Positions 1 through 64,000 of a stretch of DNA of 64,000 nt are shown here, one piece after another. How positions within the stretch are numbered: position 1 is the first letter of the stretch; every line of letters begins with the position of its first letter. The stretch comes from Bifidobacterium merycicum DSM 6492 (lineage in GTDB: Bacteria > Actinomycetota > Actinomycetes > Actinomycetales > Bifidobacteriaceae), in the NCBI RefSeq assembly GCF_900129045.1, contig NZ_FQTX01000002.1, positions 434,001-498,000 on the forward strand, in the 5' to 3' direction. A program made the position numbers and the translations under genes. The notes beneath the pieces are model-generated. The model did no database searches. It was not told where the DNA came from and worked only from the letters and a program-made list of their open reading frames with translations.

Positions 1-1
1 A

Positions 2-808
2 AGCTCCGCGCAGGCGGCGAAGGCCAGCGAGGGCGTGGCCGGGCAGGAGAGCGCGAAGGCGGCGGATGCGGCCGCGAAGGCACTCGCATCGCAGACGGCG
101 GCGGCATCCAGCGCCAGTCTTGCGCACGAAGCCGAGACCACGGCCAATGGTCTGATCGGCGAGGCGAAGACCATTGCCGGTCAGCTCACCGAAACCGCCG
201 GACAGGTCAAGCAGGATGCGGCCACGACATCCCAGGCGGCGGAGACCGCCACCGTCAAGGCCGCTGCCGCCGCTACCGCTCAGGATAGAGCGGAAACGGC
301 GAGGCAGGCTGCGGAGACGGCCATGCAGACGGCTCAGGCCAAGGCGGATGCGGCTGGCGTGAGCGCCGACAAGGCGCGGGCTTCCGAGACTGCGGCTGCG
401 AAGTCGGCCGAGAGCGCCGGACAATCCAAGTCGGCGGCATCGGCATCCGAGAGCGCGGCGGCATGGTCGGCGACGGCGGCATCCAATTCGGCGGCGAAGG
501 CAAAAGACAGCGAGACCGCGGCCAGTGCCAGCGCGGCCAGCGCGAAGACGGCCGCCGAATCAGCCAATACCTCCGCCAGCACGGCCACCGGCAAAGCGCA
601 TGATGCGGCCATCTCGGCCGATAAGGCCAAGGCCAGCGAGACCGCCGCCAAGGCATCGGAGACGGCGTCGGCCAAGTCCGCCACGCAGGCCGCCGACAGC
701 GCCGCAGCAATCCCGAAATGGATCCAGTGCACGGACGCGGCTGACGCCGCCTCCAAAAGCGCCGCAGACCCGCTTAACTTCTACTGGTGGCCAAGGGAGG
801 CGGCATGA
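2..808 (+). CDS. Ala-rich coiled-coil phage tail-fibre-like protein (5' truncated)
   Basis: The frame is already open at the window edge, so the N-terminus lies outside; an internal ATG sits at position 35. The protein is almost wholly Ala, Ser, Thr, Lys and Glu in repeating A-x-x-A-x-x-A-K-A patterns, which predicts a long trimeric or dimeric coiled coil. It ends in a short aromatic tail (NFYWWPREAA). Such stalks are usual in siphophage tail fibres and baseplate appendages; assignment rests on composition and on the endolysin and holin just downstream. The stop overlaps the next start (ATGA), so the genes are translationally coupled. The exact structural role cannot be read from the sequence. 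Confidence 0.7.
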   Translation, partial: SSAQAAKASEGVAGQESAKAADAAAKALASQTAAASSASLAHEAETTANGLIGEAKTIAGQLTETAGQVKQDAATTSQAAETATVKAAAAATAQDRAETARQAAETAMQTAQAKADAAGVSADKARASETAAAKSAESAGQSKSAASASESAAAWSATAASNSAAKAKDSETAASASAASAKTAAESANTSASTATGKAHDAAISADKAKASETAAKASETASAKSATQAADSAAAIPKWIQCTDAADAASKSAADPLNFYWWPREAA

Positions 809-1341
809 GCGGCGTCAGCATCATGGGAAGGCAGGTGGGCGGCGCATGCCATGCGGGACAACGCATCGGCCTTTCGCATTCCGGCACGCGCCTGCTGCCC
901 GCGCTTGGAGGGAACCTCATCGTCAATCCGGGTTTCGAGACCGGCGACCTCACCGGATGGACCCTGGTCGGCAGAGACGGCAACGTGGTCGACCATCACA
1001 GATCGTCCGTCAACGCGCCGCATTCGGGGCGCTGGTGGTTCGTTTCGCAAGACTTGTCCGGCATCAGCCAGCGCGTCGAGGTGGAACCGGGCAGCGTCCT
1101 GAGACTGTCCTTATGGCGAGCCGAAGGCGCCGTCGATAACGTACGCTTCGGCATGGCCACGGTCACGGCGGACGATGCGAGCACGCTCGCCACCATGCGA
1201 CTGACGGTACCGAAAGACGTCGCCTGGCATGAATGGACATGCGATTTCGACGTGCCCGATGGCGTGACCGCGGTGACCGTCACCATCACAGGGAACACGT
1301 GGATCAGGATCGATGACGTCAGCGTTCGGCAGATCATCTAA
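805..1341 (+). CDS. phage tail-associated protein with carbohydrate-binding-like domain
   Basis: The ATG at 805 overlaps the upstream stop (ATGA) and is preceded by GGGAGG; the frame is also open to 787 but without a better ribosome site. The product is 178 aa. Residues 1-35 hold a motif (GACHAGQRIGL) found again in the broken gene at 1352. From about residue 38 the text NPGFETGDLTGW followed by a beta-rich stretch ending in WIRIDDVSV is typical of CBM4/9- or CBM-like jelly rolls. A receptor-binding or host-polysaccharide-binding tail component is the likely role; this is inference from fold-like motifs and position. Confidence 0.65.
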   Translation: MSGVSIMGRQVGGACHAGQRIGLSHSGTRLLPALGGNLIVNPGFETGDLTGWTLVGRDGNVVDHHRSSVNAPHSGRWWFVSQDLSGISQRVEVEPGSVLRLSLWRAEGAVDNVRFGMATVTADDASTLATMRLTVPKDVAWHEWTCDFDVPDGVTAVTVTITGNTWIRIDDVSVRQII

Positions 1342-1370
1342 GGAGACAATAATGACCGATTATCCGCTTC

Positions 1371-1381
1371 GGGGGGGGGGG
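1371..1381 (+). repeat. poly-G tract (G11)
   Basis: Eleven consecutive G residues inside the 5' coding part of the tail-gene remnant. Tracts this long are prone to slipped-strand length change, and the length here decides the reading frame. Confidence 0.8.
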
Positions 1382-1554
1382 TATGCGTCAATGGCCTGCC
1401 GGTCGCCGGAATCTGCCATGCCGGCCGGCGCATCGGCCTGACACGCGACGGCGCACTGCTCGTGCCTAGCGGCAAGAACCTGCTCCGCTGGTCGGAGATG
1501 ACGGCCTTCGACGGACTGGTCAAGACCGCTGTGGCCGATTTTCCAAAAAACCGC

Positions 1555-1584
1555 AAGGCCATCTCTTCGGAGATGGCCTTTTCT
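1555..1584 (+). terminator. rho-independent terminator with UUCG loop
   Basis: An 11-bp perfect stem (AAGGCCATCTC and its complement) closed by a TTCG tetraloop and followed by TTTTCT. It separates the tail-gene remnant from the endolysin and sits 33 bases before the endolysin start, so lysis genes probably have their own transcript or need antitermination. Confidence 0.75.
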
Positions 1585-1617
1585 ATTGCCCCGAATCGGG
1601 GCGGGAAGGAGAGGAAT

Positions 1618-2892
1618 TTGGACATCCTCAACAAAGGCAAGCCGGCACACAGACACGCGCGCATCCCGCGCAGGATCCGCACGCCGCTGGCCGCGCTCGC
1701 CGTCGCAGTCTCCATGGCGTTCGCCCCGGCGGCGATGGCCGACATGGACGGATACGACATCTCGAACTGGCAGTGCGGCATCAACACCGCGAGCGTGCCG
1801 GCCGATTTCGTCATCGTCGGCACCACGTGGGGGTCCGGCGACGTGTACGGCGGATGCCTGTCCAACGGCGTCAACACCGACGCTAACCGTCAGCTCGCCG
1901 GAGCCATCAACAGCGGCAAGGAGACCGGCGTCTACCATTACGCGCGCGGCGGCAACCCCGAGACCGAAGCCCGGTTCTTCGTCGACAACGTGCGCGGATA
2001 CGTGCACAAAAGCGTCCTGATCCTCGACTGGGAGGCGCAGGACAACGCCGCCTGGGGCGACAAGCAGTGGCCGCGCCACTGGGCGCGCGAGGTCAAGCGT
2101 CTGACAGGCGTTAACCCGATCATCTACACGATGGACTCCGGGTACTGGCAGGTCGCGGGCATGGAGACGGAGCTGAACTGCGGCATCTGGATCGCACAGT
2201 ACGCCACGAACCTCGTCACCGGATACCAGACCGCACCGTGGAACCTCGGCGCGCGCGGCGAGGTGATGAGGCAGTACACGTCCAACGGCAGTCTCAGCGG
2301 CTGGTCCGGGCGCCTCGACCTGAACAGGTTCCGCGGCGACCGCGCGGCTTGGCGCAAGTACGCGAACCCCGACGACAAGGGCGCGGCGAGCCTGCCGAAC
2401 GTCAGGCCGACGCCACAGCCCACGACCGCGCCGAAGGTCGACCTGGACGCCCTGGCCACGCGCACCATCCGCGGCGACTTCGGCAACGATCCCGCACGCC
2501 GCCAGGCGCTCGGATCCAACTATGCGGCGGTCATGGCCATCGTCAACCGGCGTCTGGGCGGCGGAACCGCCTCGACCGGCGCGAACTGCGGCGGCGTGTG
2601 CGTGACGGTCCGCGCCGGAGACACGCTCGGTTCCATCGCCGCCCGCAACGGCGGCACCTGGAGCCAGTGGACCGGCTACCGCAGCGGCAATCCGGACCTC
2701 ATCTACGCGGGCGAGACCGTATGCCGACGGGCAGCCGGCTCCTCGACCGCCATCGCCTCCGCAACCGGAGGTCATGTGGTGCGCTCGGGCGAGAGCCTGT
2801 GGAGCATCTACGGCACCGGCTGGCAGGCGGCGGCCCAGCGCAACGGCCTGCACGCCCCGTACACGATCTATCCCGGCCAGCATCTGCGCTGA
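1618..2892 (+). CDS. phage endolysin: GH25 muramidase with Cpl-7-like and LysM repeats
   Basis: A TTG start at 1618 is chosen because GGAAGGAGAGG lies just upstream, and the longer open frame crosses a terminator. The 424-aa product starts with a basic region and hydrophobic stretch ending AMA-D (signal or signal-arrest, residues 1-41). Residues 42-255 are a GH25 lysozyme domain: YDISNW with Asp47, and LILDWEAQD with Asp137 and Glu139 as likely catalytic acids. Residues about 274-316 match the Cpl-7 (CW_7) repeat (ATRTIRGDFG). Two LysM domains follow (about 329-372 and 386-424). It would cleave peptidoglycan glycan strands at phage release; the holin follows 24 bases later. Confidence 0.92.
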   Translation: MDILNKGKPAHRHARIPRRIRTPLAALAVAVSMAFAPAAMADMDGYDISNWQCGINTASVPADFVIVGTTWGSGDVYGGCLSNGVNTDANRQLAGAINSGKETGVYHYARGGNPETEARFFVDNVRGYVHKSVLILDWEAQDNAAWGDKQWPRHWAREVKRLTGVNPIIYTMDSGYWQVAGMETELNCGIWIAQYATNLVTGYQTAPWNLGARGEVMRQYTSNGSLSGWSGRLDLNRFRGDRAAWRKYANPDDKGAASLPNVRPTPQPTTAPKVDLDALATRTIRGDFGNDPARRQALGSNYAAVMAIVNRRLGGGTASTGANCGGVCVTVRAGDTLGSIAARNGGTWSQWTGYRSGNPDLIYAGETVCRRAAGSSTAIASATGGHVVRSGESLWSIYGTGWQAAAQRNGLHAPYTIYPGQHLR

Positions 2893-2916
2893 CCGGCCTA
2901 GAGGGAGGTGATAGGA

Positions 2917-3150
2917 ATGGATGAAACCAATGAGCCGCAATCCGGCTACCTGCTGCCCGACCGCGTCTACGACGCGCTCAAATGGCTCGCGCTGATCGCC
3001 CTGCCGGCCATCGCGGTCTTCGCACAGGCGGTCGGCCCCGCATGGGGCCTGCCGCACATCGACCAGATCGTCGCCACGATCGACGCGCTCGGAGTGCTCC
3101 TTGGCGCCCTGATCGGAGTCAGCGAAATCAAGGCCAGGCTCACTGCCTGA
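2917..3150 (+). CDS. phage holin
   Basis: The ATG at 2917 has GGGAGGTG 8 bases upstream. The 77-aa product has two hydrophobic segments (about residues 18-36 and 45-63) separated by a short turn with GPAWGLP, then a short charged C-terminus (SEIKARLTA). Size, topology and position directly after the endolysin fit an actinobacteriophage class II-type holin, which forms membrane lesions for lysis timing. The exact holin family is not certain from sequence reading alone. Confidence 0.85.
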   Translation: MDETNEPQSGYLLPDRVYDALKWLALIALPAIAVFAQAVGPAWGLPHIDQIVATIDALGVLLGALIGVSEIKARLTA

Positions 3151-3160
3151 CACATGCAAT

Positions 3161-3207
3161 GCGCCCCTCTCCCGACCGACACGGCCGGGAGAGGGGCGCT
3201 TTTCTGT
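3161..3207 (+). terminator. rho-independent terminator after the phage lysis genes
   Basis: A perfect 14-bp stem (GCGCCCCTCTCCCG with its complement) followed by TTTTCTGTTTT. It ends the holin transcript and marks the last recognisable phage feature. Confidence 0.9.
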
Positions 3208-3210
3208 TTT

Positions 3211-3612
3211 GACGGTTATGATATCCATAAAAACGGAGTGCCTTTTGAGTGCCCGACAGTGCACGGAAGACTCAAAACCGTTGAAAACACTTGAGACATG
3301 GAAATGTAGCAGAGTTCAAGTTCAACGTCTCCAAGTAGCGGTTTCCGCCATCTGGAAACGGCTTGTTTTCAACGGTTTTGAGCTTCCCGACCGTTGGAAA
3401 CGAGCCGTTTTTGAATGCGCTCGGAATGGCGGTTTCTGCCACGTCTCGGGCGGCTGTTGCCATCGCTTGAGTACCTTTAGAGTACCCTTGCGAAGGCAGC
3501 CGATCAGGAAGGCATCAGGACATTTACAGTACGCTGCCGATGATGCTCCGTTACCATAGGGACCACTACAAAAGACGTGTATTGCATGATTTTTTCTGAT
3601 AGTGATAAGGCC
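3211..3612. other. prophage/chromosome boundary region without a gene
   Basis: No convincing coding sequence. It contains an 18-bp perfect inverted repeat (CTCAAAACCGTTGAAAAC at 3271-3288 and its complement at 3365-3382), plus further partial copies of the TGGAAAC and CCGTTGGAAACG type between 3330 and 3415. The prophage attachment site may lie here, but the other att copy is outside the window. The last part is the leader of feoA. Confidence 0.4.
3271..3382. repeat. 18-bp perfect inverted repeat flanking a 76-bp spacer
   Basis: Left arm 3271-3288 and right arm 3365-3382 are exact reverse complements. The spacer holds a second small palindrome-like pair around CATCTGGAAACGG. It could be an integrase arm-binding region, a regulatory structure or a phage-end repeat. 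Confidence 0.55.
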
Positions 3613-3981
3613 ATGACTGTTTTGCATGAGCATGATGCCGAAAGCACCGAAAGTATTGGTGATAGGAGTGACGCCGGTGCATTGGATCCGACGTTACTCG
3701 ATTGCCCGCGTGGCGTATCCGTGATTATCGCCGGCGTCGATCTGGACGAACGCCATCGTTTCCGACTGTGCGAGATCGGATTGGCTCCCGGGGCAATGCT
3801 GAGGGTCACGCAGAAAGGTATGTTCGGAGGGCGCGTCATCGCCTTCGGCTCCGAGCGCATCGCTCTGGACAGGGACACCGCCCGCGCCATCCATGTGCGC
3901 CCTATGCAAGACCCGGCCAACCGGGCGGAAGCGCCGTTTGAAAACGATGAAGCAACGGATAGGAAAGCCTGCAACCAATGA
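3613..3981 (+). CDS. feoA: FeoA-domain protein of the ferrous iron uptake system
   Basis: The SH3-like FeoA core is clear: DCPRGVSVIIAGVDL, CEIGLAPGAMLRV, then GGRVIAFGSERIALDRDTARAI. FeoA assists FeoB-mediated Fe(II) transport at the inner face of the membrane. The start is uncertain; ATG at 3613 is taken, and an in-frame ATG at 3577 would add 12 residues. Neither has a strong ribosome site. A polar C-terminal extension of about 25 residues follows the domain. The stop overlaps feoB by four bases (ATGA). Confidence 0.88.
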   Translation: MTVLHEHDAESTESIGDRSDAGALDPTLLDCPRGVSVIIAGVDLDERHRFRLCEIGLAPGAMLRVTQKGMFGGRVIAFGSERIALDRDTARAIHVRPMQDPANRAEAPFENDEATDRKACNQ

Positions 3982-6194
3982 GCAAGAAGTGCCACTGCCA
4001 ATCAGAAAAGACAATCAACGAGACAGGGCGGAACACGCGCGCGGCAGGGCAATCCTGCTGCACGGAACGATCCGGCCATACCGGGCGGGTCAACAAGACA
4101 TGCGACGGAGGCTGCGGAGCACATCGTAGGGGACTCGCGGCGCTGTTCGACGGCCATTCCTCCACAGCGGTACGATTCGATGAGCAAGCGGCGGATTGCA
4201 CCGTGAACCTGTCCTCCATACGGCAGGCGAACCATCATCCCCGTGCGGACGGTTCGCTCAGACGCGTCGTATTCGTCGGCAATCCGAATGTAGGCAAATC
4301 CTCATTGTTCAATGCGCTGCTGGGCGCAAAGACCCGCACGATGAACGCGCCGGGCACAACGGTTTCCATCACATGCGGCCAATACCACTACGAAGGGCAT
4401 GGCGGCGCGAACGACTCCGAAGACTGGCTGTTCGTGGATACGCCGGGCACCTATTCGCTCTCCCCGATGAGTCCGGACGAACAGGTCGCGGTCGATGCCC
4501 TGACCGGTGCCGCAGGCATGCCGGTTCCCGATCTGGTGGTCATGGTGCTGGACGCCACCGCCATGTCGCGATCGCTATACCTGCTGTCGATGGTGGCTGA
4601 GATCGGATTGCCCACCGTGGTCGCCCTCACCATGAACGATCTTGCCACGCGTAGCGGTTGCCGCATCGAACCGGCGCGTTTGTCGCAGCTGCTCGACGGC
4701 ATGCCGGTGATTGCCATCGACGGGCGCACCGGCGAAGGGCAGAATCATTTGGCGGGTGCTATCGCCGGGGGCTTCGACGGAACCCCGTTGCCGCAGGGCT
4801 TGCGGATTGCCGAAGGTGACGTCATCGATATGCGCGAATGGACCGAATCGCGCGCCGATGTACGATTCGACTGGGCTGCGCGTGTGCTTCGAGAGCTTGA
4901 TCTCAAGGCATCGGACAAGCCTACGCTGTCCGATCGCGTGGATCGTGTGCTGCTGCATCCGGTGTTTGGCATTCTGGTGTTTCTGGCGGTCATGTACACG
5001 GTGTTCCAGGCGACCACCACGCTGGCAGGTCCGATGCAGGACTGGTTCGACGTGACGGTGCGCGGATGGTGCACCGATGGCATCGATTGGCTGTTCGGCT
5101 TGTTCGGGCCGTCCGCGGCCGGCGGCTGGGCGTATTCGTTGCTGGTGGACGGTGTGCTGGACGGCATCATCACCGTGCTCACCTTCATTCCGGTGATGGG
5201 CATCATGTTCCTGATGCTGTCGATGCTGGAGGATTCAGGCTATCTCGCCCGCGCCGCGTTCGTCATGGATCGTGCCATGCGCGCATTGGGATTGGACGGT
5301 CGTGCGTTCCTGCCCATCGTCGTCGGTTTCGGCTGCAATCTGCCGGCATTGGCTGCCACACACACTCTGCCCGATTCACGGCAGCGTGTGATGACCGGCA
5401 TGCTCATTCCGTTCGCATCCTGCTCGGCACGCCTGACGGTGTTCCTGGTACTTGCCCACGCGTTCTTTCCGCAGCAGGCCGGCCTTGTCGTATTCCTCAT
5501 GTACGTCGCGTCGGTGGTGATCATTCTGCTGGTCGGCGTGCTGCTCCGCCACACCATGTTCCGCGGGCTCAAACCGGAGCCGCTGATGCTGGCATTGCCT
5601 CCATACCAGTGCCCGCGTGCCGTGCAGCTGGTGCGTTCCGTGGCGGTTCGCTTGTGGCAGTTCATTCGTGGCGCCAGTGTGATCATTATCTCGATGATTG
5701 TGGCATTGTGGCTGTTGCAGGGCATTCCCGCAACAGCGAATGCAGGTGGTTTCGCCAAGGTGGACGATGTGCACGATTCCGCATATGGTGTGCTCGCCGA
5801 TGCCGTCGCCCCCGTGTTCGCGCCTGCCGGATTCGACGACTGGCATGCTTCCGCCGCGCTGATCACTGGATTCGTGGCCAAGGAGGTGGTGATCGGCTCC
5901 ATGTCGCAGTCCTACCATGCGGACGAACCGGATGAATCCGGCCAGAATGCGGACAAGGGGACATTCGGCCAGAAACTGCGTGCCTCGTTCGAACAATCCT
6001 CGCATGGGCATGGCAAAGCCGCGGCCATAGCATTCCTGTTGTTCACGCTCGCGTACACGCCGTGTCTGGCGACGGTGGCGGAACTGCGACGGCAATACGG
6101 CACGAAAGTGGCCGCGCAATCGGTATGCCTGAGCCTTGTGGTGGCATACGTGCTGGCCGTTGTAGCCTTCCAACTGTTGCGATTGGTGTGGTGA
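3978..6194 (+). CDS. feoB: ferrous iron transporter FeoB
   Basis: The 738-aa product has an unusual N-terminal extension of about 95 residues rich in Cys and His (CHCQSEK, QSCCTE, CDGGCGAH). The G domain follows: G1 GNPNVGKS at 101-108 and G3 DTPG at 154-157. The usual G4 NxxD reads TMND at 218-221, with Thr for the first Asn. The membrane part has the two gate motifs, PFASCSARL (Cys482) and YTPCLATVAELRR (Cys696). It imports Fe(II) in a GTP-linked manner. It is coupled to feoA by an ATGA overlap, and a FeoC-like gene starts 2 bases after its stop. Confidence 0.95.
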   Translation: MSKKCHCQSEKTINETGRNTRAAGQSCCTERSGHTGRVNKTCDGGCGAHRRGLAALFDGHSSTAVRFDEQAADCTVNLSSIRQANHHPRADGSLRRVVFVGNPNVGKSSLFNALLGAKTRTMNAPGTTVSITCGQYHYEGHGGANDSEDWLFVDTPGTYSLSPMSPDEQVAVDALTGAAGMPVPDLVVMVLDATAMSRSLYLLSMVAEIGLPTVVALTMNDLATRSGCRIEPARLSQLLDGMPVIAIDGRTGEGQNHLAGAIAGGFDGTPLPQGLRIAEGDVIDMREWTESRADVRFDWAARVLRELDLKASDKPTLSDRVDRVLLHPVFGILVFLAVMYTVFQATTTLAGPMQDWFDVTVRGWCTDGIDWLFGLFGPSAAGGWAYSLLVDGVLDGIITVLTFIPVMGIMFLMLSMLEDSGYLARAAFVMDRAMRALGLDGRAFLPIVVGFGCNLPALAATHTLPDSRQRVMTGMLIPFASCSARLTVFLVLAHAFFPQQAGLVVFLMYVASVVIILLVGVLLRHTMFRGLKPEPLMLALPPYQCPRAVQLVRSVAVRLWQFIRGASVIIISMIVALWLLQGIPATANAGGFAKVDDVHDSAYGVLADAVAPVFAPAGFDDWHASAALITGFVAKEVVIGSMSQSYHADEPDESGQNADKGTFGQKLRASFEQSSHGHGKAAAIAFLLFTLAYTPCLATVAELRRQYGTKVAAQSVCLSLVVAYVLAVVAFQLLRLVW

Positions 6195-6195
6195 C

Positions 6196-6519
6196 ATGCC
6201 CTGGCATGGTCTGGGCGCGAGAGGCTGGCGGCATACCGACAAGCGGCCTGGGGCGCAGCGGAGTGGCGGTTCGTCGGGGGATATCGTCATGGACGTGGCC
6301 TGCGACGTGGAAGCCGGATTGTCCATACGGCAGGTTGCCAATCGACGTCACCTGCCGGTCGATTTCATCGTCATGGCCATTTCACGCGCGCAGGAACGCG
6401 GCCTGCTGCAGGTGGCGGATCTTACGTCCCGCTCGACGTGTGGGGAAACGACATGCCAGCCCGATCCTTCGTCGCTGATTTGTGCGGGGTGCCCGTTTCG
6501 GCCGCGTGCCGACGCATAG
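6196..6519 (+). CDS. FeoC-like winged-helix/cysteine protein
   Basis: Small 107-aa protein directly after feoB. Residues about 30-75 (DVEAGLSIRQVANRRHLPVD, IVMAISRAQERGLLQ) look like a winged helix, and the tail carries CGETTC and CAGC, four cysteines that could hold a metal or Fe-S cluster. This matches the general plan of FeoC, a small partner of FeoB that senses iron or oxygen and controls FeoB stability. Sequence similarity to FeoC is only at the motif level, so the call rests on context and architecture. Confidence 0.6.
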   Translation: MPWHGLGARGWRHTDKRPGAQRSGGSSGDIVMDVACDVEAGLSIRQVANRRHLPVDFIVMAISRAQERGLLQVADLTSRSTCGETTCQPDPSSLICAGCPFRPRADA

Positions 6520-6676
6520 TTAGCCGTGGGCGTCCTTCAAGGTCGTTTGCGCGACACGGCAGTGCGAGCGATGCTCGATGCCGATAGACAACATGCCGAA
6601 GCGAATACGCGTGTTACGCGTGCGCTGCGGCTACAGTATTCGTCGCGGGAGCAGATCGAGGAAAGGAATGGAACAG

Positions 6677-7645
6677 ATGGGCGAGGCATTACGGCAGACG
6701 CAGGGTGACGGCGACGTGCGAAGCCGGGATGATTCCACGCATGAGGGCATAAGCGTATCCAGAACCATCGCCCGTCTGATGATGCTCGTCAATGCCGCCG
6801 TATGGGGTTCGGGGTACACCATGCTCAAACATGTGCAGGGTGTTATGACGACCCAGTGGATGATGTTCTTCCGTATGGCCGCATCGGTTATTCTCATGGC
6901 GTTGGTGTTCCTGCCGCACTTGCGCAAGATCGGACTTAAGCGCTATATCGTGCCTGGTCTCGTGCTCGCCCTGACCTACTGGATGGGATTTCTGCTGCAG
7001 CTCAAGGGGCTGGAGACCACGTCGCCCGGGCGTAACAGCTTCTTCACCGACACGTATTGCGTGATGGTGCCGTTCGTCATCTGGGCGCTGACGCGTAAAC
7101 GCCCCAGCATGCAGCATATTGCCGCGGCGTTCGTGTGTGCGTTCGGCATCGGTCTGGTCTCGTTGAGCGGCACAAGCGGGTCGGATCTTATCGGCATGAG
7201 TTCCGGCGATGTGCTGACGATCATCGGAGCGTTGTTCTATGCGATCAATCTGGTGGTCGTGGGCATGATGGGCAGGAAATTCGATGCGGTGGCGCTGATG
7301 CTGGCCGAATTCGCCTGGTGCGCGGTGTTCTTCGGTGCCGGCGCCGCACTGTTCGATGGTTCGCCTTCGGCCTCGTGGCTGCGTTTGGATGTGGTGCTGT
7401 GCCTTGCCTATCTGGTGATTGGCTCGACCATCATCGCGCAGATTTTCCAGACCATCGCCGTGCAGAATCTGCCGGCTACTGAAGGCTCGGTGATTTTGAG
7501 CACCGAATGCATCTTCGCCATGGTGGTCGCCGTGATCTTCACCGGGGAACGGCTCACCGTACCGTCCGTCTGCGGGTTCGCGGTGATTTTCGGCGCGATA
7601 CTCCTTTCGGAAGTGCAGTTTCCGGCACGGCGCAAAGCCAAGTAG
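6677..7645 (+). CDS. EamA (DMT superfamily) transporter
   Basis: The ATG at 6677 has GAGGAAAGG about 10 bases upstream; an ATG at 6668 is too close to it. The 322-aa product has about ten hydrophobic segments in two EamA repeats, with NAAVWGSGYTMLKHVQG in the first and LVIGSTIIAQIFQTIAVQ plus the EAMA-typical ending TGERLTVPSVCGFAVIFGAIL in the second. DMT proteins export or import metabolites; the substrate cannot be predicted. The first 30 residues are charged and probably cytoplasmic. Confidence 0.88.
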   Translation: MGEALRQTQGDGDVRSRDDSTHEGISVSRTIARLMMLVNAAVWGSGYTMLKHVQGVMTTQWMMFFRMAASVILMALVFLPHLRKIGLKRYIVPGLVLALTYWMGFLLQLKGLETTSPGRNSFFTDTYCVMVPFVIWALTRKRPSMQHIAAAFVCAFGIGLVSLSGTSGSDLIGMSSGDVLTIIGALFYAINLVVVGMMGRKFDAVALMLAEFAWCAVFFGAGAALFDGSPSASWLRLDVVLCLAYLVIGSTIIAQIFQTIAVQNLPATEGSVILSTECIFAMVVAVIFTGERLTVPSVCGFAVIFGAILLSEVQFPARRKAK

Positions 7646-7751
7646 CGTGCGATGAGTCGGTATATGACTTCATTGGTTCGGACGTCAGCCGTGCCGCCCG
7701 GTCTGCGCGTCGGCAAGCCGATGATGCCATGGCTCGGCTACGTTGGTAATC

Positions 7752-7999
7752 GATAAGCGCGGCCAAATACGGACGTCATCTTGATGTTGCTGCGGTAGGT
7801 TCCGATAAGCGTAGCCGAAAACGGATGAAGAACGGGAATGCCTACGCTAACAGGCGACGAGCGTAACCAGATACGGATGCCAACCGAATGCCGCCGCGCT
7901 AAGAACGTGATAGGCGTGGCCAAAACCGGACGGCGCTCGCATCCGGCTGCGTTTACTGGATTATTGGTACGACATACGTCAGCGTGCCGAAAGTGGACG
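7752..7999 (+). repeat. degenerate direct repeats, about 52-bp period, in the helicase leader
   Basis: The gap 7646-8058 holds no gene but five related 22-24-bp units with consensus GATAAGCGTGGCCAAATACGGACG at 7752, 7804, 7856, 7909 and about 7976. Spacing is 52, 52, 53 and about 67 bp. All point the same way, and the last ends 60 bases before the helicase start. The regular spacing (about five helical turns) suggests regulator binding sites or repeated RNA elements in the leader. Confidence 0.7.
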
Positions 8000-8058
8000 C
8001 CATGGGGTACGGTAGGGTAGTTTGCGCAAACGGCGCAATACCTGAACGAAAGGCCACT

Positions 8059-10113
8059 GTGCCCAATATCGATAATTCTTCCGAATATTCCGAGCAGAGC
8101 ATCGTGAACGATGCCGCACCTACTTTCACCGAGCTTGGCGTGCCGGGCGCTTTGGCGCATGTACTCGCCAGCGACGGCAAGCGTACCGCTTTCCCCATCC
8201 AGGCGGACACTCTTCCCGACTCTCTTGCGGGTCGCGACATTCTTGGCCGTGGACGCACGGGTTCCGGCAAAACGCTTGCTTTCTCCATTCCGCTGGTGGC
8301 ACGTCTGGGTGTCAGCGAGCATGATGTCGCCGCCATCGAGCGTGAGGCCGATCGCCGCGGCAGTGCAGGGGGCAAGGCTGCGACCAATCTGCCGCGTCCT
8401 CGCGCTCTGGTGCTTGCCCCCACCCGTGAGCTCGCCAAGCAGATCGACGAGGTGCTGTTGCCGCTTGCGCAGGCGTATGGCATGACTACCACCACCGTGT
8501 ATGGCGGTGTGAAGTATTCCCGTCAGATCGCCGAGCTCAAGGCCGGTGCGCAAATCGTGGTCGGCTGCCCGGGCCGTTTGGAGGATCTGCTGCGTCAGAA
8601 CGCGCTTACGCTGAGCAGCGTCGAATGTGTGGTACTCGATGAGGCCGATGAGATGGCCGACATGGGCTTCCTGCCCGGCGTGGAGCGTCTGCTTGGCCAG
8701 ATTCCGGCCGATGCGCAGCATATGCTGTTCTCCGCGACGCTCGATCATGGCGTCGACAAGGTAGTGGAACGCTTCCTGCATGATCCGAAGGTGCACAGCG
8801 TTGACGACGCGACCAGCCCGGTCGATGAGATGACGCATCACGTGTTCGAGATCACCAAGGGCGATAAGCCCGAGATCGTACGCACCCTGGCTTCCGGCGC
8901 AGGCAAGCGCATCCTGTTCACCCGCACCAAGTTCCAGGCGAAGAAGCTTTCCCAGAGCCTGACCAAGCAGGGCATCCCGTGCGCCCAGTTGCACGGCAAC
9001 CTCAACCAGAACCAGCGCGACCGCAATCTCGCGGCCTTTGAAACCGGCGAGGTGAACGTGCTTGCCGCCACTGACGTGGCTGCACGCGGCATCGACGTCA
9101 GTGGCGTGGAGCTTGTGGTGCAGGTCGAGCCGCCGGAGGATCCGAAGGCGTTCCTGCATCGTTCCGGCCGTACCGCGCGTGCCGGCAACCAGGGCGACGT
9201 GGTTACGCTTGTGTTGCCTGAGCAGCGCCGCGAAACCAGGTTCATGCTGCGTAAGGCCGGTATCAAGGTCAAGCCCGTTGCCGTGACGGCCAAGTCCCCG
9301 GAGGTGCTGGAGCTGGTGGGCGAGCGCGCGGAGAAGATCGACGGCTGGGAGCTTTCCCCGCTGAAGAAGAAGACCAAGCCGTTGCCGAAGAAGGGCAAGG
9401 GGCGCAATAAGCGTGGCGGCGAGACTGAGACTGCCGGCGGCAGGCGTTCCGACGCTCCGAAGCGCAGGAAGAGGCAGGAGCAGACCGGGCGTTTCGACCG
9501 TTTCGATGAGTCCGATTACAGGGATTACGACGGCTACGACGAGTATGGTGCGCGTGGCGGTTATGACGAATGGTCGGATGATCGCGGTTTCGGCAAGAAG
9601 GGCAAGCATCATAAGCGCACTAAGCGTGACCGTTACGATTGGCAGGATCGCGATGGCCGTAACGATCGCAGGGGCCGCGGCGGCTATCAGGATCGTGATG
9701 ACCGCAAGGGGCGTGCCGATCGTAGGGATCGTGGCGGCCGAGGGGAGTCCTTCGATCGCAATGGTCGTTATGATGCGGTCGGGCGTGTTGTCGAGGAACC
9801 GCGTAAGGGCGGCAAGCGTGTGCATAAGAAGCCGATCCGCGTGGTCGAGGACCTGCGTGGTGAGGACGCCAAGCGTTATGATCGCCGCATGAACGCCAAG
9901 AAGGCGAAGTACGACGATCAATCGTCGCGCAAGAAGGGCAAGCGTGGCGGCGAACGGCAGCGTTATGACGATAATCGTCGTGATCAGCCGCGTTACGAGC
10001 AGCCGCGCCGTAGTGATAAGAAGCGCAACGGCGGCGACAATCGTCGTTCCGCGCAGGGCTTCCGCAAGCACAATAAGTCGAAGCGCACGCCGTTCCGTAA
10101 TTCGCACCGCTGA
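8059..10113 (+). CDS. DEAD-box ATP-dependent RNA helicase
   Basis: A GTG at 8059 with GAAAGG five bases upstream is taken as start. The 684-aa product shows the Q-motif region (FTELGV, FPIQADTLP), motif I GRGRTGSGKT (63-72), Ia PTRELA, CPGR in place of the usual TPGR, motif II DEAD (194-197), SAT (225), ARGID and HRSGRTARAG (from 367). From about residue 430 the protein is a basic, low-complexity Arg/Gly/Asp/Tyr tail typical of RNA-binding extensions in actinobacterial DeaD/RhlE-like helicases. Likely roles are ribosome assembly, mRNA turnover and cold adaptation. The repeated leader upstream suggests special regulation. Confidence 0.93.
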   Translation: MPNIDNSSEYSEQSIVNDAAPTFTELGVPGALAHVLASDGKRTAFPIQADTLPDSLAGRDILGRGRTGSGKTLAFSIPLVARLGVSEHDVAAIEREADRRGSAGGKAATNLPRPRALVLAPTRELAKQIDEVLLPLAQAYGMTTTTVYGGVKYSRQIAELKAGAQIVVGCPGRLEDLLRQNALTLSSVECVVLDEADEMADMGFLPGVERLLGQIPADAQHMLFSATLDHGVDKVVERFLHDPKVHSVDDATSPVDEMTHHVFEITKGDKPEIVRTLASGAGKRILFTRTKFQAKKLSQSLTKQGIPCAQLHGNLNQNQRDRNLAAFETGEVNVLAATDVAARGIDVSGVELVVQVEPPEDPKAFLHRSGRTARAGNQGDVVTLVLPEQRRETRFMLRKAGIKVKPVAVTAKSPEVLELVGERAEKIDGWELSPLKKKTKPLPKKGKGRNKRGGETETAGGRRSDAPKRRKRQEQTGRFDRFDESDYRDYDGYDEYGARGGYDEWSDDRGFGKKGKHHKRTKRDRYDWQDRDGRNDRRGRGGYQDRDDRKGRADRRDRGGRGESFDRNGRYDAVGRVVEEPRKGGKRVHKKPIRVVEDLRGEDAKRYDRRMNAKKAKYDDQSSRKKGKRGGERQRYDDNRRDQPRYEQPRRSDKKRNGGDNRRSAQGFRKHNKSKRTPFRNSHR

Positions 10114-10160
10114 TTCGGTGCCACGGCGGTAAGGTGGCGGCTCGGCTGCGGGGTCGCCGA

Positions 10161-10231
10161 AAAATGCGTTGAGGCCCGTTCCGCAAACCGTGTGTGCAGT
10201 ATGTGCTCACGGTTGTGGAACGGGCCTCAAC
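10161..10231 (-). terminator. terminator of the aldo/keto reductase gene
   Basis: Long inverted repeat: GTTGAGGCCCGTTCC plus GCAAACCGTG at 10168-10192 pairs with 10208-10231. On the minus strand it is followed by CATTTTT, giving a U-run. It also separates the convergent helicase gene. Confidence 0.8.
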
Positions 10232-10247
10232 GGGTATTGGCTTGGGT

Positions 10248-11114
10248 CTACATTTCCTCGTGCCAGTGCGGGTCCAGCGCTTTGCACCGGCCTTCGGGAT
10301 TGTCCATCAGCGCGATGTCGTGCATGTCCTGTTCGTCCAGTTCGAATCCGGTGATGCTCAGGTTCTCGCGTTGACGTTGCGCGTGCAGCGATTTCGGGAT
10401 CGATACATCTCCGATCTGCAGATGCCAGCGGAGCACGGTCTGCACTTCGGTCACGCCATGCTTGTGCGCTATGCGCTGGATCGTCTCGTCCTGCAGCATC
10501 TGATTGGCACGGCCCAGCGGACTCCAAGCTTGGGAGATGATGCCATGTGCGGCGTCGTATCGGCGCTGTTCGGTCTGCTGGAAGTAGGGGTGCAGCTCGA
10601 TCTGGTTGACGCTGGGGGTCACTGCGGTGGCACGAATCAGCATATCGATGTGACCGGGCAGGAAGTTGCTGACGCCGATATGCCTGATCAATCTGTCACG
10701 CTGTGCGTCGACAAGAGCCTGCCATGCCTCGACGTAGAGGCCTTGGGACGGGTTGGGCCAGTGGATCAGATACAGGTCGAGATAATCGAGTCCGAGCCGG
10801 CACAGGCTTTCCTCGATGCAGATGCGGGCCTTGTCGTATTGGTGGAAGCGTCCGGGCAGCTTCGAGGTGACGATGATGTCGTCACGCGGCACCGATGCCA
10901 TGCGAATCGCTTTGCCGACCGTGCCCTCGTTCTCATAGTTCACTGCGGTGTCGAGCAGTCGGTAACCGTTCTCCAGGGCCGAGGCGATGGCCTGCGCACC
11001 GGCGAATCCGCGTACCTGGTAGGTGCCGAATCCCATGGCGGGAAGCGCAAGCCCGTCATGAGCGGTGCGGATCGGCAATGGCGCGGCGGAAGGGGTGGTG
11101 GAATCGTTGCTCAT
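10248..11114 (-). CDS. aldo/keto reductase
   Basis: The start at 11114 has AAAGGA five bases upstream; the longer frame to 11168 has none. The 288-aa product is a TIM-barrel AKR with the catalytic tetrad Asp55 (LLDTAVNY), Tyr60, Lys85 (TSKLPGR) and His118 (LIHWP), plus GVSNF and NQIELHPYF. It should reduce aldehydes, ketones or keto sugars with NADPH; the motifs are closest to 2,5-diketo-gluconate reductase-type enzymes. The gene is monocistronic with its own terminator. Adjacency to the sugar operon (same strand, downstream) is suggestive, but a hairpin lies between them. Confidence 0.92.
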   Translation of the reverse strand: MSNDSTTPSAAPLPIRTAHDGLALPAMGFGTYQVRGFAGAQAIASALENGYRLLDTAVNYENEGTVGKAIRMASVPRDDIIVTSKLPGRFHQYDKARICIEESLCRLGLDYLDLYLIHWPNPSQGLYVEAWQALVDAQRDRLIRHIGVSNFLPGHIDMLIRATAVTPSVNQIELHPYFQQTEQRRYDAAHGIISQAWSPLGRANQMLQDETIQRIAHKHGVTEVQTVLRWHLQIGDVSIPKSLHAQRQRENLSITGFELDEQDMHDIALMDNPEGRCKALDPHWHEEM

Positions 11115-11156
11115 AGTGTTCCTTTGATGTCGAATCTTACGTCCGTCGATATAGCA

Positions 11157-11195
11157 GATGGGTGGCATGGCGTATGACCGGCCATACCACCCATC
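11157..11195 (-). terminator. hairpin between the hexulose-phosphate operon and the aldo/keto reductase
   Basis: A 15-bp stem with one mismatch (GATGGGTGGCATGGC against GCCATACCACCCATC). There is no clear U-run, so termination strength is uncertain. It lies just after hxlB on the minus strand. Confidence 0.5.
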
Positions 11196-11228
11196 GGGTT
11201 CGTTATGCGTGTGCTGCTCACGGGAGGC

Positions 11229-11780
11229 TCACTCCACGTTGGCGTGGTTGGCGTTCGCGTCGGCATCCGACACGTTGTCGCGGCGGGAGAGCATCAGACA
11301 CAGGGCGTCCAATGCGATGTGCACGGACTGGTCGAACAGCGAGCTCAACAGCTGGATGGATCCGCCCGTCTCGCCCTTTACTCGTCCCGGCACCACAATC
11401 ACGGCGTCGGCGGCATCGGCTAGGGGAGAGTCGGGCTTTGAGGTCACCGCAATGACCTTCACACCGAGCTTTTTGGCGGCTTCGGCGTCCTCCACGGTTC
11501 GTCGGGTCTTGCCGGAGCCGGAGATGGCCAACAGCACGTCGCCCTCATGCATGGACGGGCAGATGGTTTCACCCATCATGTAGCTCGTGTAGCCGATGTG
11601 CATCATGCGCATGGCGAAGCTGCGCGCCTGGAACCCGGACCGCCCTTCGCCGGCCGCGTAGACGCGGCTGTTCTTGGTGATCAGCGGCATGGCCTGTTCG
11701 AGGTCGTGCTCGTCCATTTTGGCGATGACGCCCTGTACTTCTTCGACGATCTGGTCGAGGATGCGTTCGTTGGTGCTCAT
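11229..11780 (-). CDS. hxlB: 6-phospho-3-hexuloisomerase-type SIS-domain protein
   Basis: The 183-aa product starts MSTNERIL at 11780, overlapping the end of the upstream gene by four bases. SIS-domain motifs are clear: AAGEGRSGFQARSFAMRMMHIG, GDVLLAISGSGKTRRTV, KVIAVTSKPDSPLA and VVVPGR-like text. It matches the PHI (HxlB) family, which isomerises 3-hexulose 6-phosphate to fructose 6-phosphate. Pairing with the HPS/KGPDC-type gene upstream strongly supports this. The C-terminal ANANHANVE tail is unusual. Whether the natural substrate is the formaldehyde-derived hexulose phosphate or another ketose phosphate is open. Confidence 0.88.
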   Translation of the reverse strand: MSTNERILDQIVEEVQGVIAKMDEHDLEQAMPLITKNSRVYAAGEGRSGFQARSFAMRMMHIGYTSYMMGETICPSMHEGDVLLAISGSGKTRRTVEDAEAAKKLGVKVIAVTSKPDSPLADAADAVIVVPGRVKGETGGSIQLLSSLFDQSVHIALDALCLMLSRRDNVSDADANANHANVE

Positions 11781-12397
11781 TGCATTTCCTTCCTGCATGC
11801 CTGGCATGCTGCTGTGATGTCGTCGGCCTTGGTGATGGCCGAACCCATGATGACGATGTCGATGTTCTCCTGCGCCAGAGCTGCGAGCTGATGCTGCTTG
11901 ATACCCCCTGCGATCGCTATATGGCGAATCTGCGGGAATCGCGCCTTGAATGCGCGCACCTGCGCGACCGGATCGGCCGTGGCACCGGAATCCACGGAGG
12001 TGTGCAGGCAGTATATCGCGTTCTGGAAGCCGCTGATGCGTTCGATGCGCTGCTCGTCGCATTCCAGCAGGTCGATCATCATTACCCTGCCGTGTGTTTC
12101 GGTGGACTTGGCGCATGTCTCCAGCGTGCCCATCGAGGCCGATCCCATGACCGTCAGGTAGTCGAATCCCAGATCGAATCCCAGATCGAACTCGTAGGCG
12201 CCTTCGTCGCAGGTTTTGATATCGGCAAGCACCGAGGTGTTGCCTGCCGCTTCAAGAACAGGACGGAGGGCGCGAAGCCCGAACTCCTTGGTCAGGGACG
12301 TGCCGATTTCGATGATGTCGGCCTGGCCGTCGATCGCCTGTATGATGCGTACCGCCTGTTCCACTGGCACGCGGTCGATGGCGACTTGCAGTTTCAT
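11777..12397 (-). CDS. 3-hexulose-6-phosphate synthase / 3-keto-L-gulonate-6-phosphate decarboxylase family
   Basis: The 206-aa product belongs to the orotidine 5'-phosphate decarboxylase suprafamily. It has Glu30 in IIEIGTSL, the metal/acid motif DIKTCD at 59-64, VMGSASMGT, and the C-terminal phosphate loop IAIAGGI plus IVIMGSAIT. Members either condense formaldehyde with ribulose 5-phosphate or decarboxylate 3-keto-gulonate 6-phosphate; the partner PHI favours HPS-like chemistry, the kinase and isomerase in the operon favour sugar-acid catabolism. An imperfect repeat FDLGFDLGFD lies at 70-79. AAAGGA precedes the start. Confidence 0.82.
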   Translation of the reverse strand: MKLQVAIDRVPVEQAVRIIQAIDGQADIIEIGTSLTKEFGLRALRPVLEAAGNTSVLADIKTCDEGAYEFDLGFDLGFDYLTVMGSASMGTLETCAKSTETHGRVMMIDLLECDEQRIERISGFQNAIYCLHTSVDSGATADPVAQVRAFKARFPQIRHIAIAGGIKQHQLAALAQENIDIVIMGSAITKADDITAACQACRKEMQ

Positions 12398-12449
12398 GAT
12401 GATCCTTTCTGCTGATTGATTGGCTTGTTAGGCGCGGTCGCCGCAGACT

Positions 12450-13421
12450 CTACAGGGAGAGTTCCTTGCGCGGTGTGGAAGCGATGAAATCGCGAAGCTC
12501 CTCGGCGGTCGGCAGACCTTCCGAATCGGAGACGCTGGTGACCTGGATGGCTCCCACCGCGTTGGCGCGTTCGAGCAGATGCCTGGTGTCGAGTCCCTCA
12601 AGCAATGCCGTGATGACACCGGAGGCGAAGCCGTCGCCGGCGCCTACGGTATCGACCACGTTGACCGTGAAGCTGGGGACCACGGTCTTCTGCACGGAAC
12701 TGTTGCCGTCCAGCTCGAACAGCGCCGAGCCTTCATCGCCGAGCTTGATGATGACCTTGCCGACTCCCATGTCGAGATAGAACTTTGCGATATCGTGCGG
12801 ATCGACGGCTCCGGAGAACAGGCGTCCCTCCTCAAGTCCGGGCATGAACACGTCGGATTTGGCCGCCAGCTTGTTGGTCGCGGCGATCATGGCTTCCTTG
12901 CCCGGCCAGAGGGTCGGGCGCGGATTCGGGTCGAACAACACGGTGACGCCATGCGATCGTGCCGCGTCCACCAGGTTGCTTACCGTGTCGTACGTGTTGG
13001 GGGCGAGCGCGGAGAAGATGCCGGTGACGTGCAGGATTTTCACGCCGTCGAAGTCGATGGTGTCTACGATGTCGGGCGTGGTCTGGGAGGCTGCGGAGCC
13101 TGAGCGGAAGTAGATGACTTTTGGCTCGCCGTCGCTGGAGCGTACTTTGAGCTGGTAGCCTGTTGCGGCTCCGGTCATGCGGCGGATGTTCGTGGTGTCG
13201 ATGCCGATGCCGTTCATGTATTCGAGGATGAGGTCACCTTGCCAGTCCTTGCCGAGCGTGGTCACATAGCTGACGGTGTGGCCTTGGCGGCTGACTCCGA
13301 TGGCCACGTTGAATTCGGCGCCGGCCATCTGCCTGGGCAGGGTGCGGGCTTCGAGATAGGTTTCGTTGGAATCGGCGATGAGGTTCACCATCGGTTCGCC
13401 GATGGTCATGACTTCTGACAT
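12450..13421 (-). CDS. PfkB-family sugar kinase (2-keto-3-deoxygluconate kinase-like)
   Basis: The 323-aa product has the N-terminal PfkB layout (TIGEPMVNL, GAEFNVAIGVSRQG), a middle FDPNPRPTLW, and the anion-hole/catalytic motif DTVGAGDGFASG with Asp263 as base. FDPNPRP and YFRSGSAAS are typical of KdgK-like ribokinase-family members. It would phosphorylate the imported sugar or keto-acid with ATP. The start has AAGGA upstream. It lies in the middle of the five-gene operon controlled by the LacI regulator. Confidence 0.85.
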   Translation of the reverse strand: MSEVMTIGEPMVNLIADSNETYLEARTLPRQMAGAEFNVAIGVSRQGHTVSYVTTLGKDWQGDLILEYMNGIGIDTTNIRRMTGAATGYQLKVRSSDGEPKVIYFRSGSAASQTTPDIVDTIDFDGVKILHVTGIFSALAPNTYDTVSNLVDAARSHGVTVLFDPNPRPTLWPGKEAMIAATNKLAAKSDVFMPGLEEGRLFSGAVDPHDIAKFYLDMGVGKVIIKLGDEGSALFELDGNSSVQKTVVPSFTVNVVDTVGAGDGFASGVITALLEGLDTRHLLERANAVGAIQVTSVSDSEGLPTAEELRDFIASTPRKELSL

Positions 13422-13470
13422 TGGTGTTCCTTAGGGTTGCGGTCGGTTGGTTGTTGTGGTTGATGGTGTT

Positions 13471-14220
13471 TTAGGAGTGTGCGATGGCGTGGCGTACGAT
13501 GTCGACTTGTTCGGCGACCTGTTCGGCCGGGATGGGGAATTCGAGGAAGACGGGGATGCTGGCGGACAGTCGGTCGAGCATGGGTTGCCAGTCGATGACA
13601 CCGTCCTGAAGCATGGTGGTGGCGAGCTGGCTTTTGTCTTGTGAGCCGTTGACGTTCTTCAGGTGGAACACGGTGATGTAGTCCACGAGTCGGTTGAACG
13701 CCTGCTGTGCGTTTTCGTCGCGCCAGTACCAGTTGCCCAGGTCGAAGGTGTATCCGATGGTGGATCCGTTCGCCGTAATGTGGTCCAGCGATGCCTGGGT
13801 GCAGGCGAAGGTGCCGTTTTGCGGCGTCTGGTCGTTTTCGATGCTCAAGGTCAGGTTGCGTGCGGCGGCTTGGTTGTCGATGCGCTGCAGCACGGTGGCG
13901 TCCACGTCCTTGATGTCGCCTTGGTTGAATTTCACGTTGCGTGCGCCCATGCGCGCCGCTTCGCCGAGGTATTGCTCGAACTGTGGGTTGGGCTCGCCGT
14001 TGACGGTGATCGATTCGGGTACTGAGTAGAACAGCGTCATGTGCTGTTGTGCGGCGGCGTTGGCGATGGCGTCGTATTCGGCGTTGTCTGCGATGTACTC
14101 CCGGCGTACTTCCGCGAGGGTGATGCCGTGCGCGGCGATGGTGGCGAGCAGTTCGGATTGCGGTGTGCCGTTGCGCAGCGCGTCCATGTATACGAGGGTG
14201 TTGATGCCGATGGTGGTCAT
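13471..14220 (-). CDS. sugar-phosphate isomerase/epimerase (xylose isomerase-like TIM barrel)
   Basis: The 249-aa product from the ATG at 14220 (AAAGGA upstream) has AP-endonuclease-2-like TIM barrel features: INTLVYMDALRNG at strand 1, EVRREYI at strand 2, LSIENDQTP with a metal-binding Glu, TFDLGNWYW with Asp, VFHLKNV with His, and VFLEFPI with Glu near the end. These match the metal-dependent sugar isomerase/epimerase family. It likely interconverts an epimer of the substrate before phosphorylation. A longer open frame upstream is a chance extension into the transporter gene and was not used. Confidence 0.82.
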   Translation of the reverse strand: MTTIGINTLVYMDALRNGTPQSELLATIAAHGITLAEVRREYIADNAEYDAIANAAAQQHMTLFYSVPESITVNGEPNPQFEQYLGEAARMGARNVKFNQGDIKDVDATVLQRIDNQAAARNLTLSIENDQTPQNGTFACTQASLDHITANGSTIGYTFDLGNWYWRDENAQQAFNRLVDYITVFHLKNVNGSQDKSQLATTMLQDGVIDWQPMLDRLSASIPVFLEFPIPAEQVAEQVDIVRHAIAHS

Positions 14221-14342
14221 GTTCGGTCCTTTGCAAGTGGTGTTGTTACGGGTGGCGTTTGCCTGCGTGATGCATTGCGATGTAGGGGTGCCGGCAGGCC
14301 GGGGCAGGAGACCGGCCGGCCGGCATGGTGTTTGGAACGTTT

Positions 14343-15668
14343 CTAGAACAGCAGCAGGGAGGCGAGTCCCATGATGGGGAAGGTGCACAGCCAGTAGACC
14401 GGCACGCCGTTCTTGAGGAACGTCTTCGGCTCGAGCTCGTTGTATTCGACGGCCCACATGTTCCACGACTGGGTCACGCAGCTGGAGATGCAGGTCATGG
14501 ACGGTACCACGAGCAGTGCGAACAGGAACCAGGCGTTGAACACGCCCATGCCCATCAGGATGCTGATGACTGCGGATCCTGCGCCATAGAGCTCGAGCGG
14601 GCCGCGGAACAGTGCCAGCGGGGCGAGGATGCACACTGCAATGGCGAGGATCATCTCGTTGTTGGGCACCACGGAGGTCAGCGCCGGGCCGAAGTCGGCC
14701 ATCACGGTGACGGCGGCGTGCTGGAAGAAACGCAGCACGAGCAGCATGATGATGAGGCTGCCGATGTCGCCGATGGCGGTTTTTGCCGTGGAGTTGAGGA
14801 TGTTGACGAATCCCTTGTAGGTCTTCATGTGGCCGGTGCCGAGGAAGGCGATGATGGAGGCCAAGAACAGTGCCGGCACGGCATCCCATTGGAAGATGAT
14901 GCTCAGCGCGACCGGTACGACCGGCCGCAGGTAGGTCCAGATGGGCACCTGGGGGATTTCGACGTTGCGTTCGTCCGGGTCGCCCACTTCGTACGGCTTG
15001 CCGTTCTTGATGGCCTTGGCGTTGATGAGGATGAAGACGATCACGCCGATCATCTGTACGATCATCGCGGCGATGCCGAAGCGCAGATAGTGGCCGCCCC
15101 ATTCGATGACCTGACCGTCGGGGGACTTGTAATCCTGGTAGAAGGCCGCGAACTGCACGAACAGCACGCTGTTGATCCACATGGCGGCGCCGATGGAAAG
15201 CGTGAACACCGGCACTGCGACGCGCTTGGGTACACCGAGGCGGCCGAGGATGGGGAAGAGGATCACGCCGATGGCGATGGCGGAGCCGACGCCGTAGGCG
15301 CTGGTGAAGATGAGGCAGGTGACCAGGGCCGTGCAGATGGTGGCCAGCACCGGGCTTTTCTCGCCGACCTTGGCGGTGCGGTAGGAGATGGAGGCGGCGA
15401 TGCCGGTGTCAACGAGCACACGGCCGAACCATGCGCCGCAGATGATCTGGATGATGGTCGATCCGTAGGTGAGCGCCGGCTGGGCGAAGGTCTCTTCGAT
15501 GACGTTGAAAGGTTTGCCTATGCCGAACGGGACGCCGAGGAAGTAGACCAGCGTCCAGACGATGGTGAGGATGAAGAATCCGATGGTGAGATTGCCGCCC
15601 TTCATCGCGTAGATAACGAAGCAGATGAAAGAGGCGATCAGCAGCAGGCCCATGACCCAGATGATCAT
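14343..15668 (-). CDS. ion-transporter superfamily permease (GntP/CitMHS-like)
   Basis: The 441-aa product is hydrophobic throughout with about 11-12 membrane segments. Re-entrant-type text such as GAWFGRVLVDTGIAASISYR, TSAYGVGSAIAIGVILFPIL and GAGSAVISILMGMGVFN, and the overall two-repeat plan, fit secondary carboxylate or sugar-acid transporters. It is first in the operon after the operator cluster, so it should import the substrate for the isomerase, kinase and HPS-like genes. GGAGGAGC precedes the start. The exact family could also be a DcuC- or SLC13-related group. Confidence 0.72.
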   Translation of the reverse strand: MIIWVMGLLLIASFICFVIYAMKGGNLTIGFFILTIVWTLVYFLGVPFGIGKPFNVIEETFAQPALTYGSTIIQIICGAWFGRVLVDTGIAASISYRTAKVGEKSPVLATICTALVTCLIFTSAYGVGSAIAIGVILFPILGRLGVPKRVAVPVFTLSIGAAMWINSVLFVQFAAFYQDYKSPDGQVIEWGGHYLRFGIAAMIVQMIGVIVFILINAKAIKNGKPYEVGDPDERNVEIPQVPIWTYLRPVVPVALSIIFQWDAVPALFLASIIAFLGTGHMKTYKGFVNILNSTAKTAIGDIGSLIIMLLVLRFFQHAAVTVMADFGPALTSVVPNNEMILAIAVCILAPLALFRGPLELYGAGSAVISILMGMGVFNAWFLFALLVVPSMTCISSCVTQSWNMWAVEYNELEPKTFLKNGVPVYWLCTFPIMGLASLLLF

Positions 15669-15704
15669 GATGCTCCTCCTTGAGCCGTGATGGTTGTTGT
15701 TTCA

Positions 15705-15798
15705 GTGTACTCGGTCGTTATGTTGACCGATTTAGTTTACCGGTTACGTTTATCGGTTAACAACAAGGGTACACTACAATATGTGTACCGGTTAACTA
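15705..15798 (-). promoter_or_regulatory. operator/promoter cluster of the sugar operon
   Basis: Three 13-bp tandem units lie at 15722-15734 (GTTGACCGATTTA), 15735-15747 (GTTTACCGGTTAC) and 15748-15760 (GTTTATCGGTTAA), with a fourth (GTGTACCGGTTAAC) at 15784-15797. Each centres on a near-palindromic ACCGGT core of LacI-family type. On the minus strand TTGTTA and TAAACT with 18 bases between could be -35 and -10 boxes, overlapped by the repeats. The adjacent LacI-type gene is the obvious ligand-responsive repressor. Confidence 0.65.
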
Positions 15799-15840
15799 CG
15801 GCGTGTCTAAAGCGGTTTCAGGGATTTTGTCCTATGAATA

Positions 15841-16866
15841 TCAGATCTGGGTTGATGCGAACACACATAGGCGTGTGGGAATCTCATCCACCGAACATGG
15901 GTTCTTCGCACCGTCGTAGACGCGAGAGAACAGCTTCCGCGCGGCGGTGCGCCCCATAAGCACCGGATTTTGATCGAGGCAGGTGATGCCGAACCCGCTG
16001 TACTTGGCCCACTGCTCGTCGGCGAACGCGCAGATGCCGATGCGCTCGCGCGTCTGCGCGGAGGTCGCCTCGAGCACATCGCGCATGCTCTCCTCGTTGT
16101 TGGCGAACAGGCAGACCTTCTCGGCGCCATGTGCGTCCAACAGTTCCTTGATGCGATCCGCCAGGTCATGCGCGTCGGAATCGTACACCAGCACATCGCC
16201 GTCTATGCTGTGGGCGCCTACATACTCCTCGAATGCGATACGGCGCGTGGTACGCGTGCTGATGCCATCGCCCGGCCTGGTGACGAACGCCACATGGTCG
16301 AACCCACGGGATGCGAGATGGTCGAGCATCGAACGCACGGCTCCGGCATTATCGCTGGACACACTGTCATACGTCGGGGGAGTCATGATGCGGTCGAGCA
16401 TGACCACGGGCTTGCGGTTCTTCCTGCCATGGAAGTCCGCAAGCCACGCGTCGTTGTTGCCTACGGTGTTGACGATCAGACCGTCGACCTGTGCGTCCAG
16501 CAGCGATTCGATGTTGGCGCATTCCAGCTCGGGGCGATTGTTGGCGTCGCATACAAGAAGCTGAACGTCGCGGGCCCGGCATTCCTCCTGCATGCCTTTG
16601 ATGAGCAGCGAGCTGAACGGGTTGCCCACATCGGCGATGCTCACGCCGACCATGTGGCTTACGGTGGCCTTAAGCCCCTGCGCCATCCTGTTCGGTCGGT
16701 ATCCGAGCTCGCGGATCACCTGCTCTATCTTCGCTTTGGTCTCCGACGACATGTAGGCGTACTCGCCATGCAGATACCGTGAGATTGTGGTCTTGGAAAC
16801 ACCTACGGCCTCGGCCACGTCCCCCATGCTGGGCTTTCGATTCATCTTGCTCGCGTTCACTCCCAC
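15841..16866 (-). CDS. LacI-family transcriptional regulator
   Basis: The N-terminal helix-turn-helix MGDVAEAVGVSKTTISRYLHG with the hinge helix (RPNRMAQGLKA) is classic LacI, followed by a periplasmic-binding-protein-like effector domain (VGVSIADVGNPFSS, DGLIVNTVG, LDRIMTPP, GFGITCLDQNP). The start could be GTG at 16866, GTG at 16860 or ATG at 16845; the G-rich ribosome site favours one of the GTG codons. It lies upstream of and co-directional with the permease operon and probably represses it through the ACCGGT repeats at 15722-15797. Confidence 0.93.
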   Translation of the reverse strand: MGVNASKMNRKPSMGDVAEAVGVSKTTISRYLHGEYAYMSSETKAKIEQVIRELGYRPNRMAQGLKATVSHMVGVSIADVGNPFSSLLIKGMQEECRARDVQLLVCDANNRPELECANIESLLDAQVDGLIVNTVGNNDAWLADFHGRKNRKPVVMLDRIMTPPTYDSVSSDNAGAVRSMLDHLASRGFDHVAFVTRPGDGISTRTTRRIAFEEYVGAHSIDGDVLVYDSDAHDLADRIKELLDAHGAEKVCLFANNEESMRDVLEATSAQTRERIGICAFADEQWAKYSGFGITCLDQNPVLMGRTAARKLFSRVYDGAKNPCSVDEIPTRLCVFASTQI

Positions 16867-16968
16867 CCCCGGGATCGTACGTTCGTTGTTCTTCCATCAA
16901 CAATAGCGTGCCCGCGGGCGACATGGCGCTTACGGTTTGTCCTGCAGCGACGGAACACTGGACTTTCT

Positions 16969-18033
16969 ATGAGAGAATTTTGCAAGAAGTGGTATCAACG
17001 CATTGCCACCAGAGACATGGCGTTCATCGGCGTACTGACCCTGGTCGCCTCCTGCGTAGCCTCCTGGCTCAAACAGCTTCCGGTACTCAGCCTGTTCGGC
17101 GCCCTGATCATCGCCCTGCTGATCGGCATGGCGGCACAGTTCCCGGTCCGAAGCTGGTATGTCGGCGACTCGGCCGACCGCAAGGCCGGGGTCAAGGACG
17201 CGGCCGGGCTCATCTCCAACAAACTATTGCGGTTGGGCATCATCCTGCTCGGATTCAAACTCAACCTGCAGGTGCTGTTCACCCAAGGCATCAAATGCCT
17301 GCCGATTGCCGTGGCCGTGGTGACGCTTACCATCGTCGTGTGCTATGCCATCGCCCGCAGGCTCGGTGTCGACCCGCAGCTCGCCATCCTCGTGTCGGGC
17401 GGCACCGGCATCTGCGGCGCCGCTGCCGTCATGGGATTGTCCGGCTCGATCAAAGTCCCGCCGGAACAGGAAAGCGAAAAAGCGGACAACGAGGTCATGG
17501 CCGTGGCCATCATCGCCATCATGGGCACCATATTCGCGCTTGCGGAAATCGTGCTCGGCCCCTTGACGGGGCTTTCCGCCACGCAGCTGGGCATCACCGC
17601 GGGGGCGTCCCTGCATGAGATCGCGCATGCCGTGGCCGCAGGCGCCGCGTTCGGCGCCGTCGACATCGCCACCATCATGAAGCTCTCCCGCGTACTCATG
17701 CTCGTGTTCGCGGCCATCGTCATCTCCATCTGGTGGGACAGGCATCATTCCGCCGTGCCGGCCTCCGGCAAACGCACGGTTTCCTTCCCCTGGTTCATGC
17801 TCGGCTTCATCGGCGCGTCCATCATCGGCACCTTCGTGCCCTTTATCGCGTCCGTCACTCCTCGGCTGGTGGACATCGCCTACGTCGTGCTGGGCATGGC
17901 CATGGCCGCGCTCGGCATCACCGTGAATTTTGCTGCCATCGCGCAAAAGGGGCGTAAGGCGTTCCTCGCCAGCTTCCTCACATCGATTCTGCTGATGTGC
18001 TTCGCCGCCGGCATGGCCATGCTGTTCTTCTAA
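16969..18033 (+). CDS. YeiH-family putative sulfate/anion exporter membrane protein
   Basis: The 354-aa product has about ten membrane segments and family hallmarks: RLGIILLGFKLNLQ, LVSGGTGICGAAAVMGLSG, ASLHEIAHAVAAGAAFG and LGMAMAALGITVNF. It belongs to UPF0324 (YeiH), a group annotated as putative sulfate exporters without firm biochemistry. It is transcribed divergently from the LacI gene with about 100 bases between. The start ATG at 16969 has only a weak ribosome site. Confidence 0.88.
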   Translation: MREFCKKWYQRIATRDMAFIGVLTLVASCVASWLKQLPVLSLFGALIIALLIGMAAQFPVRSWYVGDSADRKAGVKDAAGLISNKLLRLGIILLGFKLNLQVLFTQGIKCLPIAVAVVTLTIVVCYAIARRLGVDPQLAILVSGGTGICGAAAVMGLSGSIKVPPEQESEKADNEVMAVAIIAIMGTIFALAEIVLGPLTGLSATQLGITAGASLHEIAHAVAAGAAFGAVDIATIMKLSRVLMLVFAAIVISIWWDRHHSAVPASGKRTVSFPWFMLGFIGASIIGTFVPFIASVTPRLVDIAYVVLGMAMAALGITVNFAAIAQKGRKAFLASFLTSILLMCFAAGMAMLFF

Positions 18034-18069
18034 CGTTTGGCATCAGCTGCCCATACGGGCACTTCGATA

Positions 18070-18107
18070 CATGGTGCCTTCCGCCATCGGAAGCGGAAGG
18101 CACCATG
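18070..18107. terminator. bidirectional hairpin between convergent genes
   Basis: A perfect 15-bp stem (CATGGTGCCTTCCGC) with an 8-base loop lies between the YeiH-like gene and the convergent NhaC-like gene; no strong U-run on either strand. Confidence 0.6.
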
Positions 18108-19448
18108 TTATTCACCGTCGGGCATGGCTTGTGCAGCGTCTGTCTTGCCGCCGCGCCTGCGCTCCAACAGGGCGCGGACGAGCCGGCATAATGGCAGCAG
18201 ATACAGCAAACAGGCGAACAACAGGCTCGCCTCCGGCGCACCCACCGAGGCAAGCGGCACCGCGCCCGCAATCGACCAGGGGATAAGCGGCGCCACCACT
18301 ACGGCGGTGTCCTCAAGATCGATGGCCCGGCGCTGCCGGTCGGATTCGACATTCGCGCACAACTGACTGGTCAGCATAATCGACAGCGTCTGATTGCAGG
18401 CGACCGCGCTGGCGACCAACGACGTCGCCAGCGTCGCGCCGAATGCGCTGCAACGCCGCGCCAACGCGGAAACGATACGGTGCGCGCCATCCAACAGACC
18501 GGTCTCCTGGAAGATGCCGGAATACGACGAGGAGATGCACACGATAAGCATCACCTTGACCATGGAGACGATGCCACCGCCATCGATAAGCGGCGCCACC
18601 CGCTCGTCCGCGCAGTGGAAACCGAACACCAGCGCACGTGCCAGCGCCTTCACATCCATATGCTGCACGAGAACGCACACCGGCAATGCGGTAAGAATAC
18701 TGGCACACATGGTGATGCGCACGTCCACGCGCGCGACGGCCAGCACCACCAGCACCACCGCAGGCAGAACCGTCGTCCAATGCAGGCAGAACGTCTTGCC
18801 GAACAATCCGCGCACATCCAACGATCCCGCCGAAGGATGCGTGCATAGCGCCAAGGCGGCATACGCCGCGCAGGTCAGCGCGAAGGGGACGGCGGCGGTG
18901 CGAACCATGAGTCGGATGTTCTCGAAGATGTTCGTATGCGTCAGCGTTTTGACCAGCTGGGCGCTGGTGGACACGGGCGAGCACCGGTCTCCGAAATAGA
19001 TGCCGGACAGGATCGCGCCGCCAAGCAGCATGGGGGAGACCTGCATCGACGTGCCCAAGGTCATGGTGATCACACCCATCGTCGCAGCCGAGGCGAACGA
19101 GGAACCCGTCAGCAGCGACATGAGGCAGTTGAGCAGGAACGTCAGCAGAATCACCGCATGCGGGCGGATCAGCGATGTCGTGTTCGCCACAATGAACGGT
19201 ACGGTTCCCGCGGCGCGCCACAGAGTGGTCAACAGGCCGATCAGCACGAAGGTGACCACCACGATGCTGGCCGCGCGCATAGTGGCAAGGCCCTTGCGAA
19301 TCATCGCGCCCCATGTGTGCCCGGTCAGCCGCCCATGAACAAGGAAGATGGCCAGGCCGGCGACCAGCGCCGGAATAATGGAGATGCCGGTCGCGATGCA
19401 GCCGATAAGCGCCGCGCAGAACAGCGCCATGGTGATGATCTCTGGCAT
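18108..19448 (-). CDS. NhaC-family Na+/H+ antiporter-like protein
   Basis: The 446-aa product has about 11-12 membrane segments. NhaC-type motifs are visible: LTGSSFASAATMGVITMTLG, GGAILSGIYFGDRCSPVSTSA and ACNQTLSIMLTSQL, then LIPWSIAGAVPLA. These proteins exchange sodium or other ions, or organic substrates, for protons. It is convergent with the YeiH-like gene. The ribosome site upstream is AGAGAGG. Confidence 0.85.
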   Translation of the reverse strand: MPEIITMALFCAALIGCIATGISIIPALVAGLAIFLVHGRLTGHTWGAMIRKGLATMRAASIVVVTFVLIGLLTTLWRAAGTVPFIVANTTSLIRPHAVILLTFLLNCLMSLLTGSSFASAATMGVITMTLGTSMQVSPMLLGGAILSGIYFGDRCSPVSTSAQLVKTLTHTNIFENIRLMVRTAAVPFALTCAAYAALALCTHPSAGSLDVRGLFGKTFCLHWTTVLPAVVLVVLAVARVDVRITMCASILTALPVCVLVQHMDVKALARALVFGFHCADERVAPLIDGGGIVSMVKVMLIVCISSSYSGIFQETGLLDGAHRIVSALARRCSAFGATLATSLVASAVACNQTLSIMLTSQLCANVESDRQRRAIDLEDTAVVVAPLIPWSIAGAVPLASVGAPEASLLFACLLYLLPLCRLVRALLERRRGGKTDAAQAMPDGE

Positions 19449-19562
19449 GGGTGCCTCTCTTCTCGATGATCCCCGTCGGGCATGCGACGGCTATGGCTTT
19501 GCCCACAGTAGCAGGGCGAACGCTTCAGCATTTTGTTTCGAATCACAGGCCAGACACGGTGT

Positions 19563-20060
19563 ATGCATTCCGCCGGCGTGGCGAGCGACCATTGGGTGAC
19601 CGCGGAGCAGGATGATTTCCTCGAATCGATGGCCGAAGCCGACGAGGCGGTGATCAACCACATGCGCGGCAAGATGATGTATCTGAACGTCATGAACCGC
19701 CTGTCCGTGGACTGTGATTGCCTCCCCAACCCGTCCGAGCCGGACATGCACGACATCGGCGTGCTGTCTTCGCTCGACCCGGTGGCGCTCGACCAGGCGT
19801 GCGTGGATCTCATCCATATCGCCCCCGACGGCGCGTCCGTCACCGAACGCATCGCCTCACGCCACGGCGAGCACACGTTCGAATACGCCGAAGAGCTCGG
19901 CATCGGTTCACGCTCGTACCGGCTGACCGTGGCCACGGCGATCGCCGTATTCGCCTTCGGCTCGACCAACGCCATCGCCGCCACTTGGACGAGTGATTTG
20001 GCCGCAGGCCTGCCGGGGCTCGCGCTGCAGTGGGCGCTGATTCCGCTCGCCGCATATTGA
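19563..20060 (+). pseudogene. DUF362 protein C-terminal remnant fused to a hydrophobic tail
   Basis: The frame encodes EADEAVINHMRGKMMYLNVMN, LSVDCDC, PDMHDIGVLSSLDPVALDQAC and GEHTFEYAEELGIGSRSY. These are the C-terminal signatures of DUF362 Fe-S-type proteins, whose N-terminal half is missing. After SYRL the frame continues into an unrelated hydrophobic segment (GSTNAIAATW, GLPGLALQWALIPLAAY) resembling the end of a membrane protein. No ribosome site precedes the only usable ATG. This is best read as two decayed gene fragments joined by deletion. Confidence 0.65.
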
Positions 20061-20212
20061 ACCGAATCGCTGATCGCCAAGCGCGGACGCTGAATTGTGA
20101 CGTTCGGGCGTGGCGATGCAACCACGTTCTGAACAAGTCCGACATTCCGGGAGTCAAGCCGTTAAGCTTGGCTCCCGTTGTCATATCGGCTCCGGGATCG
20201 AGGGAAGTGATC

Positions 20213-21052
20213 ATGGTCGCAGGCGTGTCCGTCGTCACCTTGCTGTTGGTGCTTATCTCCGGAATCGGCGCGGGATTCGTCGGATACGCCGTCGGAGCCT
20301 CGTCGCTGATCTCCTACCCGGCATTGCTGGCGTTCGGCATCCCACCGGTGCTGTCCAACACCACGAACACCGTGGGCGTGTGCGGCACCGGCATCGGTGG
20401 ACTGCTCTCCGCCAGAAAGGAACTCGCCGGCCAGCACAAGCGCGTGATCATCTACGCCTGCATCGGCCTGGTCGGTGGCATCATCGGCGGGCTGCTGCTC
20501 TTGGAGCTGCCGGCAAAAGTGTTCGAATGCGCAGTCCCGCCGCTCATCCTGTTCAGCGCGTTGCTCATTGCGCTCAACCCGCGCAAGAAAGCCGCCGCAC
20601 GCGACGCCGTCGCACAGGCGTTGCCGCAATCGCACCAAGGCAAGCGCGCAGAGCAGATCGCCAGCAGAACCGCCAGCGGCAGCCTGCGCAACGACCCCTG
20701 GTGGCTGTGGGTCGGCGTGAGCTTCGTCGGCATCTACTCTGGTTACTTCGGTGCAGCAGCCGGAACATTGGCGCTTGCGATTCTCGACCTGGGCAAGATC
20801 GGCCCGTTCCATCAGATCAACGCGCTGAAAACCGTGGTGGGATTCGGCGCGAACATCTCCGCCGCAATCATGTTCATCATCCGAGGCTCCGTCTACTGGC
20901 CGTTCGCCATCGCCATGTGCCTGGGCTGCATCATCGGCAGTTCCATCGCGCCTCCGGTCACCCGGCATATCCCTGAAAACATCATGCGTGCGGCCGCCGT
21001 GCTCACCGGCATCATCCTCGCCGTCAAGCTCGGCTGGAACACCTATTTCTAG
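20213..21052 (+). CDS. TauE/SafE-family sulfite exporter-like protein
   Basis: The ATG at 20213 has GAGGGAAG seven bases upstream. The 279-aa product has about eight membrane segments in two repeats, with GIGAGFVGYAVGASSLISYPALLAFGI and LSNTTNTVGV in the first and YSGYFGAAAGTLALAIL plus INALKTVVGFGANISAAI in the second. That pattern defines the TauE/SafE family, exporters of sulfite or organosulfonate-related anions. A hydrophilic loop of about 45 residues joins the repeats. The neighbouring YeiH-like gene could have a related anion role. Confidence 0.9.
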   Translation: MVAGVSVVTLLLVLISGIGAGFVGYAVGASSLISYPALLAFGIPPVLSNTTNTVGVCGTGIGGLLSARKELAGQHKRVIIYACIGLVGGIIGGLLLLELPAKVFECAVPPLILFSALLIALNPRKKAAARDAVAQALPQSHQGKRAEQIASRTASGSLRNDPWWLWVGVSFVGIYSGYFGAAAGTLALAILDLGKIGPFHQINALKTVVGFGANISAAIMFIIRGSVYWPFAIAMCLGCIIGSSIAPPVTRHIPENIMRAAAVLTGIILAVKLGWNTYF

Positions 21053-21133
21053 AATTTCTTCGACTGGGGCAGCGCTTGTGCATGCCTGTGCATGTTTTTC
21101 CGCTGCCCGGCGCATTCCGTAGGTGGTTTTTGG

Positions 21134-21226
21134 CTTCCGTAGGTGGTGAGAGCCGATAACCCGTTTGGAAATGGCTTGATATCAAGCCATTTCCAAAGCC
21201 GGTTCTGAGGGCAACCACCTACGGAA
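21134..21226. repeat. nested palindrome: 34-bp perfect palindrome inside a 14-bp inverted repeat
   Basis: The inner palindrome at 21164-21197 is perfect over 34 bases, with the central half TGGAAATGGCTTGAT. It is flanked by CTTCCGTAGGTGGT at 21134-21147 and its complement at 21213-21226; a further CCGTAGGTGGT copy starts near 21117. It lies between the TauE-like gene and the recombinase. It could be a terminator, a small mobile repeat or a recombinase-related site. Confidence 0.7.
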
Positions 21227-21315
21227 GCGCAAAACCCCCTACGAAAACCTGGAACGCAGAAGATGCTAAATGCTGTTATGAATGATTTGACTGATTTCGG
21301 ATCATTACAGCTTTG

Positions 21316-22242
21316 TTAGATAAGTGTTGACAGCGCTCGCATGACAATATCCACGTCCTTGTTTTCTAATTCACGAATGACATGCAGATAGGTTTCCTGT
21401 GTTGTGGTCATACTGGCATGGCCGAGACGGCGTGACACACTAGCAATCGATACGCCGGCGAACAGCAACAGTGATGCGTGCGTATGCCGCAATCCGTGGA
21501 TGGAAATGACTGGCACATCCACGTTTTTGCAATGTCTGGCGAGCACATCGTTAGCTGTTGAGTTGTAGACCTTGCCATGTACAAAAATGGGTTTGTCATG
21601 TGGAAGGTTCTTAAGCAACCCGGAAAGCTGCATGATGAGCTGCCAGTCAAGCTGCACCTTGCGCACGGATGATTCGTTTTTCGTGGGCACGAATCCGCCG
21701 CCGTTCTTGTAATCCCATGTTTTGCTGACGGAAAGCGTTTGATGGGCGAAATCGAAGTCATCGGGCGTGAGCCCAAGCGCTTCGGAGAATCGGAGTCCGG
21801 TTTTCGCGATGAGGAGGATGAGCCAATCCCAACTTGCCTCAGCGCCAAGATCAAGATCGGCGAGCATAGCGTGCAGCTCAAATTGGTTGAGATACTTCAT
21901 TTTCTTGATACGTGGCTGCTTGCCTTTGATGATGACCTTGCGCGTCGGATCACGGGGAATGAGCCCTTCATCAACGGCATCGAGGATGGCGCCTTTGATC
22001 TGATGGTGGAAATCCATGGTGGTCTGGCGCTCATGATGCTGCGCGTATCCGTTGATAAGCCGTTGATAAGCGGTCCGATCCATATCAGCAAGCTTCAGCT
22101 CGGGAATAAGCTTTCCGAGCCAGGATTGTGCAAGTCGGTATTTGCCCATGGTCACGTCCCGGATGGCGCCTTCCTTGTACGTTTTCACCCATTGGGTGTA
22201 GTAGTCGCAGAACAGCGATTCGGAAGTGATGGTTTCCTGCAT
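21316..22242 (-). CDS. tyrosine recombinase of the hsdS-switching locus
   Basis: The ATG at 22242 has GAAAGG eight bases upstream. The 308-aa product has an N-terminal SAM-like core-binding domain (residues about 10-100, FCDYYTQWVKTYKEG) and a C-terminal catalytic domain with Arg in TGLRFSEALGL, His-x-x-Arg in HGLRHTHASLLL, and LGHASMTTTQETYLHV with the Tyr nucleophile. Its frame is open upstream into the silent hsdS cassette with no stop, a quirk of cassette rearrangement. Position at the end of inverted hsdS repeats makes it the likely enzyme that inverts specificity segments. Confidence 0.9.
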   Translation of the reverse strand: MQETITSESLFCDYYTQWVKTYKEGAIRDVTMGKYRLAQSWLGKLIPELKLADMDRTAYQRLINGYAQHHERQTTMDFHHQIKGAILDAVDEGLIPRDPTRKVIIKGKQPRIKKMKYLNQFELHAMLADLDLGAEASWDWLILLIAKTGLRFSEALGLTPDDFDFAHQTLSVSKTWDYKNGGGFVPTKNESSVRKVQLDWQLIMQLSGLLKNLPHDKPIFVHGKVYNSTANDVLARHCKNVDVPVISIHGLRHTHASLLLFAGVSIASVSRRLGHASMTTTQETYLHVIRELENKDVDIVMRALSTLI

Positions 22243-22288
22243 GGCATGCACCTTTCTCAAGAAAAATAGGGGATAAGCGCAGCCATCA

Positions 22289-22320
22289 TACTCACGCTGA
22301 TGAAGGGTGATGAGCGAGTC
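22289..22320 (-). repeat. hsdS inverted repeat c (SLITLHQR region), minus copy
   Basis: Encodes DSLITLHQRE; nearly identical in opposite orientation to 26550-26579, 28728-28757 and 29343-29368. Confidence 0.8.
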
Positions 22321-22787
22321 CAGATGGTCGAAGAATGAGCCAAGCTGAGCTTGCTCTTTCAACCTCGGATAAGGAACTTTCAGTTCCATAACCTTGTTTT
22401 TAGAGATGTTGAATCGCGATATTCCCTGGGCCAGCAAAGTCAAATCACTTCGTACGTTTTGGGATCTAAGCATATAGGCGAGGTATCGCGAATCAAAGCT
22501 GCCGTCTTGCCGGTAACCAAAGCAAAAACTGTTCAGGTAAACATTTGGCTGGTCAGAAAGCCAAACTGATGACATGCCAACTTCCCCTGGCGTCTCGGAA
22601 GATACGGTAAACAATGCATCGCCATACCTAACTTCGTTTTGCTTCGAGTCTTTTTCGATGGATTCAAGTCGATTGCTGTCAGTGATTGGATTATCGAAAA
22701 CGTTTGTATACGGAACAAACTTAGCGGTACCGCGACCAAGGTCTTCCTTCGTCTTGCCAGACAGCCCACCATAAGCAGACCCGCAGT

Positions 22788-22943
22788 CTCCCAACTTACG
22801 CTGTTCCCAAGGGTCAGTGAAACCAGCGAAACGAATCTCCGGATACAGGGAACCCCCTTTAGGGAACATCTTGTCGAGCATGGATTTTTTCAGCACGCAG
22901 AGCTTGTCATACTTACGCTGATGAAGGGTGATGAGCGAGTCCA
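22788..22943 (-). repeat. hsdS central conserved block, minus copy
   Basis: About 155 bp, inverted relative to 28725-28880 with only a few mismatches. It encodes DSLITLHQRKYDKLCVLKK through FTDPWEQRKLGD, the spacer helices between two recognition domains. Confidence 0.85.
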
Positions 22944-23341
22944 CAGTTTTAAATACGCGGCTGATTTTCTTTTGTTCCGCTTTATCTGGCACCATTGCTT
23001 CAACTTCGACAAGGTTGCTTACAGCAAGTCCTGGTTGTGCCGATTGCCCTGAATATTGGCCCAAATCAAGCGTGCCAAACAAGTAATAGAGGAACGTCGT
23101 ATCATTAAGATGATTTGCTTTTACAGCAACAGCATGCTCGGTGAAATATGACTTTCCATCTGCAATATTGACATTCCCGCACAGTGCGCCTTGGCGTCCA
23201 ATAAGCGTATAAAGACCTTCATGGTTGAAAGTTGTCGTATAGCCTCTTAAACCATTGCCGCCGTAGACTGGATAAGAACCAGACTCCGACACATTGTCAG
23301 CGCAGATGAATTCGCCGCTTTTGAATTCAGTAGACAGTTCA

Positions 23342-23368
23342 CCCAGCTTACGCTGTTCCCAAGCGGGG
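23342..23368 (-). repeat. hsdS inverted repeat a, minus copy
   Basis: 27 bp exact inverse of 28237-28263 (contains CCCCGCTTGGGAACAGCG). It lies 75 bp upstream of hsdM, so inversion here would carry hsdM and its promoter along. Confidence 0.85.
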
Positions 23369-23443
23369 GTGCGGTATTCTTGTGAAAGATGTGCAGTCGC
23401 TCGTGGAACCGAGCTTTTCCGGTGCCGCAATGAGGAGGGATAG

Positions 23444-26005
23444 ATGAACAAGCAGCAGCTCGCTTCGAAGATTTGGGAATCCGCCAATAAGATGCGTTCC
23501 AAGATCGAGGCGAACGAATATAAGGATTACATTCTTGGCTTCATCTTCTACAAGTTCCTTTCCGAAACCGAGCTGATGCGCTTGAAAGCCAGCGACTTCA
23601 CTGAGGATGACCTTCCGCAGCTCACGGAGGATAATCCGGACATTGTGGAATTCGTGCAGGGTGAGTGCGGCTACTTCATCGCCTATGACAACCTGTTTTC
23701 CACATGGGTCAAGCAGGGCAACGATTTCGAGATTTCCAATGTGCGTGATGCGCTTTCGGCGTTCTCCCGCAATATCAATCCTGCGCATAGGAAAGTGTTC
23801 GATGGTATTTTCGACACGTTGCAGACTGGGCTTTCCAAGCTCGGTACCGACGCGAGAAGCCAGTCCAAGGCCGCGCGAGATTTGATTTACCTCATTAAAG
23901 ACATTCCGATGGATGGTCGTCAGGATTATGACGTGCTTGGTTTCATCTACGAGTACCTCATCAGCAATTTCGCCGCCAATGCGGGCAAGAAGGCCGGCGA
24001 GTTCTACACGCCTTCCGAAGTCTCTCAGCTGATGAGCGAAATTGTCGCATGGCATTTGCAGGGGCGCGAGCAGATCAAGATCTACGATCCGACATCCGGC
24101 TCCGGTTCCTTGCTGATTCATATCGGCCAGGCGGTGGCTCGGCGCAACGGCAATCCGGATTCCATCATGTATTATGCGCAGGAGCTTAAGGAGAACACCT
24201 ATAACCTCACGCGTATGAATCTGGTAATGCGTGGCATTCTTCCCGATAACATCGTTGCCCGCAACGGCGACACCTTGGAGGACGACTGGCCGTGGTTCGA
24301 CACGTTGGAGAACAAGGAGGAGACCTACAATCCGTTGTTCGTGGATGCGGTGGTTTCCAATCCGCCCTACTCGCAGAATTGGGATCCCACTGATAAGGAG
24401 ATCGATCCGCGCTTCAGTTATGGCATAGCTCCGAAGTCCAAGGCGGACTACGCCTTCCTGCTGCATGACCTGTACCATCTGCGTGCCGATGGCATTATGA
24501 CCATTGTTCTGCCGCATGGTGTGCTGTTCCGCGGCGGCGAGGAAGGTCAGATTCGTAAGAATCTGATCGAGAACCGTCATATTCAGGCGATTATTGGTCT
24601 ACCTGCGAATATTTTCTTTGGTACAGGTATCCCCACCATCGTGATGGTGTTGCGCAAAAAACGCGATGATGACAGGGTGCTCATCGTTGATGCGTCCAAA
24701 CATTTCATCAAGGACGGCAAGAACAACAAGCTACAGGCTTCTGATATCAAACGCATTGTCGATGTGGTGTCGAGCAATCGCACGGTACCCAAGTTCAGCC
24801 GTCTGGTGTCCATCGATGAGATTCGCGCCAATGATTACAACCTCAACATTCCCCGTTATGTTGATTCATCCGAGGATGCGGAGACGTGGGATGTGTACGC
24901 TTCGATGTTCGGTGGCGTTCCGAAGAGTGAGGTCGAGCAGCTTGAGGAATATTGGAACGCCTGGCCGAGTCTGAAGGCCGAGCTGTTCCGTGATAATGGT
25001 GCCTGCTACGCCTGCGACCATGACGACATCGCCACTGTGGTGCGCAACAATGCCGACGTACAGGCGTTCATCGCCTCGTATGGTCAGGCCATTTCCGGAT
25101 TGCCTGTCGATTTGCGCTCCCGCTTGGTGGAGCATCCCGAACAGGTGGATGCGCTCGGGCAGGAAACGGCCATTGGCAAGGAACTGGATGCGATGATTGC
25201 CGGAACCCCACTGGTTGACCCATATGACGCCTATCAGAAGCTTGATGACGCATGGAACGGCATTTCCATTGATCTGGAAGTGTTGGGGTCCGAGGGCTTC
25301 GATGCGGTAAGAGCCGTGGACCCGAATATGGTCGTCAAGAAGAAGGCCGGCAAGGATGTGGAAGTGCAGGATGGCTGGATTGGCCGCGTTCTGCCGTTCG
25401 ACCTGGTTCAGCGCGAGCTGCTGCACGATGATTTGACTGCAATCGAGACGGACGAACGCCGTGTGCAGGACATCGATTCCGAGATTGAAACCATTTTGGA
25501 GGGTTTCGATGAGGATGACAAGCAGAACAGTGATGCGATCAATCAGGACGGTGATGCCTTCGTTGCTACCGAGCTGAAGAAAGCGGTCAAGGCGATCGGC
25601 AAGAATCCGGCTTCCGACTTCGAGCGTGGCTTGGTGCAGGCTCAGAAGCTATTCGATGAGACGAAGAAGCTGAAATCTGGTATCAAGACCAAGCGAAACG
25701 CGTTGGAGGAGAAGACCTGCAACACGATTAAGGCGTTGACCGACGAGGAAGCCAGGCAATTGCTGGAAGCCAAGTGGATTACGCCATTGCAGAAGCAGTT
25801 GGAAGCATTGCCGAATGCCGTGATCGACGAGCTCATTGGCAAAGTGAACGCGTTGAAGAACAAGTACGCCACCACATATGCCGATGTATGCGGTCAAATC
25901 GATGAAGCGGAGAAGGAATTGGCCGGAATGCTTGGCGATTTGACCGGCAATGTTCGTGATATGGCGGGCTTGGAAGAGCTCAAAGCACTGCTCGGGGGTG
26001 AATGA
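23444..26005 (+). CDS. hsdM: type I restriction-modification methyltransferase subunit HsdM
   Basis: GAGGAGGGA precedes the ATG. The 853-aa product has the HsdM N-terminal helical domain (MNKQQLASKIWESANKMR), AdoMet motif I DPTSGSGSLL from residue 215 and the N6-adenine motif IV NPPYSQNW from 306. Residues after about 480 form a long helical extension (longer than the usual 500-aa HsdM), with coiled-coil text such as DIDSEIETILEGFDEDD and DEAEKELAGMLGDLTG. It methylates adenine at sites chosen by HsdS and forms the complex with HsdR. hsdS starts 1 base after its stop. Confidence 0.95.
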   Translation: MNKQQLASKIWESANKMRSKIEANEYKDYILGFIFYKFLSETELMRLKASDFTEDDLPQLTEDNPDIVEFVQGECGYFIAYDNLFSTWVKQGNDFEISNVRDALSAFSRNINPAHRKVFDGIFDTLQTGLSKLGTDARSQSKAARDLIYLIKDIPMDGRQDYDVLGFIYEYLISNFAANAGKKAGEFYTPSEVSQLMSEIVAWHLQGREQIKIYDPTSGSGSLLIHIGQAVARRNGNPDSIMYYAQELKENTYNLTRMNLVMRGILPDNIVARNGDTLEDDWPWFDTLENKEETYNPLFVDAVVSNPPYSQNWDPTDKEIDPRFSYGIAPKSKADYAFLLHDLYHLRADGIMTIVLPHGVLFRGGEEGQIRKNLIENRHIQAIIGLPANIFFGTGIPTIVMVLRKKRDDDRVLIVDASKHFIKDGKNNKLQASDIKRIVDVVSSNRTVPKFSRLVSIDEIRANDYNLNIPRYVDSSEDAETWDVYASMFGGVPKSEVEQLEEYWNAWPSLKAELFRDNGACYACDHDDIATVVRNNADVQAFIASYGQAISGLPVDLRSRLVEHPEQVDALGQETAIGKELDAMIAGTPLVDPYDAYQKLDDAWNGISIDLEVLGSEGFDAVRAVDPNMVVKKKAGKDVEVQDGWIGRVLPFDLVQRELLHDDLTAIETDERRVQDIDSEIETILEGFDEDDKQNSDAINQDGDAFVATELKKAVKAIGKNPASDFERGLVQAQKLFDETKKLKSGIKTKRNALEEKTCNTIKALTDEEARQLLEAKWITPLQKQLEALPNAVIDELIGKVNALKNKYATTYADVCGQIDEAEKELAGMLGDLTGNVRDMAGLEELKALLGGE

Positions 26006-26006
26006 T

Positions 26007-26633
26007 ATGGCCGAACAGCATGGAAAAGCGTTGGTTCCGCAGATTCGTTTCTCTGGTTTCACTGACCCTTGGGAACAGCGTAAGCTGGGTGAACTGTTCG
26101 TGATTGGCGGTTCCGGCGGCACTCCATCCGCCACGAATGCTTCGTATTATGGAGGAGACATCCCCTTTCTTGGGATTTCGGATATCAAGAATCGTGATAT
26201 TACGACCACTGCGAAAAGTATTACCGAAAAAGGTCTAGAAAATAGTGCGGCATGGATTATTCCTGCAGGAAGCATCTGTCTCGCAATGTACGCAAGCGTG
26301 GGAAAAGCAGGAATTAATAGGGTTAGTCTCGCAACAAGCCAAGCTTTCTATAACATGGTCTTTGAAGATGAAACGCTTCGAGATTTTATATATACAAGAT
26401 TGGAAAAAGCAGACACGGACAACGAGTGGAACCCCTTGATTTCGACGGGCACTCAGGCGAATCTCAATGCCGACAAAGTTAAGAGTTTCCGAATCTTGCT
26501 GCCATCCTCCGGCGAACGGCGATTGATAGCGAAATACTTCGCTGATCTCGACTCGCTCATCACCCTTCATCAGCGTAAGCTCGAATTACTGCGGAATATT
26601 AAGAAATCCATGCTTGACAAGATGTTCGTATAG
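26007..26633 (+). CDS. hsdS: expressed half-length specificity subunit HsdS (one recognition domain)
   Basis: This is the only hsdS copy in the first locus with a start codon in operon context (ATG one base after the hsdM stop). It is 208 aa, about half a normal HsdS: N-terminal IRFSGFTDPWEQRKLGEL, a single recognition domain (IGGSGGTPSATNASYYGG to SSGERRLIAKYF), then DLDSLITLHQRK and KKSMLDKMFV. Half-size subunits can act as dimers recognising symmetric sites. The flanking blocks at 26055-26089 and 26550-26579 are inverted copies of blocks in the silent minus cassette, so the gene can receive other domains by inversion. Confidence 0.88.
   Translation: MAEQHGKALVPQIRFSGFTDPWEQRKLGELFVIGGSGGTPSATNASYYGGDIPFLGISDIKNRDITTTAKSITEKGLENSAAWIIPAGSICLAMYASVGKAGINRVSLATSQAFYNMVFEDETLRDFIYTRLEKADTDNEWNPLISTGTQANLNADKVKSFRILLPSSGERRLIAKYFADLDSLITLHQRKLELLRNIKKSMLDKMFV
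26055..26089 (+). repeat. hsdS repeat FTDPWEQRKLG, expressed copy
   Basis: GGTTTCACTGACCCTTGGG and following bases; same orientation as 28846-28879 and inverted relative to 22789-22822. Confidence 0.85.
26550..26579 (+). repeat. hsdS repeat SLITLHQRK, expressed copy
   Basis: GACTCGCTCATCACCCTTCA and following bases; identical in 28728-28757, inverted in the minus cassette. Confidence 0.85.
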
Positions 26634-26641
26634 GGGTGTTC

Positions 26642-27289
26642 ATGGCAACGATCACGTTATTTCACGGTTCCCCATGCAAATCCGTGACCCCCGAGTACGG
26701 TTTGGGTAACGACAAGCATGACTACGGTCGTGGTTTTTATCTGACTAAAAGTGTCGAGCTCGCCAAGGAATGGGCCGTGTGCAGGCCGGATGAGTCCAAT
26801 GGCTGGGTCCACCAGTACGAACTGGACACGAATGGGTTGCGCATCCTGGATTTTCAGGAACATAGCGTGCTTGCCTGGCTGGCCGAGCTGATGAAGCATC
26901 GTGATGCCGCCGATTCCAAGCGTTATCGCGTGCTTGCTGCAAAATTCATCGCTCAATACGGCATCGATACCAGCGGTTATGACATCATCAAAGGTTGGCG
27001 TGCGAACGCCTCGTACTTCTACATCGCTAAGGAATTCGTCCGAGACAATGTGGACGTCGATATCTTGGAGGAACTGCTGTCGCTTGGCGGACTGGGAATT
27101 CAGTATTGTGTCAAGACCGAAAAGGCATACGGGCAACTGCGCGAAGTCAATGAGGGCTTGCTTTCCGTGAGCTACGGCGAATTCAACGACAAATACAATC
27201 AGAGGGATGTTGAGGCGCGGCAGAACATGCGTGATCTCATCGATTCCGATGCCAATACGGTGACCAACGTGTTTAGCACGTTGCTCTAG
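26642..27289 (+). CDS. DUF3990 (ADP-ribosyltransferase-like) protein, candidate toxin
   Basis: ATG at 26642 with AGGGGTG upstream, 8 bases after hsdS; 215 aa. The N-terminus ITLFHGSPCK, then HDYGRGFYLTKSVELAKEWA, then YDIIKGWRANASYFYIA and GIQYCVKTEKAY match the DUF3990 family. The H-G-S, Y-L-T and Q-Y-C-x-x-T positions resemble the His-Tyr-Gln/Glu triad of ART folds. DUF3990 genes are commonly found beside small partner genes and have been suspected to be ADP-ribosylating effectors. The same operon carries a NADAR protein, a family known to remove ADP-ribose from nucleic-acid guanine. A toxin or defence effector role is inferred. Confidence 0.75.
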   Translation: MATITLFHGSPCKSVTPEYGLGNDKHDYGRGFYLTKSVELAKEWAVCRPDESNGWVHQYELDTNGLRILDFQEHSVLAWLAELMKHRDAADSKRYRVLAAKFIAQYGIDTSGYDIIKGWRANASYFYIAKEFVRDNVDVDILEELLSLGGLGIQYCVKTEKAYGQLREVNEGLLSVSYGEFNDKYNQRDVEARQNMRDLIDSDANTVTNVFSTLL

Positions 27290-27302
27290 GGGGGTGGTGA
27301 CA

Positions 27303-27719
27303 ATGCGGGCATATCCAGAGGTCTACCGGGATGATGTGGTGGAAAGCCAGGGCAAGCTTTTCGACTACGTGGCGCAGTCGTTCCCTAACAAGAGCACGGA
27401 GGATTTCATCGCCACGTATATGACGAGCAAAACACGCAAAAGCATTGATGAAGCCAAAGCCTACGTCAATACGATGGATGCGGACGAGCTGTGGAAGTAT
27501 TTCACCGAGACCGAGCACTACCAGTTGAAGGACGGCAAGGCGCTTAAAGGGTTCATGCCCGATTGGATCGGTGAGTTCTATGCCTACTACCAATGGTTCT
27601 ACGGTATTCCCAGTGCTGAAGTGATCACCAGGGTGCCCTTGGACTTCCTGAAGAAAGCCTATTTCGGGCTGCATGATCTCGATCTGGAACTTGCGGTGCG
27701 GAAAGTCGGCGAAGAATGA
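27303..27719 (+). CDS. unrecognised small protein between DUF3990 and NADAR genes
   Basis: The start is taken at the ATG 27303, eight bases after a GGGGGG run; GTG codons at 27294 and 27297 are alternatives. The product is 138 aa, acidic, mostly helical, with an aromatic core (ELWKYFTETEHYQLKDGK, FMPDWIGEFYAYYQWFYGI) and LDLELAVRKVGEE at the end. I do not recognise a family. Its stop overlaps the NADAR start (ATGA), and it lies directly downstream of the DUF3990 gene, so it is likely an antitoxin, adaptor or specificity partner of that protein. Confidence 0.65.
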   Translation: MRAYPEVYRDDVVESQGKLFDYVAQSFPNKSTEDFIATYMTSKTRKSIDEAKAYVNTMDADELWKYFTETEHYQLKDGKALKGFMPDWIGEFYAYYQWFYGIPSAEVITRVPLDFLKKAYFGLHDLDLELAVRKVGEE

Positions 27720-28204
27720 CAGGCATCATCTGCTTCCATAATCCCGATGAGGAGAACGGGTACCTGAGCAACTGGTATCCGTCGCATTTCGTTATGAACG
27801 GCATTGAATTCTCCTCGATGGAGCAGTACATGATGCATCGCAAGGCCTGCTGTTTCAATGACGCTGAAACAGCCGCGCGAATCCTCGAAACCGATGACGT
27901 GGCTGAGATTAAACGCCTTGGTCGACTGGTGGCCGGTTATGACGATCACGTGTGGAACGGCGTTCGCCAAATCGAAGTTTATGAAGGATTGCTTGCCAAA
28001 TTCAGCCAGAACGCCGAACTTGGGGCACGGCTTGAGGCAACCGGCATCGCGCTGCTGGCGGAATGCGCCGTCAAAGACCGCATCTGGGGCATCGGCCTGT
28101 CGATGCATGACCCAGCCAGGTTCAATCCGAGCCAATGGCGCGGTCGGAACCTGCTCGGATACGCTCTAATGCTCACAAGAAGGAAGCTCAGCCGTATAGA
28201 TTGA
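27716..28204 (+). CDS. NADAR-domain (YbiA/RibX-like) glycosidase
   Basis: The 162-aa product shows the NADAR pattern: FHNPDEENGYLSNWYPS, FSSMEQYMMHRKACCFND, EIKRLGRLVAGYDDHVWNGVR, LLAKFSQN and IWGIGLSMHDP ending WRGRNLLGYALM. NADAR proteins are N-glycosidases acting on riboflavin intermediates or on ADP-ribosylated guanine, and they occur as antitoxins to DNA ADP-ribosyltransferases. Here it is the third gene of a coupled operon behind a DUF3990 protein, which fits reversal of that protein's modification. The silent hsdS cassette starts 32 bases after its stop. Confidence 0.9.
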   Translation: MTGIICFHNPDEENGYLSNWYPSHFVMNGIEFSSMEQYMMHRKACCFNDAETAARILETDDVAEIKRLGRLVAGYDDHVWNGVRQIEVYEGLLAKFSQNAELGARLEATGIALLAECAVKDRIWGIGLSMHDPARFNPSQWRGRNLLGYALMLTRRKLSRID

Positions 28205-28236
28205 CGGTAATACGGCTGTTTTCCTGGTTTTAATTG

Positions 28237-28263
28237 CCCCCGCTTGGGAACAGCGTAAGCTGG
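28237..28263 (+). repeat. hsdS inverted repeat a, plus copy
   Basis: 27-bp exact inverse of 23342-23368. Confidence 0.85.
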
Positions 28264-28724
28264 GGAAAGTAGCATCTAAGCGAATTGAAAAGAATACAAA
28301 CGGGATTAAGGAGACGTTCACCAATTCCGCTGAGCACGGTATTGTAAGCCAATTAGACTACTTTGATCATGACATCACAAACGATGCGAATATTGGGAAT
28401 TATTCCGTAGTGTATCCAGATGATTTCGTATATAATCCCAGAATCTCGGCCATAGCTCCATGCGGCCCCATTAATCGGAATAGACTTGGCAGAAACGGTG
28501 TTATGTCGCCTCTTTATACTGTTTTTTCAGTGGATGACATGATAAACAAGTTATATCTGGAGCATTATTTCAAGACAAATAGATGGCATCAATTCATGTT
28601 TCTTGAGGGTAATTCTGGTGCGAGGTCTGATCGTTTTTCTATTTCAGATTCGACTTTTTTCGAAATGCCTATCCAGTGCCCAGTTCTAGAGGAACAAGAA
28701 TTAATTGCGTTGTTCTTCGACCGT

Positions 28725-28880
28725 CTGGACTCGCTCATCACCCTTCATCAGCGTAAGTATGACAAGCTCTGCGTGCTGAAAAAATCCATGCTCGACAAGA
28801 TGTTCCCTAAAGGGGGTTCGCTATATCCGGAGATTCGTTTTGCCGGTTTCACTGACCCTTGGGAACAGCGTAAGCTGGGA
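28725..28880 (+). repeat. hsdS central conserved block, plus copy
   Basis: About 155 bp, inverse of 22788-22943. With the minus copy it brackets hsdM, hsdS and the DUF3990/NADAR operon (about 5.8 kb). Confidence 0.85.
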
Positions 28881-29342
28881 GATGTCGCCACTATTGTGGG
28901 CGGCGGCACGCCGAGCACCAATAACGATGCGTACTGGGATGGCGATATAGACTGGTATTCACCCGCCGAATTAGGTGAGCAGGTGTACGCCGACAGAAGT
29001 GTCCGAAGGATAACCCAGGCTGGTTACGATAGCTGCTCGGCAACATTGCTTCCAGCTGGTAAAACAATTCTCTTCACAAGTCGCGCGGGCATTGGCAATA
29101 CAGCGATTCTTCGCAGGTCAGCATGTACAAACCAAGGCTTCCAGTCTTTAGTCGTGAACGATGATACCGATGTGTATTTCATCTACTCCATGACCGATCG
29201 AATCAAGAATTTCGCTGAACAGAAAGCTTCTGGATCAACCTTCCTAGAGATATCTGGAAAAGGTCTGGCGGCCGGAGAATTCGCCTTTCCTTCAAAGGAT
29301 GAGCAGACTGCAATAGGGTCTATGTTCAAGCAACTCGACCAT

Positions 29343-29368
29343 CTCATCACCCTTCATCAGCGTAAGTA
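29343..29368 (+). repeat. hsdS repeat c, plus copy at the cassette end
   Basis: CTCATCACCCTTCATCAGCG and following bases; matches 26554-26579 and is inverted relative to 22289-22320. Confidence 0.8.
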
Positions 29369-29451
29369 TTGTGGTGTTGCTTCTTGGATGTTAGGGGTTG
29401 CGCTCGTAAGATTGGGCTCAGAAGGTGACGGTGCATTCGGGGAGATGAAAC

Positions 29452-32400
29452 ATGTTCTACAGTAAAGAATCGGATTTCGAAGACGATCTGGTCGCGGTGC
29501 TGAAGCGCCATGGATGGACCGATGGCGTGCTGGAATACCCAACCGAACAGGACCTTATCGGCAATTGGGCCAACATCCTGTTCGACAACAACAAAGGCAT
29601 CGATCGATTGAATGGGCAGCGTCTTACCAAAGGTGAGATGGCGCAGATCCTCGAACAGATCGAAACATTGCGCACGCCATTGGCGCTGAACTCCTTCATT
29701 AACGGCAAGACCGTATCCATTAAACGTGATAATCCAGCAGATCCGGCACATTTCGGCAAGGAAATCAGCCTGAAGATCTATGATCGCCAGGAAATCGCCG
29801 CCGGGCAAAGCCGGTACCAAATCGCAAGACAGCCGATGTATCCGGCGAAAAACAAGATGCTGAACGATCGCAGGGGAGACGTTTGCCTGCTTATCAACGG
29901 CATGCCGGTCATCCATATCGAACTGAAGAAAAGCGGCATCCCCATAAGCCAGGCCACCAATCAAATCGCCAAATACGCGCATGAAGGCGTGTTCACCGGA
30001 CTGTTCAGACTCGTGCAGGTCTTCGTGGCCATGAATCCGGACGATGCCGTGTACTTCGCCAATCCTGGCGAAGGCGACTTCAACAGCAACTACTTCTTCC
30101 ACTGGGCTGACTTCAACAATGAGCCCATAGCGGCGAACAAACACGTTGGGCAGGACGAGTGGAAACGGTTCGCGTCGGACCTGTTGTCCATTCCCATGGC
30201 TCATCAGCTCATCGGTTTCTACACGGTTGCAGATTCCGCGGACGGATGCCTCAAAGTGCTGCGCAGCTACCAATACCAAGCGGTGAACGCCATTTCCGAT
30301 CGTGTACGCACCTGCAAATGGGATGAGCCGGTGCCAAGCGGTACTCCGGGACGCCCAGGCGGCTATGTGTGGCATACCACCGGCTCGGGCAAAACCATGA
30401 CCAGTTTCAAAGCGGCGCAGCTCATTGCCGGCTCGAAAGATGCCGACAAAGTGGTCTTCCTTATGGACCGTATCGAGTTGGGTACGCAGTCGTTGCTGGA
30501 ATACCGGTCGTTCGCGGATGATGCCGATGACGTGCAGGGTACGGAAAACACGGATGTGCTCAAGGCGAAGCTGGCAAGCATCGACCCGAAGGACACGCTT
30601 ATCGTCACGTCTATTCAGAAAATGAGCAACATCAAAGCAGGCGAGGGGCATATCACCGAAGAGGAAGTGAAGAAGCTCGCCGGCAAACGCATCGTGTTCA
30701 TCATCGACGAATGTCATCGTTCCACATTCGGCGAGATGCTGCAGGATATTCGCCGTTCCTTCCCGAACGCACTGTATTTCGGTTTCACAGGTACTCCAAT
30801 CCATGAGGAGAACCGTAAGAAGGGCTCGACCACATCAATGGTGTTCGGCGATTGCCTCCACCGGTACAGCATCGCCGACGGCATCCGTGACGGCAATGTG
30901 CTCGGCTTCGACCCGTACATGGTGCTGACGTACCGAGACAGGGACGTTCGCCAGGTGGTCGCCTTGGAGAAGGCGAAGGCGTCGACGATTGAGGAAGCCC
31001 AAGCGGATCCGGCGAAAGCCGAAGTGTTCTACCATTACATGGATCCGAATCAAATGCCGATGGGACCTATGGAAACGCAGGCCGGAGAACGCATCAAGGG
31101 CATTGAGGATTACCTGACTTCGGCACAGTACGCGCAGGGCACCCCGCATGAGGGCAAGGTTGTGGAGGATATCCTCGACCAATTCCCATTGCTGAGCAGG
31201 GGCAACAAATTCCATGCGATGCTGGCCACGAGTTCCATTCCCGAGGCGATCAGCTATTATCGCTTGTTCAAGGAGCATGCGCCGCAAATGCATGTGACCG
31301 CGCTGTTCGACCCCAATGTCGATAACTCCAACGGCGCGATTCTCAAAGGGGACGCGCTTCAGGAGATCATCGGCGATTACAACGAACTGTTCGGCAAGGA
31401 TTTCATCATCCCCACATGGCCGAAGATGAAGAAGGACATCACGGCGCGGCTTTCCCACAAGCGGCCATATCTGACGGTCGATCAGCATCGCGAGGAACGG
31501 CTGGATCTGCTGATCGTGGTCGACCAGATGCTGACGGGCTTCGACTCCAAGTGGGTCAACACGCTGTATCTCGACAAAATCATCGATTACGAGAACATCA
31601 TTCAGGCGTTCAGCCGTACGAACAGACTGTTCGGCCCTGATAAGCCCTTCGGAACGATACGCTACTACCGTAAGCCGCATACCATGAAAGGGTATATCGA
31701 AGCAGCGGTGAAACTGTATTCCGGAGATAAGCCGCTTGATCTGTTCGTGCAGAAACTACCGGAAAACGTGCGGCTGATGGATGCGCGTTTCGAAGAAATC
31801 GCCTCCGTGTTCCGCACCGGAGGTGTAGAGGATTTCATGAAGCTGCCGGAGTCCGTGGAAGCATGCCGGAAGTTCGCGAAGCTGTTCTCGGAACTCAATG
31901 ATTTTCTTGAAGCCGCCAAAGTACAAGGATTTACATGGCAGCAGCGGGAATACTCCGTCACCCATGACGATGGTTCGGTGGAGGTTGTGCGGCCGGAACT
32001 CGATGAACGCACATATCTGATTCTCGTTCAGCGATACAAGGAGTTGTTTGCTGGAGATGGCGAAGGCCATAGTGAGGGTCCTGAGGCTCCATACGATCTT
32101 GATGGGCATATCACCGAAATCGACACGGGATTGATTGATACGGATTACATGAACGCTAACTTCACCAAATGGCTCAAGGCGCTTGGTGGAGGAGATCCAG
32201 ACCTGTTGGCATCAGCTGAGGAGGAATTGCATAAGTCGTTCGCTTCGCTCAGCCAAGAGGAACAACGGTACGCCGAACTGTTCATGCATGATGTGGAACG
32301 TGGCGAAATCGAGTTGGAGGAAGGCAAGACGCTGCGCGACTACATCACGTATTACGCTGACAGTGCTCAGAATAGCCAAGTAGAGAAAATCACAGAGAAG

Positions 32401-32652
32401 CTTGGTGTTGACAGCAATCTGCTCAGAGAGATGATGCGGCTTGATCTTACGGAAAACAGCCTGAACGAGTTCGGCCGGTTTGATCGATTGAAAGCTTCGG
32501 TTAACAAGTCTCTGGCGAAGGCATTTTTCGATAAGCCGGATAGTCCGGTCTCACAATTCACTGCAAATCTTCTCGCCACCAAATTGCTGAGGAACTTTAT
32601 TCTTGAGGGAGGATTTGACCTAGACACGTGGGAACAGCATAGTAGCCATTAA
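29452..32652 (+). CDS. hsdR: type I restriction endonuclease subunit HsdR
   Basis: The 1066-aa product has a PD-(D/E)xK nuclease domain (HIELKKSG with Glu157 and Lys159, followed by QIAKYA), an SF2 motor with Walker A HTTGSGKT (308-315), DECH box (419-422), GFTGTPI, and helicase C motifs LLIVVDQMLTGFDSK and FSRTNRLFG. It translocates DNA and cleaves unmethylated foreign DNA with HsdM and HsdS. The ATG follows GGGGAGATGAAAC. The last residues, DTWEQHSSH, lie over a degenerate copy of the hsdS WEQRKL repeat, suggesting past rearrangement at the 3' end. Confidence 0.95.
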   Translation: MFYSKESDFEDDLVAVLKRHGWTDGVLEYPTEQDLIGNWANILFDNNKGIDRLNGQRLTKGEMAQILEQIETLRTPLALNSFINGKTVSIKRDNPADPAHFGKEISLKIYDRQEIAAGQSRYQIARQPMYPAKNKMLNDRRGDVCLLINGMPVIHIELKKSGIPISQATNQIAKYAHEGVFTGLFRLVQVFVAMNPDDAVYFANPGEGDFNSNYFFHWADFNNEPIAANKHVGQDEWKRFASDLLSIPMAHQLIGFYTVADSADGCLKVLRSYQYQAVNAISDRVRTCKWDEPVPSGTPGRPGGYVWHTTGSGKTMTSFKAAQLIAGSKDADKVVFLMDRIELGTQSLLEYRSFADDADDVQGTENTDVLKAKLASIDPKDTLIVTSIQKMSNIKAGEGHITEEEVKKLAGKRIVFIIDECHRSTFGEMLQDIRRSFPNALYFGFTGTPIHEENRKKGSTTSMVFGDCLHRYSIADGIRDGNVLGFDPYMVLTYRDRDVRQVVALEKAKASTIEEAQADPAKAEVFYHYMDPNQMPMGPMETQAGERIKGIEDYLTSAQYAQGTPHEGKVVEDILDQFPLLSRGNKFHAMLATSSIPEAISYYRLFKEHAPQMHVTALFDPNVDNSNGAILKGDALQEIIGDYNELFGKDFIIPTWPKMKKDITARLSHKRPYLTVDQHREERLDLLIVVDQMLTGFDSKWVNTLYLDKIIDYENIIQAFSRTNRLFGPDKPFGTIRYYRKPHTMKGYIEAAVKLYSGDKPLDLFVQKLPENVRLMDARFEEIASVFRTGGVEDFMKLPESVEACRKFAKLFSELNDFLEAAKVQGFTWQQREYSVTHDDGSVEVVRPELDERTYLILVQRYKELFAGDGEGHSEGPEAPYDLDGHITEIDTGLIDTDYMNANFTKWLKALGGGDPDLLASAEEELHKSFASLSQEEQRYAELFMHDVERGEIELEEGKTLRDYITYYADSAQNSQVEKITEKLGVDSNLLREMMRLDLTENSLNEFGRFDRLKASVNKSLAKAFFDKPDSPVSQFTANLLATKLLRNFILEGGFDLDTWEQHSSH

Positions 32653-32838
32653 TGTGGAGAGAATATCAGCTCGGAACAGTTGCCATACTGACCAGCATCA
32701 TCTTCGCCTTAGTCTGTGCTGGATTTTTTAGAATTTCTCCGTCTACAGCTTCTTGCAAGGTGCAAAAACCGAGCCATATTGCTCATATGGCTAACGGTTA
32801 TAAGCCGAAAGCGCAGGTTGTTCGCTCTCCCGGCAATA

Positions 32839-33145
32839 TGAAGCAATGTGCACATTGCCGGTTCGGCAATCCTGAGGATGCCAAGTTCTGCCGTCGCGCC
32901 GCAGAACGGTCAGGAACCCGTTGAAGGTTTTGCCGTAGATGCCGCTGCAGATGCTCGGCCTGGGCCTGTTCTCCATGTGGCAGCCCGTCGTGGTGGCGCA
33001 GGGCAATTCCACCGCCAAGCGCGACCCCCACTGGGGCTGGATTCTTGCCATGATCGTGCAGATGCTGCTCACGTTGCTGGCTATCGTGCTGATCTTCGCG
33101 GTGATTCTTGGCGGGTTCGCCGCCTTGCTTGGTAGCATGCCGTGA
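32839..33145 (+). pseudogene. frameshifted zinc-ribbon membrane protein
   Basis: Starting at the ATG 32839 the frame reads KQCAHCRFGNPEDAKFCRR, a zinc-ribbon start that should continue with a fourth cysteine, but shifts. A second frame reads APQNGQEPVEGF and a third reads MLGLGLFSMWQPV followed by one membrane helix (WGWILAMIVQMLLTLLAIVLIFAVIL). Together they look like one short zinc-ribbon/membrane protein broken by two frameshifts. The 5' part of the frame from 32652 is likely unrelated. Confidence 0.6.
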
Positions 33146-33149
33146 GACT

Positions 33150-33192
33150 GCCGGCCACGTCGACTCGCTTTGGGCGAAACGACGTGGCCGGC
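33150..33192. terminator. hairpin after the zinc-ribbon remnant
   Basis: Perfect 13-bp stem (GCCGGCCACGTCG) with a 17-base loop; no U-run, so possibly a weak or rho-assisted terminator. Confidence 0.55.
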
Positions 33193-33246
33193 TGCGTATA
33201 ATCATCGTGTTATGCCGACGAAACCGCAACGATGGAGGTCTGGCAT

Positions 33247-33993
33247 ATGGCAGTCGTTAATGAGGCAAAACTCGGGTATCTTGACTTTCTGTCGCGTGAA
33301 GACAGGGTGCGTCATCACCGCTATGTCGAAGAGATGAAGCAATACGACATGATGCGTTCCGGCGACATCAACGCGATCAACGAAAGCACCAGACTGTGGG
33401 ATTCTGGACTGTATGGCCACCTGTCGGATGATCCGCTGCTCAATGTGAAATACCGGTTCGTCACCACGATCACGCTGGCCACACGCTTCGCCATCGAAGG
33501 CGGCATGGACGAGGAGGATGCCTACAACGCCTCCGACCTGTACATCCAGGATTTGGAACAATGCAAGACGCCCGACGATGTGCGCCGATTGCACACCGAC
33601 ATGATGACCTTCTTCACCTGGGCCATGGCCGACATGCAGAAGCTGGAGACGCATTCCAAGGCCGTCAACGAATGCATGGATTACATCCATTACCATCTGC
33701 ATGAGAAGATCACCGTGCCCATCCTCGCCGAGCATGTGCACTTGAACCCTACGTACCTTTCCGAACTGTTCGCCCGCGAAACCGGCACGACCATCTCGCA
33801 ATACGTTACCGACAAGCGCATGGAGGCCGCGGAGAACATGCTCAAGTACTCGGAATACGGGTTCGCTGAGATCGCGCGTATTCTGGCCTATCGTTCCCAA
33901 AGCCATTTCACCAAGGTGTTCAAGAAGCACAGCGGCATGACACCGGGGGAGTACCGCAGGAAATACGCGCAGGCCGGCATCTGGCCGGAATAG
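33247..33993 (+). CDS. AraC-family transcriptional regulator
   Basis: The ATG at 33247 has GGAGG eight bases upstream. The 248-aa product has a C-terminal AraC/XylS double helix-turn-helix (VNECMDYIHYHLHEKITV to HSGMTPGEYRRKYAQ). The first part, PILAEHVHLNPTYLSELFARETG, is the first helix-turn-helix; FAEIARILAYRSQSHFTKVFKK is the second. The N-terminal 140 residues are helical and acidic, unlike the common AraC cupin, and may be a YSIRK- or response-type sensor domain. The target is unknown. Confidence 0.9.
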   Translation: MAVVNEAKLGYLDFLSREDRVRHHRYVEEMKQYDMMRSGDINAINESTRLWDSGLYGHLSDDPLLNVKYRFVTTITLATRFAIEGGMDEEDAYNASDLYIQDLEQCKTPDDVRRLHTDMMTFFTWAMADMQKLETHSKAVNECMDYIHYHLHEKITVPILAEHVHLNPTYLSELFARETGTTISQYVTDKRMEAAENMLKYSEYGFAEIARILAYRSQSHFTKVFKKHSGMTPGEYRRKYAQAGIWPE

Positions 33994-34155
33994 GTAGGAA
34001 TAGGCCGATTGGCGGGTGGCGTGGGTGAACGTGGCGTGTCGTGCCTGCGAATTCTTCGCTTCGGGCGCAACAATGCCGTCGTCTGCGTGCATCATCGGCT
34101 ACGGTAGAAGGTATTCAACGACGAACACGAAGTATGAGGTAAGGAACGATCGAAT

Positions 34156-34968
34156 ATGGGAATGCCACTAGATCTGTATGTGATCCGCCATGGCGAGTCC
34201 GAGGCGAATGTGATTATCAGCGCCGGCGAGCAGGGCGATAACTCGCTGTATACGCAAGACAACGTGACGGTGCCGGACCGGTCGTGGAGGCTTACGGCCA
34301 CGGGACGCAAGCAGGCCGACTGCATCGGCCGTTGGCTGGTAGCGCAGCAGCAGCTGTTCGACCGTTATCTCGTCTCGCCTTACGTGCGTACGCGCGAGAC
34401 GGCTGCCACCATGGCTTTGCCGAAGGCGAAGTGGGAGGAGACGCGCGTGCTGCGCGAACGTTCGTGGGGTGAGATCAGCACCATCACCAAAGAGGAGTTC
34501 CGCACCAGCTACAAGCGCAACTGGCTGTTCAAGAACACCGACCCGTTGTACTGGTGCCCGCCGGCCGGTGAGTCCATCGCCGATGTGGCGGAGAACCGCG
34601 TGCATAACCTGCTCACTTCGCTGAACCGTAAGTCCGATGCGGAGTCGGTGGTCATGGTCAGTCATGGCGATCTGATGCTTGCGCTGATGCTCACGTTGGA
34701 GGATCTGTCCGACGAGGAGTTCATGCATCGCGCCGATTCGCCCGACTGGCGGATCACCAACTGCACGTGCCTGCACTATTCGCGCAGGGATCCGCAGACC
34801 GGCCGTACATGCAAGCGTTTCCGCTGGGAGCAGACGGCTCGCCCGGTGTTCAACGAGCAGGCTGGCAAGTGGGAGATGCAGGTGGAGCCGTGGCGTGAAT
34901 TCAAGCGTCCGTTGCTTTCCAACGGCGACCTGGTGGATGTGGTGCACGCCGTCGACCCGCACCTGTGA
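34156..34968 (+). CDS. histidine phosphatase (phosphoglycerate mutase-like) family protein
   Basis: AAGGAA lies nine bases before the ATG. The 270-aa product starts DLYVIRHGESEANV with the catalytic RHG histidine, has SPYVRTRETAATM, the Glu-bearing RERSWGEIS and the second histidine in VVMVSHGDLMLALML. It removes phosphate from small metabolites or proteins; the substrate is not evident. The C-terminal 70 residues (after SPDWRITNC) are an extension seen in related actinobacterial proteins. Confidence 0.9.
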   Translation: MGMPLDLYVIRHGESEANVIISAGEQGDNSLYTQDNVTVPDRSWRLTATGRKQADCIGRWLVAQQQLFDRYLVSPYVRTRETAATMALPKAKWEETRVLRERSWGEISTITKEEFRTSYKRNWLFKNTDPLYWCPPAGESIADVAENRVHNLLTSLNRKSDAESVVMVSHGDLMLALMLTLEDLSDEEFMHRADSPDWRITNCTCLHYSRRDPQTGRTCKRFRWEQTARPVFNEQAGKWEMQVEPWREFKRPLLSNGDLVDVVHAVDPHL

Positions 34969-35100
34969 TATCGCGGTACGACTCGCGGGATTAGGGGGTT
35001 GCACACCCGGAAAATAATGCTCTGACAATGCCTTGATTACAATGGACGCTCAGTGCGCGGACGGCAAGAGCCGCGCCCTGATCCCCGATTGAGAGAAAAG

Positions 35101-36390
35101 ATGAGTAATATTTTCCAATGGAACCTGCATGGCGACGGCAAGACGCTGCTGCCGGGCGAGGTCGTAGAACCCGATGAGCGCCTGACTTGGCCGCGTACCG
35201 CCGAAATCGGTGCACAGCATGTGATCGCCATGTTCGGTGCCACCTTCCTGGTGCCGATCCTGACAGGCTTCGACCCGTCCACCACGCTGTTCTTCACCGC
35301 CATGTCCACGGCGCTGTTCCTGTTGATCAACAGGAATGTGCTGCCGAGCTACCTGGGTTCGTCGTTCGGCTTCATCGCCCCGATCACTGCGGTCACCACC
35401 GCGCATAAGGGCATCGCCGTCGCGTCCTTCGGCATCATGGTCACCGGCCTGCTGCTGGCTCTGATCGGCATTGTCGTGCACTATGCGGGTGCCAAGTGGA
35501 TTGACATCATCATGCCACCGGTCGTCAACGGCGCCATTGTGGCCATCATCGGCTTCAACCTCGCTCCAAGCGTGTGGAACAACTTCAAGGTCGCGCCCGA
35601 CACCGCCATCGTCACCTTGGTGGCCGTGCTGCTGGTGGCTGTGCTGTTCAAGGGTCTGATGGGGCGTTTGAACATTCTTCTTGGTGTGATCATCGGCTAT
35701 GCCTACGCATGCTGCCGCGGCCAGGTCGATTTCTCCGCCATCGGCAAGGCCGCGTGGATCGGTCTGCCTCACTTCCACACCCCGCAGGTCGACTTCTCCA
35801 TCCTGCCGATGTTCGTTCCCGTCGTGCTCGTGCTCGTCGCCGAGAACGTCGGCCATGTCAAGTCCGTCTCCCAGATGACCGGCCGTGATTATGACGACCA
35901 GATCGGCACCGCTCTGTTCGCCGACGGCCTCGGCACCACCATCGCCGGCTTCGGCGGCGGCTCCGGCACCACCACGTACGGCGAGAACATCGGCGTGATG
36001 GCGGCCACCAAGGTGTACTCCACCGCGGCCTACTGGTGCGCCGCGGGCTTCGCCCTGATCCTGTCGCTGTGCCCGAAGTTCGGCGCAATCATCAACACCA
36101 TCCCCGCCGGCGTGCTCGGCGGCGTGACCACTTTGCTTTACGGCATGATCGGCATGATCGGCATCCGCATCTGGGTCGAGAACAAGGTCAACTTCGACAA
36201 GCCGGTCAACATCATGGTGGCCGCCATCACCATGATCATCGCCATCGGCCAGTTCGCGTTCACCGTCAACGGCATTTCGTTCAACGGCATCGCCATCGGC
36301 ACGATCGTGGTGCTCGTCGCCTACCACGGCCTCAAGGCCATCGGCAAGGCGACCGGCACCATCGCCAAGGACGATCCGGACGTGCTGTAG
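35101..36390 (+). CDS. uraA: uracil/xanthine permease (NCS2 family)
   Basis: GAGAGAAAAG lies just before the ATG at 35101. The 429-aa product has about 12-14 membrane segments with the NCS2 hallmarks: FGATFLVPILTGFDPSTTLF early, VVLVLVAENVGHVKSVS with the substrate-binding Glu, and GSGTTTYGENIGVMAATKVYST. The set resembles UraA-type uracil:proton symporters. The 130-base leader has a small GCGCGG/CCGCGC hairpin, but no riboswitch could be recognised. A terminator follows. Confidence 0.92.
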   Translation: MSNIFQWNLHGDGKTLLPGEVVEPDERLTWPRTAEIGAQHVIAMFGATFLVPILTGFDPSTTLFFTAMSTALFLLINRNVLPSYLGSSFGFIAPITAVTTAHKGIAVASFGIMVTGLLLALIGIVVHYAGAKWIDIIMPPVVNGAIVAIIGFNLAPSVWNNFKVAPDTAIVTLVAVLLVAVLFKGLMGRLNILLGVIIGYAYACCRGQVDFSAIGKAAWIGLPHFHTPQVDFSILPMFVPVVLVLVAENVGHVKSVSQMTGRDYDDQIGTALFADGLGTTIAGFGGGSGTTTYGENIGVMAATKVYSTAAYWCAAGFALILSLCPKFGAIINTIPAGVLGGVTTLLYGMIGMIGIRIWVENKVNFDKPVNIMVAAITMIIAIGQFAFTVNGISFNGIAIGTIVVLVAYHGLKAIGKATGTIAKDDPDVL

Positions 36391-36435
36391 TATCGGCAAT
36401 GCTTGGCGTGCAGCCATAGCGTGACTGCACAATAG

Positions 36436-36482
36436 ATAGGCGTTCTTTCCTCGAATCATGGAAAGAACGCCTATATGTTATT
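36436..36482 (+). terminator. terminator after uraA
   Basis: Perfect 15-bp stem (ATAGGCGTTCTTTCC) with a 9-base loop, followed by ATGTTATT. Confidence 0.75.
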
Positions 36483-36588
36483 AGGCGCGTCATCCTTTTG
36501 ATAGGGTTTTCGGATTCCGCAAGCTGACCATATCCGCATTGCGATATCATGATTCAGTTTTGGTGCCTTGATGATGGGGGGGGGAGCT

Positions 36589-36969
36589 GTGAATCGCGGC
36601 GAATTGGAGTCGTTCATTGTGGAGAACTTCGGTGTGGACGCCGATTACCCGTGGGCCAGGTATCCGACTCATGCGGTGTTCCGTCATGGCGATAACCGGA
36701 AATGGTTCGCTCTCATCATGGATGTTCCAAGGAACAGGCTGGGATTGCAAGGCGCAGAGCCGCTGGCCGTGCTCAATGTCAAATGCGATCCGTTTCTGAT
36801 TGGCTCGCTGCGTGAGGAGCCTGGTTGCTTCCCCGCATATCACATGAGCAAGGACACCTGGATCACCGTTGCGCTGGACGGCAGTGTGGCGGATGGCATG
36901 ATCGCGATGCTGCTTGACATGAGCTACCAGTTGACGGCGTCGAAGACGCGCGGCTCCCGCACAAAGTAG
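36589..36969 (+). CDS. MmcQ/YjbR-family protein
   Basis: A GTG at 36589 is preferred because GGGGGGAG lies five bases upstream; an ATG at 36574 would place a G9 run inside the gene. The 126-aa product has the YjbR pattern: ENFGVDADYPWARYPTHAVF, KWFALIMDVPRNRLGL, LNVKCDPFLIGSLREEPGCFPAYHMSKDTWITV and a final helix ending LLDMSYQLTAS. The family has a double-wing fold and is often annotated DNA-binding, but its function is not established. Confidence 0.85.
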   Translation: MNRGELESFIVENFGVDADYPWARYPTHAVFRHGDNRKWFALIMDVPRNRLGLQGAEPLAVLNVKCDPFLIGSLREEPGCFPAYHMSKDTWITVALDGSVADGMIAMLLDMSYQLTASKTRGSRTK

Positions 36970-36981
36970 CGGGAGCCGCGC
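36948..36981. terminator. hairpin overlapping the yjbR-like stop codon
   Basis: Perfect 13-bp stem (GCGCGGCTCCCGC) with an 8-base loop between convergent genes; no U-run. Confidence 0.6.
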
Positions 36982-37026
36982 AGACTGGTTCACTGTGCCT
37001 TGCCGGTTCAAGAACGCACTGCCGCG

Positions 37027-37737
37027 TTACCGGTAGTTGCGTTCGATGAGGATGTCGGAGACGGTGAGATTCGCCTCATTGACGAGGTTGAACAGAATCA
37101 CTTCGGCAAGCTCGGCCGGGTTCATGAAGGAATGCTGCTTGTCGAGCGACACGTAATCGTGGCTGTCGCGGTAGAAGTCGGTGTCGATGCCACCGGGGTA
37201 GACGCCCACCACCTTCACGCTCGTGCCCTTGTAGGCCGCCTTGAGACTCTGCGTGTAGCCCTTTTCGCCCCACTTGGTCGCGCAGTACACGGATTCGTTG
37301 GCGTTGCCGCGCGTGGCGGCGGTGCTCATCACATTGGCGATTTTGAGATTCCGCTCATCGCAGACCTTCAACGTGGCCACGCTCCACAGGATCATGCCCT
37401 TGAGCCCCTTCAGGCACTTGTCCACGTCGGCCGCCACGTAGCCGGTCGGCACTTTGAACGAAGGCTGGCCGGCATTGTTGATGAGTAGGTCGATATGGCC
37501 GAGGGCCGCGATCTGGGCGATGGACTCGTTCACGAAACGCTCGTCGGAAACATCGCCGACGAACGCATGGTAGCTGTCCGCGCCGAAGCGTTCGGCGAGC
37601 TCGTTCTGACGTTCGGCGTTGAAGTCGATGCCGGCCACGAGCCAGCCGCGTTCGATAAGCTGGCGCGCCAGCTCATAGCCCAACCCCAGGGCGCTTCCGG
37701 TGATGATGGCGATGCGCTTGCCAGTGGCTGTTGTCAT
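37027..37737 (-). CDS. short-chain dehydrogenase/reductase
   Basis: The 236-aa product has a Rossmann nucleotide-binding start IAIITGSALGLGYELA, LLINNAGQPSF, the catalytic Ser in VMSTAATRG and the YCATKWGEK Tyr-x-x-x-Lys motif. It is a classical SDR oxidoreductase using NAD(P)H; the substrate is unknown. AAAGGAG precedes the start. The promoter region has a TATAAT at 37798-37803 on the minus strand and a palindrome at 37761-37778. Confidence 0.9.
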   Translation of the reverse strand: MTTATGKRIAIITGSALGLGYELARQLIERGWLVAGIDFNAERQNELAERFGADSYHAFVGDVSDERFVNESIAQIAALGHIDLLINNAGQPSFKVPTGYVAADVDKCLKGLKGMILWSVATLKVCDERNLKIANVMSTAATRGNANESVYCATKWGEKGYTQSLKAAYKGTSVKVVGVYPGGIDTDFYRDSHDYVSLDKQHSFMNPAELAEVILFNLVNEANLTVSDILIERNYR

Positions 37738-37760
37738 AGCAGGCTCCTTTGCTCTTTAGA

Positions 37761-37778
37761 ATGCGACGCATATCGCAT
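37761..37778 (-). promoter_or_regulatory. palindromic operator candidate in the SDR leader
   Basis: ATGCGA and TCGCAT arms separated by six bases, between a minus-strand TATAAT and the ribosome site. Typical dimensions for a TetR- or MarR-type operator; no regulator gene is adjacent. Confidence 0.45.
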
Positions 37779-37808
37779 AAAACGATTGACGTGCATATAT
37801 TATAGCCA

Positions 37809-38597
37809 TCACGCCGGAACCGGCTGGTACTGGTCGAGTACGGTGAAGCACTTCCGATACGCCAGCACCATGATGACGCTATCGGCCAGCAGGGTGAGCG
37901 CCGCAATCGCAGCCAGCATCATGAACTGGTATTTCGCAGCATTGATCGGATCGCCGCCAGCAATGATCTGGCCGGCCATCATGCCCGGCACCGTGACGAT
38001 GCCCGCCGAAGCCAGCGACGCAGTGGTCGGCATCAGACCCAGACGAATCGACGAAACGACGCTCGGCCGAGCCGCCTCCCACGCCGTCGCACCCAAAGCC
38101 AGCAGCGTATCGACCTCATCGCGGCGCTCGCGCATGCTTTCGAAGAAACGGCTCAGCCCAACGGCCAAAGCGGAGACAGTGTTGCCCAACAGCATGCCGG
38201 TCAGCGGCACCACCAGCTGCGGTGCATACCAGGGGTGCGGTCGAATCACCAGTTCGGTGACCAGAGACATCATGATGAGCATGGTGAGCACCAGGCTCAG
38301 CAATACCGGGCCGGCCAACCCTTTCGGCACGCCTTTGGCGCGTGAAAGCGTGATCTGCACCGCCGCGATCAGCATGAATGCGATGAGCAGCAGTACGAAC
38401 CACGGGTTGCCTGAACGGATGACGAAGGCCATGATGAAGCCCATCGCGCACAATTGCAGCAGCGCACGGCAGGCCGACCACAGCAGCGTGCGTCCGATGC
38501 CCATGCGCATCAGGCTGGAAATGCCGGCCGCCACGGCCACCATGGCAAGTGCGACGAGCAGCCCCCAGATGTCGATGGAATAGTAGTTGCCGCTCAT
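37809..38597 (-). CDS. fetB: FetB-type ABC transporter permease (UPF0014)
   Basis: The 262-aa product has about seven membrane segments and the family signatures RTLLWSACRALLQL near the start, PLTGMLLGNTVSALAVGLSRF, ERRDEVDTLLALGATAWEA and the long AGIVTVPGMMAGQIIAGGDP. It pairs with the ATPase FetA, whose 3' end it overlaps (ATGA). The E. coli FetAB system exports iron and guards against oxidative stress. With feoAB in the same window, both iron import and export functions are present. Confidence 0.9.
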   Translation of the reverse strand: MSGNYYSIDIWGLLVALAMVAVAAGISSLMRMGIGRTLLWSACRALLQLCAMGFIMAFVIRSGNPWFVLLLIAFMLIAAVQITLSRAKGVPKGLAGPVLLSLVLTMLIMMSLVTELVIRPHPWYAPQLVVPLTGMLLGNTVSALAVGLSRFFESMRERRDEVDTLLALGATAWEAARPSVVSSIRLGLMPTTASLASAGIVTVPGMMAGQIIAGGDPINAAKYQFMMLAAIAALTLLADSVIMVLAYRKCFTVLDQYQPVPA

Positions 38598-39388
38598 GCC
38601 CGTGCCTCCTGGCCGTCTTCCCGATTGTTGCTCTGGCTGATCTTCTGGCTGTTCGTGTATGTTTCGGTAAGCGCGCCGCCGTCCAGTGCGACAATCCGCG
38701 AGGCGCGCCCGTCCGGCGGGCGATGCCTGATGCGGACGATAGACATGCCGCGATCCGCATATTGCGCCATGATGGCGGCGACCTTCTCGGCATTCTCATC
38801 GTCAAGCCCGGCGTCCACCTCGTCGGCCAGCAGAACCTTCGGCTCGGTGAGTAGCGTGCGCGCAAGACTCACGCGTGCCGCCTGACCGCCCGACAGGTCA
38901 TGCGGGGCCCGATCCAAGTCGATGTCCTCACAGCCGATGCTGTCAAGCGTTGCGCGAATGCGTTCACTGGGGAGCAGCGCCTTCGCTTGGGCGGCAGGGG
39001 ACTGGCGGGAAAACAGTCGGCTCAGGCGCGAGGGGCGGCTGGTGCCCGTGGTGTTGCGGATACGCAAGGTCCACGGCAGGCGAATCGCCTCGTCCACGGT
39101 GGAACCGGTGAGCAGCGCCTTCTGCGGCAGGTACGCCACCTGGCTGCGCCACTGCTGCGGCGTGAACTCGCTTGCCGGGCGCCCTTCAAGCTCCATGGAA
39201 CCATGGGCGTGCGGGTTCAGCTGGGCGAACGCGGTGAGCAGACTGCTCTTGCCCGAGCCGGACGGGCCGACCAGATCGACGATCTCGCCGCGTTCGATGG
39301 CGAAGCACAGACCCTTGAATATTGTTCTGGACGAATCGGTCCCCGGGACTTCGCATGTCATGCCGGAGGCCGCAAACACATACTGCAT
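38594..39388 (-). CDS. fetA: FetA-type ABC transporter ATP-binding protein
   Basis: The start is the ATG at 39388 (MQYVFAASG); the frame is open further upstream without a ribosome site. The 264-aa product has Walker A GPSGSGKSS (41-49), Q-loop YLPQKALLTG, signature LSGGQAARVSL, Walker B VLLADEVDAGLD (Glu-Val-Asp in place of the usual Glu-Pro-Thr) and a His in RIRHRPPDG. An insertion rich in Arg and Ser (TGTSRPSRLSRLFSRQS) lies in the helical domain. It energises FetB. Confidence 0.88.
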   Translation of the reverse strand: MQYVFAASGMTCEVPGTDSSRTIFKGLCFAIERGEIVDLVGPSGSGKSSLLTAFAQLNPHAHGSMELEGRPASEFTPQQWRSQVAYLPQKALLTGSTVDEAIRLPWTLRIRNTTGTSRPSRLSRLFSRQSPAAQAKALLPSERIRATLDSIGCEDIDLDRAPHDLSGGQAARVSLARTLLTEPKVLLADEVDAGLDDENAEKVAAIMAQYADRGMSIVRIRHRPPDGRASRIVALDGGALTETYTNSQKISQSNNREDGQEARA

Positions 39389-39571
39389 GGGTTCCAGCTT
39401 ACTCGTTGGGGCGTGTGGGATGGGGCGGCGCTGTGACAATAAGGATGACTGAGGATTAGAGACTGATATTGAAATTAAAAATGGGAATCGGTGATTGTGT
39501 TGGTTGGATTGTCTCCTTTCGCTTGATGGTAGCATGGTGGCATTATTTCAGAGAAGACAAGGACGTCGAAA

Positions 39572-41656
39572 ATGGGTTATGCAGTCAGACCGATCACTGT
39601 GGAAGAACTCCAATCCATCGAATTTCCGGTAGTACATTTCAAGGAGGGGTACGCGGCGGATGAAGTGAATGCATTCCTGGGGGAATGCGTCGAGGCGTTA
39701 CGTGGCAGATCCGGATTATCCGCCGACGATGTGGAACATCATATATTCTCCACCACATACAAGAGCGGATATAACGCAGGTGACGTGGATCTGGTGCTTG
39801 ATCGGATAGCCCAAACGCTGAGAAGCCGTTCGAACGGAAAGCGCACCGGGGTTGCTGATTCGCTGGGGATTCCGGGTGCGCCTGCTCAGCCAGCAAGACG
39901 ACCTGCCGAGGGGAGTCTCTCGGATTCCGCTTCTGCTGGATTAGCGGCGGCTTCCAATGGTTTTCTCTCGAAAGCCTGGAGTGACGCTGAGAAATTCGCC
40001 AAGGACAATGATTTGGAGGGAAAGCTCAGATTAGGTAGGGCCAAGGCGCAGAAGGCGTTTGCCAAGGCCAAGGATGAAGCGGGCCGCATTGCCGCCGAAG
40101 ACAGTCTCGAGGGGAAAATCGCTGTGATGCGCGAGCAGTCGGACCGTGCATGGAGTGGAATCCAATCCAATAAGACGGTGAAGAAGCTGACTGATCACGT
40201 ACAGAGCGCGGCCCATACTGTAGGGAGTTCCGTCGGAGAAATGCGAACGGCATACGAGGATCGAAGAGCGCAGCGGGAACAGGAGGCCGAGGAACGGCGT
40301 CATCAACTTTACCCAGACGAGAATGAACCTCCGTATGGTGTCCCGTTGATCTCGCAGGCCGACTTGGATGCCGGCTACAACGAGCCGGGCTATGTGGGCT
40401 CTGATGCCACCGCCGATGCGAACCGGTATGGCGAACCCAGAACTGTGCCTGAAAACGGTGATTCGACCAGAACTATGGAAACAGCCGCCGGAGAGCAGGA
40501 TTCTACGGCTGTGCTGCCGGATGCTGGGAACGATTCCGCAGCGGAACCGATACCGACGATGCCGCTGCCCGATATGGCGGTGTCGAGCGAAACGGCTGAT
40601 GGGGGAGAAGCCGGCGACGAGTCGGATCAGCCCATCGCGGCGGATGCCGTTTCAAAGGGACAGAGGAATGGCATCCCCGATGCGGCAGTGCCGGCTGCAT
40701 TGCATCGGCCTTCCGAAGAGAAGAGGAAGAACGAAAGGCCAAGCCACGCCAAAACCGGTGCCAATGCCATGGCAGGCAATGTCAGGGCATTGTTTGCGGA
40801 TGAGAGAAACCGCCCCGTCCTCATAGGGTGCATCATCGCGCTCATACTGCTTATGGGTTTCGTCTACTGTGCGTTTCAGCCGTCGAAGGATTCCAAGGAG
40901 GATGAGACTCCGGCAAGTCCATCGTATTCAAGCGTGTCCGATTCGGAGGACGAAAGCACGTATGAGTCGTCCACGCCTTCGTTCGAGACGATTGATACGG
41001 ATTCCCTGAAGGGCGATTCCGTGAAAGATGTGGTGAAGGAACTCGAGGAGAAGGGCCTGACCTATGGGTTCCTGTTCGAGGGCGGCGACGGCACTGATCA
41101 GTCCTCGACGGTGAAGACGTCCTTGGAGAAGGGCGAGGAGTGGACCGTTGTTGAGGCCAGACAGTCCGCAACGGACGGCGAGGTCACATTGACCGTTCAG
41201 AAGAAGGAAACGCCTAAACCGAAAGAGAAGAAGCAGGAACCGCAACAGCCAGCCAATGACAATGGCGTCATCACGGTCGCCAACAACCAGGAATTCGCCT
41301 CCCTGCTTGCGGTGAAGGATCCGTTTGACCCGTCGGTCGCCGCATTCGCGGAGAAATACAAGGGGCGCACCATCGAGTTCGACGGCAATATCGCCGGCAC
41401 CGTTCCCAATGAAAAGCATCCCCGCTATCTTCTGGACTACATGCTGGTCTATGGCGGGGACTACAGCACGGAAAGCGTCAGCGGCCCAAGCTTCAGATTC
41501 GAGGGGGTCATGTGGAGCGATTTCCATGATGGATCGGTTGGATTGCCGCTCTATGTTCGCGAGGGACATAACGTCCATATCAAGGCGACAGTGGGCAGCT
41601 ACAACCCTGAAAGCGGCATTTTCAAACTGGATTTGGAGAAGATGACCGAGCGCTGA
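39572..41656 (+). CDS. DivIVA-domain membrane protein with C-terminal DUF4839
   Basis: The 694-aa product begins with a DivIVA-like motif (EFPVVHFKEGYAADEVNAFL) and a second related stretch (TTYKSGYNAGDVDLVLDRI). Then come a basic/coiled region (about 130-240), a long acidic low-complexity region, one membrane helix at about 416-437, a Ser-rich spacer, a PASTA-like module (about 475-545: DSVKDVVKELEEKGLTYGFLFEGG) and DUF4839 (about 560-694: NNQEFASLLAVKDPFDPSVAAF). The DivIVA part would sit in the cytoplasm at curved or septal membrane and the DUF4839 part outside. Such proteins may link cell-pole or septum position to the envelope. Function is not established. Confidence 0.8.
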   Translation: MGYAVRPITVEELQSIEFPVVHFKEGYAADEVNAFLGECVEALRGRSGLSADDVEHHIFSTTYKSGYNAGDVDLVLDRIAQTLRSRSNGKRTGVADSLGIPGAPAQPARRPAEGSLSDSASAGLAAASNGFLSKAWSDAEKFAKDNDLEGKLRLGRAKAQKAFAKAKDEAGRIAAEDSLEGKIAVMREQSDRAWSGIQSNKTVKKLTDHVQSAAHTVGSSVGEMRTAYEDRRAQREQEAEERRHQLYPDENEPPYGVPLISQADLDAGYNEPGYVGSDATADANRYGEPRTVPENGDSTRTMETAAGEQDSTAVLPDAGNDSAAEPIPTMPLPDMAVSSETADGGEAGDESDQPIAADAVSKGQRNGIPDAAVPAALHRPSEEKRKNERPSHAKTGANAMAGNVRALFADERNRPVLIGCIIALILLMGFVYCAFQPSKDSKEDETPASPSYSSVSDSEDESTYESSTPSFETIDTDSLKGDSVKDVVKELEEKGLTYGFLFEGGDGTDQSSTVKTSLEKGEEWTVVEARQSATDGEVTLTVQKKETPKPKEKKQEPQQPANDNGVITVANNQEFASLLAVKDPFDPSVAAFAEKYKGRTIEFDGNIAGTVPNEKHPRYLLDYMLVYGGDYSTESVSGPSFRFEGVMWSDFHDGSVGLPLYVREGHNVHIKATVGSYNPESGIFKLDLEKMTER

Positions 41657-41732
41657 CTCTCCATTCAAAGAATGCGTCCTGTAGGTTCACTAGAAAAATG
41701 ACGAGAGGGCTGCGGAACTGCCCAGGCCCACC

Positions 41733-41776
41733 GTCCCTGTCGATTGTGGCTACGTCGGGGCACAATCGACAGGGAC
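41733..41776. repeat. 16-bp inverted repeat between convergent genes
   Basis: GTCCCTGTCGATTGTG and its complement around a 12-base loop; no U-run, possibly a bidirectional terminator. Confidence 0.55.
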
Positions 41777-41823
41777 GCCTGTGTGCGATGATGATGTTGG
41801 GCTGGCCTGTTTGTAGATTCGAT

Positions 41824-42090
41824 CTAAAGCCCTCCCAGAGTGTCTTCCAGATCATGCCCATCATTAGGTTTCAACCCGAGTTGGTTTACCTTCTCGCGTA
41901 GCTTATCGAAATAATATGGGTCGCTCAAATCTTCCATAGTGGGCACGTCGCCGGTCGGCTGGATAAGCCCTTCGGCGCCTTCCGGCCACAGTGCGCGGGA
42001 ATCCAGAGTACCTTCCAGGCAAGATGCGTTGTCCGGATTCAGATTCGGATCATTGGAGTCGAAATAGTCAGGGGCGGGTGAATTGTTCAT
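41824..42090 (-). CDS. small acidic hypothetical protein
   Basis: An ATG at 42090 with AAAGAAACG upstream gives 88 aa, rich in Asp, Asn, Pro and Leu, without membrane or known motifs (PDYFDSNDPNLNPD, PYYFDKLREKVNQLG). I do not recognise the family. The longer frame to 42141 has no better start. Confidence 0.55.
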   Translation of the reverse strand: MNNSPAPDYFDSNDPNLNPDNASCLEGTLDSRALWPEGAEGLIQPTGDVPTMEDLSDPYYFDKLREKVNQLGLKPNDGHDLEDTLGGL

Positions 42091-42467
42091 ATCGTTTCTT
42101 TGCTTGGCTGTTCTAATTCTCTTGTATGAAAAACACGGCATAGTGTGCCGAATAAGAGGGGCGCTGTGTTGTTATACTTCCTTGGTCAGGAAGGATCAAG
42201 CTCCTTCAGCGCAAGAGCGAGAATGAGAATTTGCTAGTTGTTTTTTGATCATATACAAATTGATAATTGTTGTGATTGCATTTGATGGTGGCAGGTTTAT
42301 ATCGTGAGCTATGTGAACCACATGATAGATTCAGTATGTACAAAGTTATTTCTGCCAGGGTGTGCAGGAAATTTATGATATATATAAGGCTGGGTGAAAT
42401 GCTACAAGGATTGTCAGGTCATATCTGACAATCCTTGTAGCCGCCATGTTGAATAGCCGGAAAACGA
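42091..42467. other. AT-rich intergenic region with a hairpin
   Basis: No gene seen. A 16-bp perfect stem (CTACAAGGATTGTCAG) at 42402-42440 lies after the stop of the minus-strand membrane gene and may end its transcript. The rest is AT-rich compared with 33-42 kb, marking the start of foreign-looking DNA. Confidence 0.5.
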
Positions 42468-43967
42468 TTACTGCTTGCGGATATTGTTTATAATCTTGGT
42501 AAGACATCCTTTCGGCTTTTGCTGTTGCTCAATTAGCATGGATAGGTTTTGATTGATTACATTTTGCGTTTGCAAGAGATTGGTAATATTAGTAAGTTGT
42601 TTCTGCAATTTTCTCATATCCTCTTGTAAAATATACGACTCCTGTTCTCTTGACTCCTGTTCTCTTTCCTTTTCTTCTTCTTCTTCTCTTCTTCTTCTAT
42701 ATTCTATTTCTTTTCGCATTTGTTTCAGATCTTTGTTCAACAAGTACGTGCGACTTATTGAAAAACTCTTTTGAAAAAAATGGCTATGAGTTGTTGTAAG
42801 TAAATTCCATAAACATATCACGTGTAATGTAAATAAAACAAGGCTGATCCAGTTGAGCCTATATGTGTGTAATAATATGATCAGCAGTGAAAGATGATAA
42901 ATAAATAATATACTAAATAATATTATTGAGTCAATACTAATTGGTTTATGTGCTAGTGCTCGAATTACATCTGATTGAGTTATTAACGGAGTGAAAATTG
43001 AAAAAAATAATAATAATACGCAAAATATAATCAAAGCACAAAGAATTATTTTGATAAAAAAATGCGGGCTACTGTTTATAAAAAAATGCGGGCTACTGTT
43101 TATAGAAAAATTAATACTAATAACAAGAACTAAGTAATAGACAAATTCGATGACTGTAGCCCAAAATGTAACTCGTTTAGTCTCCCATCTTTCTATTAAT
43201 GTTTGTGTTTTATCGTCTTTGCTTTCTGGTTCCGACAGTTGAGAATCGAGTTCATAGTATTTTTCCTGCCAGTCTTTGAGTTTATCTTTCCATTCATTAT
43301 TTTTTCGATCGATGTCAGCCGTCTTGATGTTGCTTACTCTAAGGAGTTCAATAGACGCCCAAAGAATTGCTAATGAAAAGAAGAGATAAGTATATTGAAT
43401 ATACGGTAAGTCAAGTGTAGAGTCTTTTAAAGCCTCTATAAATGTGTGAATTTGATAGATGCCATTAGGTGCGGCAAAGCCAATAATAAAAGCCGTAAAA
43501 AAACTTGTAAACAATGACAAATTAGATAAAATCTCTAAAGATCCGTTTATTCGCTCTTTTCCTGATTCAAATACAATAGCCAAAGCTACTGTAGCTTGAA
43601 AGGCAAGAAGTGCAACTAGCAAGGCAAATGAATCGGTATCCTTGGGAAAAGAATTAAGTGCGATTTCTAGAAGTGTTGGTACTTCACGGTGATTGTTCGA
43701 TATTATTGTTCGAATGAAGAAGGCTGTGTATATTGACACAAATAAGCCTAATAAGATCATCAATCCCATGGAGACCCATAGTCGGAAACGTTTTCGGGTG
43801 AAGGCGTAGGGGAATGGGCGTTGTGCGCTTTTGTCGACTTGTTGAAAGAGATAGATAACATCAGAAAAATCTTTTTCTTCCATACCATCTGTATTTTCTT
43901 CGTTGCCTGATTCAAGCTGCACTGTGCTCTGATTTACCACGTAGCGAATCCTTTCCTTCTTCTTCAA
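42468..43967 (-). CDS. AT-rich multi-pass membrane protein with charged coiled-coil tail
   Basis: The 499-aa product has about nine to ten membrane segments in two groups (about 65-200 and 270-390). A cytoplasmic region between them contains KNNEWKDKLKDWQEKYYEL. The C-terminal coiled coil has a run of Arg then Glu (YRRRREEEEEKEREQESREQ) and a Gln-rich end. A 24-bp exact tandem duplication lies in its sixth-membrane region. No known family was recognised. AT content is far above the chromosome, so it was probably acquired; it sits divergently next to the second hsdM, as expected for defence-island cargo. Confidence 0.7.
   Translation of the reverse strand: MKKKERIRYVVNQSTVQLESGNEENTDGMEEKDFSDVIYLFQQVDKSAQRPFPYAFTRKRFRLWVSMGLMILLGLFVSIYTAFFIRTIISNNHREVPTLLEIALNSFPKDTDSFALLVALLAFQATVALAIVFESGKERINGSLEILSNLSLFTSFFTAFIIGFAAPNGIYQIHTFIEALKDSTLDLPYIQYTYLFFSLAILWASIELLRVSNIKTADIDRKNNEWKDKLKDWQEKYYELDSQLSEPESKDDKTQTLIERWETKRVTFWATVIEFVYYLVLVISINFSINSSPHFFINSSPHFFIKIILCALIIFCVLLLFFSIFTPLITQSDVIRALAHKPISIDSIILFSILFIYHLSLLIILLHTYRLNWISLVLFTLHVICLWNLLTTTHSHFFQKSFSISRTYLLNKDLKQMRKEIEYRRRREEEEEKEREQESREQESYILQEDMRKLQKQLTNITNLLQTQNVINQNLSMLIEQQQKPKGCLTKIINNIRKQ
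43054..43101 (-). repeat. 24-bp exact tandem duplication in coding sequence
   Basis: Two copies (43054-43077 and 43078-43101) add eight residues in frame (INSSPHFF twice). Confidence 0.9.
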
Positions 43968-44159
43968 ATTTTAACTCTATTGCCTGCAATGAATGGATTA
44001 ACCGGCATTTTCAGTATGCAATCGGTATTAGGGTTATGTTGTTTTTGCCAGTTGGCTTTGAATTGTGACTGATGAATGTAAAGCATCGGATGATACTTGG
44101 GCGTTTGGGCGGCTTAGGCCGGTAGAATACGATGAGTAGATGCAAAAGGAAGGGGAGCC

Positions 44160-44722
44160 GTGATTACCGGAGCCGTAAAGAACAAGGTCGATGACATCTG
44201 GCAGCGCATGTGGGAGGGTGGTATCACCAACCCCATTGAAGTCATCATGCAACTGACATATCTCATGTTCATGGAATCCCTTGATGACAAGGAACTGGAA
44301 ATCGAGCAGATGGAGATGATGGGCGTTGCAGCGGGGAAGCGTGTGTTTCCGCAAACTGAGGAAGGCCAGTCTATTCGTTGGAGCCATTTCAAGGATCTTC
44401 CAGCCGAGCAGATGTTCGAAGTAGTCAGCCAAAAGGCGTTCCCGTTCATCAAAACCATGCACTCAGACAATGCCTTTGCAGAGAGCATGGAGGATGCTTC
44501 CTTCGGGTTCACCAAGCCCAAGACCTTGGAGAAGGCGGTCTCCGGAATTGATGATCTGCTCTCGAATTATGTGAACGAGTCCGATGATCTCGGCGACTTG
44601 TACGAATACATGCTGAGTAAGCTTAATACTGCCGGCGCCAACGGCCAGTTCCGTACTCCACAGCACATCAGAAACATGATGGTGGCATTAGCCGATCCAA
44701 AACCCGGGCAGCGTATTTGCGA
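44160..44722 (+). pseudogene. hsdM: second hsdM, 5' part, cut by the island
   Basis: A GTG at 44160 with AAGGAAGGGGAG upstream starts a type I methyltransferase (VDDIWQRMWEGGITNPIEVI, FRTPQHIRNMMVALADPKPG). It runs 188 residues to GQRICD, exactly where motif I should read DPACGTAGF. After 44722 the frame enters the mobile element and adds unrelated residues (IKTPRLIQFNYSS). The missing part resumes at 59914. Joined, the two parts give about 495 aa, a normal HsdM length with no residue lost. Confidence 0.92.
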
Positions 44723-44747
44723 TATAAAAACACCGAGATTGATACAA
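44723..44747 (+). repeat. left terminal inverted repeat of the island
   Basis: 25 bases starting TATAAAAACACCG and ending TTGATACAA; matches the reverse complement of 59889-59913 at 19 positions. Confidence 0.75.
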
Positions 44748-44850
44748 TTTAATTATTCGTCGGCGGCTTATCTCCAAGCAGGGTAAGTTTTTTATGAGCA
44801 GGGTAAGTTGCACAGGCAGCAGGGTAAGTTGGACACGAGGGGGGTAAGTT
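44748..44850 (+). repeat. left subterminal repeat array of the island
   Basis: One TTTAATTATTCG (44748) then four GGGTAAGTT units at 44781, 44801, 44822 and 44842, a 20-21-bp period. Typical of multiple transposase-binding sites. Confidence 0.75.
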
Positions 44851-44896
44851 TTCATATTACCCCGTCGCTGCGGTAGATTTGGACACATTCGGTCTG

Positions 44897-44902
44897 TATA
44901 AT
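44897..44902 (+). promoter_or_regulatory. probable -10 box before the first cargo gene
   Basis: TATAAT preceded by CTG, 39 bases before the GTG start at 44941; no good -35 is visible. Confidence 0.4.
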
Positions 44903-44940
44903 GTGAAGCGGAAATCAGGAGCTTGACGGAGGGGAAAAAG

Positions 44941-45288
44941 GTGAATGATTATAATGAGGAATTTTGGGATGCATTGGATGAGCTGGTGAAGACTTCCGAA
45001 ATTGTCGTCGACAGACCGAAGGGATCTATCCATCCAAGGTTTCCAGATTTCATATATCGGCTCGACTATGGTTACCTGAGAGGCACTTCCTCTATGGATG
45101 GAGCAGGAATTGACGTATGGGTCGGAAGCGGAAAGAAAACAGTCGATGCCATCATGTGCATTGTCGATTTGATGAAGCGAGACTCCGAGATCAAGATACT
45201 GATTGGCTGTACGGAAGAGGAAAAGATGGAAGTATATAAAACGCATAATGAAACGCAGTATATGAAAGGCGTTTTGATACGTCGATAA
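44941..45288 (+). CDS. small inorganic-pyrophosphatase-like protein
   Basis: The GTG at 44941 has GGAGGGG about eight bases upstream. The 115-aa product contains EIVVDRPKGSIHPRFPDFIYRLDYGYLRGTSSMDGAGIDVWVG in sequence order, which resembles the compact pyrophosphatase-like proteins of Firmicutes (DYGYL and the DG-x-x-IDVW pair recall the family-I active site). It is too short to be a canonical Ppa and lacks its full set of acidic residues. It is the first cargo gene after the left end and AT-rich relative to the host. Confidence 0.6.
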   Translation: MNDYNEEFWDALDELVKTSEIVVDRPKGSIHPRFPDFIYRLDYGYLRGTSSMDGAGIDVWVGSGKKTVDAIMCIVDLMKRDSEIKILIGCTEEEKMEVYKTHNETQYMKGVLIRR

Positions 45289-45343
45289 ATCGGTATCTTT
45301 AGGGATAATATTCTGAATTGTATACTTTGGTGATGGGGGCAAT

Positions 45344-46126
45344 ATGAAAACAGTAGTTAAGTCAGAAATAGCAGATGCTTTAAGGACCATTGGCCTTGAA
45401 AGAGGAGATTCTGTGATCGTACATACTTCTCTTGGAAAGATTGGGTATGTATGCGGCGGTGCACAAGTTGTCATAGAAGCTCTGATTGAGACCGTTGGAG
45501 AAGAAGGAACCATCATGATGCCAACGCAGTCATGGAAAAATCTTGACCCTGAAACTGGTGTTCATTGGGATGCTGATAAAACTGACTGGGATAGAATCAG
45601 AGAGAATTGGCCTGCTTATAATAAGGCGATTACTCCTACCAATACGATGGGGGCTGTTGCAGAAATGTTTCGCTCATGGCCCGGAGCGGTGAGGAGCGAT
45701 CATCCGTCCAGATCTTTTGCTGCGTGGGGGAGGAATGCTGAATATCTCACGAAAAATCATGATCTTTCTGATATTTTTGGGGACACATCTCCAATTGGAA
45801 AGCTTTATGATCTTGACGGAAAGATACTGTTGATTGGAGTGGACTATGACAAAAACACCTCTATTCATTTGGCAGATGTTCGTGCTGAGTATCGAGGAAA
45901 GCATACCTGTGTTGAACACAGTGCAGTCATGGAAAACGGGAAGCGAGTCTGGAAAGCATATGAAACGTTATTTGTAGATGGTGAAGATTTTAAGGATATA
46001 GGAATCGCTTTTGAAGCACTACATACTGTTAATACAGCAACACTTGGTGAAACAGAATTGAAAATTATGAGGCAGCGTGAGTTAGTGGACTTTGCTATTG
46101 AGTGGATTGAAAAGTACAGACAATAG
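45344..46126 (+). CDS. AAC(3)-family aminoglycoside N-acetyltransferase
   Basis: The 260-aa product has the Antibiotic_NAT pattern: DSVIVHTSLGKIGYVCGGAQVVIEAL, GTIMMPTQSW, ITPTNTMGAVAEMFRSWPGAVRSDHPSRSFAAWG, and the catalytic-region text TCVEHSAVM. These enzymes use acetyl-CoA to acetylate aminoglycosides at N3, but many homologues act on other substrates. It lies in AT-rich Firmicutes-like DNA, exactly where the upstream BREX genes and the first half of pglX are missing. Confidence 0.82.
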   Translation: MKTVVKSEIADALRTIGLERGDSVIVHTSLGKIGYVCGGAQVVIEALIETVGEEGTIMMPTQSWKNLDPETGVHWDADKTDWDRIRENWPAYNKAITPTNTMGAVAEMFRSWPGAVRSDHPSRSFAAWGRNAEYLTKNHDLSDIFGDTSPIGKLYDLDGKILLIGVDYDKNTSIHLADVRAEYRGKHTCVEHSAVMENGKRVWKAYETLFVDGEDFKDIGIAFEALHTVNTATLGETELKIMRQRELVDFAIEWIEKYRQ

Positions 46127-46170
46127 TATTCATAAAGGTAAATTCCTATTTGCTTGGAGATTTCCATACT

Positions 46171-48225
46171 ATGATTTGCCCTGTGGAAATCCTGAGGAAG
46201 AAGTATCCGGTTGTCGCAACAAACCCGCCCTATCTTAATAAGTATGATGCAAAACTCAAGGATTATATAAATCTGAATTATAAGGCATACGGAGATGACC
46301 TGTTCAGCGTGTTCATGTTCCGAAATTTCGGCTTTTGCAAGAAAGAAGGGTATTGTGGATTTATGACACCATTTGTTTGGATGTCAATTAAATCATACAA
46401 GTCTCTAAGAGAGTTTGTAGTTCAGAACAAAACGATTACAACACTTATCCAGTTGGAATACTCCGCGTTTGAAGAAGCGACGGTTCCGATATGCACATTC
46501 GTGCTTCAAAATTCTGAGGTCGGTTCCTGTAAGGGCTTGTATTTCAATCTTTCTGATTTTCCGGGAGGAATGGAGGTGCAAGATCAGAAAGTACTTGCGG
46601 CACAAAACGATAAGGATTGTGGGTATTATTATGAAGCGAATCAACGAGGCTTTGAAAGAATACCAAGCACACCAATTACAGCATATTGGGTTAGCGATTC
46701 CTTTGCTAACTTATATTCTCATCCGTTGATTGGCAGTGCCTTTTCAGCCAAGGAAGGCGTTGGTACTCGAAAGGACGATGTGTTTCTAAAGCAGACATGG
46801 GAAGTGTCAACGGATAAAGTCGGTCGGGACAAGCGGTGGATTCTAACTGATAAAGCGGGTGGCTACAGAAAATGGTATCTTGGCTCAACATATGTAATGG
46901 ATTGGGAAGATGATGGACGTCGGATTAAAGACTATCGCGATGATAAAGGGAAACTACGCTCAAGACCACAGAACACCCAGTATCTGTTCTTGCCCGGGAT
47001 TTCATGGGGAAAAATAGGATCAGGTGCTACTTCTTTTAGATATAGAGGTGAAGGCTTTGGATTCAATGATGCTGCTCCTACATTATTTGGGGATAACCCA
47101 TTTCCTCTTTTGGCTGCATTGAATACGAGCATATATAAGGTTCTTCTGCAGATAAGAGGAGGAACGCTTAACATGACTTGCGGTGTTGTCGAAGAATTAC
47201 CTCTTCTTGGGTATGACAGTATTCAGATGCAAGAGACACTTTCCAGAATTGTCGAAGAAAACATTGCTCTCTCGAAGGATGACTGGAATGCATTTGAAAC
47301 ATCATGGGATTTCCAGATTCATCCGCTTATCAAGTATAACTGCCATCATATTAAAGAGGCTTTTCAAGAGTGGGAGAAAGAATGCGATAATCGTTTTCAG
47401 CAGCTTTGGTTTAATGAAACCGAAATCAACAGGCTCTTTATCGAGCAGTATCATTTAGCCGGAGAAATAAAACCAGAAGTTGATAAGGAAAGTGTATCCG
47501 TATCGCTATCGGATTTACAGCGGGATATTCGCTCTTTCATTTCATACTCTGTTGGTTGTATGTTTGGTAGATACTCGCTGGATTCAATGGGATTGATTTA
47601 CGCTGGTGGTAAATGGGATGAAACCAAGTATACGACCTTCCATCCGGATAGAGATGCCATCATCCCTATTTGTGATGATGAATATTTTGAAGACGATATA
47701 GTAGGTCGCTTTGTCAAATTTGTAGAGACAGTCTATGGCAAGGAGACTCTTGAAGAGAATCTTCGTTTTATTGCCGATGCTCTTGGCGGGAACGGTTCTT
47801 CCCGCGAGGTCATTCGCGGCTACTTTATCAACGACTTCTATGCGGATCACTTGAAGGTATACCAGAAGCGACCGATCTACTGGCTTTTCGACAGTGGTAA
47901 GAAGAACGGCTTTAAGTGCCTTATCTACATGCACCGGTATCAGCCCGACACCATTGCTCGCATTCGCACTGACTATGTCCATGAGCAGCAGTCCCGCTAT
48001 CGCACGGCCATCGCCGATCTGGAGCAGCGCATCAATGGCGCGTCCACTTCCGAGCGCGTGAAGCTGTCCAAGCAGCTGGCCACGTTGCAGGCGCAGGCCG
48101 AGGAGATCCGGGTTTACGAAGGAAAAATTCATCACCTTGCCGACCAGATGATCAAGATCGACTTGGATGATGGTGTGAAACACAACTACGAAATCTTTAA
48201 GGATGTGCTGGCAAAGATCAAGTAA
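46171..48225 (+). pseudogene. pglX: truncated BREX methyltransferase PglX (3' half)
   Basis: The frame starts just before the adenine-methyltransferase motif IV, VVATNPPYLNKYDAKLKDY, and continues through GYCGFMTPFVW, the target-recognition region and a C-terminal part ending DGVKHNYEIFKDVLAKIK. BREX PglX proteins are about 1200 aa; here about 684 remain and AdoMet motif I is absent, so it should not methylate on its own. AT-rich sequence changes to GC-rich at about 47,800, implying recombination. ATG 46171 (or TTG 46150) could still allow translation. pglZ follows 15 bases later. Confidence 0.85.
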
Positions 48226-48240
48226 AGGTAGGTGCCGATT

Positions 48241-50847
48241 ATGGATTCGGAAAAAATCATACAGGACTTGAATCGAAGATTCGCGGCACCGTTGCCAGAG
48301 TTCTATAAACGCCGGGTTGTTGTCTGGATAGACGAGGATGCGGAGTTTTTGGACAAGCTGGATGAAATCACGTTGAGCGGGGCCAAGATCATCGCGCTCA
48401 CTGGCTCCAACAACTTCTATGTGAAGAGGCTGCTGGCAGTGGACGATCCTACCAGCAATTATCTGGTGTATCGGCCTTTCGCCTATGAGTCCGACGAGGA
48501 TAACTGGCTGTTGGACGTGGAGCTGTACGGCGAGGAGTTCCGCGCCGATCTGGTTTCCATGTGGATGGACGAGATGGGCATCCCGCAGACGCCTGCGCTC
48601 CGTCGTGGCTTCAAGCAGTACCGGAAGTTCTTCAACGCGCAGGCTCGTCGAAGCAAGGTGTCCGCTCAGCCGGTCACTCCGGCCACGCCTGCTCAGCTGC
48701 AGATGGCCATCATGGCGGCGCTGGCAGGGTTGAAAGACGCCAAGCCGAACACGATCATCAAGGCGGTACTGAAAGCCGGTCTCTCAAAGGACAGCAATGC
48801 GGTATATCAGGAATTTGTAAGCTACGGTATCGACGAGGCTTTCTGGCGCATGGTGGCGCAGGGCACCGGATACCAGGACATGGATTCCGACCTTGCTCAA
48901 CTTGCCACGCACCTGCTGATGACGGCCTCCACTCGAACGATGCGTCAGGAGTTCCTTGCTGGACTCCAGATGTTCATCTCCTCCGCGCATCAGGCGTATT
49001 GCTATGACTTCGTGTCCGACTGGATGCACAGTGAGGACGCCGGTGATATCTGTGCCATCGCGGAGCATGTGGAGAACGAGCTGAAACTCCCGCAGCGGTT
49101 CATGAAACTGCAGGTGGCCGATCTCGTGGATACGGAGACCTTCCCGTGCGTCAATGAGGTCATCCTCGTGAAGCTGATGACTGAGATCAGCGATCATATT
49201 ATCGACGTGGACACGATCACCCAGACCGTGGAGAAGCGCCGGACCTGCGTCTGGTATGAAGACGTAAAGAACTACTATGAAGGCATCCTGCAGGTAGCGA
49301 AGATGCAGGCCTTCTTCAAAGAGCATTCTTCTGGGTTCCATACCGTGGAGCCTGTGAAGGTGTGGAAGGAATACACAACGGAATACTACATCATGGACAC
49401 CTACTACCGGGAGTTTCATAAGACCTATTCCGAGAGCCTGAAAAACTACCACGAGGAGCTGTCCGACCTCTTCACCCATGTGATGGAGAAGGTTGAAGGG
49501 CTCTATACCACGTGGTTCCTCGGTCAGCTGGGAACCAACTGGTCAGATGCCTGCGCGGACAATCTGCGCGAGTATGGCCGGGTTCTGGAAGTGCCGCAGC
49601 AGGCGGATTTCTATCGCCAGAAGGTGGCAGCTTCCGATAGCAAGGTGTATGTGATTGTTTCCGATGCCCTGCGCTATGAAGTGGCAGCCTCCCTTGCAGA
49701 GCAGCTGCAGCGGGAGACGCAGGCCAAGGTGGACCTGAAGTCCATGCAGGCAGTCTTCCCGACGATCACGAAGTTTGGCATGGCGGCGCTGCTTCCGCAC
49801 AAGCACATCCATACGGAGATCAAGGGCGCTGACAGCTCTGAGCGGCTGGTGGTGCTGGCAGACGGCCAGTCCACCGAAGCGAATAATCGGGACAAGCTCC
49901 TGAAGGCAGCAGACTCAGCCAGTGTTGCGCTTAAGTATAAAGACATCATCGGCATGAAGCGAGCTGACCGGCAGGCGCTCATAAAGGGCATGAACGTGGT
50001 CTACATCTACCACGACACCATTGATGAGGCCGGTCATCTGGAGAGCTCCATCTTTACCGCCTGCGACACGGCGATTGAGGAGATCAAGAACATGGTCCGT
50101 ATCATCGCCAATGAGTGGGGCGGCGCGAATATCATCATCACCTCCGATCACGGGTTCCTGTACACCTACAGCCCGCTGAAGGAGGATGACAAGGTAAACC
50201 TCGAATCGCAGGACGATCAGCGGATAGAGGTTGGCAGGCGTTATGCGATCATGCACAACAGCTATCACTCTAACTTCCTGCTCCCGGTGAAGTTCATTGC
50301 TGGAGACAATCCGCACTATGATGGGTGGGCTCCACGCGAGACGATCCGGATCAAGATGAAGGGCGGCGGCCTGAACTTCGTTCACGGTGGCATCAGCCTG
50401 CAGGAGATGGTTGTGCCGTTGATCGAGTACCACTTCCTGCGGAACCAGAGTAAAGAATACAAGAGGAACAGGAGCAAGTACGACACGAAGCCTGTGGAGA
50501 TCAGCCTGCTCTCTGCCAACCGGAAGATCAGCAATATGATCTTCTCCCTGAACTTCTATCAGAAGGAGCCTGTTGGTGGGAACCGAGAAGCGGCGACCTA
50601 CCAGCTGTACTTCACGGACAGCGCTGGAAAGGCGATCAGCGATGTCCAGAAGATCATCGCTGACAAGACCAGCGACAACGGGCAGGATCGTACCTTCCGC
50701 TGCAGCTTCAATCTGAAATCGCTGAAATACAGTAATACCGAGACCTACTATCTTGTCATCGCTGATGAGAACGGCCTGCAAGTGCAGCGCGAAGAATTCC
50801 AGATCGATATCGCATTTGCGGTGGATGAATTCGACTTCTTCGGTTAA
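48241..50847 (+). CDS. pglZ: BREX alkaline-phosphatase-superfamily protein PglZ (type A)
   Basis: The 868-aa product starts MDSEKIIQDLNRRFAAPLPEFYKRRVVVWIDED, has the long helical middle (FFKEHSSGFHTVEPVKVWKEY), then the phosphatase core: VYVIVSDALRYEVAASLAEQL with a metal-binding Asp, TKFGMAALLPH, YHDTIDEAGH, NIIITSDHGFLYTYSPL and the C-terminal HGGISLQEMVVPLIEY. That is the PglZ-A plan of type 1 BREX. The start codon could be the GTG at 48232. It lies between pglX remnant and brxL in canonical BREX order. Confidence 0.93.
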   Translation: MDSEKIIQDLNRRFAAPLPEFYKRRVVVWIDEDAEFLDKLDEITLSGAKIIALTGSNNFYVKRLLAVDDPTSNYLVYRPFAYESDEDNWLLDVELYGEEFRADLVSMWMDEMGIPQTPALRRGFKQYRKFFNAQARRSKVSAQPVTPATPAQLQMAIMAALAGLKDAKPNTIIKAVLKAGLSKDSNAVYQEFVSYGIDEAFWRMVAQGTGYQDMDSDLAQLATHLLMTASTRTMRQEFLAGLQMFISSAHQAYCYDFVSDWMHSEDAGDICAIAEHVENELKLPQRFMKLQVADLVDTETFPCVNEVILVKLMTEISDHIIDVDTITQTVEKRRTCVWYEDVKNYYEGILQVAKMQAFFKEHSSGFHTVEPVKVWKEYTTEYYIMDTYYREFHKTYSESLKNYHEELSDLFTHVMEKVEGLYTTWFLGQLGTNWSDACADNLREYGRVLEVPQQADFYRQKVAASDSKVYVIVSDALRYEVAASLAEQLQRETQAKVDLKSMQAVFPTITKFGMAALLPHKHIHTEIKGADSSERLVVLADGQSTEANNRDKLLKAADSASVALKYKDIIGMKRADRQALIKGMNVVYIYHDTIDEAGHLESSIFTACDTAIEEIKNMVRIIANEWGGANIIITSDHGFLYTYSPLKEDDKVNLESQDDQRIEVGRRYAIMHNSYHSNFLLPVKFIAGDNPHYDGWAPRETIRIKMKGGGLNFVHGGISLQEMVVPLIEYHFLRNQSKEYKRNRSKYDTKPVEISLLSANRKISNMIFSLNFYQKEPVGGNREAATYQLYFTDSAGKAISDVQKIIADKTSDNGQDRTFRCSFNLKSLKYSNTETYYLVIADENGLQVQREEFQIDIAFAVDEFDFFG

Positions 50848-50858
50848 GGAGGAACATC

Positions 50859-52925
50859 ATGGATCAGTTCATAGAGGGTACGATGGATACCCGTGAAATC
50901 ATCAAGGGCAAGCTCCGTCAGTGCTTCGACGGAAAGATTGTCCGGAAAGACCTCACAAAGAAGATCAAGGAAGGGGCCAATGTACCCGTCTATGTACTTG
51001 AGTTCCTACTGGGGCAGTATTGCAGCTCCGATGACGAAGAAGTCATCGAAAAAGGCGTCGAGAACGTCAAAAGGATTCTCGCCGATAATTTCGTCCGCCC
51101 GGATGAGGCCCAGAAGATCCTCTCCATGCTCCGCTCCCGTGGCAGCTATACCGTCATCGACAAGATCACGGTGAGCCTGAACATCAAGCGGGATGTGTAC
51201 GAGGCAGAGTTCTCCAACTTGGGTCTGAAGGCCGTTCCGATCTCCGACGAATATCCGGAGAAATTTGACCGGCTGCTCTGCGGCGGTATTTGGTGCATCG
51301 TTCAGCTGGATTACGAGTACATCGAAGAAGATAAGAAGAACGGGAATCCGATCCAAATCCGTAAACTCACGCCAATCCAGATGCCCCACGTAGATATCAA
51401 CGAACTGAAGGAAGGCCGGAAGTCATTCACCAAGGAAGAGTGGATGGATGTCCTGCTCCGCTCCATCGGCATGGAGCCAGACACCCTGACAGAGCGTGAA
51501 AAATGGCTGTTGCTTCTCCGTATGGTGCCGCTGGTAGAGAATAACTTCAATCTGTGTGAGCTTGGGCCGAGAAGCACCGGCAAAAGCCACCTGTTCAAAG
51601 AAATCTCTCCCAACAGCATCCTCGTTTCCGGTGGCCAGACGACTGTAGCGAATCTGTTCTACAACATGGCTCGGAAACAGGTCGGCCTCGTCGGCTTGTG
51701 GGACTGCGTCGCCTTCGACGAGGTGGCCGGGATCAATTTCAAAGACAAAGACGGCATCCAGATTATGAAGGACTACATGGCATCCGGTTCCTTTGCCCGT
51801 GGCAAGGAAGAAAAGGCCGCCAGCGCTTCGATGGTGTTTGTTGGCAACATCAATCAGAGCGTGGACGTTCTCCTGAAGACCAGCAGCCTCTTTGATCCGT
51901 TCCCTCCGGAGATGGGAACCGATACGGCGTTCCTCGACCGCATGCATTGCTATATCCCCGGCTGGGAGATTCCGAAGTTCCGTCCGGAGCATTTCACCGA
52001 TGACTACGGCTTCATCACAGACTACCTCGCCGAGTTTATCCGGGAGCTGCGGAAGGAGCAGTATGGCGATGCGCTGGACCACTTCTATCATCTTGGTAAG
52101 AACCTGAATCAGCGCGATACCATCGCTGTCAGGAAGATGGTTGGCGGCCTCATCAAACTGCTGTATCCGGACGGTGAGTACACCAAGGATCAGCTGGAAG
52201 AAATCCTGAAACTGGCACTGGAGATGCGCCGTCGTGTCAAAGAGCAGCTCAAGAAATTGGGCGGCATGGAATTCTACGACGTCAACTTCTCCTACATAGA
52301 TAACGAGAGCTTTGAGGAGCATTTTGTTTCCGTTCCCGAGCAAGGCGGTGGCAAGCTGATTCCGGAGGGGCTCTGCAATCCTGGTCAGGTATATACCATT
52401 GGCCACGGCAAATCCGGCATGATCGGTGTCTTCCGGCTGGAGAGCCAGATGCTGCCCGGTAACGGAAAATTAGAGCGGACCGGCATCGGGACGGACCGGG
52501 ATGCCCGTGAATCCTCCAATACCGCCTTTAACTTCCTTAAGGCCAACGGAAACCGGATCAGCGGGTCCATCAGCACGACCACGAAGGACTACATCATCAA
52601 CTATCAGGACTTGCAGGGCATCGGGATGACCGGAAAACTGGCGCTTCCAACACTGATTGCACTGTGCTCTATCGCTCTGAACAAGCCAACACTGAGCAGC
52701 CTCGCCGTGCTGGGTGAAATCAGCATAAGCGGCACGATGATCAAGGTCGAGGAGCTGGCCAATGCGCTGCAGGTGTGCTTGGACAGCGGAGCCAAGAAGG
52801 TACTCCTGCCGATCACGTCGGCGGCAGACCTCGGCACAGTACCTGCAGAGCTAATCGGCTGCTTCAACCTCATCTTCTACAACAGCGCGGAAGATGCAGT
52901 ATTTAAAGCGCTGGGAGTCGAGTAA
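50859..52925 (+). CDS. brxL: BREX Lon-like protein BrxL
   Basis: AAGGAGG lies upstream of the ATG. The 688-aa product has an AAA+ core with Walker A GPRSTGKSHL (from 236) and Walker B VAFDEVAG (Asp287, Glu288), then a C-terminal Lon-protease-like domain (about 530-688, GEISISGTMIKVEELANALQ and SGAKKVLLPITSAADLG). BrxL is a DNA-interacting AAA+ hexamer of type 1 BREX. Since brxA, brxB and brxC are not present and pglX is truncated, pglZ and brxL are probably left over or serve a reduced system. Confidence 0.93.
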   Translation: MDQFIEGTMDTREIIKGKLRQCFDGKIVRKDLTKKIKEGANVPVYVLEFLLGQYCSSDDEEVIEKGVENVKRILADNFVRPDEAQKILSMLRSRGSYTVIDKITVSLNIKRDVYEAEFSNLGLKAVPISDEYPEKFDRLLCGGIWCIVQLDYEYIEEDKKNGNPIQIRKLTPIQMPHVDINELKEGRKSFTKEEWMDVLLRSIGMEPDTLTEREKWLLLLRMVPLVENNFNLCELGPRSTGKSHLFKEISPNSILVSGGQTTVANLFYNMARKQVGLVGLWDCVAFDEVAGINFKDKDGIQIMKDYMASGSFARGKEEKAASASMVFVGNINQSVDVLLKTSSLFDPFPPEMGTDTAFLDRMHCYIPGWEIPKFRPEHFTDDYGFITDYLAEFIRELRKEQYGDALDHFYHLGKNLNQRDTIAVRKMVGGLIKLLYPDGEYTKDQLEEILKLALEMRRRVKEQLKKLGGMEFYDVNFSYIDNESFEEHFVSVPEQGGGKLIPEGLCNPGQVYTIGHGKSGMIGVFRLESQMLPGNGKLERTGIGTDRDARESSNTAFNFLKANGNRISGSISTTTKDYIINYQDLQGIGMTGKLALPTLIALCSIALNKPTLSSLAVLGEISISGTMIKVEELANALQVCLDSGAKKVLLPITSAADLGTVPAELIGCFNLIFYNSAEDAVFKALGVE

Positions 52926-52940
52926 AGGGGGACAGCAGGC

Positions 52941-54740
52941 ATGGCGCAGTTTGATGTAAACAGCACATCCGTTGAGAATATTATCAGCTCCATAAAGGCT
53001 GGCGAGATAGCCATCCCGGAGATTCAGAGGCCTTTCGTATGGGACGGATCGAAGGTCCGTGACCTGATGGACTCCCTCTACAAGGGATTCCCGGTCGGAT
53101 ACATCATTGTCTGGAAGAATCCGGACGTCCGACTGAAGGACGGGAAGATTTCATCTGGCAAGAAGATTCTGATTGATGGTCAGCAGCGCATTACAGCGAT
53201 TCAGGCTGCGGTCGTTGGCCAGCAGGTGGTGGATTCAACTTATAAAAAGAAGCGGATCACCATAGCCTTCAATCCCATCGATGAGGTCTTTGAGGTCTGC
53301 AATCCGGCCATTGAGAAGGACGTGAAGTGGATTCCGGATATTGCGCAGGTCTTTGACGTCAGCTTTAATGCGTGGGAGTTCGTGAACAACTACTGCCAGA
53401 TCAACGGTCTTGACGGGCAACAGCCTGAGATCAACAAGACGCTTATGAAGCTGATGTCCATCAAAGGCATCAACCTCGGCGTAACTGAGCTGTCGCAGGC
53501 ACTGACCATTGATGAGGTTACGGATATTTTCATCCGCATCAACTCTCAGGGCGTTGTGCTGTCACAGGCGGATTTCGCCATGTCCAAAATCTCCTCCGAC
53601 GATAAATACGGTGGCAACGAGATCCGAAAGATGATCGACTACTTCTGCCACTTCATGCAGAGGCCTTCAGACTACGAGCAGATTATCAGCAATGACGCTG
53701 ACTTTGCCAAGTCAGATGCCCTGAATAAGATCAAATGGATCGTGCAGGAGCAGGAAGACATCTACGTTCCAAACTATGCCGACGTGCTCCGCGTTTCCTT
53801 CACCCATAAATTCAAGAGAGGCAAGATTGCCGATCTGGTCAGCCTGCTCTCCGGACGTAATTTTGAAACCAGAGAGAATCTGGAAAGCATCGCGCAGGAC
53901 TCCTTCCAACAGCTGCGGGAGGGCGTTGAGGCCTTTGTCAGCGAGACCAACTTCAAACGGTATCTGATGATCGTCCGCTCGACCGGCATCATCGATTCTT
54001 CATTGGTGCGCTCCCAGAACGTGCTGAACTTCGGCTACATTCTGTATCTGTCACTGAAGGACATGAAGGTTGAATCCGCTGTGATTGAAACACTGGTCCG
54101 GAAATGGATCGTGCTTTCCATCCTGACGGGCCGCTATTCCGGTTCCGCAGAATCCGCCATCGACTATGATATCAAGCGTTTCACGGAACAAAACCCTGTG
54201 CAGTTCCTGAAGAATACTGAAGCCGGTGAGCTGTCAGATGCCTTCTGGGATACCGTTCTGGTACAGCGGCTTGATACCTCTGTCTCCAGCAGCCCGTACT
54301 TCCTGACCTTCCTCATGGCTCAGGTCAAGAGAGGTGCACGCGGGTTCCTGTCCAGTCAGATTGACGTTCAGTCCCTGATTGAACAGCGTGGAGATATCCA
54401 TCACATCTTTCCGAAGAAGTACCTGCAGAAGAACGGCGTCAACAACCGGAAGGATTACAACCAGATCGCGAACTATGTGTACACGCAGTCCGAGATCAAC
54501 ATCAAGATCAAGGACGATGCTCCCTGCGAGTATATGGCGAACATGAGAAAGCAGGTCGCCGGAGAGGGCAACTTCTATGGCAGCATCACCACGATGGAAG
54601 ACCTCGAAGCGAATCTGGCCGAGAACTGCATTCCGGTGGAGTTCATGGAGATGGATATCTTCGACTACGCGCTGTTCTTGGATACTCGCCGGACGATGAT
54701 GGCACAGTACATCAGGGATTACTACAGGAGCTTGGATTAG
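52941..54740 (+). CDS. DUF262/GmrSD-like nuclease (type IV restriction-like)
   Basis: The 599-aa product has an N-terminal DUF262 (ParB/Srx-like) domain with IPEIQRPFVWDGSKVRDLMDSLYKGFPVGYI and DGQQR at 79-83, and a C-terminal HNH-like DUF1524-type region with DIHHIFPKKYL (His487, His488) and an Asn-rich NYVYTQSEINIKI. This is the fusion architecture of GmrSD and BrxU, which cut modified phage DNA. It follows brxL by 15 bases, in the usual place for BREX accessory nucleases. Confidence 0.88.
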   Translation: MAQFDVNSTSVENIISSIKAGEIAIPEIQRPFVWDGSKVRDLMDSLYKGFPVGYIIVWKNPDVRLKDGKISSGKKILIDGQQRITAIQAAVVGQQVVDSTYKKKRITIAFNPIDEVFEVCNPAIEKDVKWIPDIAQVFDVSFNAWEFVNNYCQINGLDGQQPEINKTLMKLMSIKGINLGVTELSQALTIDEVTDIFIRINSQGVVLSQADFAMSKISSDDKYGGNEIRKMIDYFCHFMQRPSDYEQIISNDADFAKSDALNKIKWIVQEQEDIYVPNYADVLRVSFTHKFKRGKIADLVSLLSGRNFETRENLESIAQDSFQQLREGVEAFVSETNFKRYLMIVRSTGIIDSSLVRSQNVLNFGYILYLSLKDMKVESAVIETLVRKWIVLSILTGRYSGSAESAIDYDIKRFTEQNPVQFLKNTEAGELSDAFWDTVLVQRLDTSVSSSPYFLTFLMAQVKRGARGFLSSQIDVQSLIEQRGDIHHIFPKKYLQKNGVNNRKDYNQIANYVYTQSEINIKIKDDAPCEYMANMRKQVAGEGNFYGSITTMEDLEANLAENCIPVEFMEMDIFDYALFLDTRRTMMAQYIRDYYRSLD

Positions 54741-54775
54741 GTCTTGATCGAGAGATTAACTTATGGAGGCAGGCA

Positions 54776-55429
54776 ATGACATATAAAGAATTTGTAGAAG
54801 CGACAATCTGCAATTTGAGCCAACCAGTATATGAAGAACTCAAACAGTTGTTGCTCGGAGTATACATATCTTTCTCCATCATAAACCATGAGGATGTCAC
54901 TATAGATATTCTCGCCGAGAAGGTTTGTGATTACTTTGGCACGCTTGAAATCAAAACAGGTAAGACGTTCGATAAGCATATCGAAACCTACATGAATGAT
55001 ATTGATTCCATTGTGGGGCCACGCATTGCCAAAACTCCACAGGCAAAGAAGGGCGATACGACACCGATCGTTGTTCCTCGGTCAAGGAAGTATTACGAAA
55101 AGGCTATTGCTACCAAAGGATTAAAAAAGCCTTCTATGACCCAGCTGGTTGATTATTCTCGGATCATGATGTGCCTTTACACTGCGGCGAATAACAGCGA
55201 AGGAAAACCAATTACAAATTTTGACTACGCTGCAGATTGCCTTATTCCAGCAAGTATCATTGATGCCATGAAAAGAGAGGAAGTCTCGGTCGTGTTTCCT
55301 CCTTCAAAAAAGAAACGGTTTGACACGAAGGAGCTATACAGCGGTGACGTGTGCACATTGATATTATCTATTCTGATCCTCTGCTCGATCATCAACGGAA
55401 AAGTAGAAGGAGAAACTGATCATGAGTAA
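54776..55429 (+). CDS. uncharacterised protein opening the AAA+ operon
   Basis: 217 aa starting MTYKEFVEATICNLSQPVYEELKQLL; GGAGGCAGGC lies upstream. It is mixed helix, with a basic stretch (VVPRSRKYYEKAIATKGLKK) and a hydrophobic segment near the C-terminus (VCTLILSILILCSIINGKV) that could be membrane- or partner-facing. I recognise no family. The stop overlaps the next start by 8 bases. Its partners, a coiled-coil protein and a CbxX-type ATPase, suggest a three-component complex. Confidence 0.65.
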   Translation: MTYKEFVEATICNLSQPVYEELKQLLLGVYISFSIINHEDVTIDILAEKVCDYFGTLEIKTGKTFDKHIETYMNDIDSIVGPRIAKTPQAKKGDTTPIVVPRSRKYYEKAIATKGLKKPSMTQLVDYSRIMMCLYTAANNSEGKPITNFDYAADCLIPASIIDAMKREEVSVVFPPSKKKRFDTKELYSGDVCTLILSILILCSIINGKVEGETDHE

Positions 55430-56456
55430 TACGGTAGTTATTGAGACTTTGGAGCAACTGAAAGCATTTCTGAATGAAAAAGGCGTTATGGAAATTGCGG
55501 TCAGGAATCAGAACAAGCGGTTCAAAGCCTTTCAGAAGGTCATGATCAACAATCTTCCGGAAACGCAGGAAAAAGAGCTTGCTCAAAAAGTTATTCATGC
55601 ACTCAATAAAAATACGCTGCTGAACGAACGAAATCTGAATCTTCTGGGAAACGTGGCGAAGTTGCAGCAGATTGGCATACTTTTAAATGGCCTGAATCTG
55701 TGTGCTACCTGCGCTGGTTTTGCGATTATGTACGCGAAACTGGATGCGATGAGTTCAGAAATCAATCAGCAGCTCTACCAGCTTCAGAAGACAATAAAGC
55801 AGACTCAAGACATACAGAATGATTATGAGTTCAATAAGGTCCTTGCAGAGCATACGGATATGCTGGACAGCCAGCGTAAACAGCAGCCTTATTCCGAAGG
55901 GAAAATGCGTGAACTTGTTGATCGCGAGTACAATGTCCTGATGCTTCTGATCAGTTCTTTTCAAAAGGATATCTCAGGGGACCGTAGTGCATTGATCTTT
56001 TCGATCTTCTCTATGCTTGCTATGTTTACTGTATCCCTGCGTAGTTTTGACGAGCTGTATTACTTCAACAATCGTCAGGCACTGGGCGAAAAAGACGCAT
56101 GGCATCTGGCCCATGATAAATGGATGAGTGTATACGACACTTTATCATCCGAGTGGTTTATTGAAAAGCTGCAGGATTATGGGACGTTCGAAACAAAGCT
56201 ATCAACACTGGGTGTCGATATCTACTACATCAGTTTACTGGATCAGGTGGCTGAGCTGAGAGGCGAAATAGAAGATAATCAGGCCTTGATTATTGCTATA
56301 GGAGACATTGAGCTTTTCAGGCAGTTTAAAGAAATGAGTGCACAGGAAGTGGCTGATTCCATTGAATCAGCATTCAGAGAAGCTGGTGGCGATTTGGATG
56401 ATGAAACCATCAGGGCAGCTTATCAGAATGCAATGCAACAGGCAGCTATGGCATGA
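55422..56456 (+). CDS. uncharacterised helical coiled-coil protein
   Basis: 344 aa starting at the ATG overlapping the upstream stop. It is helical throughout, with coiled-coil text (SEINQQLYQLQKTIKQTQDIQND), two moderately hydrophobic stretches (IGILLNGLNLCATCAGFAIMYA near 85-106 and ALIFSIFSMLAMFTVSL near 189-205) and an acidic C-terminus. No family is recognised. The hydrophobic segments hint at a membrane-acting effector, but this is only inference. It is coupled with the ATPase gene 11 bases downstream. Confidence 0.65.
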   Translation: MSNTVVIETLEQLKAFLNEKGVMEIAVRNQNKRFKAFQKVMINNLPETQEKELAQKVIHALNKNTLLNERNLNLLGNVAKLQQIGILLNGLNLCATCAGFAIMYAKLDAMSSEINQQLYQLQKTIKQTQDIQNDYEFNKVLAEHTDMLDSQRKQQPYSEGKMRELVDREYNVLMLLISSFQKDISGDRSALIFSIFSMLAMFTVSLRSFDELYYFNNRQALGEKDAWHLAHDKWMSVYDTLSSEWFIEKLQDYGTFETKLSTLGVDIYYISLLDQVAELRGEIEDNQALIIAIGDIELFRQFKEMSAQEVADSIESAFREAGGDLDDETIRAAYQNAMQQAAMA

Positions 56457-56467
56457 GGTGAACGGTT

Positions 56468-57880
56468 ATGGATGTTTCCGTCAAGAATGCTTTTGAGAAG
56501 CTCACAAAAGCGTGCGAGCGAGTAGATTCTCTCCGGCAAAAACAGAAGAATGGATTATCCCTGAAAAGACTTCTTGCGGAGGATATCTATGCCTTTATAT
56601 GCCTGATCTCAAAATCTGGAACAGAAGAAAGATATAGCTATTTCAACGAGGTGTACCAGGGTGGAGCCTTCCCCTCATCTGAATTGAATTGCATCAAGGA
56701 AGGCGGCTTGCCCAGAGCATTTATTGCGTTAAATGAGTTTGATCGCTCTGTTCGAAATACGAATACTGTGCAAACAGCCGGTCTGTTTGTGTCCTTCATT
56801 TCTGAACTGGGCAAGTCCTATCTGCTCAGCAGATTTGACAAAAAAGAAGTTGATTCCAAGAAATATATAGACTATATCCGGTCATTACAAGATGCTCTTC
56901 CTTGCCAAGATGAGGACCGGTCCAACGATAGAGCCAAGGCTTCAGCTGGTGTGGCATCACAGAACAAGCCCTCCCAAGGGATGGAGCTGGAGGAAGGCAA
57001 GAAAAGTGAAGAGCCAGCGGAATCCGTACAGGAAGATGTACCGGAAGAAACTTTAGAGGAACTGTTGGAAAAGCTGAATGCCCTGATCGGACTTGCAGGA
57101 GTAAAGCAGGAAGTCACGACCCTTATCAACATGATAAAGATAAAGAAGATTCGTGACTCTCGTGGATTGGAAACAGCCAGCATTTCAAAGCATCTGGTTT
57201 TTCTGGGAAATCCCGGAACAGGAAAAACTACGGTTGCAAGGCTGCTCTCTAAGATTTATAAACAGCTCGGTGTTCTCGAAAAAGGACAGCTGGTGGAGGT
57301 TGACCGGGCAGGCCTGGTAGCCGGATACGTGGGTCAAACAGCACTTAAAACAAAAGAAAAAATCGATGAGGCGATGGGCGGCATCTTGTTTATTGATGAA
57401 GCCTACACTTTGGCAAAAGGCGGATCGGACTTTGGACAAGAAGCTATCGATACCATACTGAAAGCAATGGAGGATAATAGGGAGAACTTTGTTGTCATCG
57501 TGGCCGGATACCCGGAACCGATGGAGCAGTTTTTGGGATCAAATCCAGGCCTCAAATCCCGTTTCAATAAGAACATTATGTTTGAGGACTATTCGGAAGA
57601 AGAACTGTTGTGTATCTTTAATGCCTTCTGTAAGCCCTTCAATATGAAACTCAGCATTGAAGCAGAGTATTGTGTCAAGGAGTACTTGCACTGGCTCGTC
57701 CAACATAAATCAGAGAACTTTGCAAATGGACGTGAAATGAGAAATCTATTTGAATTGGCACTTTCAAATCAGGCGAATAGACTGGCTGAAAAAGTAGACA
57801 TCACAGACGACGAGTTAAACGAGATCGCCAAGGATGATCTTCCTGTATGGGTAATCCATCCGCAGAATAGCGAGGAGTGA
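56468..57880 (+). CDS. CbxX/CfxQ/SpoVK-type AAA+ ATPase with unknown N-terminal domain
   Basis: The 470-aa product has an N-terminal helical domain of unknown type (1-190), an acidic linker ([20 protein letters not shown]) and an AAA+ module with [11 protein letters not shown], Walker [15 protein letters not shown] (247-254), Walker [17 protein letters not shown] (Asp310, Glu311), [20 protein letters not shown] with the arginine finger, and [13 protein letters not shown]. CbxX ATPases remodel partner proteins. It is the third gene of the compact operon and could load, disassemble or restrain the preceding coiled-coil protein. The following gene overlaps or lies 2 bases away. Confidence 0.88.
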
Positions 57881-57882
57881 TT

Positions 57883-58200
57883 ATGGTCGGCAAGTATAAG
57901 GTCATTACACTTTGTGGCAGTACCCGGTTCAAGGACGCATTCATGGAGGAACAGAAACGACTGACGCTGGAGGGCAACATCGTGATCAGCGTGGGACTCT
58001 TCGGCCACTCTGGCGATGATGAGGTCTGGACCGAGGGCACCAAGGAAATGCTGGATGACATGCACAAACGGAAAATTGATATGGCGGATGAGATTTTCGT
58101 GATCAACGTTGGTGGCTATATCGGGTCCAGCACCCGGTCCGAGATCGAGTATGCGACCGCAACTGGGAAGACTGTGAACTATTTGGAGCCTATGTCATGA
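57883..58200 (+). CDS. nucleoside 2-deoxyribosyltransferase-like protein
   Basis: 105 aa, ATG at 57883 two bases after the ATPase stop. ITLCGSTRFKDAFMEEQKRLTLEGNIVISVG, then KIDMADEIFVINVGGYIGSSTRSEIEYATATGK, is the pattern of the DUF4406/nucleoside 2-deoxyribosyltransferase-like Rossmann family. Relatives hydrolyse or exchange nucleoside bonds or, in some defence systems, process nucleotides. Length is short but domain-complete. It overlaps the next gene by four bases. Confidence 0.78.
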   Translation: MVGKYKVITLCGSTRFKDAFMEEQKRLTLEGNIVISVGLFGHSGDDEVWTEGTKEMLDDMHKRKIDMADEIFVINVGGYIGSSTRSEIEYATATGKTVNYLEPMS

Positions 58201-58382
58201 AACAGAACAATACGGAGAACACCGAATGGTCCTTCCTAAGCTACGAGGAGAAGAACCGACAACTTTTCCTCCGGCAGAAGAAAACGCTCGATATGTTTTT
58301 GGAACGCGGTGCCATATCGCAGGCCCAGCACGATAAAAGTCTCCATGACCTGATCGAAAAGATGGGAATAAAGGATAGCTGA
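58197..58382 (+). CDS. small SHOCT-like protein
   Basis: 61 aa overlapping the preceding stop (ATGA). Its C-terminal half, DMFLERGAISQAQHDKSLHDLIEKMG, resembles the short C-terminal oligomerisation (SHOCT) motif. Likely a small partner of the operon proteins. Confidence 0.6.
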   Translation: MKQNNTENTEWSFLSYEEKNRQLFLRQKKTLDMFLERGAISQAQHDKSLHDLIEKMGIKDS

Positions 58383-58385
58383 GGC

Positions 58386-59129
58386 ATGAAAAATCAATAC
58401 TTTGGGGATGTTGGCGATTATGGAAAATACGGACTACTGCGCTTTATTGCAAAGCGTGGTGTGACAATTGCGGTCAATTGGTATCTGACGCCTGACGATC
58501 AATCGAATGATGGGCACATACGAGGCTATCTTACTAATGACAGGGATCGTAAATATGATCCGGAACTGTTTGATGTACTTCGGGAAATGAGTATTCATAA
58601 AGAGAAAAATGTCGGTCGCTTTGCAGAGCGAGAAATGATCCCCGGCACGATTTACTTTGATAGTATCGTTCAGCCACAGCTTTCTGACTCGACATTGTCG
58701 GTGACTGACAAGCGACTGGCACGGGAACGATGGCATCAGCAGGCACTTGCGGGATGCTACGGACCAGAACTCGTATTCATGGACCCGGACAATGGATTGA
58801 GAGAAGGCAGTCCCACGGCACGGAAAGATGCGCAGAAGTTCGTCTATGCATCGGAGGTATATAGCTACTATAACCGGGGACAGGACGTATTTTACTATTG
58901 CCACAAGGGACGACGGACAGAGACCCAGTGGGAAAAGGCAAAGCGCATTATGCAGGAGTCTTGTCCTGATGCGGTAATGCTGGGTATCACATATCATCGT
59001 GGAACGCAGCGAAGCTACATTTTTGTGTTGCATCCAGAGAAGGAAAAGTTATATCGCGTCCTACTGAAGGATTTTCTGGAAACTGCATGGAAAGACTGCT
59101 TTACATCAGAGCCCATCTCACAGGCATAA
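58386..59129 (+). CDS. uncharacterised protein of the GDYGKYGLLR type
   Basis: 247 aa with MKNQYFGDVGDYGKYGLLRFI at the start, LVFMDPDNGLREGSP, and VFYYCHKGRRTETQWEKAKRIMQ near the C-terminus. The order, an Asp-Pro-Asp-Asn motif after a Rossmann-like strand, recalls methyltransferase-like or three-Cys-motif-partner proteins but the function is not known to me. It starts 3 bases after the small SHOCT-like gene and belongs to the same operon. Confidence 0.65.
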   Translation: MKNQYFGDVGDYGKYGLLRFIAKRGVTIAVNWYLTPDDQSNDGHIRGYLTNDRDRKYDPELFDVLREMSIHKEKNVGRFAEREMIPGTIYFDSIVQPQLSDSTLSVTDKRLARERWHQQALAGCYGPELVFMDPDNGLREGSPTARKDAQKFVYASEVYSYYNRGQDVFYYCHKGRRTETQWEKAKRIMQESCPDAVMLGITYHRGTQRSYIFVLHPEKEKLYRVLLKDFLETAWKDCFTSEPISQA

Positions 59130-59191
59130 CACGATAAATACTATTATGTTTTATTCGAGAAAATGGGCGTACAGAAGAATTGAGGTGCAGC

Positions 59192-59623
59192 ATGGCAGAC
59201 ATTTTCAGGATCGTGATTAAAGGCGGTTCCGGGTACGGTCCGGTGGACGAGGCCTTTAGCGACAAAGTGACTATCGACTGTGATTCCATCAGATATGAAT
59301 ATACGCCAGTGGTGGAAAGTGAAATCAATATGCCGAGGAAATGGACATATAAAACCTCCAGCCCGATCTTTCAAAAGCTGTTTAGAGAGGCGGCGGCTGC
59401 GGTTGAGGTTATCCTTAACTGGGAAGAGGAACCGTTTGTAACAGATCTCGGTGTTACCTCATTCACAGTCACATACGCGGATAAAACCAAGGCCACAAGG
59501 GATTTCATCCTTCCGGGAGATGATTTCAAAGAGTGCTTTGCCATTATCAAACAGATGGTGCCGGGATGTGAATACACTCCAGCGGTACTTCTTACATCGG
59601 ACGACTACGATGAAGAGGGGTGA
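59192..59623 (+). CDS. uncharacterised small beta-rich protein at the island's right end
   Basis: An ATG at 59192 with GAGGTG upstream gives 143 aa (MADIFRIVIKGGSGYGPVDEAF, EYTPVVESEINMPRKWTYKT, TVTYADKTKATRDFILPG). It is beta-rich with an acidic end. I recognise no family. It is the last cargo gene before the right repeat array, 60 bases after the previous stop. Confidence 0.6.
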   Translation: MADIFRIVIKGGSGYGPVDEAFSDKVTIDCDSIRYEYTPVVESEINMPRKWTYKTSSPIFQKLFREAAAAVEVILNWEEEPFVTDLGVTSFTVTYADKTKATRDFILPGDDFKECFAIIKQMVPGCEYTPAVLLTSDDYDEEG

Positions 59624-59646
59624 GAAGCAGGCTCCACATGACACCT

Positions 59647-59745
59647 TTTAACGATTCCCCGCACAGTTTAATTATTCCAGCACCTTTTAATTATTCGACC
59701 ACATTTTAATTATTTGCCGGTCGGCGGTGTGCAGGAGGGTAAGTT
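59647..59745 (+). repeat. right subterminal repeat array of the island
   Basis: Four TTTAATTATTC-type units at 59647 (degenerate), 59667, 59686 and 59705, with 19-20-bp spacing, then one GGGTAAGTT at 59737. Read inward from the right end this mirrors the left array. Confidence 0.75.
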
Positions 59746-59777
59746 TCTCCGGTACCGCACATGCACAATGACAATTG

Positions 59778-59850
59778 CATAAAGCATCAAGGGCCTTCAC
59801 AGCTCTGCCGGAATGACCGGTGGGACCGCGAAAGCCCTTGATTTCTTTAT
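59778..59850 (+). terminator. hairpin near the right island end
   Basis: ATCAAGGGC and its complement (plus an outer CATAAAG pair) around a long loop, followed by TTCTTTATG. It may insulate hsdM from island transcription. Confidence 0.55.
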
Positions 59851-59888
59851 GTTTTGGGCACGTATGTGCCGGATGCTGACTTTATCAT

Positions 59889-59913
59889 TTGTATCAAAGA
59901 CAGCGTCTTTATA
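59889..59913 (-). repeat. right terminal inverted repeat of the island
   Basis: Reads inward as TATAAAGACGCTG then TTTGATACAA; pairs with 44723-44747 at 19 of 25 positions. Confidence 0.75.
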
Positions 59914-60834
59914 GATCCGGCCTGTGGAACTGCCGGCTTTCTTATTTCCGCAGCGGAGTCCATTCGCGCGAACTATGAGAAGAAGATGACCGAGGACGAA
60001 TGGAGCATGTTCTCCGGCGAACAGTTCACCGGCTTTGATACGGATCAGACCATGGTTCGCATTTCGGCCATGAATCTGTTGCTGCATGCCATTGACCACC
60101 CTGACATTCGTAATCAGGATAGCCTTTCCCGCTTGAACACCATCAGAGACAAGTTTGATTTGATTCTTGCCAATCCGCCGTTTACCGGCAGCGTGGATGT
60201 TGAGGACATCGATGATTCGCTGAAGGCGGTTGTGGAAACTAAGCAGACGGAGCTGTTGTTCGTCGCATTGTTCCTGCGCATGCTCAAGCTTGGTGGCCGT
60301 TGCGTGTGCATCGTGCCGAACGGCGTGCTGTTTCACTCCAACTCGAAGGCCTACCGGCAGTTGCGCGCCGAACTGGTGGACAACCAGAGGCTCGAAGCGA
60401 TTATCTACATGCCGTCAGGAGTGTTCAAGCCGTATTCAGGCGTAAGCACCGCTATTCTCGTGTTCACGAAGACGGACGCAGGCGGCACGGACAAGGTTTG
60501 GCTCTACAACATGGAGGGCGACGGATACACGCTCGACGACAAGCGCGATTCGGACGAGAAGCACAACGACATTCCCGACATTCTCGAGCGATGGGGAAAC
60601 CTCGACACGGAAGAACAGCGCGCCCGTACTGATAAGAGCTTTCTGGTGCCGAAGAGCGAAATTGTGGAAAACGATTACGATTTCAGCTTCAACAAGTACG
60701 CGGAAACAAAGTACGAACGTATTGAATATCCACCGACTGAGGAAATCCTCGCCGATCTTGATGATTTGAACAGGAAGATGACGGAAAGCCTCGCGGAACT
60801 GCACAAAATGCTCGGAGGTGCCCAGAATGACTGA
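59914..60834 (+). pseudogene. hsdM: second hsdM, 3' part
   Basis: Resumes exactly at DPACGTAGFLISAAESI (AdoMet motif I) and has motif IV ILANPPFTGSVDVED, MLKLGGRCVCIVPNGVLF and a C-terminal helical end. The frame is open upstream to 59854 into the element, which supplies no good start, so it is not likely made as a functional enzyme unless the island excises. The stop overlaps hsdS by 8 bases. Confidence 0.92.
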
Positions 60835-62026
60835 CAAACCCCAATTTGTCGGAAAGAAAGTGAAGCTCGGAGAGCTGTGCGAGATATGCTCCGGTGGAAC
60901 TCCCAAACGTTCCGTTGCTGAATACTGGAAAGATGGAACCATACCTTGGGTGAAGATTGGAGACATGTCCGAAAAGTATGTTTCATCAACTGAAGAGCGC
61001 ATAACAGACGCTGGATTTAACAACTCTTCTGTGAAAATGCTTGAGCCTGGAACCCTGCTATATTCAATATTCGCTTCGATTGGTGCTGTGAGCATCTTGA
61101 AGATTCCTGCGACAACGAATCAAGCAATTGCTGGTCTCAAAATTAAAGATGATTCACTTGATCGCGATTTTTTATACCATTATTTAAAATCCCGAGAATC
61201 GATATCGAAATCATCGGGCAGGGGCGCTGCACAGAACAACATCAATCTGACCATTTTGCGTAATATGCAGGTCACGTTACCCTCGATAGAAATTCAAAGG
61301 AGTATTGTTCGGAACCTCGAAATGATTTCGAATCAAGTGACGATAGCAGAATCGCATCTTATGGACCTTGATGCTCTCGTCAAATCCCGGTTTGTCGAAA
61401 TGTTCGGAGATCCAATACGCAACCCATTAAGAATGTCTGTTTCTTCGGTAGAAGAACTTGCCGCGCCAATTAAAAACTCAATGAAAGCAGGCCCATTTGG
61501 TTCGGCTTTGAAAAAAGAAGTCTATGCTGAATCTGGGTATAAGGTCTATGGACAAGAGCAAGTCATCTCTGGCGATCAATTTTTGGGGAACTATTACATT
61601 GATAAGGCGAAATATGAGCAGCTTAATAGTTGTAAAGTAATGCCGGGCGATGTCTTAATTAGCCTAGTGGGCACGGTGGGAAAAGTTCTGATTCTTTCAG
61701 AGGACTGTCAGCCTGGAATCATCAATCCGCGACTTGTCAAAATTATTTTTGATAAAAGAAAGATTTTTCCAGAGTATTTCGCTATTGCGTTTTCTCTGGA
61801 GTCCGTTCGCAGTTCGCTGCTTGGCAGAGCACATGGACAAACAATGAATGTTCTAAACCTTGGAATGATTAAGAAATTGAAATTGCCCGTACCGCCTATC
61901 TCGCGGCAAAAGGAGTATTTGAATTTCGTTGCGCAGGTCGATAAATCGCGATTTGTCGCCCAGCAACAGATCGAAAAACTGCAAATGCTTTACGATAGCC
62001 TCGCTCAGGAGTATTTCGGAGATTAG
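60827..62026 (+). CDS. hsdS: type I specificity subunit HsdS (second locus)
   Basis: The ATG at 60827 overlaps the hsdM stop. The 399-aa product has two recognition domains: one from KVKLGELCEICSGGTPKRS to LPSIEIQRSIVRNL, and a second from SVSSVEELAAPIKNSMKAG to LPVPPISRQKEYL, each followed by a conserved coiled-coil helix (DLDALVKSRFVEMFGD; QIEKLQMLYDSLAQEYFGD). It is full length. With hsdM interrupted it may be idle, or the MTase could come from another locus. Its central helix shares a 31-bp direct repeat with the downstream hsdS. Confidence 0.93.
   Translation: MTDKPQFVGKKVKLGELCEICSGGTPKRSVAEYWKDGTIPWVKIGDMSEKYVSSTEERITDAGFNNSSVKMLEPGTLLYSIFASIGAVSILKIPATTNQAIAGLKIKDDSLDRDFLYHYLKSRESISKSSGRGAAQNNINLTILRNMQVTLPSIEIQRSIVRNLEMISNQVTIAESHLMDLDALVKSRFVEMFGDPIRNPLRMSVSSVEELAAPIKNSMKAGPFGSALKKEVYAESGYKVYGQEQVISGDQFLGNYYIDKAKYEQLNSCKVMPGDVLISLVGTVGKVLILSEDCQPGIINPRLVKIIFDKRKIFPEYFAIAFSLESVRSSLLGRAHGQTMNVLNLGMIKKLKLPVPPISRQKEYLNFVAQVDKSRFVAQQQIEKLQMLYDSLAQEYFGD
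61374..61404 (+). repeat. hsdS direct repeat, copy 1
   Basis: 31 bp (contains CGTCAAATCCCGGTTTGTCG), identical to 63637-63667 and in the same orientation, in the central conserved helix. Confidence 0.9.
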
Positions 62027-62068
62027 AGTTCGTTAAACCCTGATATTGCAAGGTTCTCGATGGCTTAC

Positions 62069-62109
62069 GGCACCTTTTTTGTAGGGAAACCAACAAGGAG
62101 GTGCCTTTT
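62069..62109 (+). terminator. terminator-like hairpin containing the recombinase ribosome site
   Basis: GGCACCT and AGGTGCC pair across 24 bases and are followed by TTTTC. The 3' part contains AAGGAGG, the ribosome site of the recombinase, so the hairpin may both end hsdS transcripts and limit recombinase translation. Confidence 0.55.
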
Positions 62110-62112
62110 CTC

Positions 62113-63084
62113 ATGCAACAGACAATCGAACGAATTGACCGTCTTATGGCCCCTATGCTGAATGATGAGCAGGCTTCGGAACTTCATACGGTGCTTGTGG
62201 CCTGTCTAACTGAGAAAGGTGGGAATCCACGCGGTCCCGAAACAATGACCGAATGCATAGACTTGTTTCTTGCCGCGAAGAAGCTCGAAGGTTGTTCAGA
62301 ACGGTCGTTGCGTTACTATGCGACCACATTGTCCCGTTTTGCTACGGAAATCTCCAAGCCGGCTCACGACATCACCACCGACGATATTCGCGACTATCTC
62401 ACACGATATTCGCGTGATGGCCGCGTAGGCAAGACAACAATCGACAACATCCGCCGCGTCATCTCCAGTTGCTTCTCCTGGCTTGAAGAGGAAGACTACA
62501 TTTACAAAAGCCCTGTACGTAGAATCAAGAAAATCAGGACTTCGAGAACGTTGAAACCCGTGTATTCGGACGAATCGCTTGAACAACTCCGTGACTCCTG
62601 CAAGGAGACGCGTGACCTTGCAATGATTGATTTATTGACATCTACGGGCATCAGGGTAGGCGAGCTGGTGCAGCTGAATCGTCGTGATATCGACTTCGAT
62701 GCACGCGAATGTGTGGTCCACGGCAAAGGGGACAAGGAACGACGAGTCTACTTCGATGCCCGTGCGAAAACTCATCTGCTCGTATACCTTGAACAGCGAA
62801 TGGATGACGAGCCCGCCTTGTTCGTTTCCCTGCAACGTCCATTTAATCGATTGGAGATCAGCGGTGTGGAGGCTAGGCTTCGCAAGCTTGGCAAGGTCTC
62901 AGGCGTCAAGCATGTGCATCCGCATAAATTCAGGCGAACGCTTGCGACGAAGGCTATTGATAAAGGAATGCCAATTGAACAGGTGCAGGTGCTGCTCGGA
63001 CACAGTAAAATCGACACGACTCTTTGCTATGCGCAGGTGGATCAAAGCAACGTCAAGCGTTCCCATCGCAAATTCATATCATGA
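62113..63084 (+). CDS. tyrosine recombinase (XerC/D-like) between two hsdS genes
   Basis: The ATG at 62113 follows AAGGAGG. The 323-aa product has a SAM-like N-terminal domain (LFLAAKKLEGCSERSLRYYATTLSRF) and catalytic residues: Arg in TGIRVGELVQL, Lys region GKGDKERRV, HKFRRTLATKAI and LGHSKIDTTLCYAQV with Tyr. Position between hsdS genes is typical of recombinases that reshuffle recognition domains. Its stop overlaps the next hsdS start (ATGA). Confidence 0.93.
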   Translation: MQQTIERIDRLMAPMLNDEQASELHTVLVACLTEKGGNPRGPETMTECIDLFLAAKKLEGCSERSLRYYATTLSRFATEISKPAHDITTDDIRDYLTRYSRDGRVGKTTIDNIRRVISSCFSWLEEEDYIYKSPVRRIKKIRTSRTLKPVYSDESLEQLRDSCKETRDLAMIDLLTSTGIRVGELVQLNRRDIDFDARECVVHGKGDKERRVYFDARAKTHLLVYLEQRMDDEPALFVSLQRPFNRLEISGVEARLRKLGKVSGVKHVHPHKFRRTLATKAIDKGMPIEQVQVLLGHSKIDTTLCYAQVDQSNVKRSHRKFIS

Positions 63085-64000
63085 CACCCAGCAAACACCA
63101 ATTTGACGGACATAGAGTACGTATTCCCGATGTATTTGATTTGCAGATGGGAAAGACTCCGTCGCGGAAGAATCCCTTGTACTGGCGCGATGGCAATCAT
63201 GACTGGGTCTCTATAGCAGATTTGGGTTCCTTCGGTAAGTATGTTGGCAAGACGAAAGAACGGATTAATGATTTTGCAGTAAAAGAATCTGGCATTAAAC
63301 TGACTCCGGCGAATACGGTGTTGATGAGCTTTAAATTATCCCTTGGCAAGACATCGATAACGACAGAGCCTGTGTACACAAACGAAGCCATTATGGCTTT
63401 TATCAATAAAGGCTTGTATCCGGTTGACACCAGTTTTATGTACCATCAATGCCGCTCAAAAGATTGGGCTGCGGGGACGAATGCTGCTGTTATGGGGAAG
63501 ACACTGAACAAAAGGACACTTGGACGGTCCGTTATCTTTTTGCCCTCACTTGAGGAACAGGAAGATATAGCAGCAAAACTTGATTTCATCGATGAACAGC
63601 TTCAAAAAGCGAAGGATGTTCTTCATGAGCTTGATTCTCTCGTCAAATCCCGGTTTGTCGAAATGTTTGGGAATGACAAACTATTTCAAGCTCGTCAAAT
63701 GGGGCAGTTGTTTTCAGGAATAGTGTCAGGCACTAATGTAAGTGGCAAGCAGAGGTCAATATTGCCGGGTGAGTTTGCAGTACTAAAGATCAGTGCTGTT
63801 ACGAAAGGGTTCTTTAAGCCAAATGAATATAAAGTGGTTGATGATGTCTCGAATATAAAAATGATTCACCCGCGAAAAGGAGATTTACTTTTTAGTCGAG
63901 CAAATACGAGTGAGATGGTTGGAGCTACTGCAATTGTTGATGATGACTATGAACAATTATTCCTCCCTGATAAGCTGTGGCGTCTTGATCCTGCTGAGGG
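63081..64000 (+). CDS. hsdS: second HsdS of the same locus (3' truncated by the window)
   Basis: The ATG overlaps the recombinase stop; the frame is open to the window end (about 306 residues). Recognition domain one runs from FDLQMGKTPSRKNPLYWRD to LPSLEEQEDIAAKL; the central helix ELDSLVKSRFVEMFGN repeats that of the preceding HsdS; domain two starts ARQMGQLFSGIVSGTNVSG and is incomplete. It has its own start, so both hsdS genes could be translated, unlike the silent cassettes of the first locus. Confidence 0.9.
   Translation, partial: MTPSKHQFDGHRVRIPDVFDLQMGKTPSRKNPLYWRDGNHDWVSIADLGSFGKYVGKTKERINDFAVKESGIKLTPANTVLMSFKLSLGKTSITTEPVYTNEAIMAFINKGLYPVDTSFMYHQCRSKDWAAGTNAAVMGKTLNKRTLGRSVIFLPSLEEQEDIAAKLDFIDEQLQKAKDVLHELDSLVKSRFVEMFGNDKLFQARQMGQLFSGIVSGTNVSGKQRSILPGEFAVLKISAVTKGFFKPNEYKVVDDVSNIKMIHPRKGDLLFSRANTSEMVGATAIVDDDYEQLFLPDKLWRLDPAE
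63637..63667 (+). repeat. hsdS direct repeat, copy 2
   Basis: 31 bp identical to 61374-61404; recombination between them would delete the recombinase gene and swap the second recognition domain. Confidence 0.9.

Follow-up and report, generated by a model that had tools for sequence, protein, structure and literature searches.

We infer, from the arrangement of genes, direct repeats and candidate recombination sites and from their recurrence in related loci, that the hsdS1 - recombinase - hsdS2 locus at the end of the analyzed Bifidobacterium merycicum DSM 6492 DNA (a stretch of 64,000 nucleotides, hereafter the window) quite probably swaps its recognition domains by way of a circle that is excised and then reintegrates. 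On the plus strand, hsdS1 (60827..62026, ATG at 60827, Methylase_S in two stretches by Pfam) shares, in the ORF list, its first 8 nt with the end of the hsdM frame and is followed, 86 nt after its stop, by a tyrosine recombinase gene (62113..63084, plus strand, ATG at 62113), assigned by its Phage_integrase and SAM-like domains (Pfam), by NCBIfam NF040815 (XerA/integron integrase; 246.8 bits vs. a cut-off of 220) and by its tree placement. The second specificity gene, hsdS2 (plus strand, ATG at 63081), overlaps the recombinase gene by 4 nt and runs from 63081 to 64000 and on to window-equivalent position 64379 beyond the window, with Methylase_S again in two stretches (L006:7081-8376). The ORF, Pfam and NCBIfam evidence thus agrees with the preliminary description of two hsdS genes with their own start codons around an Xer-like recombinase, whose statement that the genes overlap by 4 bases or are closely spaced fits the recombinase and hsdS2 but not hsdS1 and the recombinase. 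That description had also proposed extending the sequence beyond 64,000, which completes hsdS2 and brings in a full hsdR (1135 aa, window-equivalent 64399-67806) next to it and no third hsdS; its alternative, inverted copies past the window end, is not borne out, as no further or inverted hsdS occurs in the 17 kb read around the locus.

The two hsdS genes share an exact 31-bp block in the same orientation (61374..61404 in hsdS1 and 63637..63667 in hsdS2, both on the plus strand), as previously noted. The block lies within a 51-nt direct repeat (88% identity, spacing 2263), and both genes read it in the same frame, as LVKSRFVEMF; the chance that independent codon choices would agree over these ten residues is ~1.6e-4 (estimated from the codon usage of eight genes in the window). 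The hsdS 3' ends hold two further, weaker direct repeats (33 nt at 88% and 40 nt at 78%), and the sole inverted match between hsdS1 and hsdS2 (22 nt at 86%) arises because the end site is near-palindromic. Inside the block is a recombinase-type site, TCGTCAAA-TCCCGG-TTTGTCGA (61377-61398 in hsdS1, 63640-63661 in hsdS2), and each gene has a similar site at its end and a weaker one at its start: the hsdS1 distal site TCGATAAA-TCGCGA-TTTGTCGC (61938..61959, plus strand, score 14/16), the hsdS1 start site CTGACAAA-CCCCAA-TTTGTCGG (60831..60852, plus strand, 13/16) and the hsdS2 start site CCAGCAAA-CACCAA-TTTGACGG (63088..63109, plus strand, 11/16, not significant alone). In a 73-kb scan, the top four matches (15, 15, 14 and 13 of 16) all fall inside hsdS1 and hsdS2, the expected number of matches scoring at least 13 being 0.1. 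The genome contains a third sequence resembling the site (G000:C11:37498, 3 mismatches), which lies outside any hsdS.

Such sites recur in related loci. Across 58 same-strand loci (L134 and L154 being left out here and in the spacer, codon and start-site analyses), 125 sites of score 12 or more were found in 123.5 kb of hsdS vs. 0.04-0.08 per kb elsewhere, an enrichment at gene centers and ends that is partly circular, the consensus having been derived from the same loci, a concern that applies less to the tests of spacers and codons below. Within same-strand loci, the 6-nt central spacers agree in 42 of 44 pairs (permuted mean 4.5, maximum 13, 5000 permutations) and the distal ones in 42 of 42 (permuted mean 15.1, maximum 26; the distal pattern allows certain spacer forms only), and central and distal spacers agree with each other in 0 of 146 pairs, a difference partly due to the encoded residues. 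By the codon control, distal Asp-Lys-Phe is written GAC-AAA-TTT in 27 of 30 cases (3.0 expected) and the central stretch TTT-ATC-GAG-x-TTT in 19 of 22 (0.77 expected). One module has moved between relatives: a first-domain module that is 99.2% identical between L054 and L055 resides in different hsdS genes, and its boundaries are the start and central sites. Furthermore, in L072 the recombinase and a half-hsdS are tandemly copied, with junctions at the central spacer.

The best surviving alternative, which we nevertheless consider unlikely, is a static hsdS pair, in which the block is only the conserved central HsdS helix, the recombinase a bystander and the locus a dead remnant with a split hsdM. 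Indeed, the block-encoded motif is also conserved in the HsdS of relatives, and the hsdM pieces are 15 kb apart; however, identity and conservation at the DNA level exceed what the protein would demand, spacers match within loci, and the recombinase adjoins hsdS in 120 of the 124 loci with classified layout (L006 and L037-L159; classes are HMM matches to ORFs within 5 kb, partly checked by eye). Moreover, none of the reading frames of hsdS1, the recombinase, hsdS2 and hsdR is interrupted, and being dead now is compatible with having been mobile before. As for the other loci, L160-L177 have a recombinase match and, except for L161, no hsdS match, and L178-L185 gave neither a recombinase nor an hsdS match.

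The N-terminal hsdM piece (44160..44786, plus strand; a 208-aa ORF with PF12161 HsdM_N, aligning with residues 3-206 of the L053 HsdM at 60%) is cut off by an insert of ~15.2 kb (44724..59904, no strand assigned), which carries a partial BREX system (C-terminal part of PglX, PglZ, BrxL; PADLOC, Pfam) and other genes and whose ends align as imperfect inverted repeats. The C-terminal piece (59905..60834, plus strand; N6_Mtase with motif DPACGTAGF, PF02384 from profile position 47) matches the L053 and L056 HsdM at 69-73% by tblastn, and there is no second copy of this hsdM family elsewhere in the genome. A functional type I restriction-modification system has intact hsdM, hsdS and hsdR; with hsdM cut in two, methylation is therefore probably off in DSM 6492, domain shuffling probably no longer alters methylation in this strain, and, given that no other copy of the family is present, the system may no longer be under selection. 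Exchange with the first restriction-modification locus of the window is not supported: its HsdS are without the central motif, and its HsdM matches the L053 and L056 HsdM at only 25%.

In the domain exchange via a reintegrating circle that we favor, the recombinase would join like sites, i.e., those with an identical 6-nt spacer. Recombination between the two central sites would release a 2263-bp circle bearing the recombinase gene together with a complete hybrid hsdS, the other hybrid hsdS staying behind hsdM; reintegration via the central site would bring back the starting arrangement, and reintegration via the distal sites would exchange the second domains of hsdS1 and hsdS2 with no loss. 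The unlike central (TCCCGG) and distal (TCGCGA) spacers should keep first and second domains from changing places. The start-site spacers of hsdS1 and hsdS2 mismatch by one base (CCCCAA vs. CACCAA), and first-domain exchange is therefore probably weak at this locus. It had been suggested previously that recombination would exchange the second domains and delete the recombinase, unlike the inversion design of the first locus; the direct repeats, the domain exchange and the removal of the recombinase are retained here, but loss would not be the sole outcome, as the excised piece of the Streptococcus pneumoniae tvr locus is reported to be a circular intermediate that reintegrates (PMC6265443). 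Such a deletion form would thus be an intermediate, with shuffling, and not loss alone, as the predicted outcome. The division of hsdM and the sites at gene starts and ends had gone unnoticed in that description.

The tvr (SpnIV) locus, for which experiments show circles, direct repeats and recombinase dependence (Kwun et al., 2018, PMC6265443), is the nearest known counterpart of the window locus among characterized systems, resembling it in layout and repeats. As described in that report, it has the same order (hsdM - hsdS - tyrosine recombinase - hsdS - hsdR), a complete hsdS on either side of the recombinase in the same orientation (the "2+2" form), and, in each locus, midpoint and tail direct repeats that have a core in common with each other. 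The midpoint repeat is 31 bp in the window vs. ~18 bp in tvr, and the tail repeat is imperfect (33 nt, 88%) vs. a longer one of ~70 bp (PMC6265443). Unlike tvr as presented there, the window locus has a third site where each hsdS begins, a split hsdM, a recombinase of actinobacterial type and, in place of the tvrAT pair beside the tvr recombinase, no adjoining toxin-antitoxin genes, the flanks of the recombinase consisting only of the 86-nt gap and the 4-nt overlap (PMC6265443).

We give very little credence to general homologous recombination, rather than the recombinase, as the process that swaps domains at the repeats. An identity of 31 bp is short for homologous recombination, which counts against it. 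Pneumococcal loci are reported to rearrange somewhat even without the local recombinase (PMC6265443, PMC4948785), but circles of tvr still arose when recA was mutated, and TvrR was needed for excision at the shorter tvr repeats (PMC6265443). Some excision at long tvr repeats was reported without TvrR (PMC6265443), and the recombinase is therefore maybe not the sole agent.

Inverting type I loci (pneumococcal SpnIII/ivr/cod with PsrA; PMC4948785, PMC7096588, PMC7394358) likewise have a tyrosine recombinase between hsdS copies and recognition-domain exchange, and excision at direct repeats has been reported for them as well; in these accounts, however, the hsdS copies are inverted, whereas those of the window are direct, each with its own start codon. 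The inverted hsdS with inverted repeats by which SpnIII-like loci are recognized were not found in the 17 kb read, and the gene set (hsdS - recombinase - hsdS with hsdM and hsdR) is the one described for Bifidobacterium longum loci (PMC4618763). That the window locus works by inversion, its direct arrangement being just one of the states, is highly improbable: in L053, the closest relative, the second hsdS is inverted, with the same three site kinds and matching spacers around it, all 15 genus relatives (Bifidobacterium) are inverted, and the palindromic distal spacer could pair in both orientations, but the sites of the window locus all point in the same direction, its central spacer is non-palindromic, the 17 kb read contains no inverted partner, and the recombinase of the genus relatives belongs to another clade than that of the window.

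Among the 80 named-genome relatives closest to the window's recombinase (a sample, not a census), the layout is direct in 35 and inverted in 34. In the recombinase tree (rows L134, L135, L154, L126 and L046 dropped), the window falls in a 57-row clade with support 100/98 and 51 same-strand loci. Plasmid relatives (7 of the 13 closest), excluded from the layout counts, have an opposite-strand hsdS in the three lactococcal loci; of the three Ligilactobacillus loci, two have one as well and the third is entirely same-strand, and the Fusobacterium relative has a single hsdS and no site scoring at least 12 (site scan of L186 and L189-L192). Some direct loci have toxin-antitoxin-like or defence-like genes next to the recombinase, within the stretch predicted to be excised.

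Overall, we see about an even chance that HsdS recognition domains are shuffled according to a position code by recombinases of a widespread family, with two to three sites per gene (start, center, end) that have common arms and differing 6-nt spacers, only like spacers recombining. Such a code would serve both the direct layout (excision and reintegration) and the inverted one (inversion), so that layout and outcome could change with the same enzyme and sites. In our sample of 80 relatives the direct layout is roughly as frequent as the inverted one, and a published survey of such loci is described as having searched for inverted repeats (PMC7394358), by which direct-layout loci would be undercounted. 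If the spacer rule is true, the sites that recombine, and hence the hsdS forms open to a strain, could be predicted from its sequence alone.

When read past the window end in a longer stretch of the same contig (the window being G000:C5:434001–498000 of a 2.27-Mb genome in 15 contigs, and the longer read, L006, G000:C5:490001–507000), the second restriction-modification locus runs on one strand throughout as hsdM piece, hsdS1, recombinase, hsdS2 and hsdR. By Pfam, the hsdM piece matches N6_Mtase, hsdS1 (60827–62026) and hsdS2 (63081 to window-equivalent 64379) match Methylase_S, the recombinase (62113–63084) carries Phage_integrase and SAM-like domains, and hsdR (window-equivalent 64399–67806, 1135 aa) carries ResIII, HSDR_N and EcoEI_R_C. 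The recombinase exceeds the NCBIfam XerA/integron-integrase cut-off (246.8 bits vs. 220), and its residues TGIRVGE, HKFR, LLGHS and LCYAQ presumably form the tyrosine-recombinase active site. The preliminary description of an hsdS–recombinase–hsdS arrangement is borne out, with all three genes on one strand and an exact, direct 31-bp repeat (61374–61404 and 63637–63667, spacing 2263 bp), and the extension beyond 64,000 takes hsdS2 to its end and then enters a complete hsdR. The identity is enclosed in a 51-nt direct repeat (88%), and two further, weaker direct repeats lie at the ends of the two hsdS genes. As the reading frame is shared by the two 31-bp copies, each coding for LVKSRFVEMF, a hybrid hsdS arising from a crossover there would be expected to stay open. 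HsdS1 and HsdS2 are 31% identical; hsdS2 has some 40 extra residues after the distal site and before the shared last helix (window-equivalent 64205–64379).

Same-strand loci share a DNA site found both at the centre and at the end of hsdS, readable at both as TCGACAAA-N6-TTTGTCGA. Across 73 kb of the own contig, its top four matches fall at the hsdS1 and hsdS2 centres (15/16 each), the hsdS1 end (14) and the hsdS1 start (13), with 0.1 matches expected at a score of at least 13; the hsdS2 end (score 12; 9 matches seen vs. 3.3 expected at ≥12) and start (score 11; 23 expected) are not significant alone. Over 58 same-strand loci, 125 sites scoring at least 12 occur in 123.5 kb of hsdS, vs. 4 in 93.5 kb of hsdM, 8 in 137.9 kb of hsdR, 4 in 59.1 kb of recombinase and 28 in 367.5 kb of other DNA. 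The motif goes beyond what locus codon usage explains, being present at 27/30 hsdS ends (3.0 expected from each locus's codon usage) and 19/22 centres (0.77 expected). Both copies of the exact 22-nt central site in the own genome lie in this locus; a 3-mismatch copy is found on another contig (G000:C11:37498–37519), outside any hsdS. Four relatives' loci (L071, L072, L128, L146) have a distal site followed within ~20–30 bp by a central one, as if second-domain modules stood head to tail.

A central site was obtained from 47 of the 58 loci, and a distal site likewise from 47. Within loci, central spacers agree in 42/44 pairs (permuted mean 4.5, maximum 13 in 5000), both mismatches stemming from one match in L067 outside its hsdS, and distal spacers in 42/42 (permuted mean 15.1, maximum 26). 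Central and distal spacers agree in 0/146 pairs, partly because the encoded residues differ; yet the window, L057 and L062 encode Ser-Arg at both sites and their spacers still differ. Matches scoring at least 9 are present at 32/62 hsdS starts vs. 109/1004 background stretches; a number of these 32 belong to the central type and stand directly after the recombinase, an arrangement resembling that of the pneumococcal tvr (SpnIV) locus. Start-site spacers, available for a subset of loci, agree in 8/9 pairs (permuted mean 0.2, maximum 2), the sole exception being the window's own (CCCCAA vs. CACCAA). L053 has start, central and distal sites with matching spacers in both hsdS genes, though its second hsdS is inverted. 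Such within-locus agreement is also expected from past exchange or duplication.

Several relatives bear footprints of rearrangement. L054 and L055, from records of two genera, share a 517-bp first-domain module at 99.2% identity (other matching stretches, 72–91%), bounded by the start and central sites and placed in different hsdS genes. In one locus it adjoins the recombinase, while in the other it follows hsdM, a pattern that might equally stem from transfer combined with general recombination. In L072, the recombinase and a half-hsdS recur in a 1673-bp tandem copy (99.7%) whose junctions lie at TCTCAATTTAT, the central spacer with its right arm, and L066 and L118, of the inverted class, contain duplications of 3.6 and 2.5 kb with overlaps of 14 and 16 bp; any of these three cases may reflect faulty assembly. 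The loci of L102 and L106 are 99.8–100% alike except for one inverted 675-bp segment (99.85%), so switching does take place among the inverted members of the wider family. Their records bear two names, and the inverted recognition-domain segment is flanked by AAATGATAATTTA repeats. At the first locus of the window (21316–23502), a single 728-aa frame spans both an hsdS and a tyrosine recombinase; frames with matches to both, likewise candidate fusions, also occur in L041, L044 and L050.

In relatives, hsdM, hsdS, hsdR and recombinase genes were marked with HMMs built for this analysis. All 112 genus genomes (own included) have some recombinase match, and 15 besides the own carry a 51–58% relative (E < 1e-100); of 16 genus loci fetched, 15 are inverted and one, with a more distant recombinase (L052), lacks hsdS. 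Among the best 80 of at least 571 relatives in named genomes, 35 are direct, with hsdS on both sides, 34 inverted, 9 same-strand with one-sided hsdS and 2 without hsdS. By record, these 35 direct loci belong to Bacillota (26), Actinomycetota (3), Spirochaetota (2) and Synergistota, Deferribacterota, Bacteroidota and Pseudomonadota (one each), several being metagenome bins that may be mislabelled. From 53 relatives on viral contigs, 27 loci (L133–L159) comprise 9 direct, 6 one-sided, 10 inverted, 1 opposite-strand only and 1 without hsdS. Layout clusters on the recombinase tree (119 rows; 12 changes vs. a shuffled mean of 38.3, 0/500 shuffles as low), a clustering inflated by near-copies among the rows. 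One 57-row clade (bootstrap 100, SH-aLRT 98) holds 51 same-strand loci, 4 inverted (L053, L111, L113, L114) and 2 without hsdS; the window recombinase lies within it, with Eggerthellaceae and Coriobacteriaceae, nearest to the inverted L053 (100/97). Since 14 genus recombinases, all inverted, form a separate clade (99/99), the window recombinase was probably acquired from outside the genus.

The recombinase–hsdS gap exceeds 250 bp in 16/58 same-strand loci. Of 15 ORFs from 12 of these loci, 12 matched Pfam: nucleotidyltransferase with partner (L090, L132), DUF3791/DUF3990 (L099), RelA_SpoT (L079), AAA_21 with DUF4435 (L070), KAP NTPase (L076), YhcG nuclease (L115), AAA (L131) and Trypsin_2 (L159); those of L067, L075 and L077 had no Pfam match. 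Judging by family name, we take several to be toxin-antitoxin or defence genes, and excision would remove them along with the recombinase. The window has no passenger gene between recombinase and hsdS, whereas tvr, in the available text on it, has a toxin-antitoxin pair at that position.

In the parts of PMC6265443 available, tvr is described with direct repeats (~18-bp midpoint and ~70-bp tail, with a common ~11-bp core), circles, and a strong dependence on TvrR, although excision partly continues without it. Of the forms reported there ('2+1', '3+1' and '2+2'), the last corresponds to the window layout. The open-licence literature searched describes no direct-layout, recombinase-linked hsdS locus outside pneumococcus; the survey in PMC7394358, according to its available text, searched for inverted repeats. 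The preliminary description, that recombination would exchange second domains and delete the recombinase, was partly right, and shuffling by excision and reintegration is now favoured. Judged from sequence, the locus is most likely built to shuffle domains as tvr does, with a start site in addition, its activity being predicted.

The hsdM gene itself is split across 44160–60834 by an insert of ~15.2 kb. Its N-terminal piece (44160–44786, HsdM_N domain) matches residues 3–206 of the L053 HsdM at 60%, and the C-terminal piece, which starts at N6_Mtase profile position 47, matches ~199–512 at 69% beyond a divergent start. The insert encodes part of a BREX system (the PglX C-terminal part, profile 469–1170 of 1174, PglZ and BrxL), GmrSD_N, Antibiotic_NAT and AAA proteins, and others without matches; its ends are imperfect inverted repeats over ~30 nt, and no transposase family was found among the part of its ORFs searched against Pfam. 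GA or GAT is present on both sides at the junctions. The Antibiotic_NAT protein (PF02522, E 1.4e-83), of the aminoglycoside 3-N-acetyltransferase family, is encoded at 45344–46126, close to the insert's end and ahead of the partial PglX. The own genome has no other close match to the L053 HsdM (two relatives only, 27–28%), and the split hsdM probably uncouples the locus from methylation in DSM 6492.
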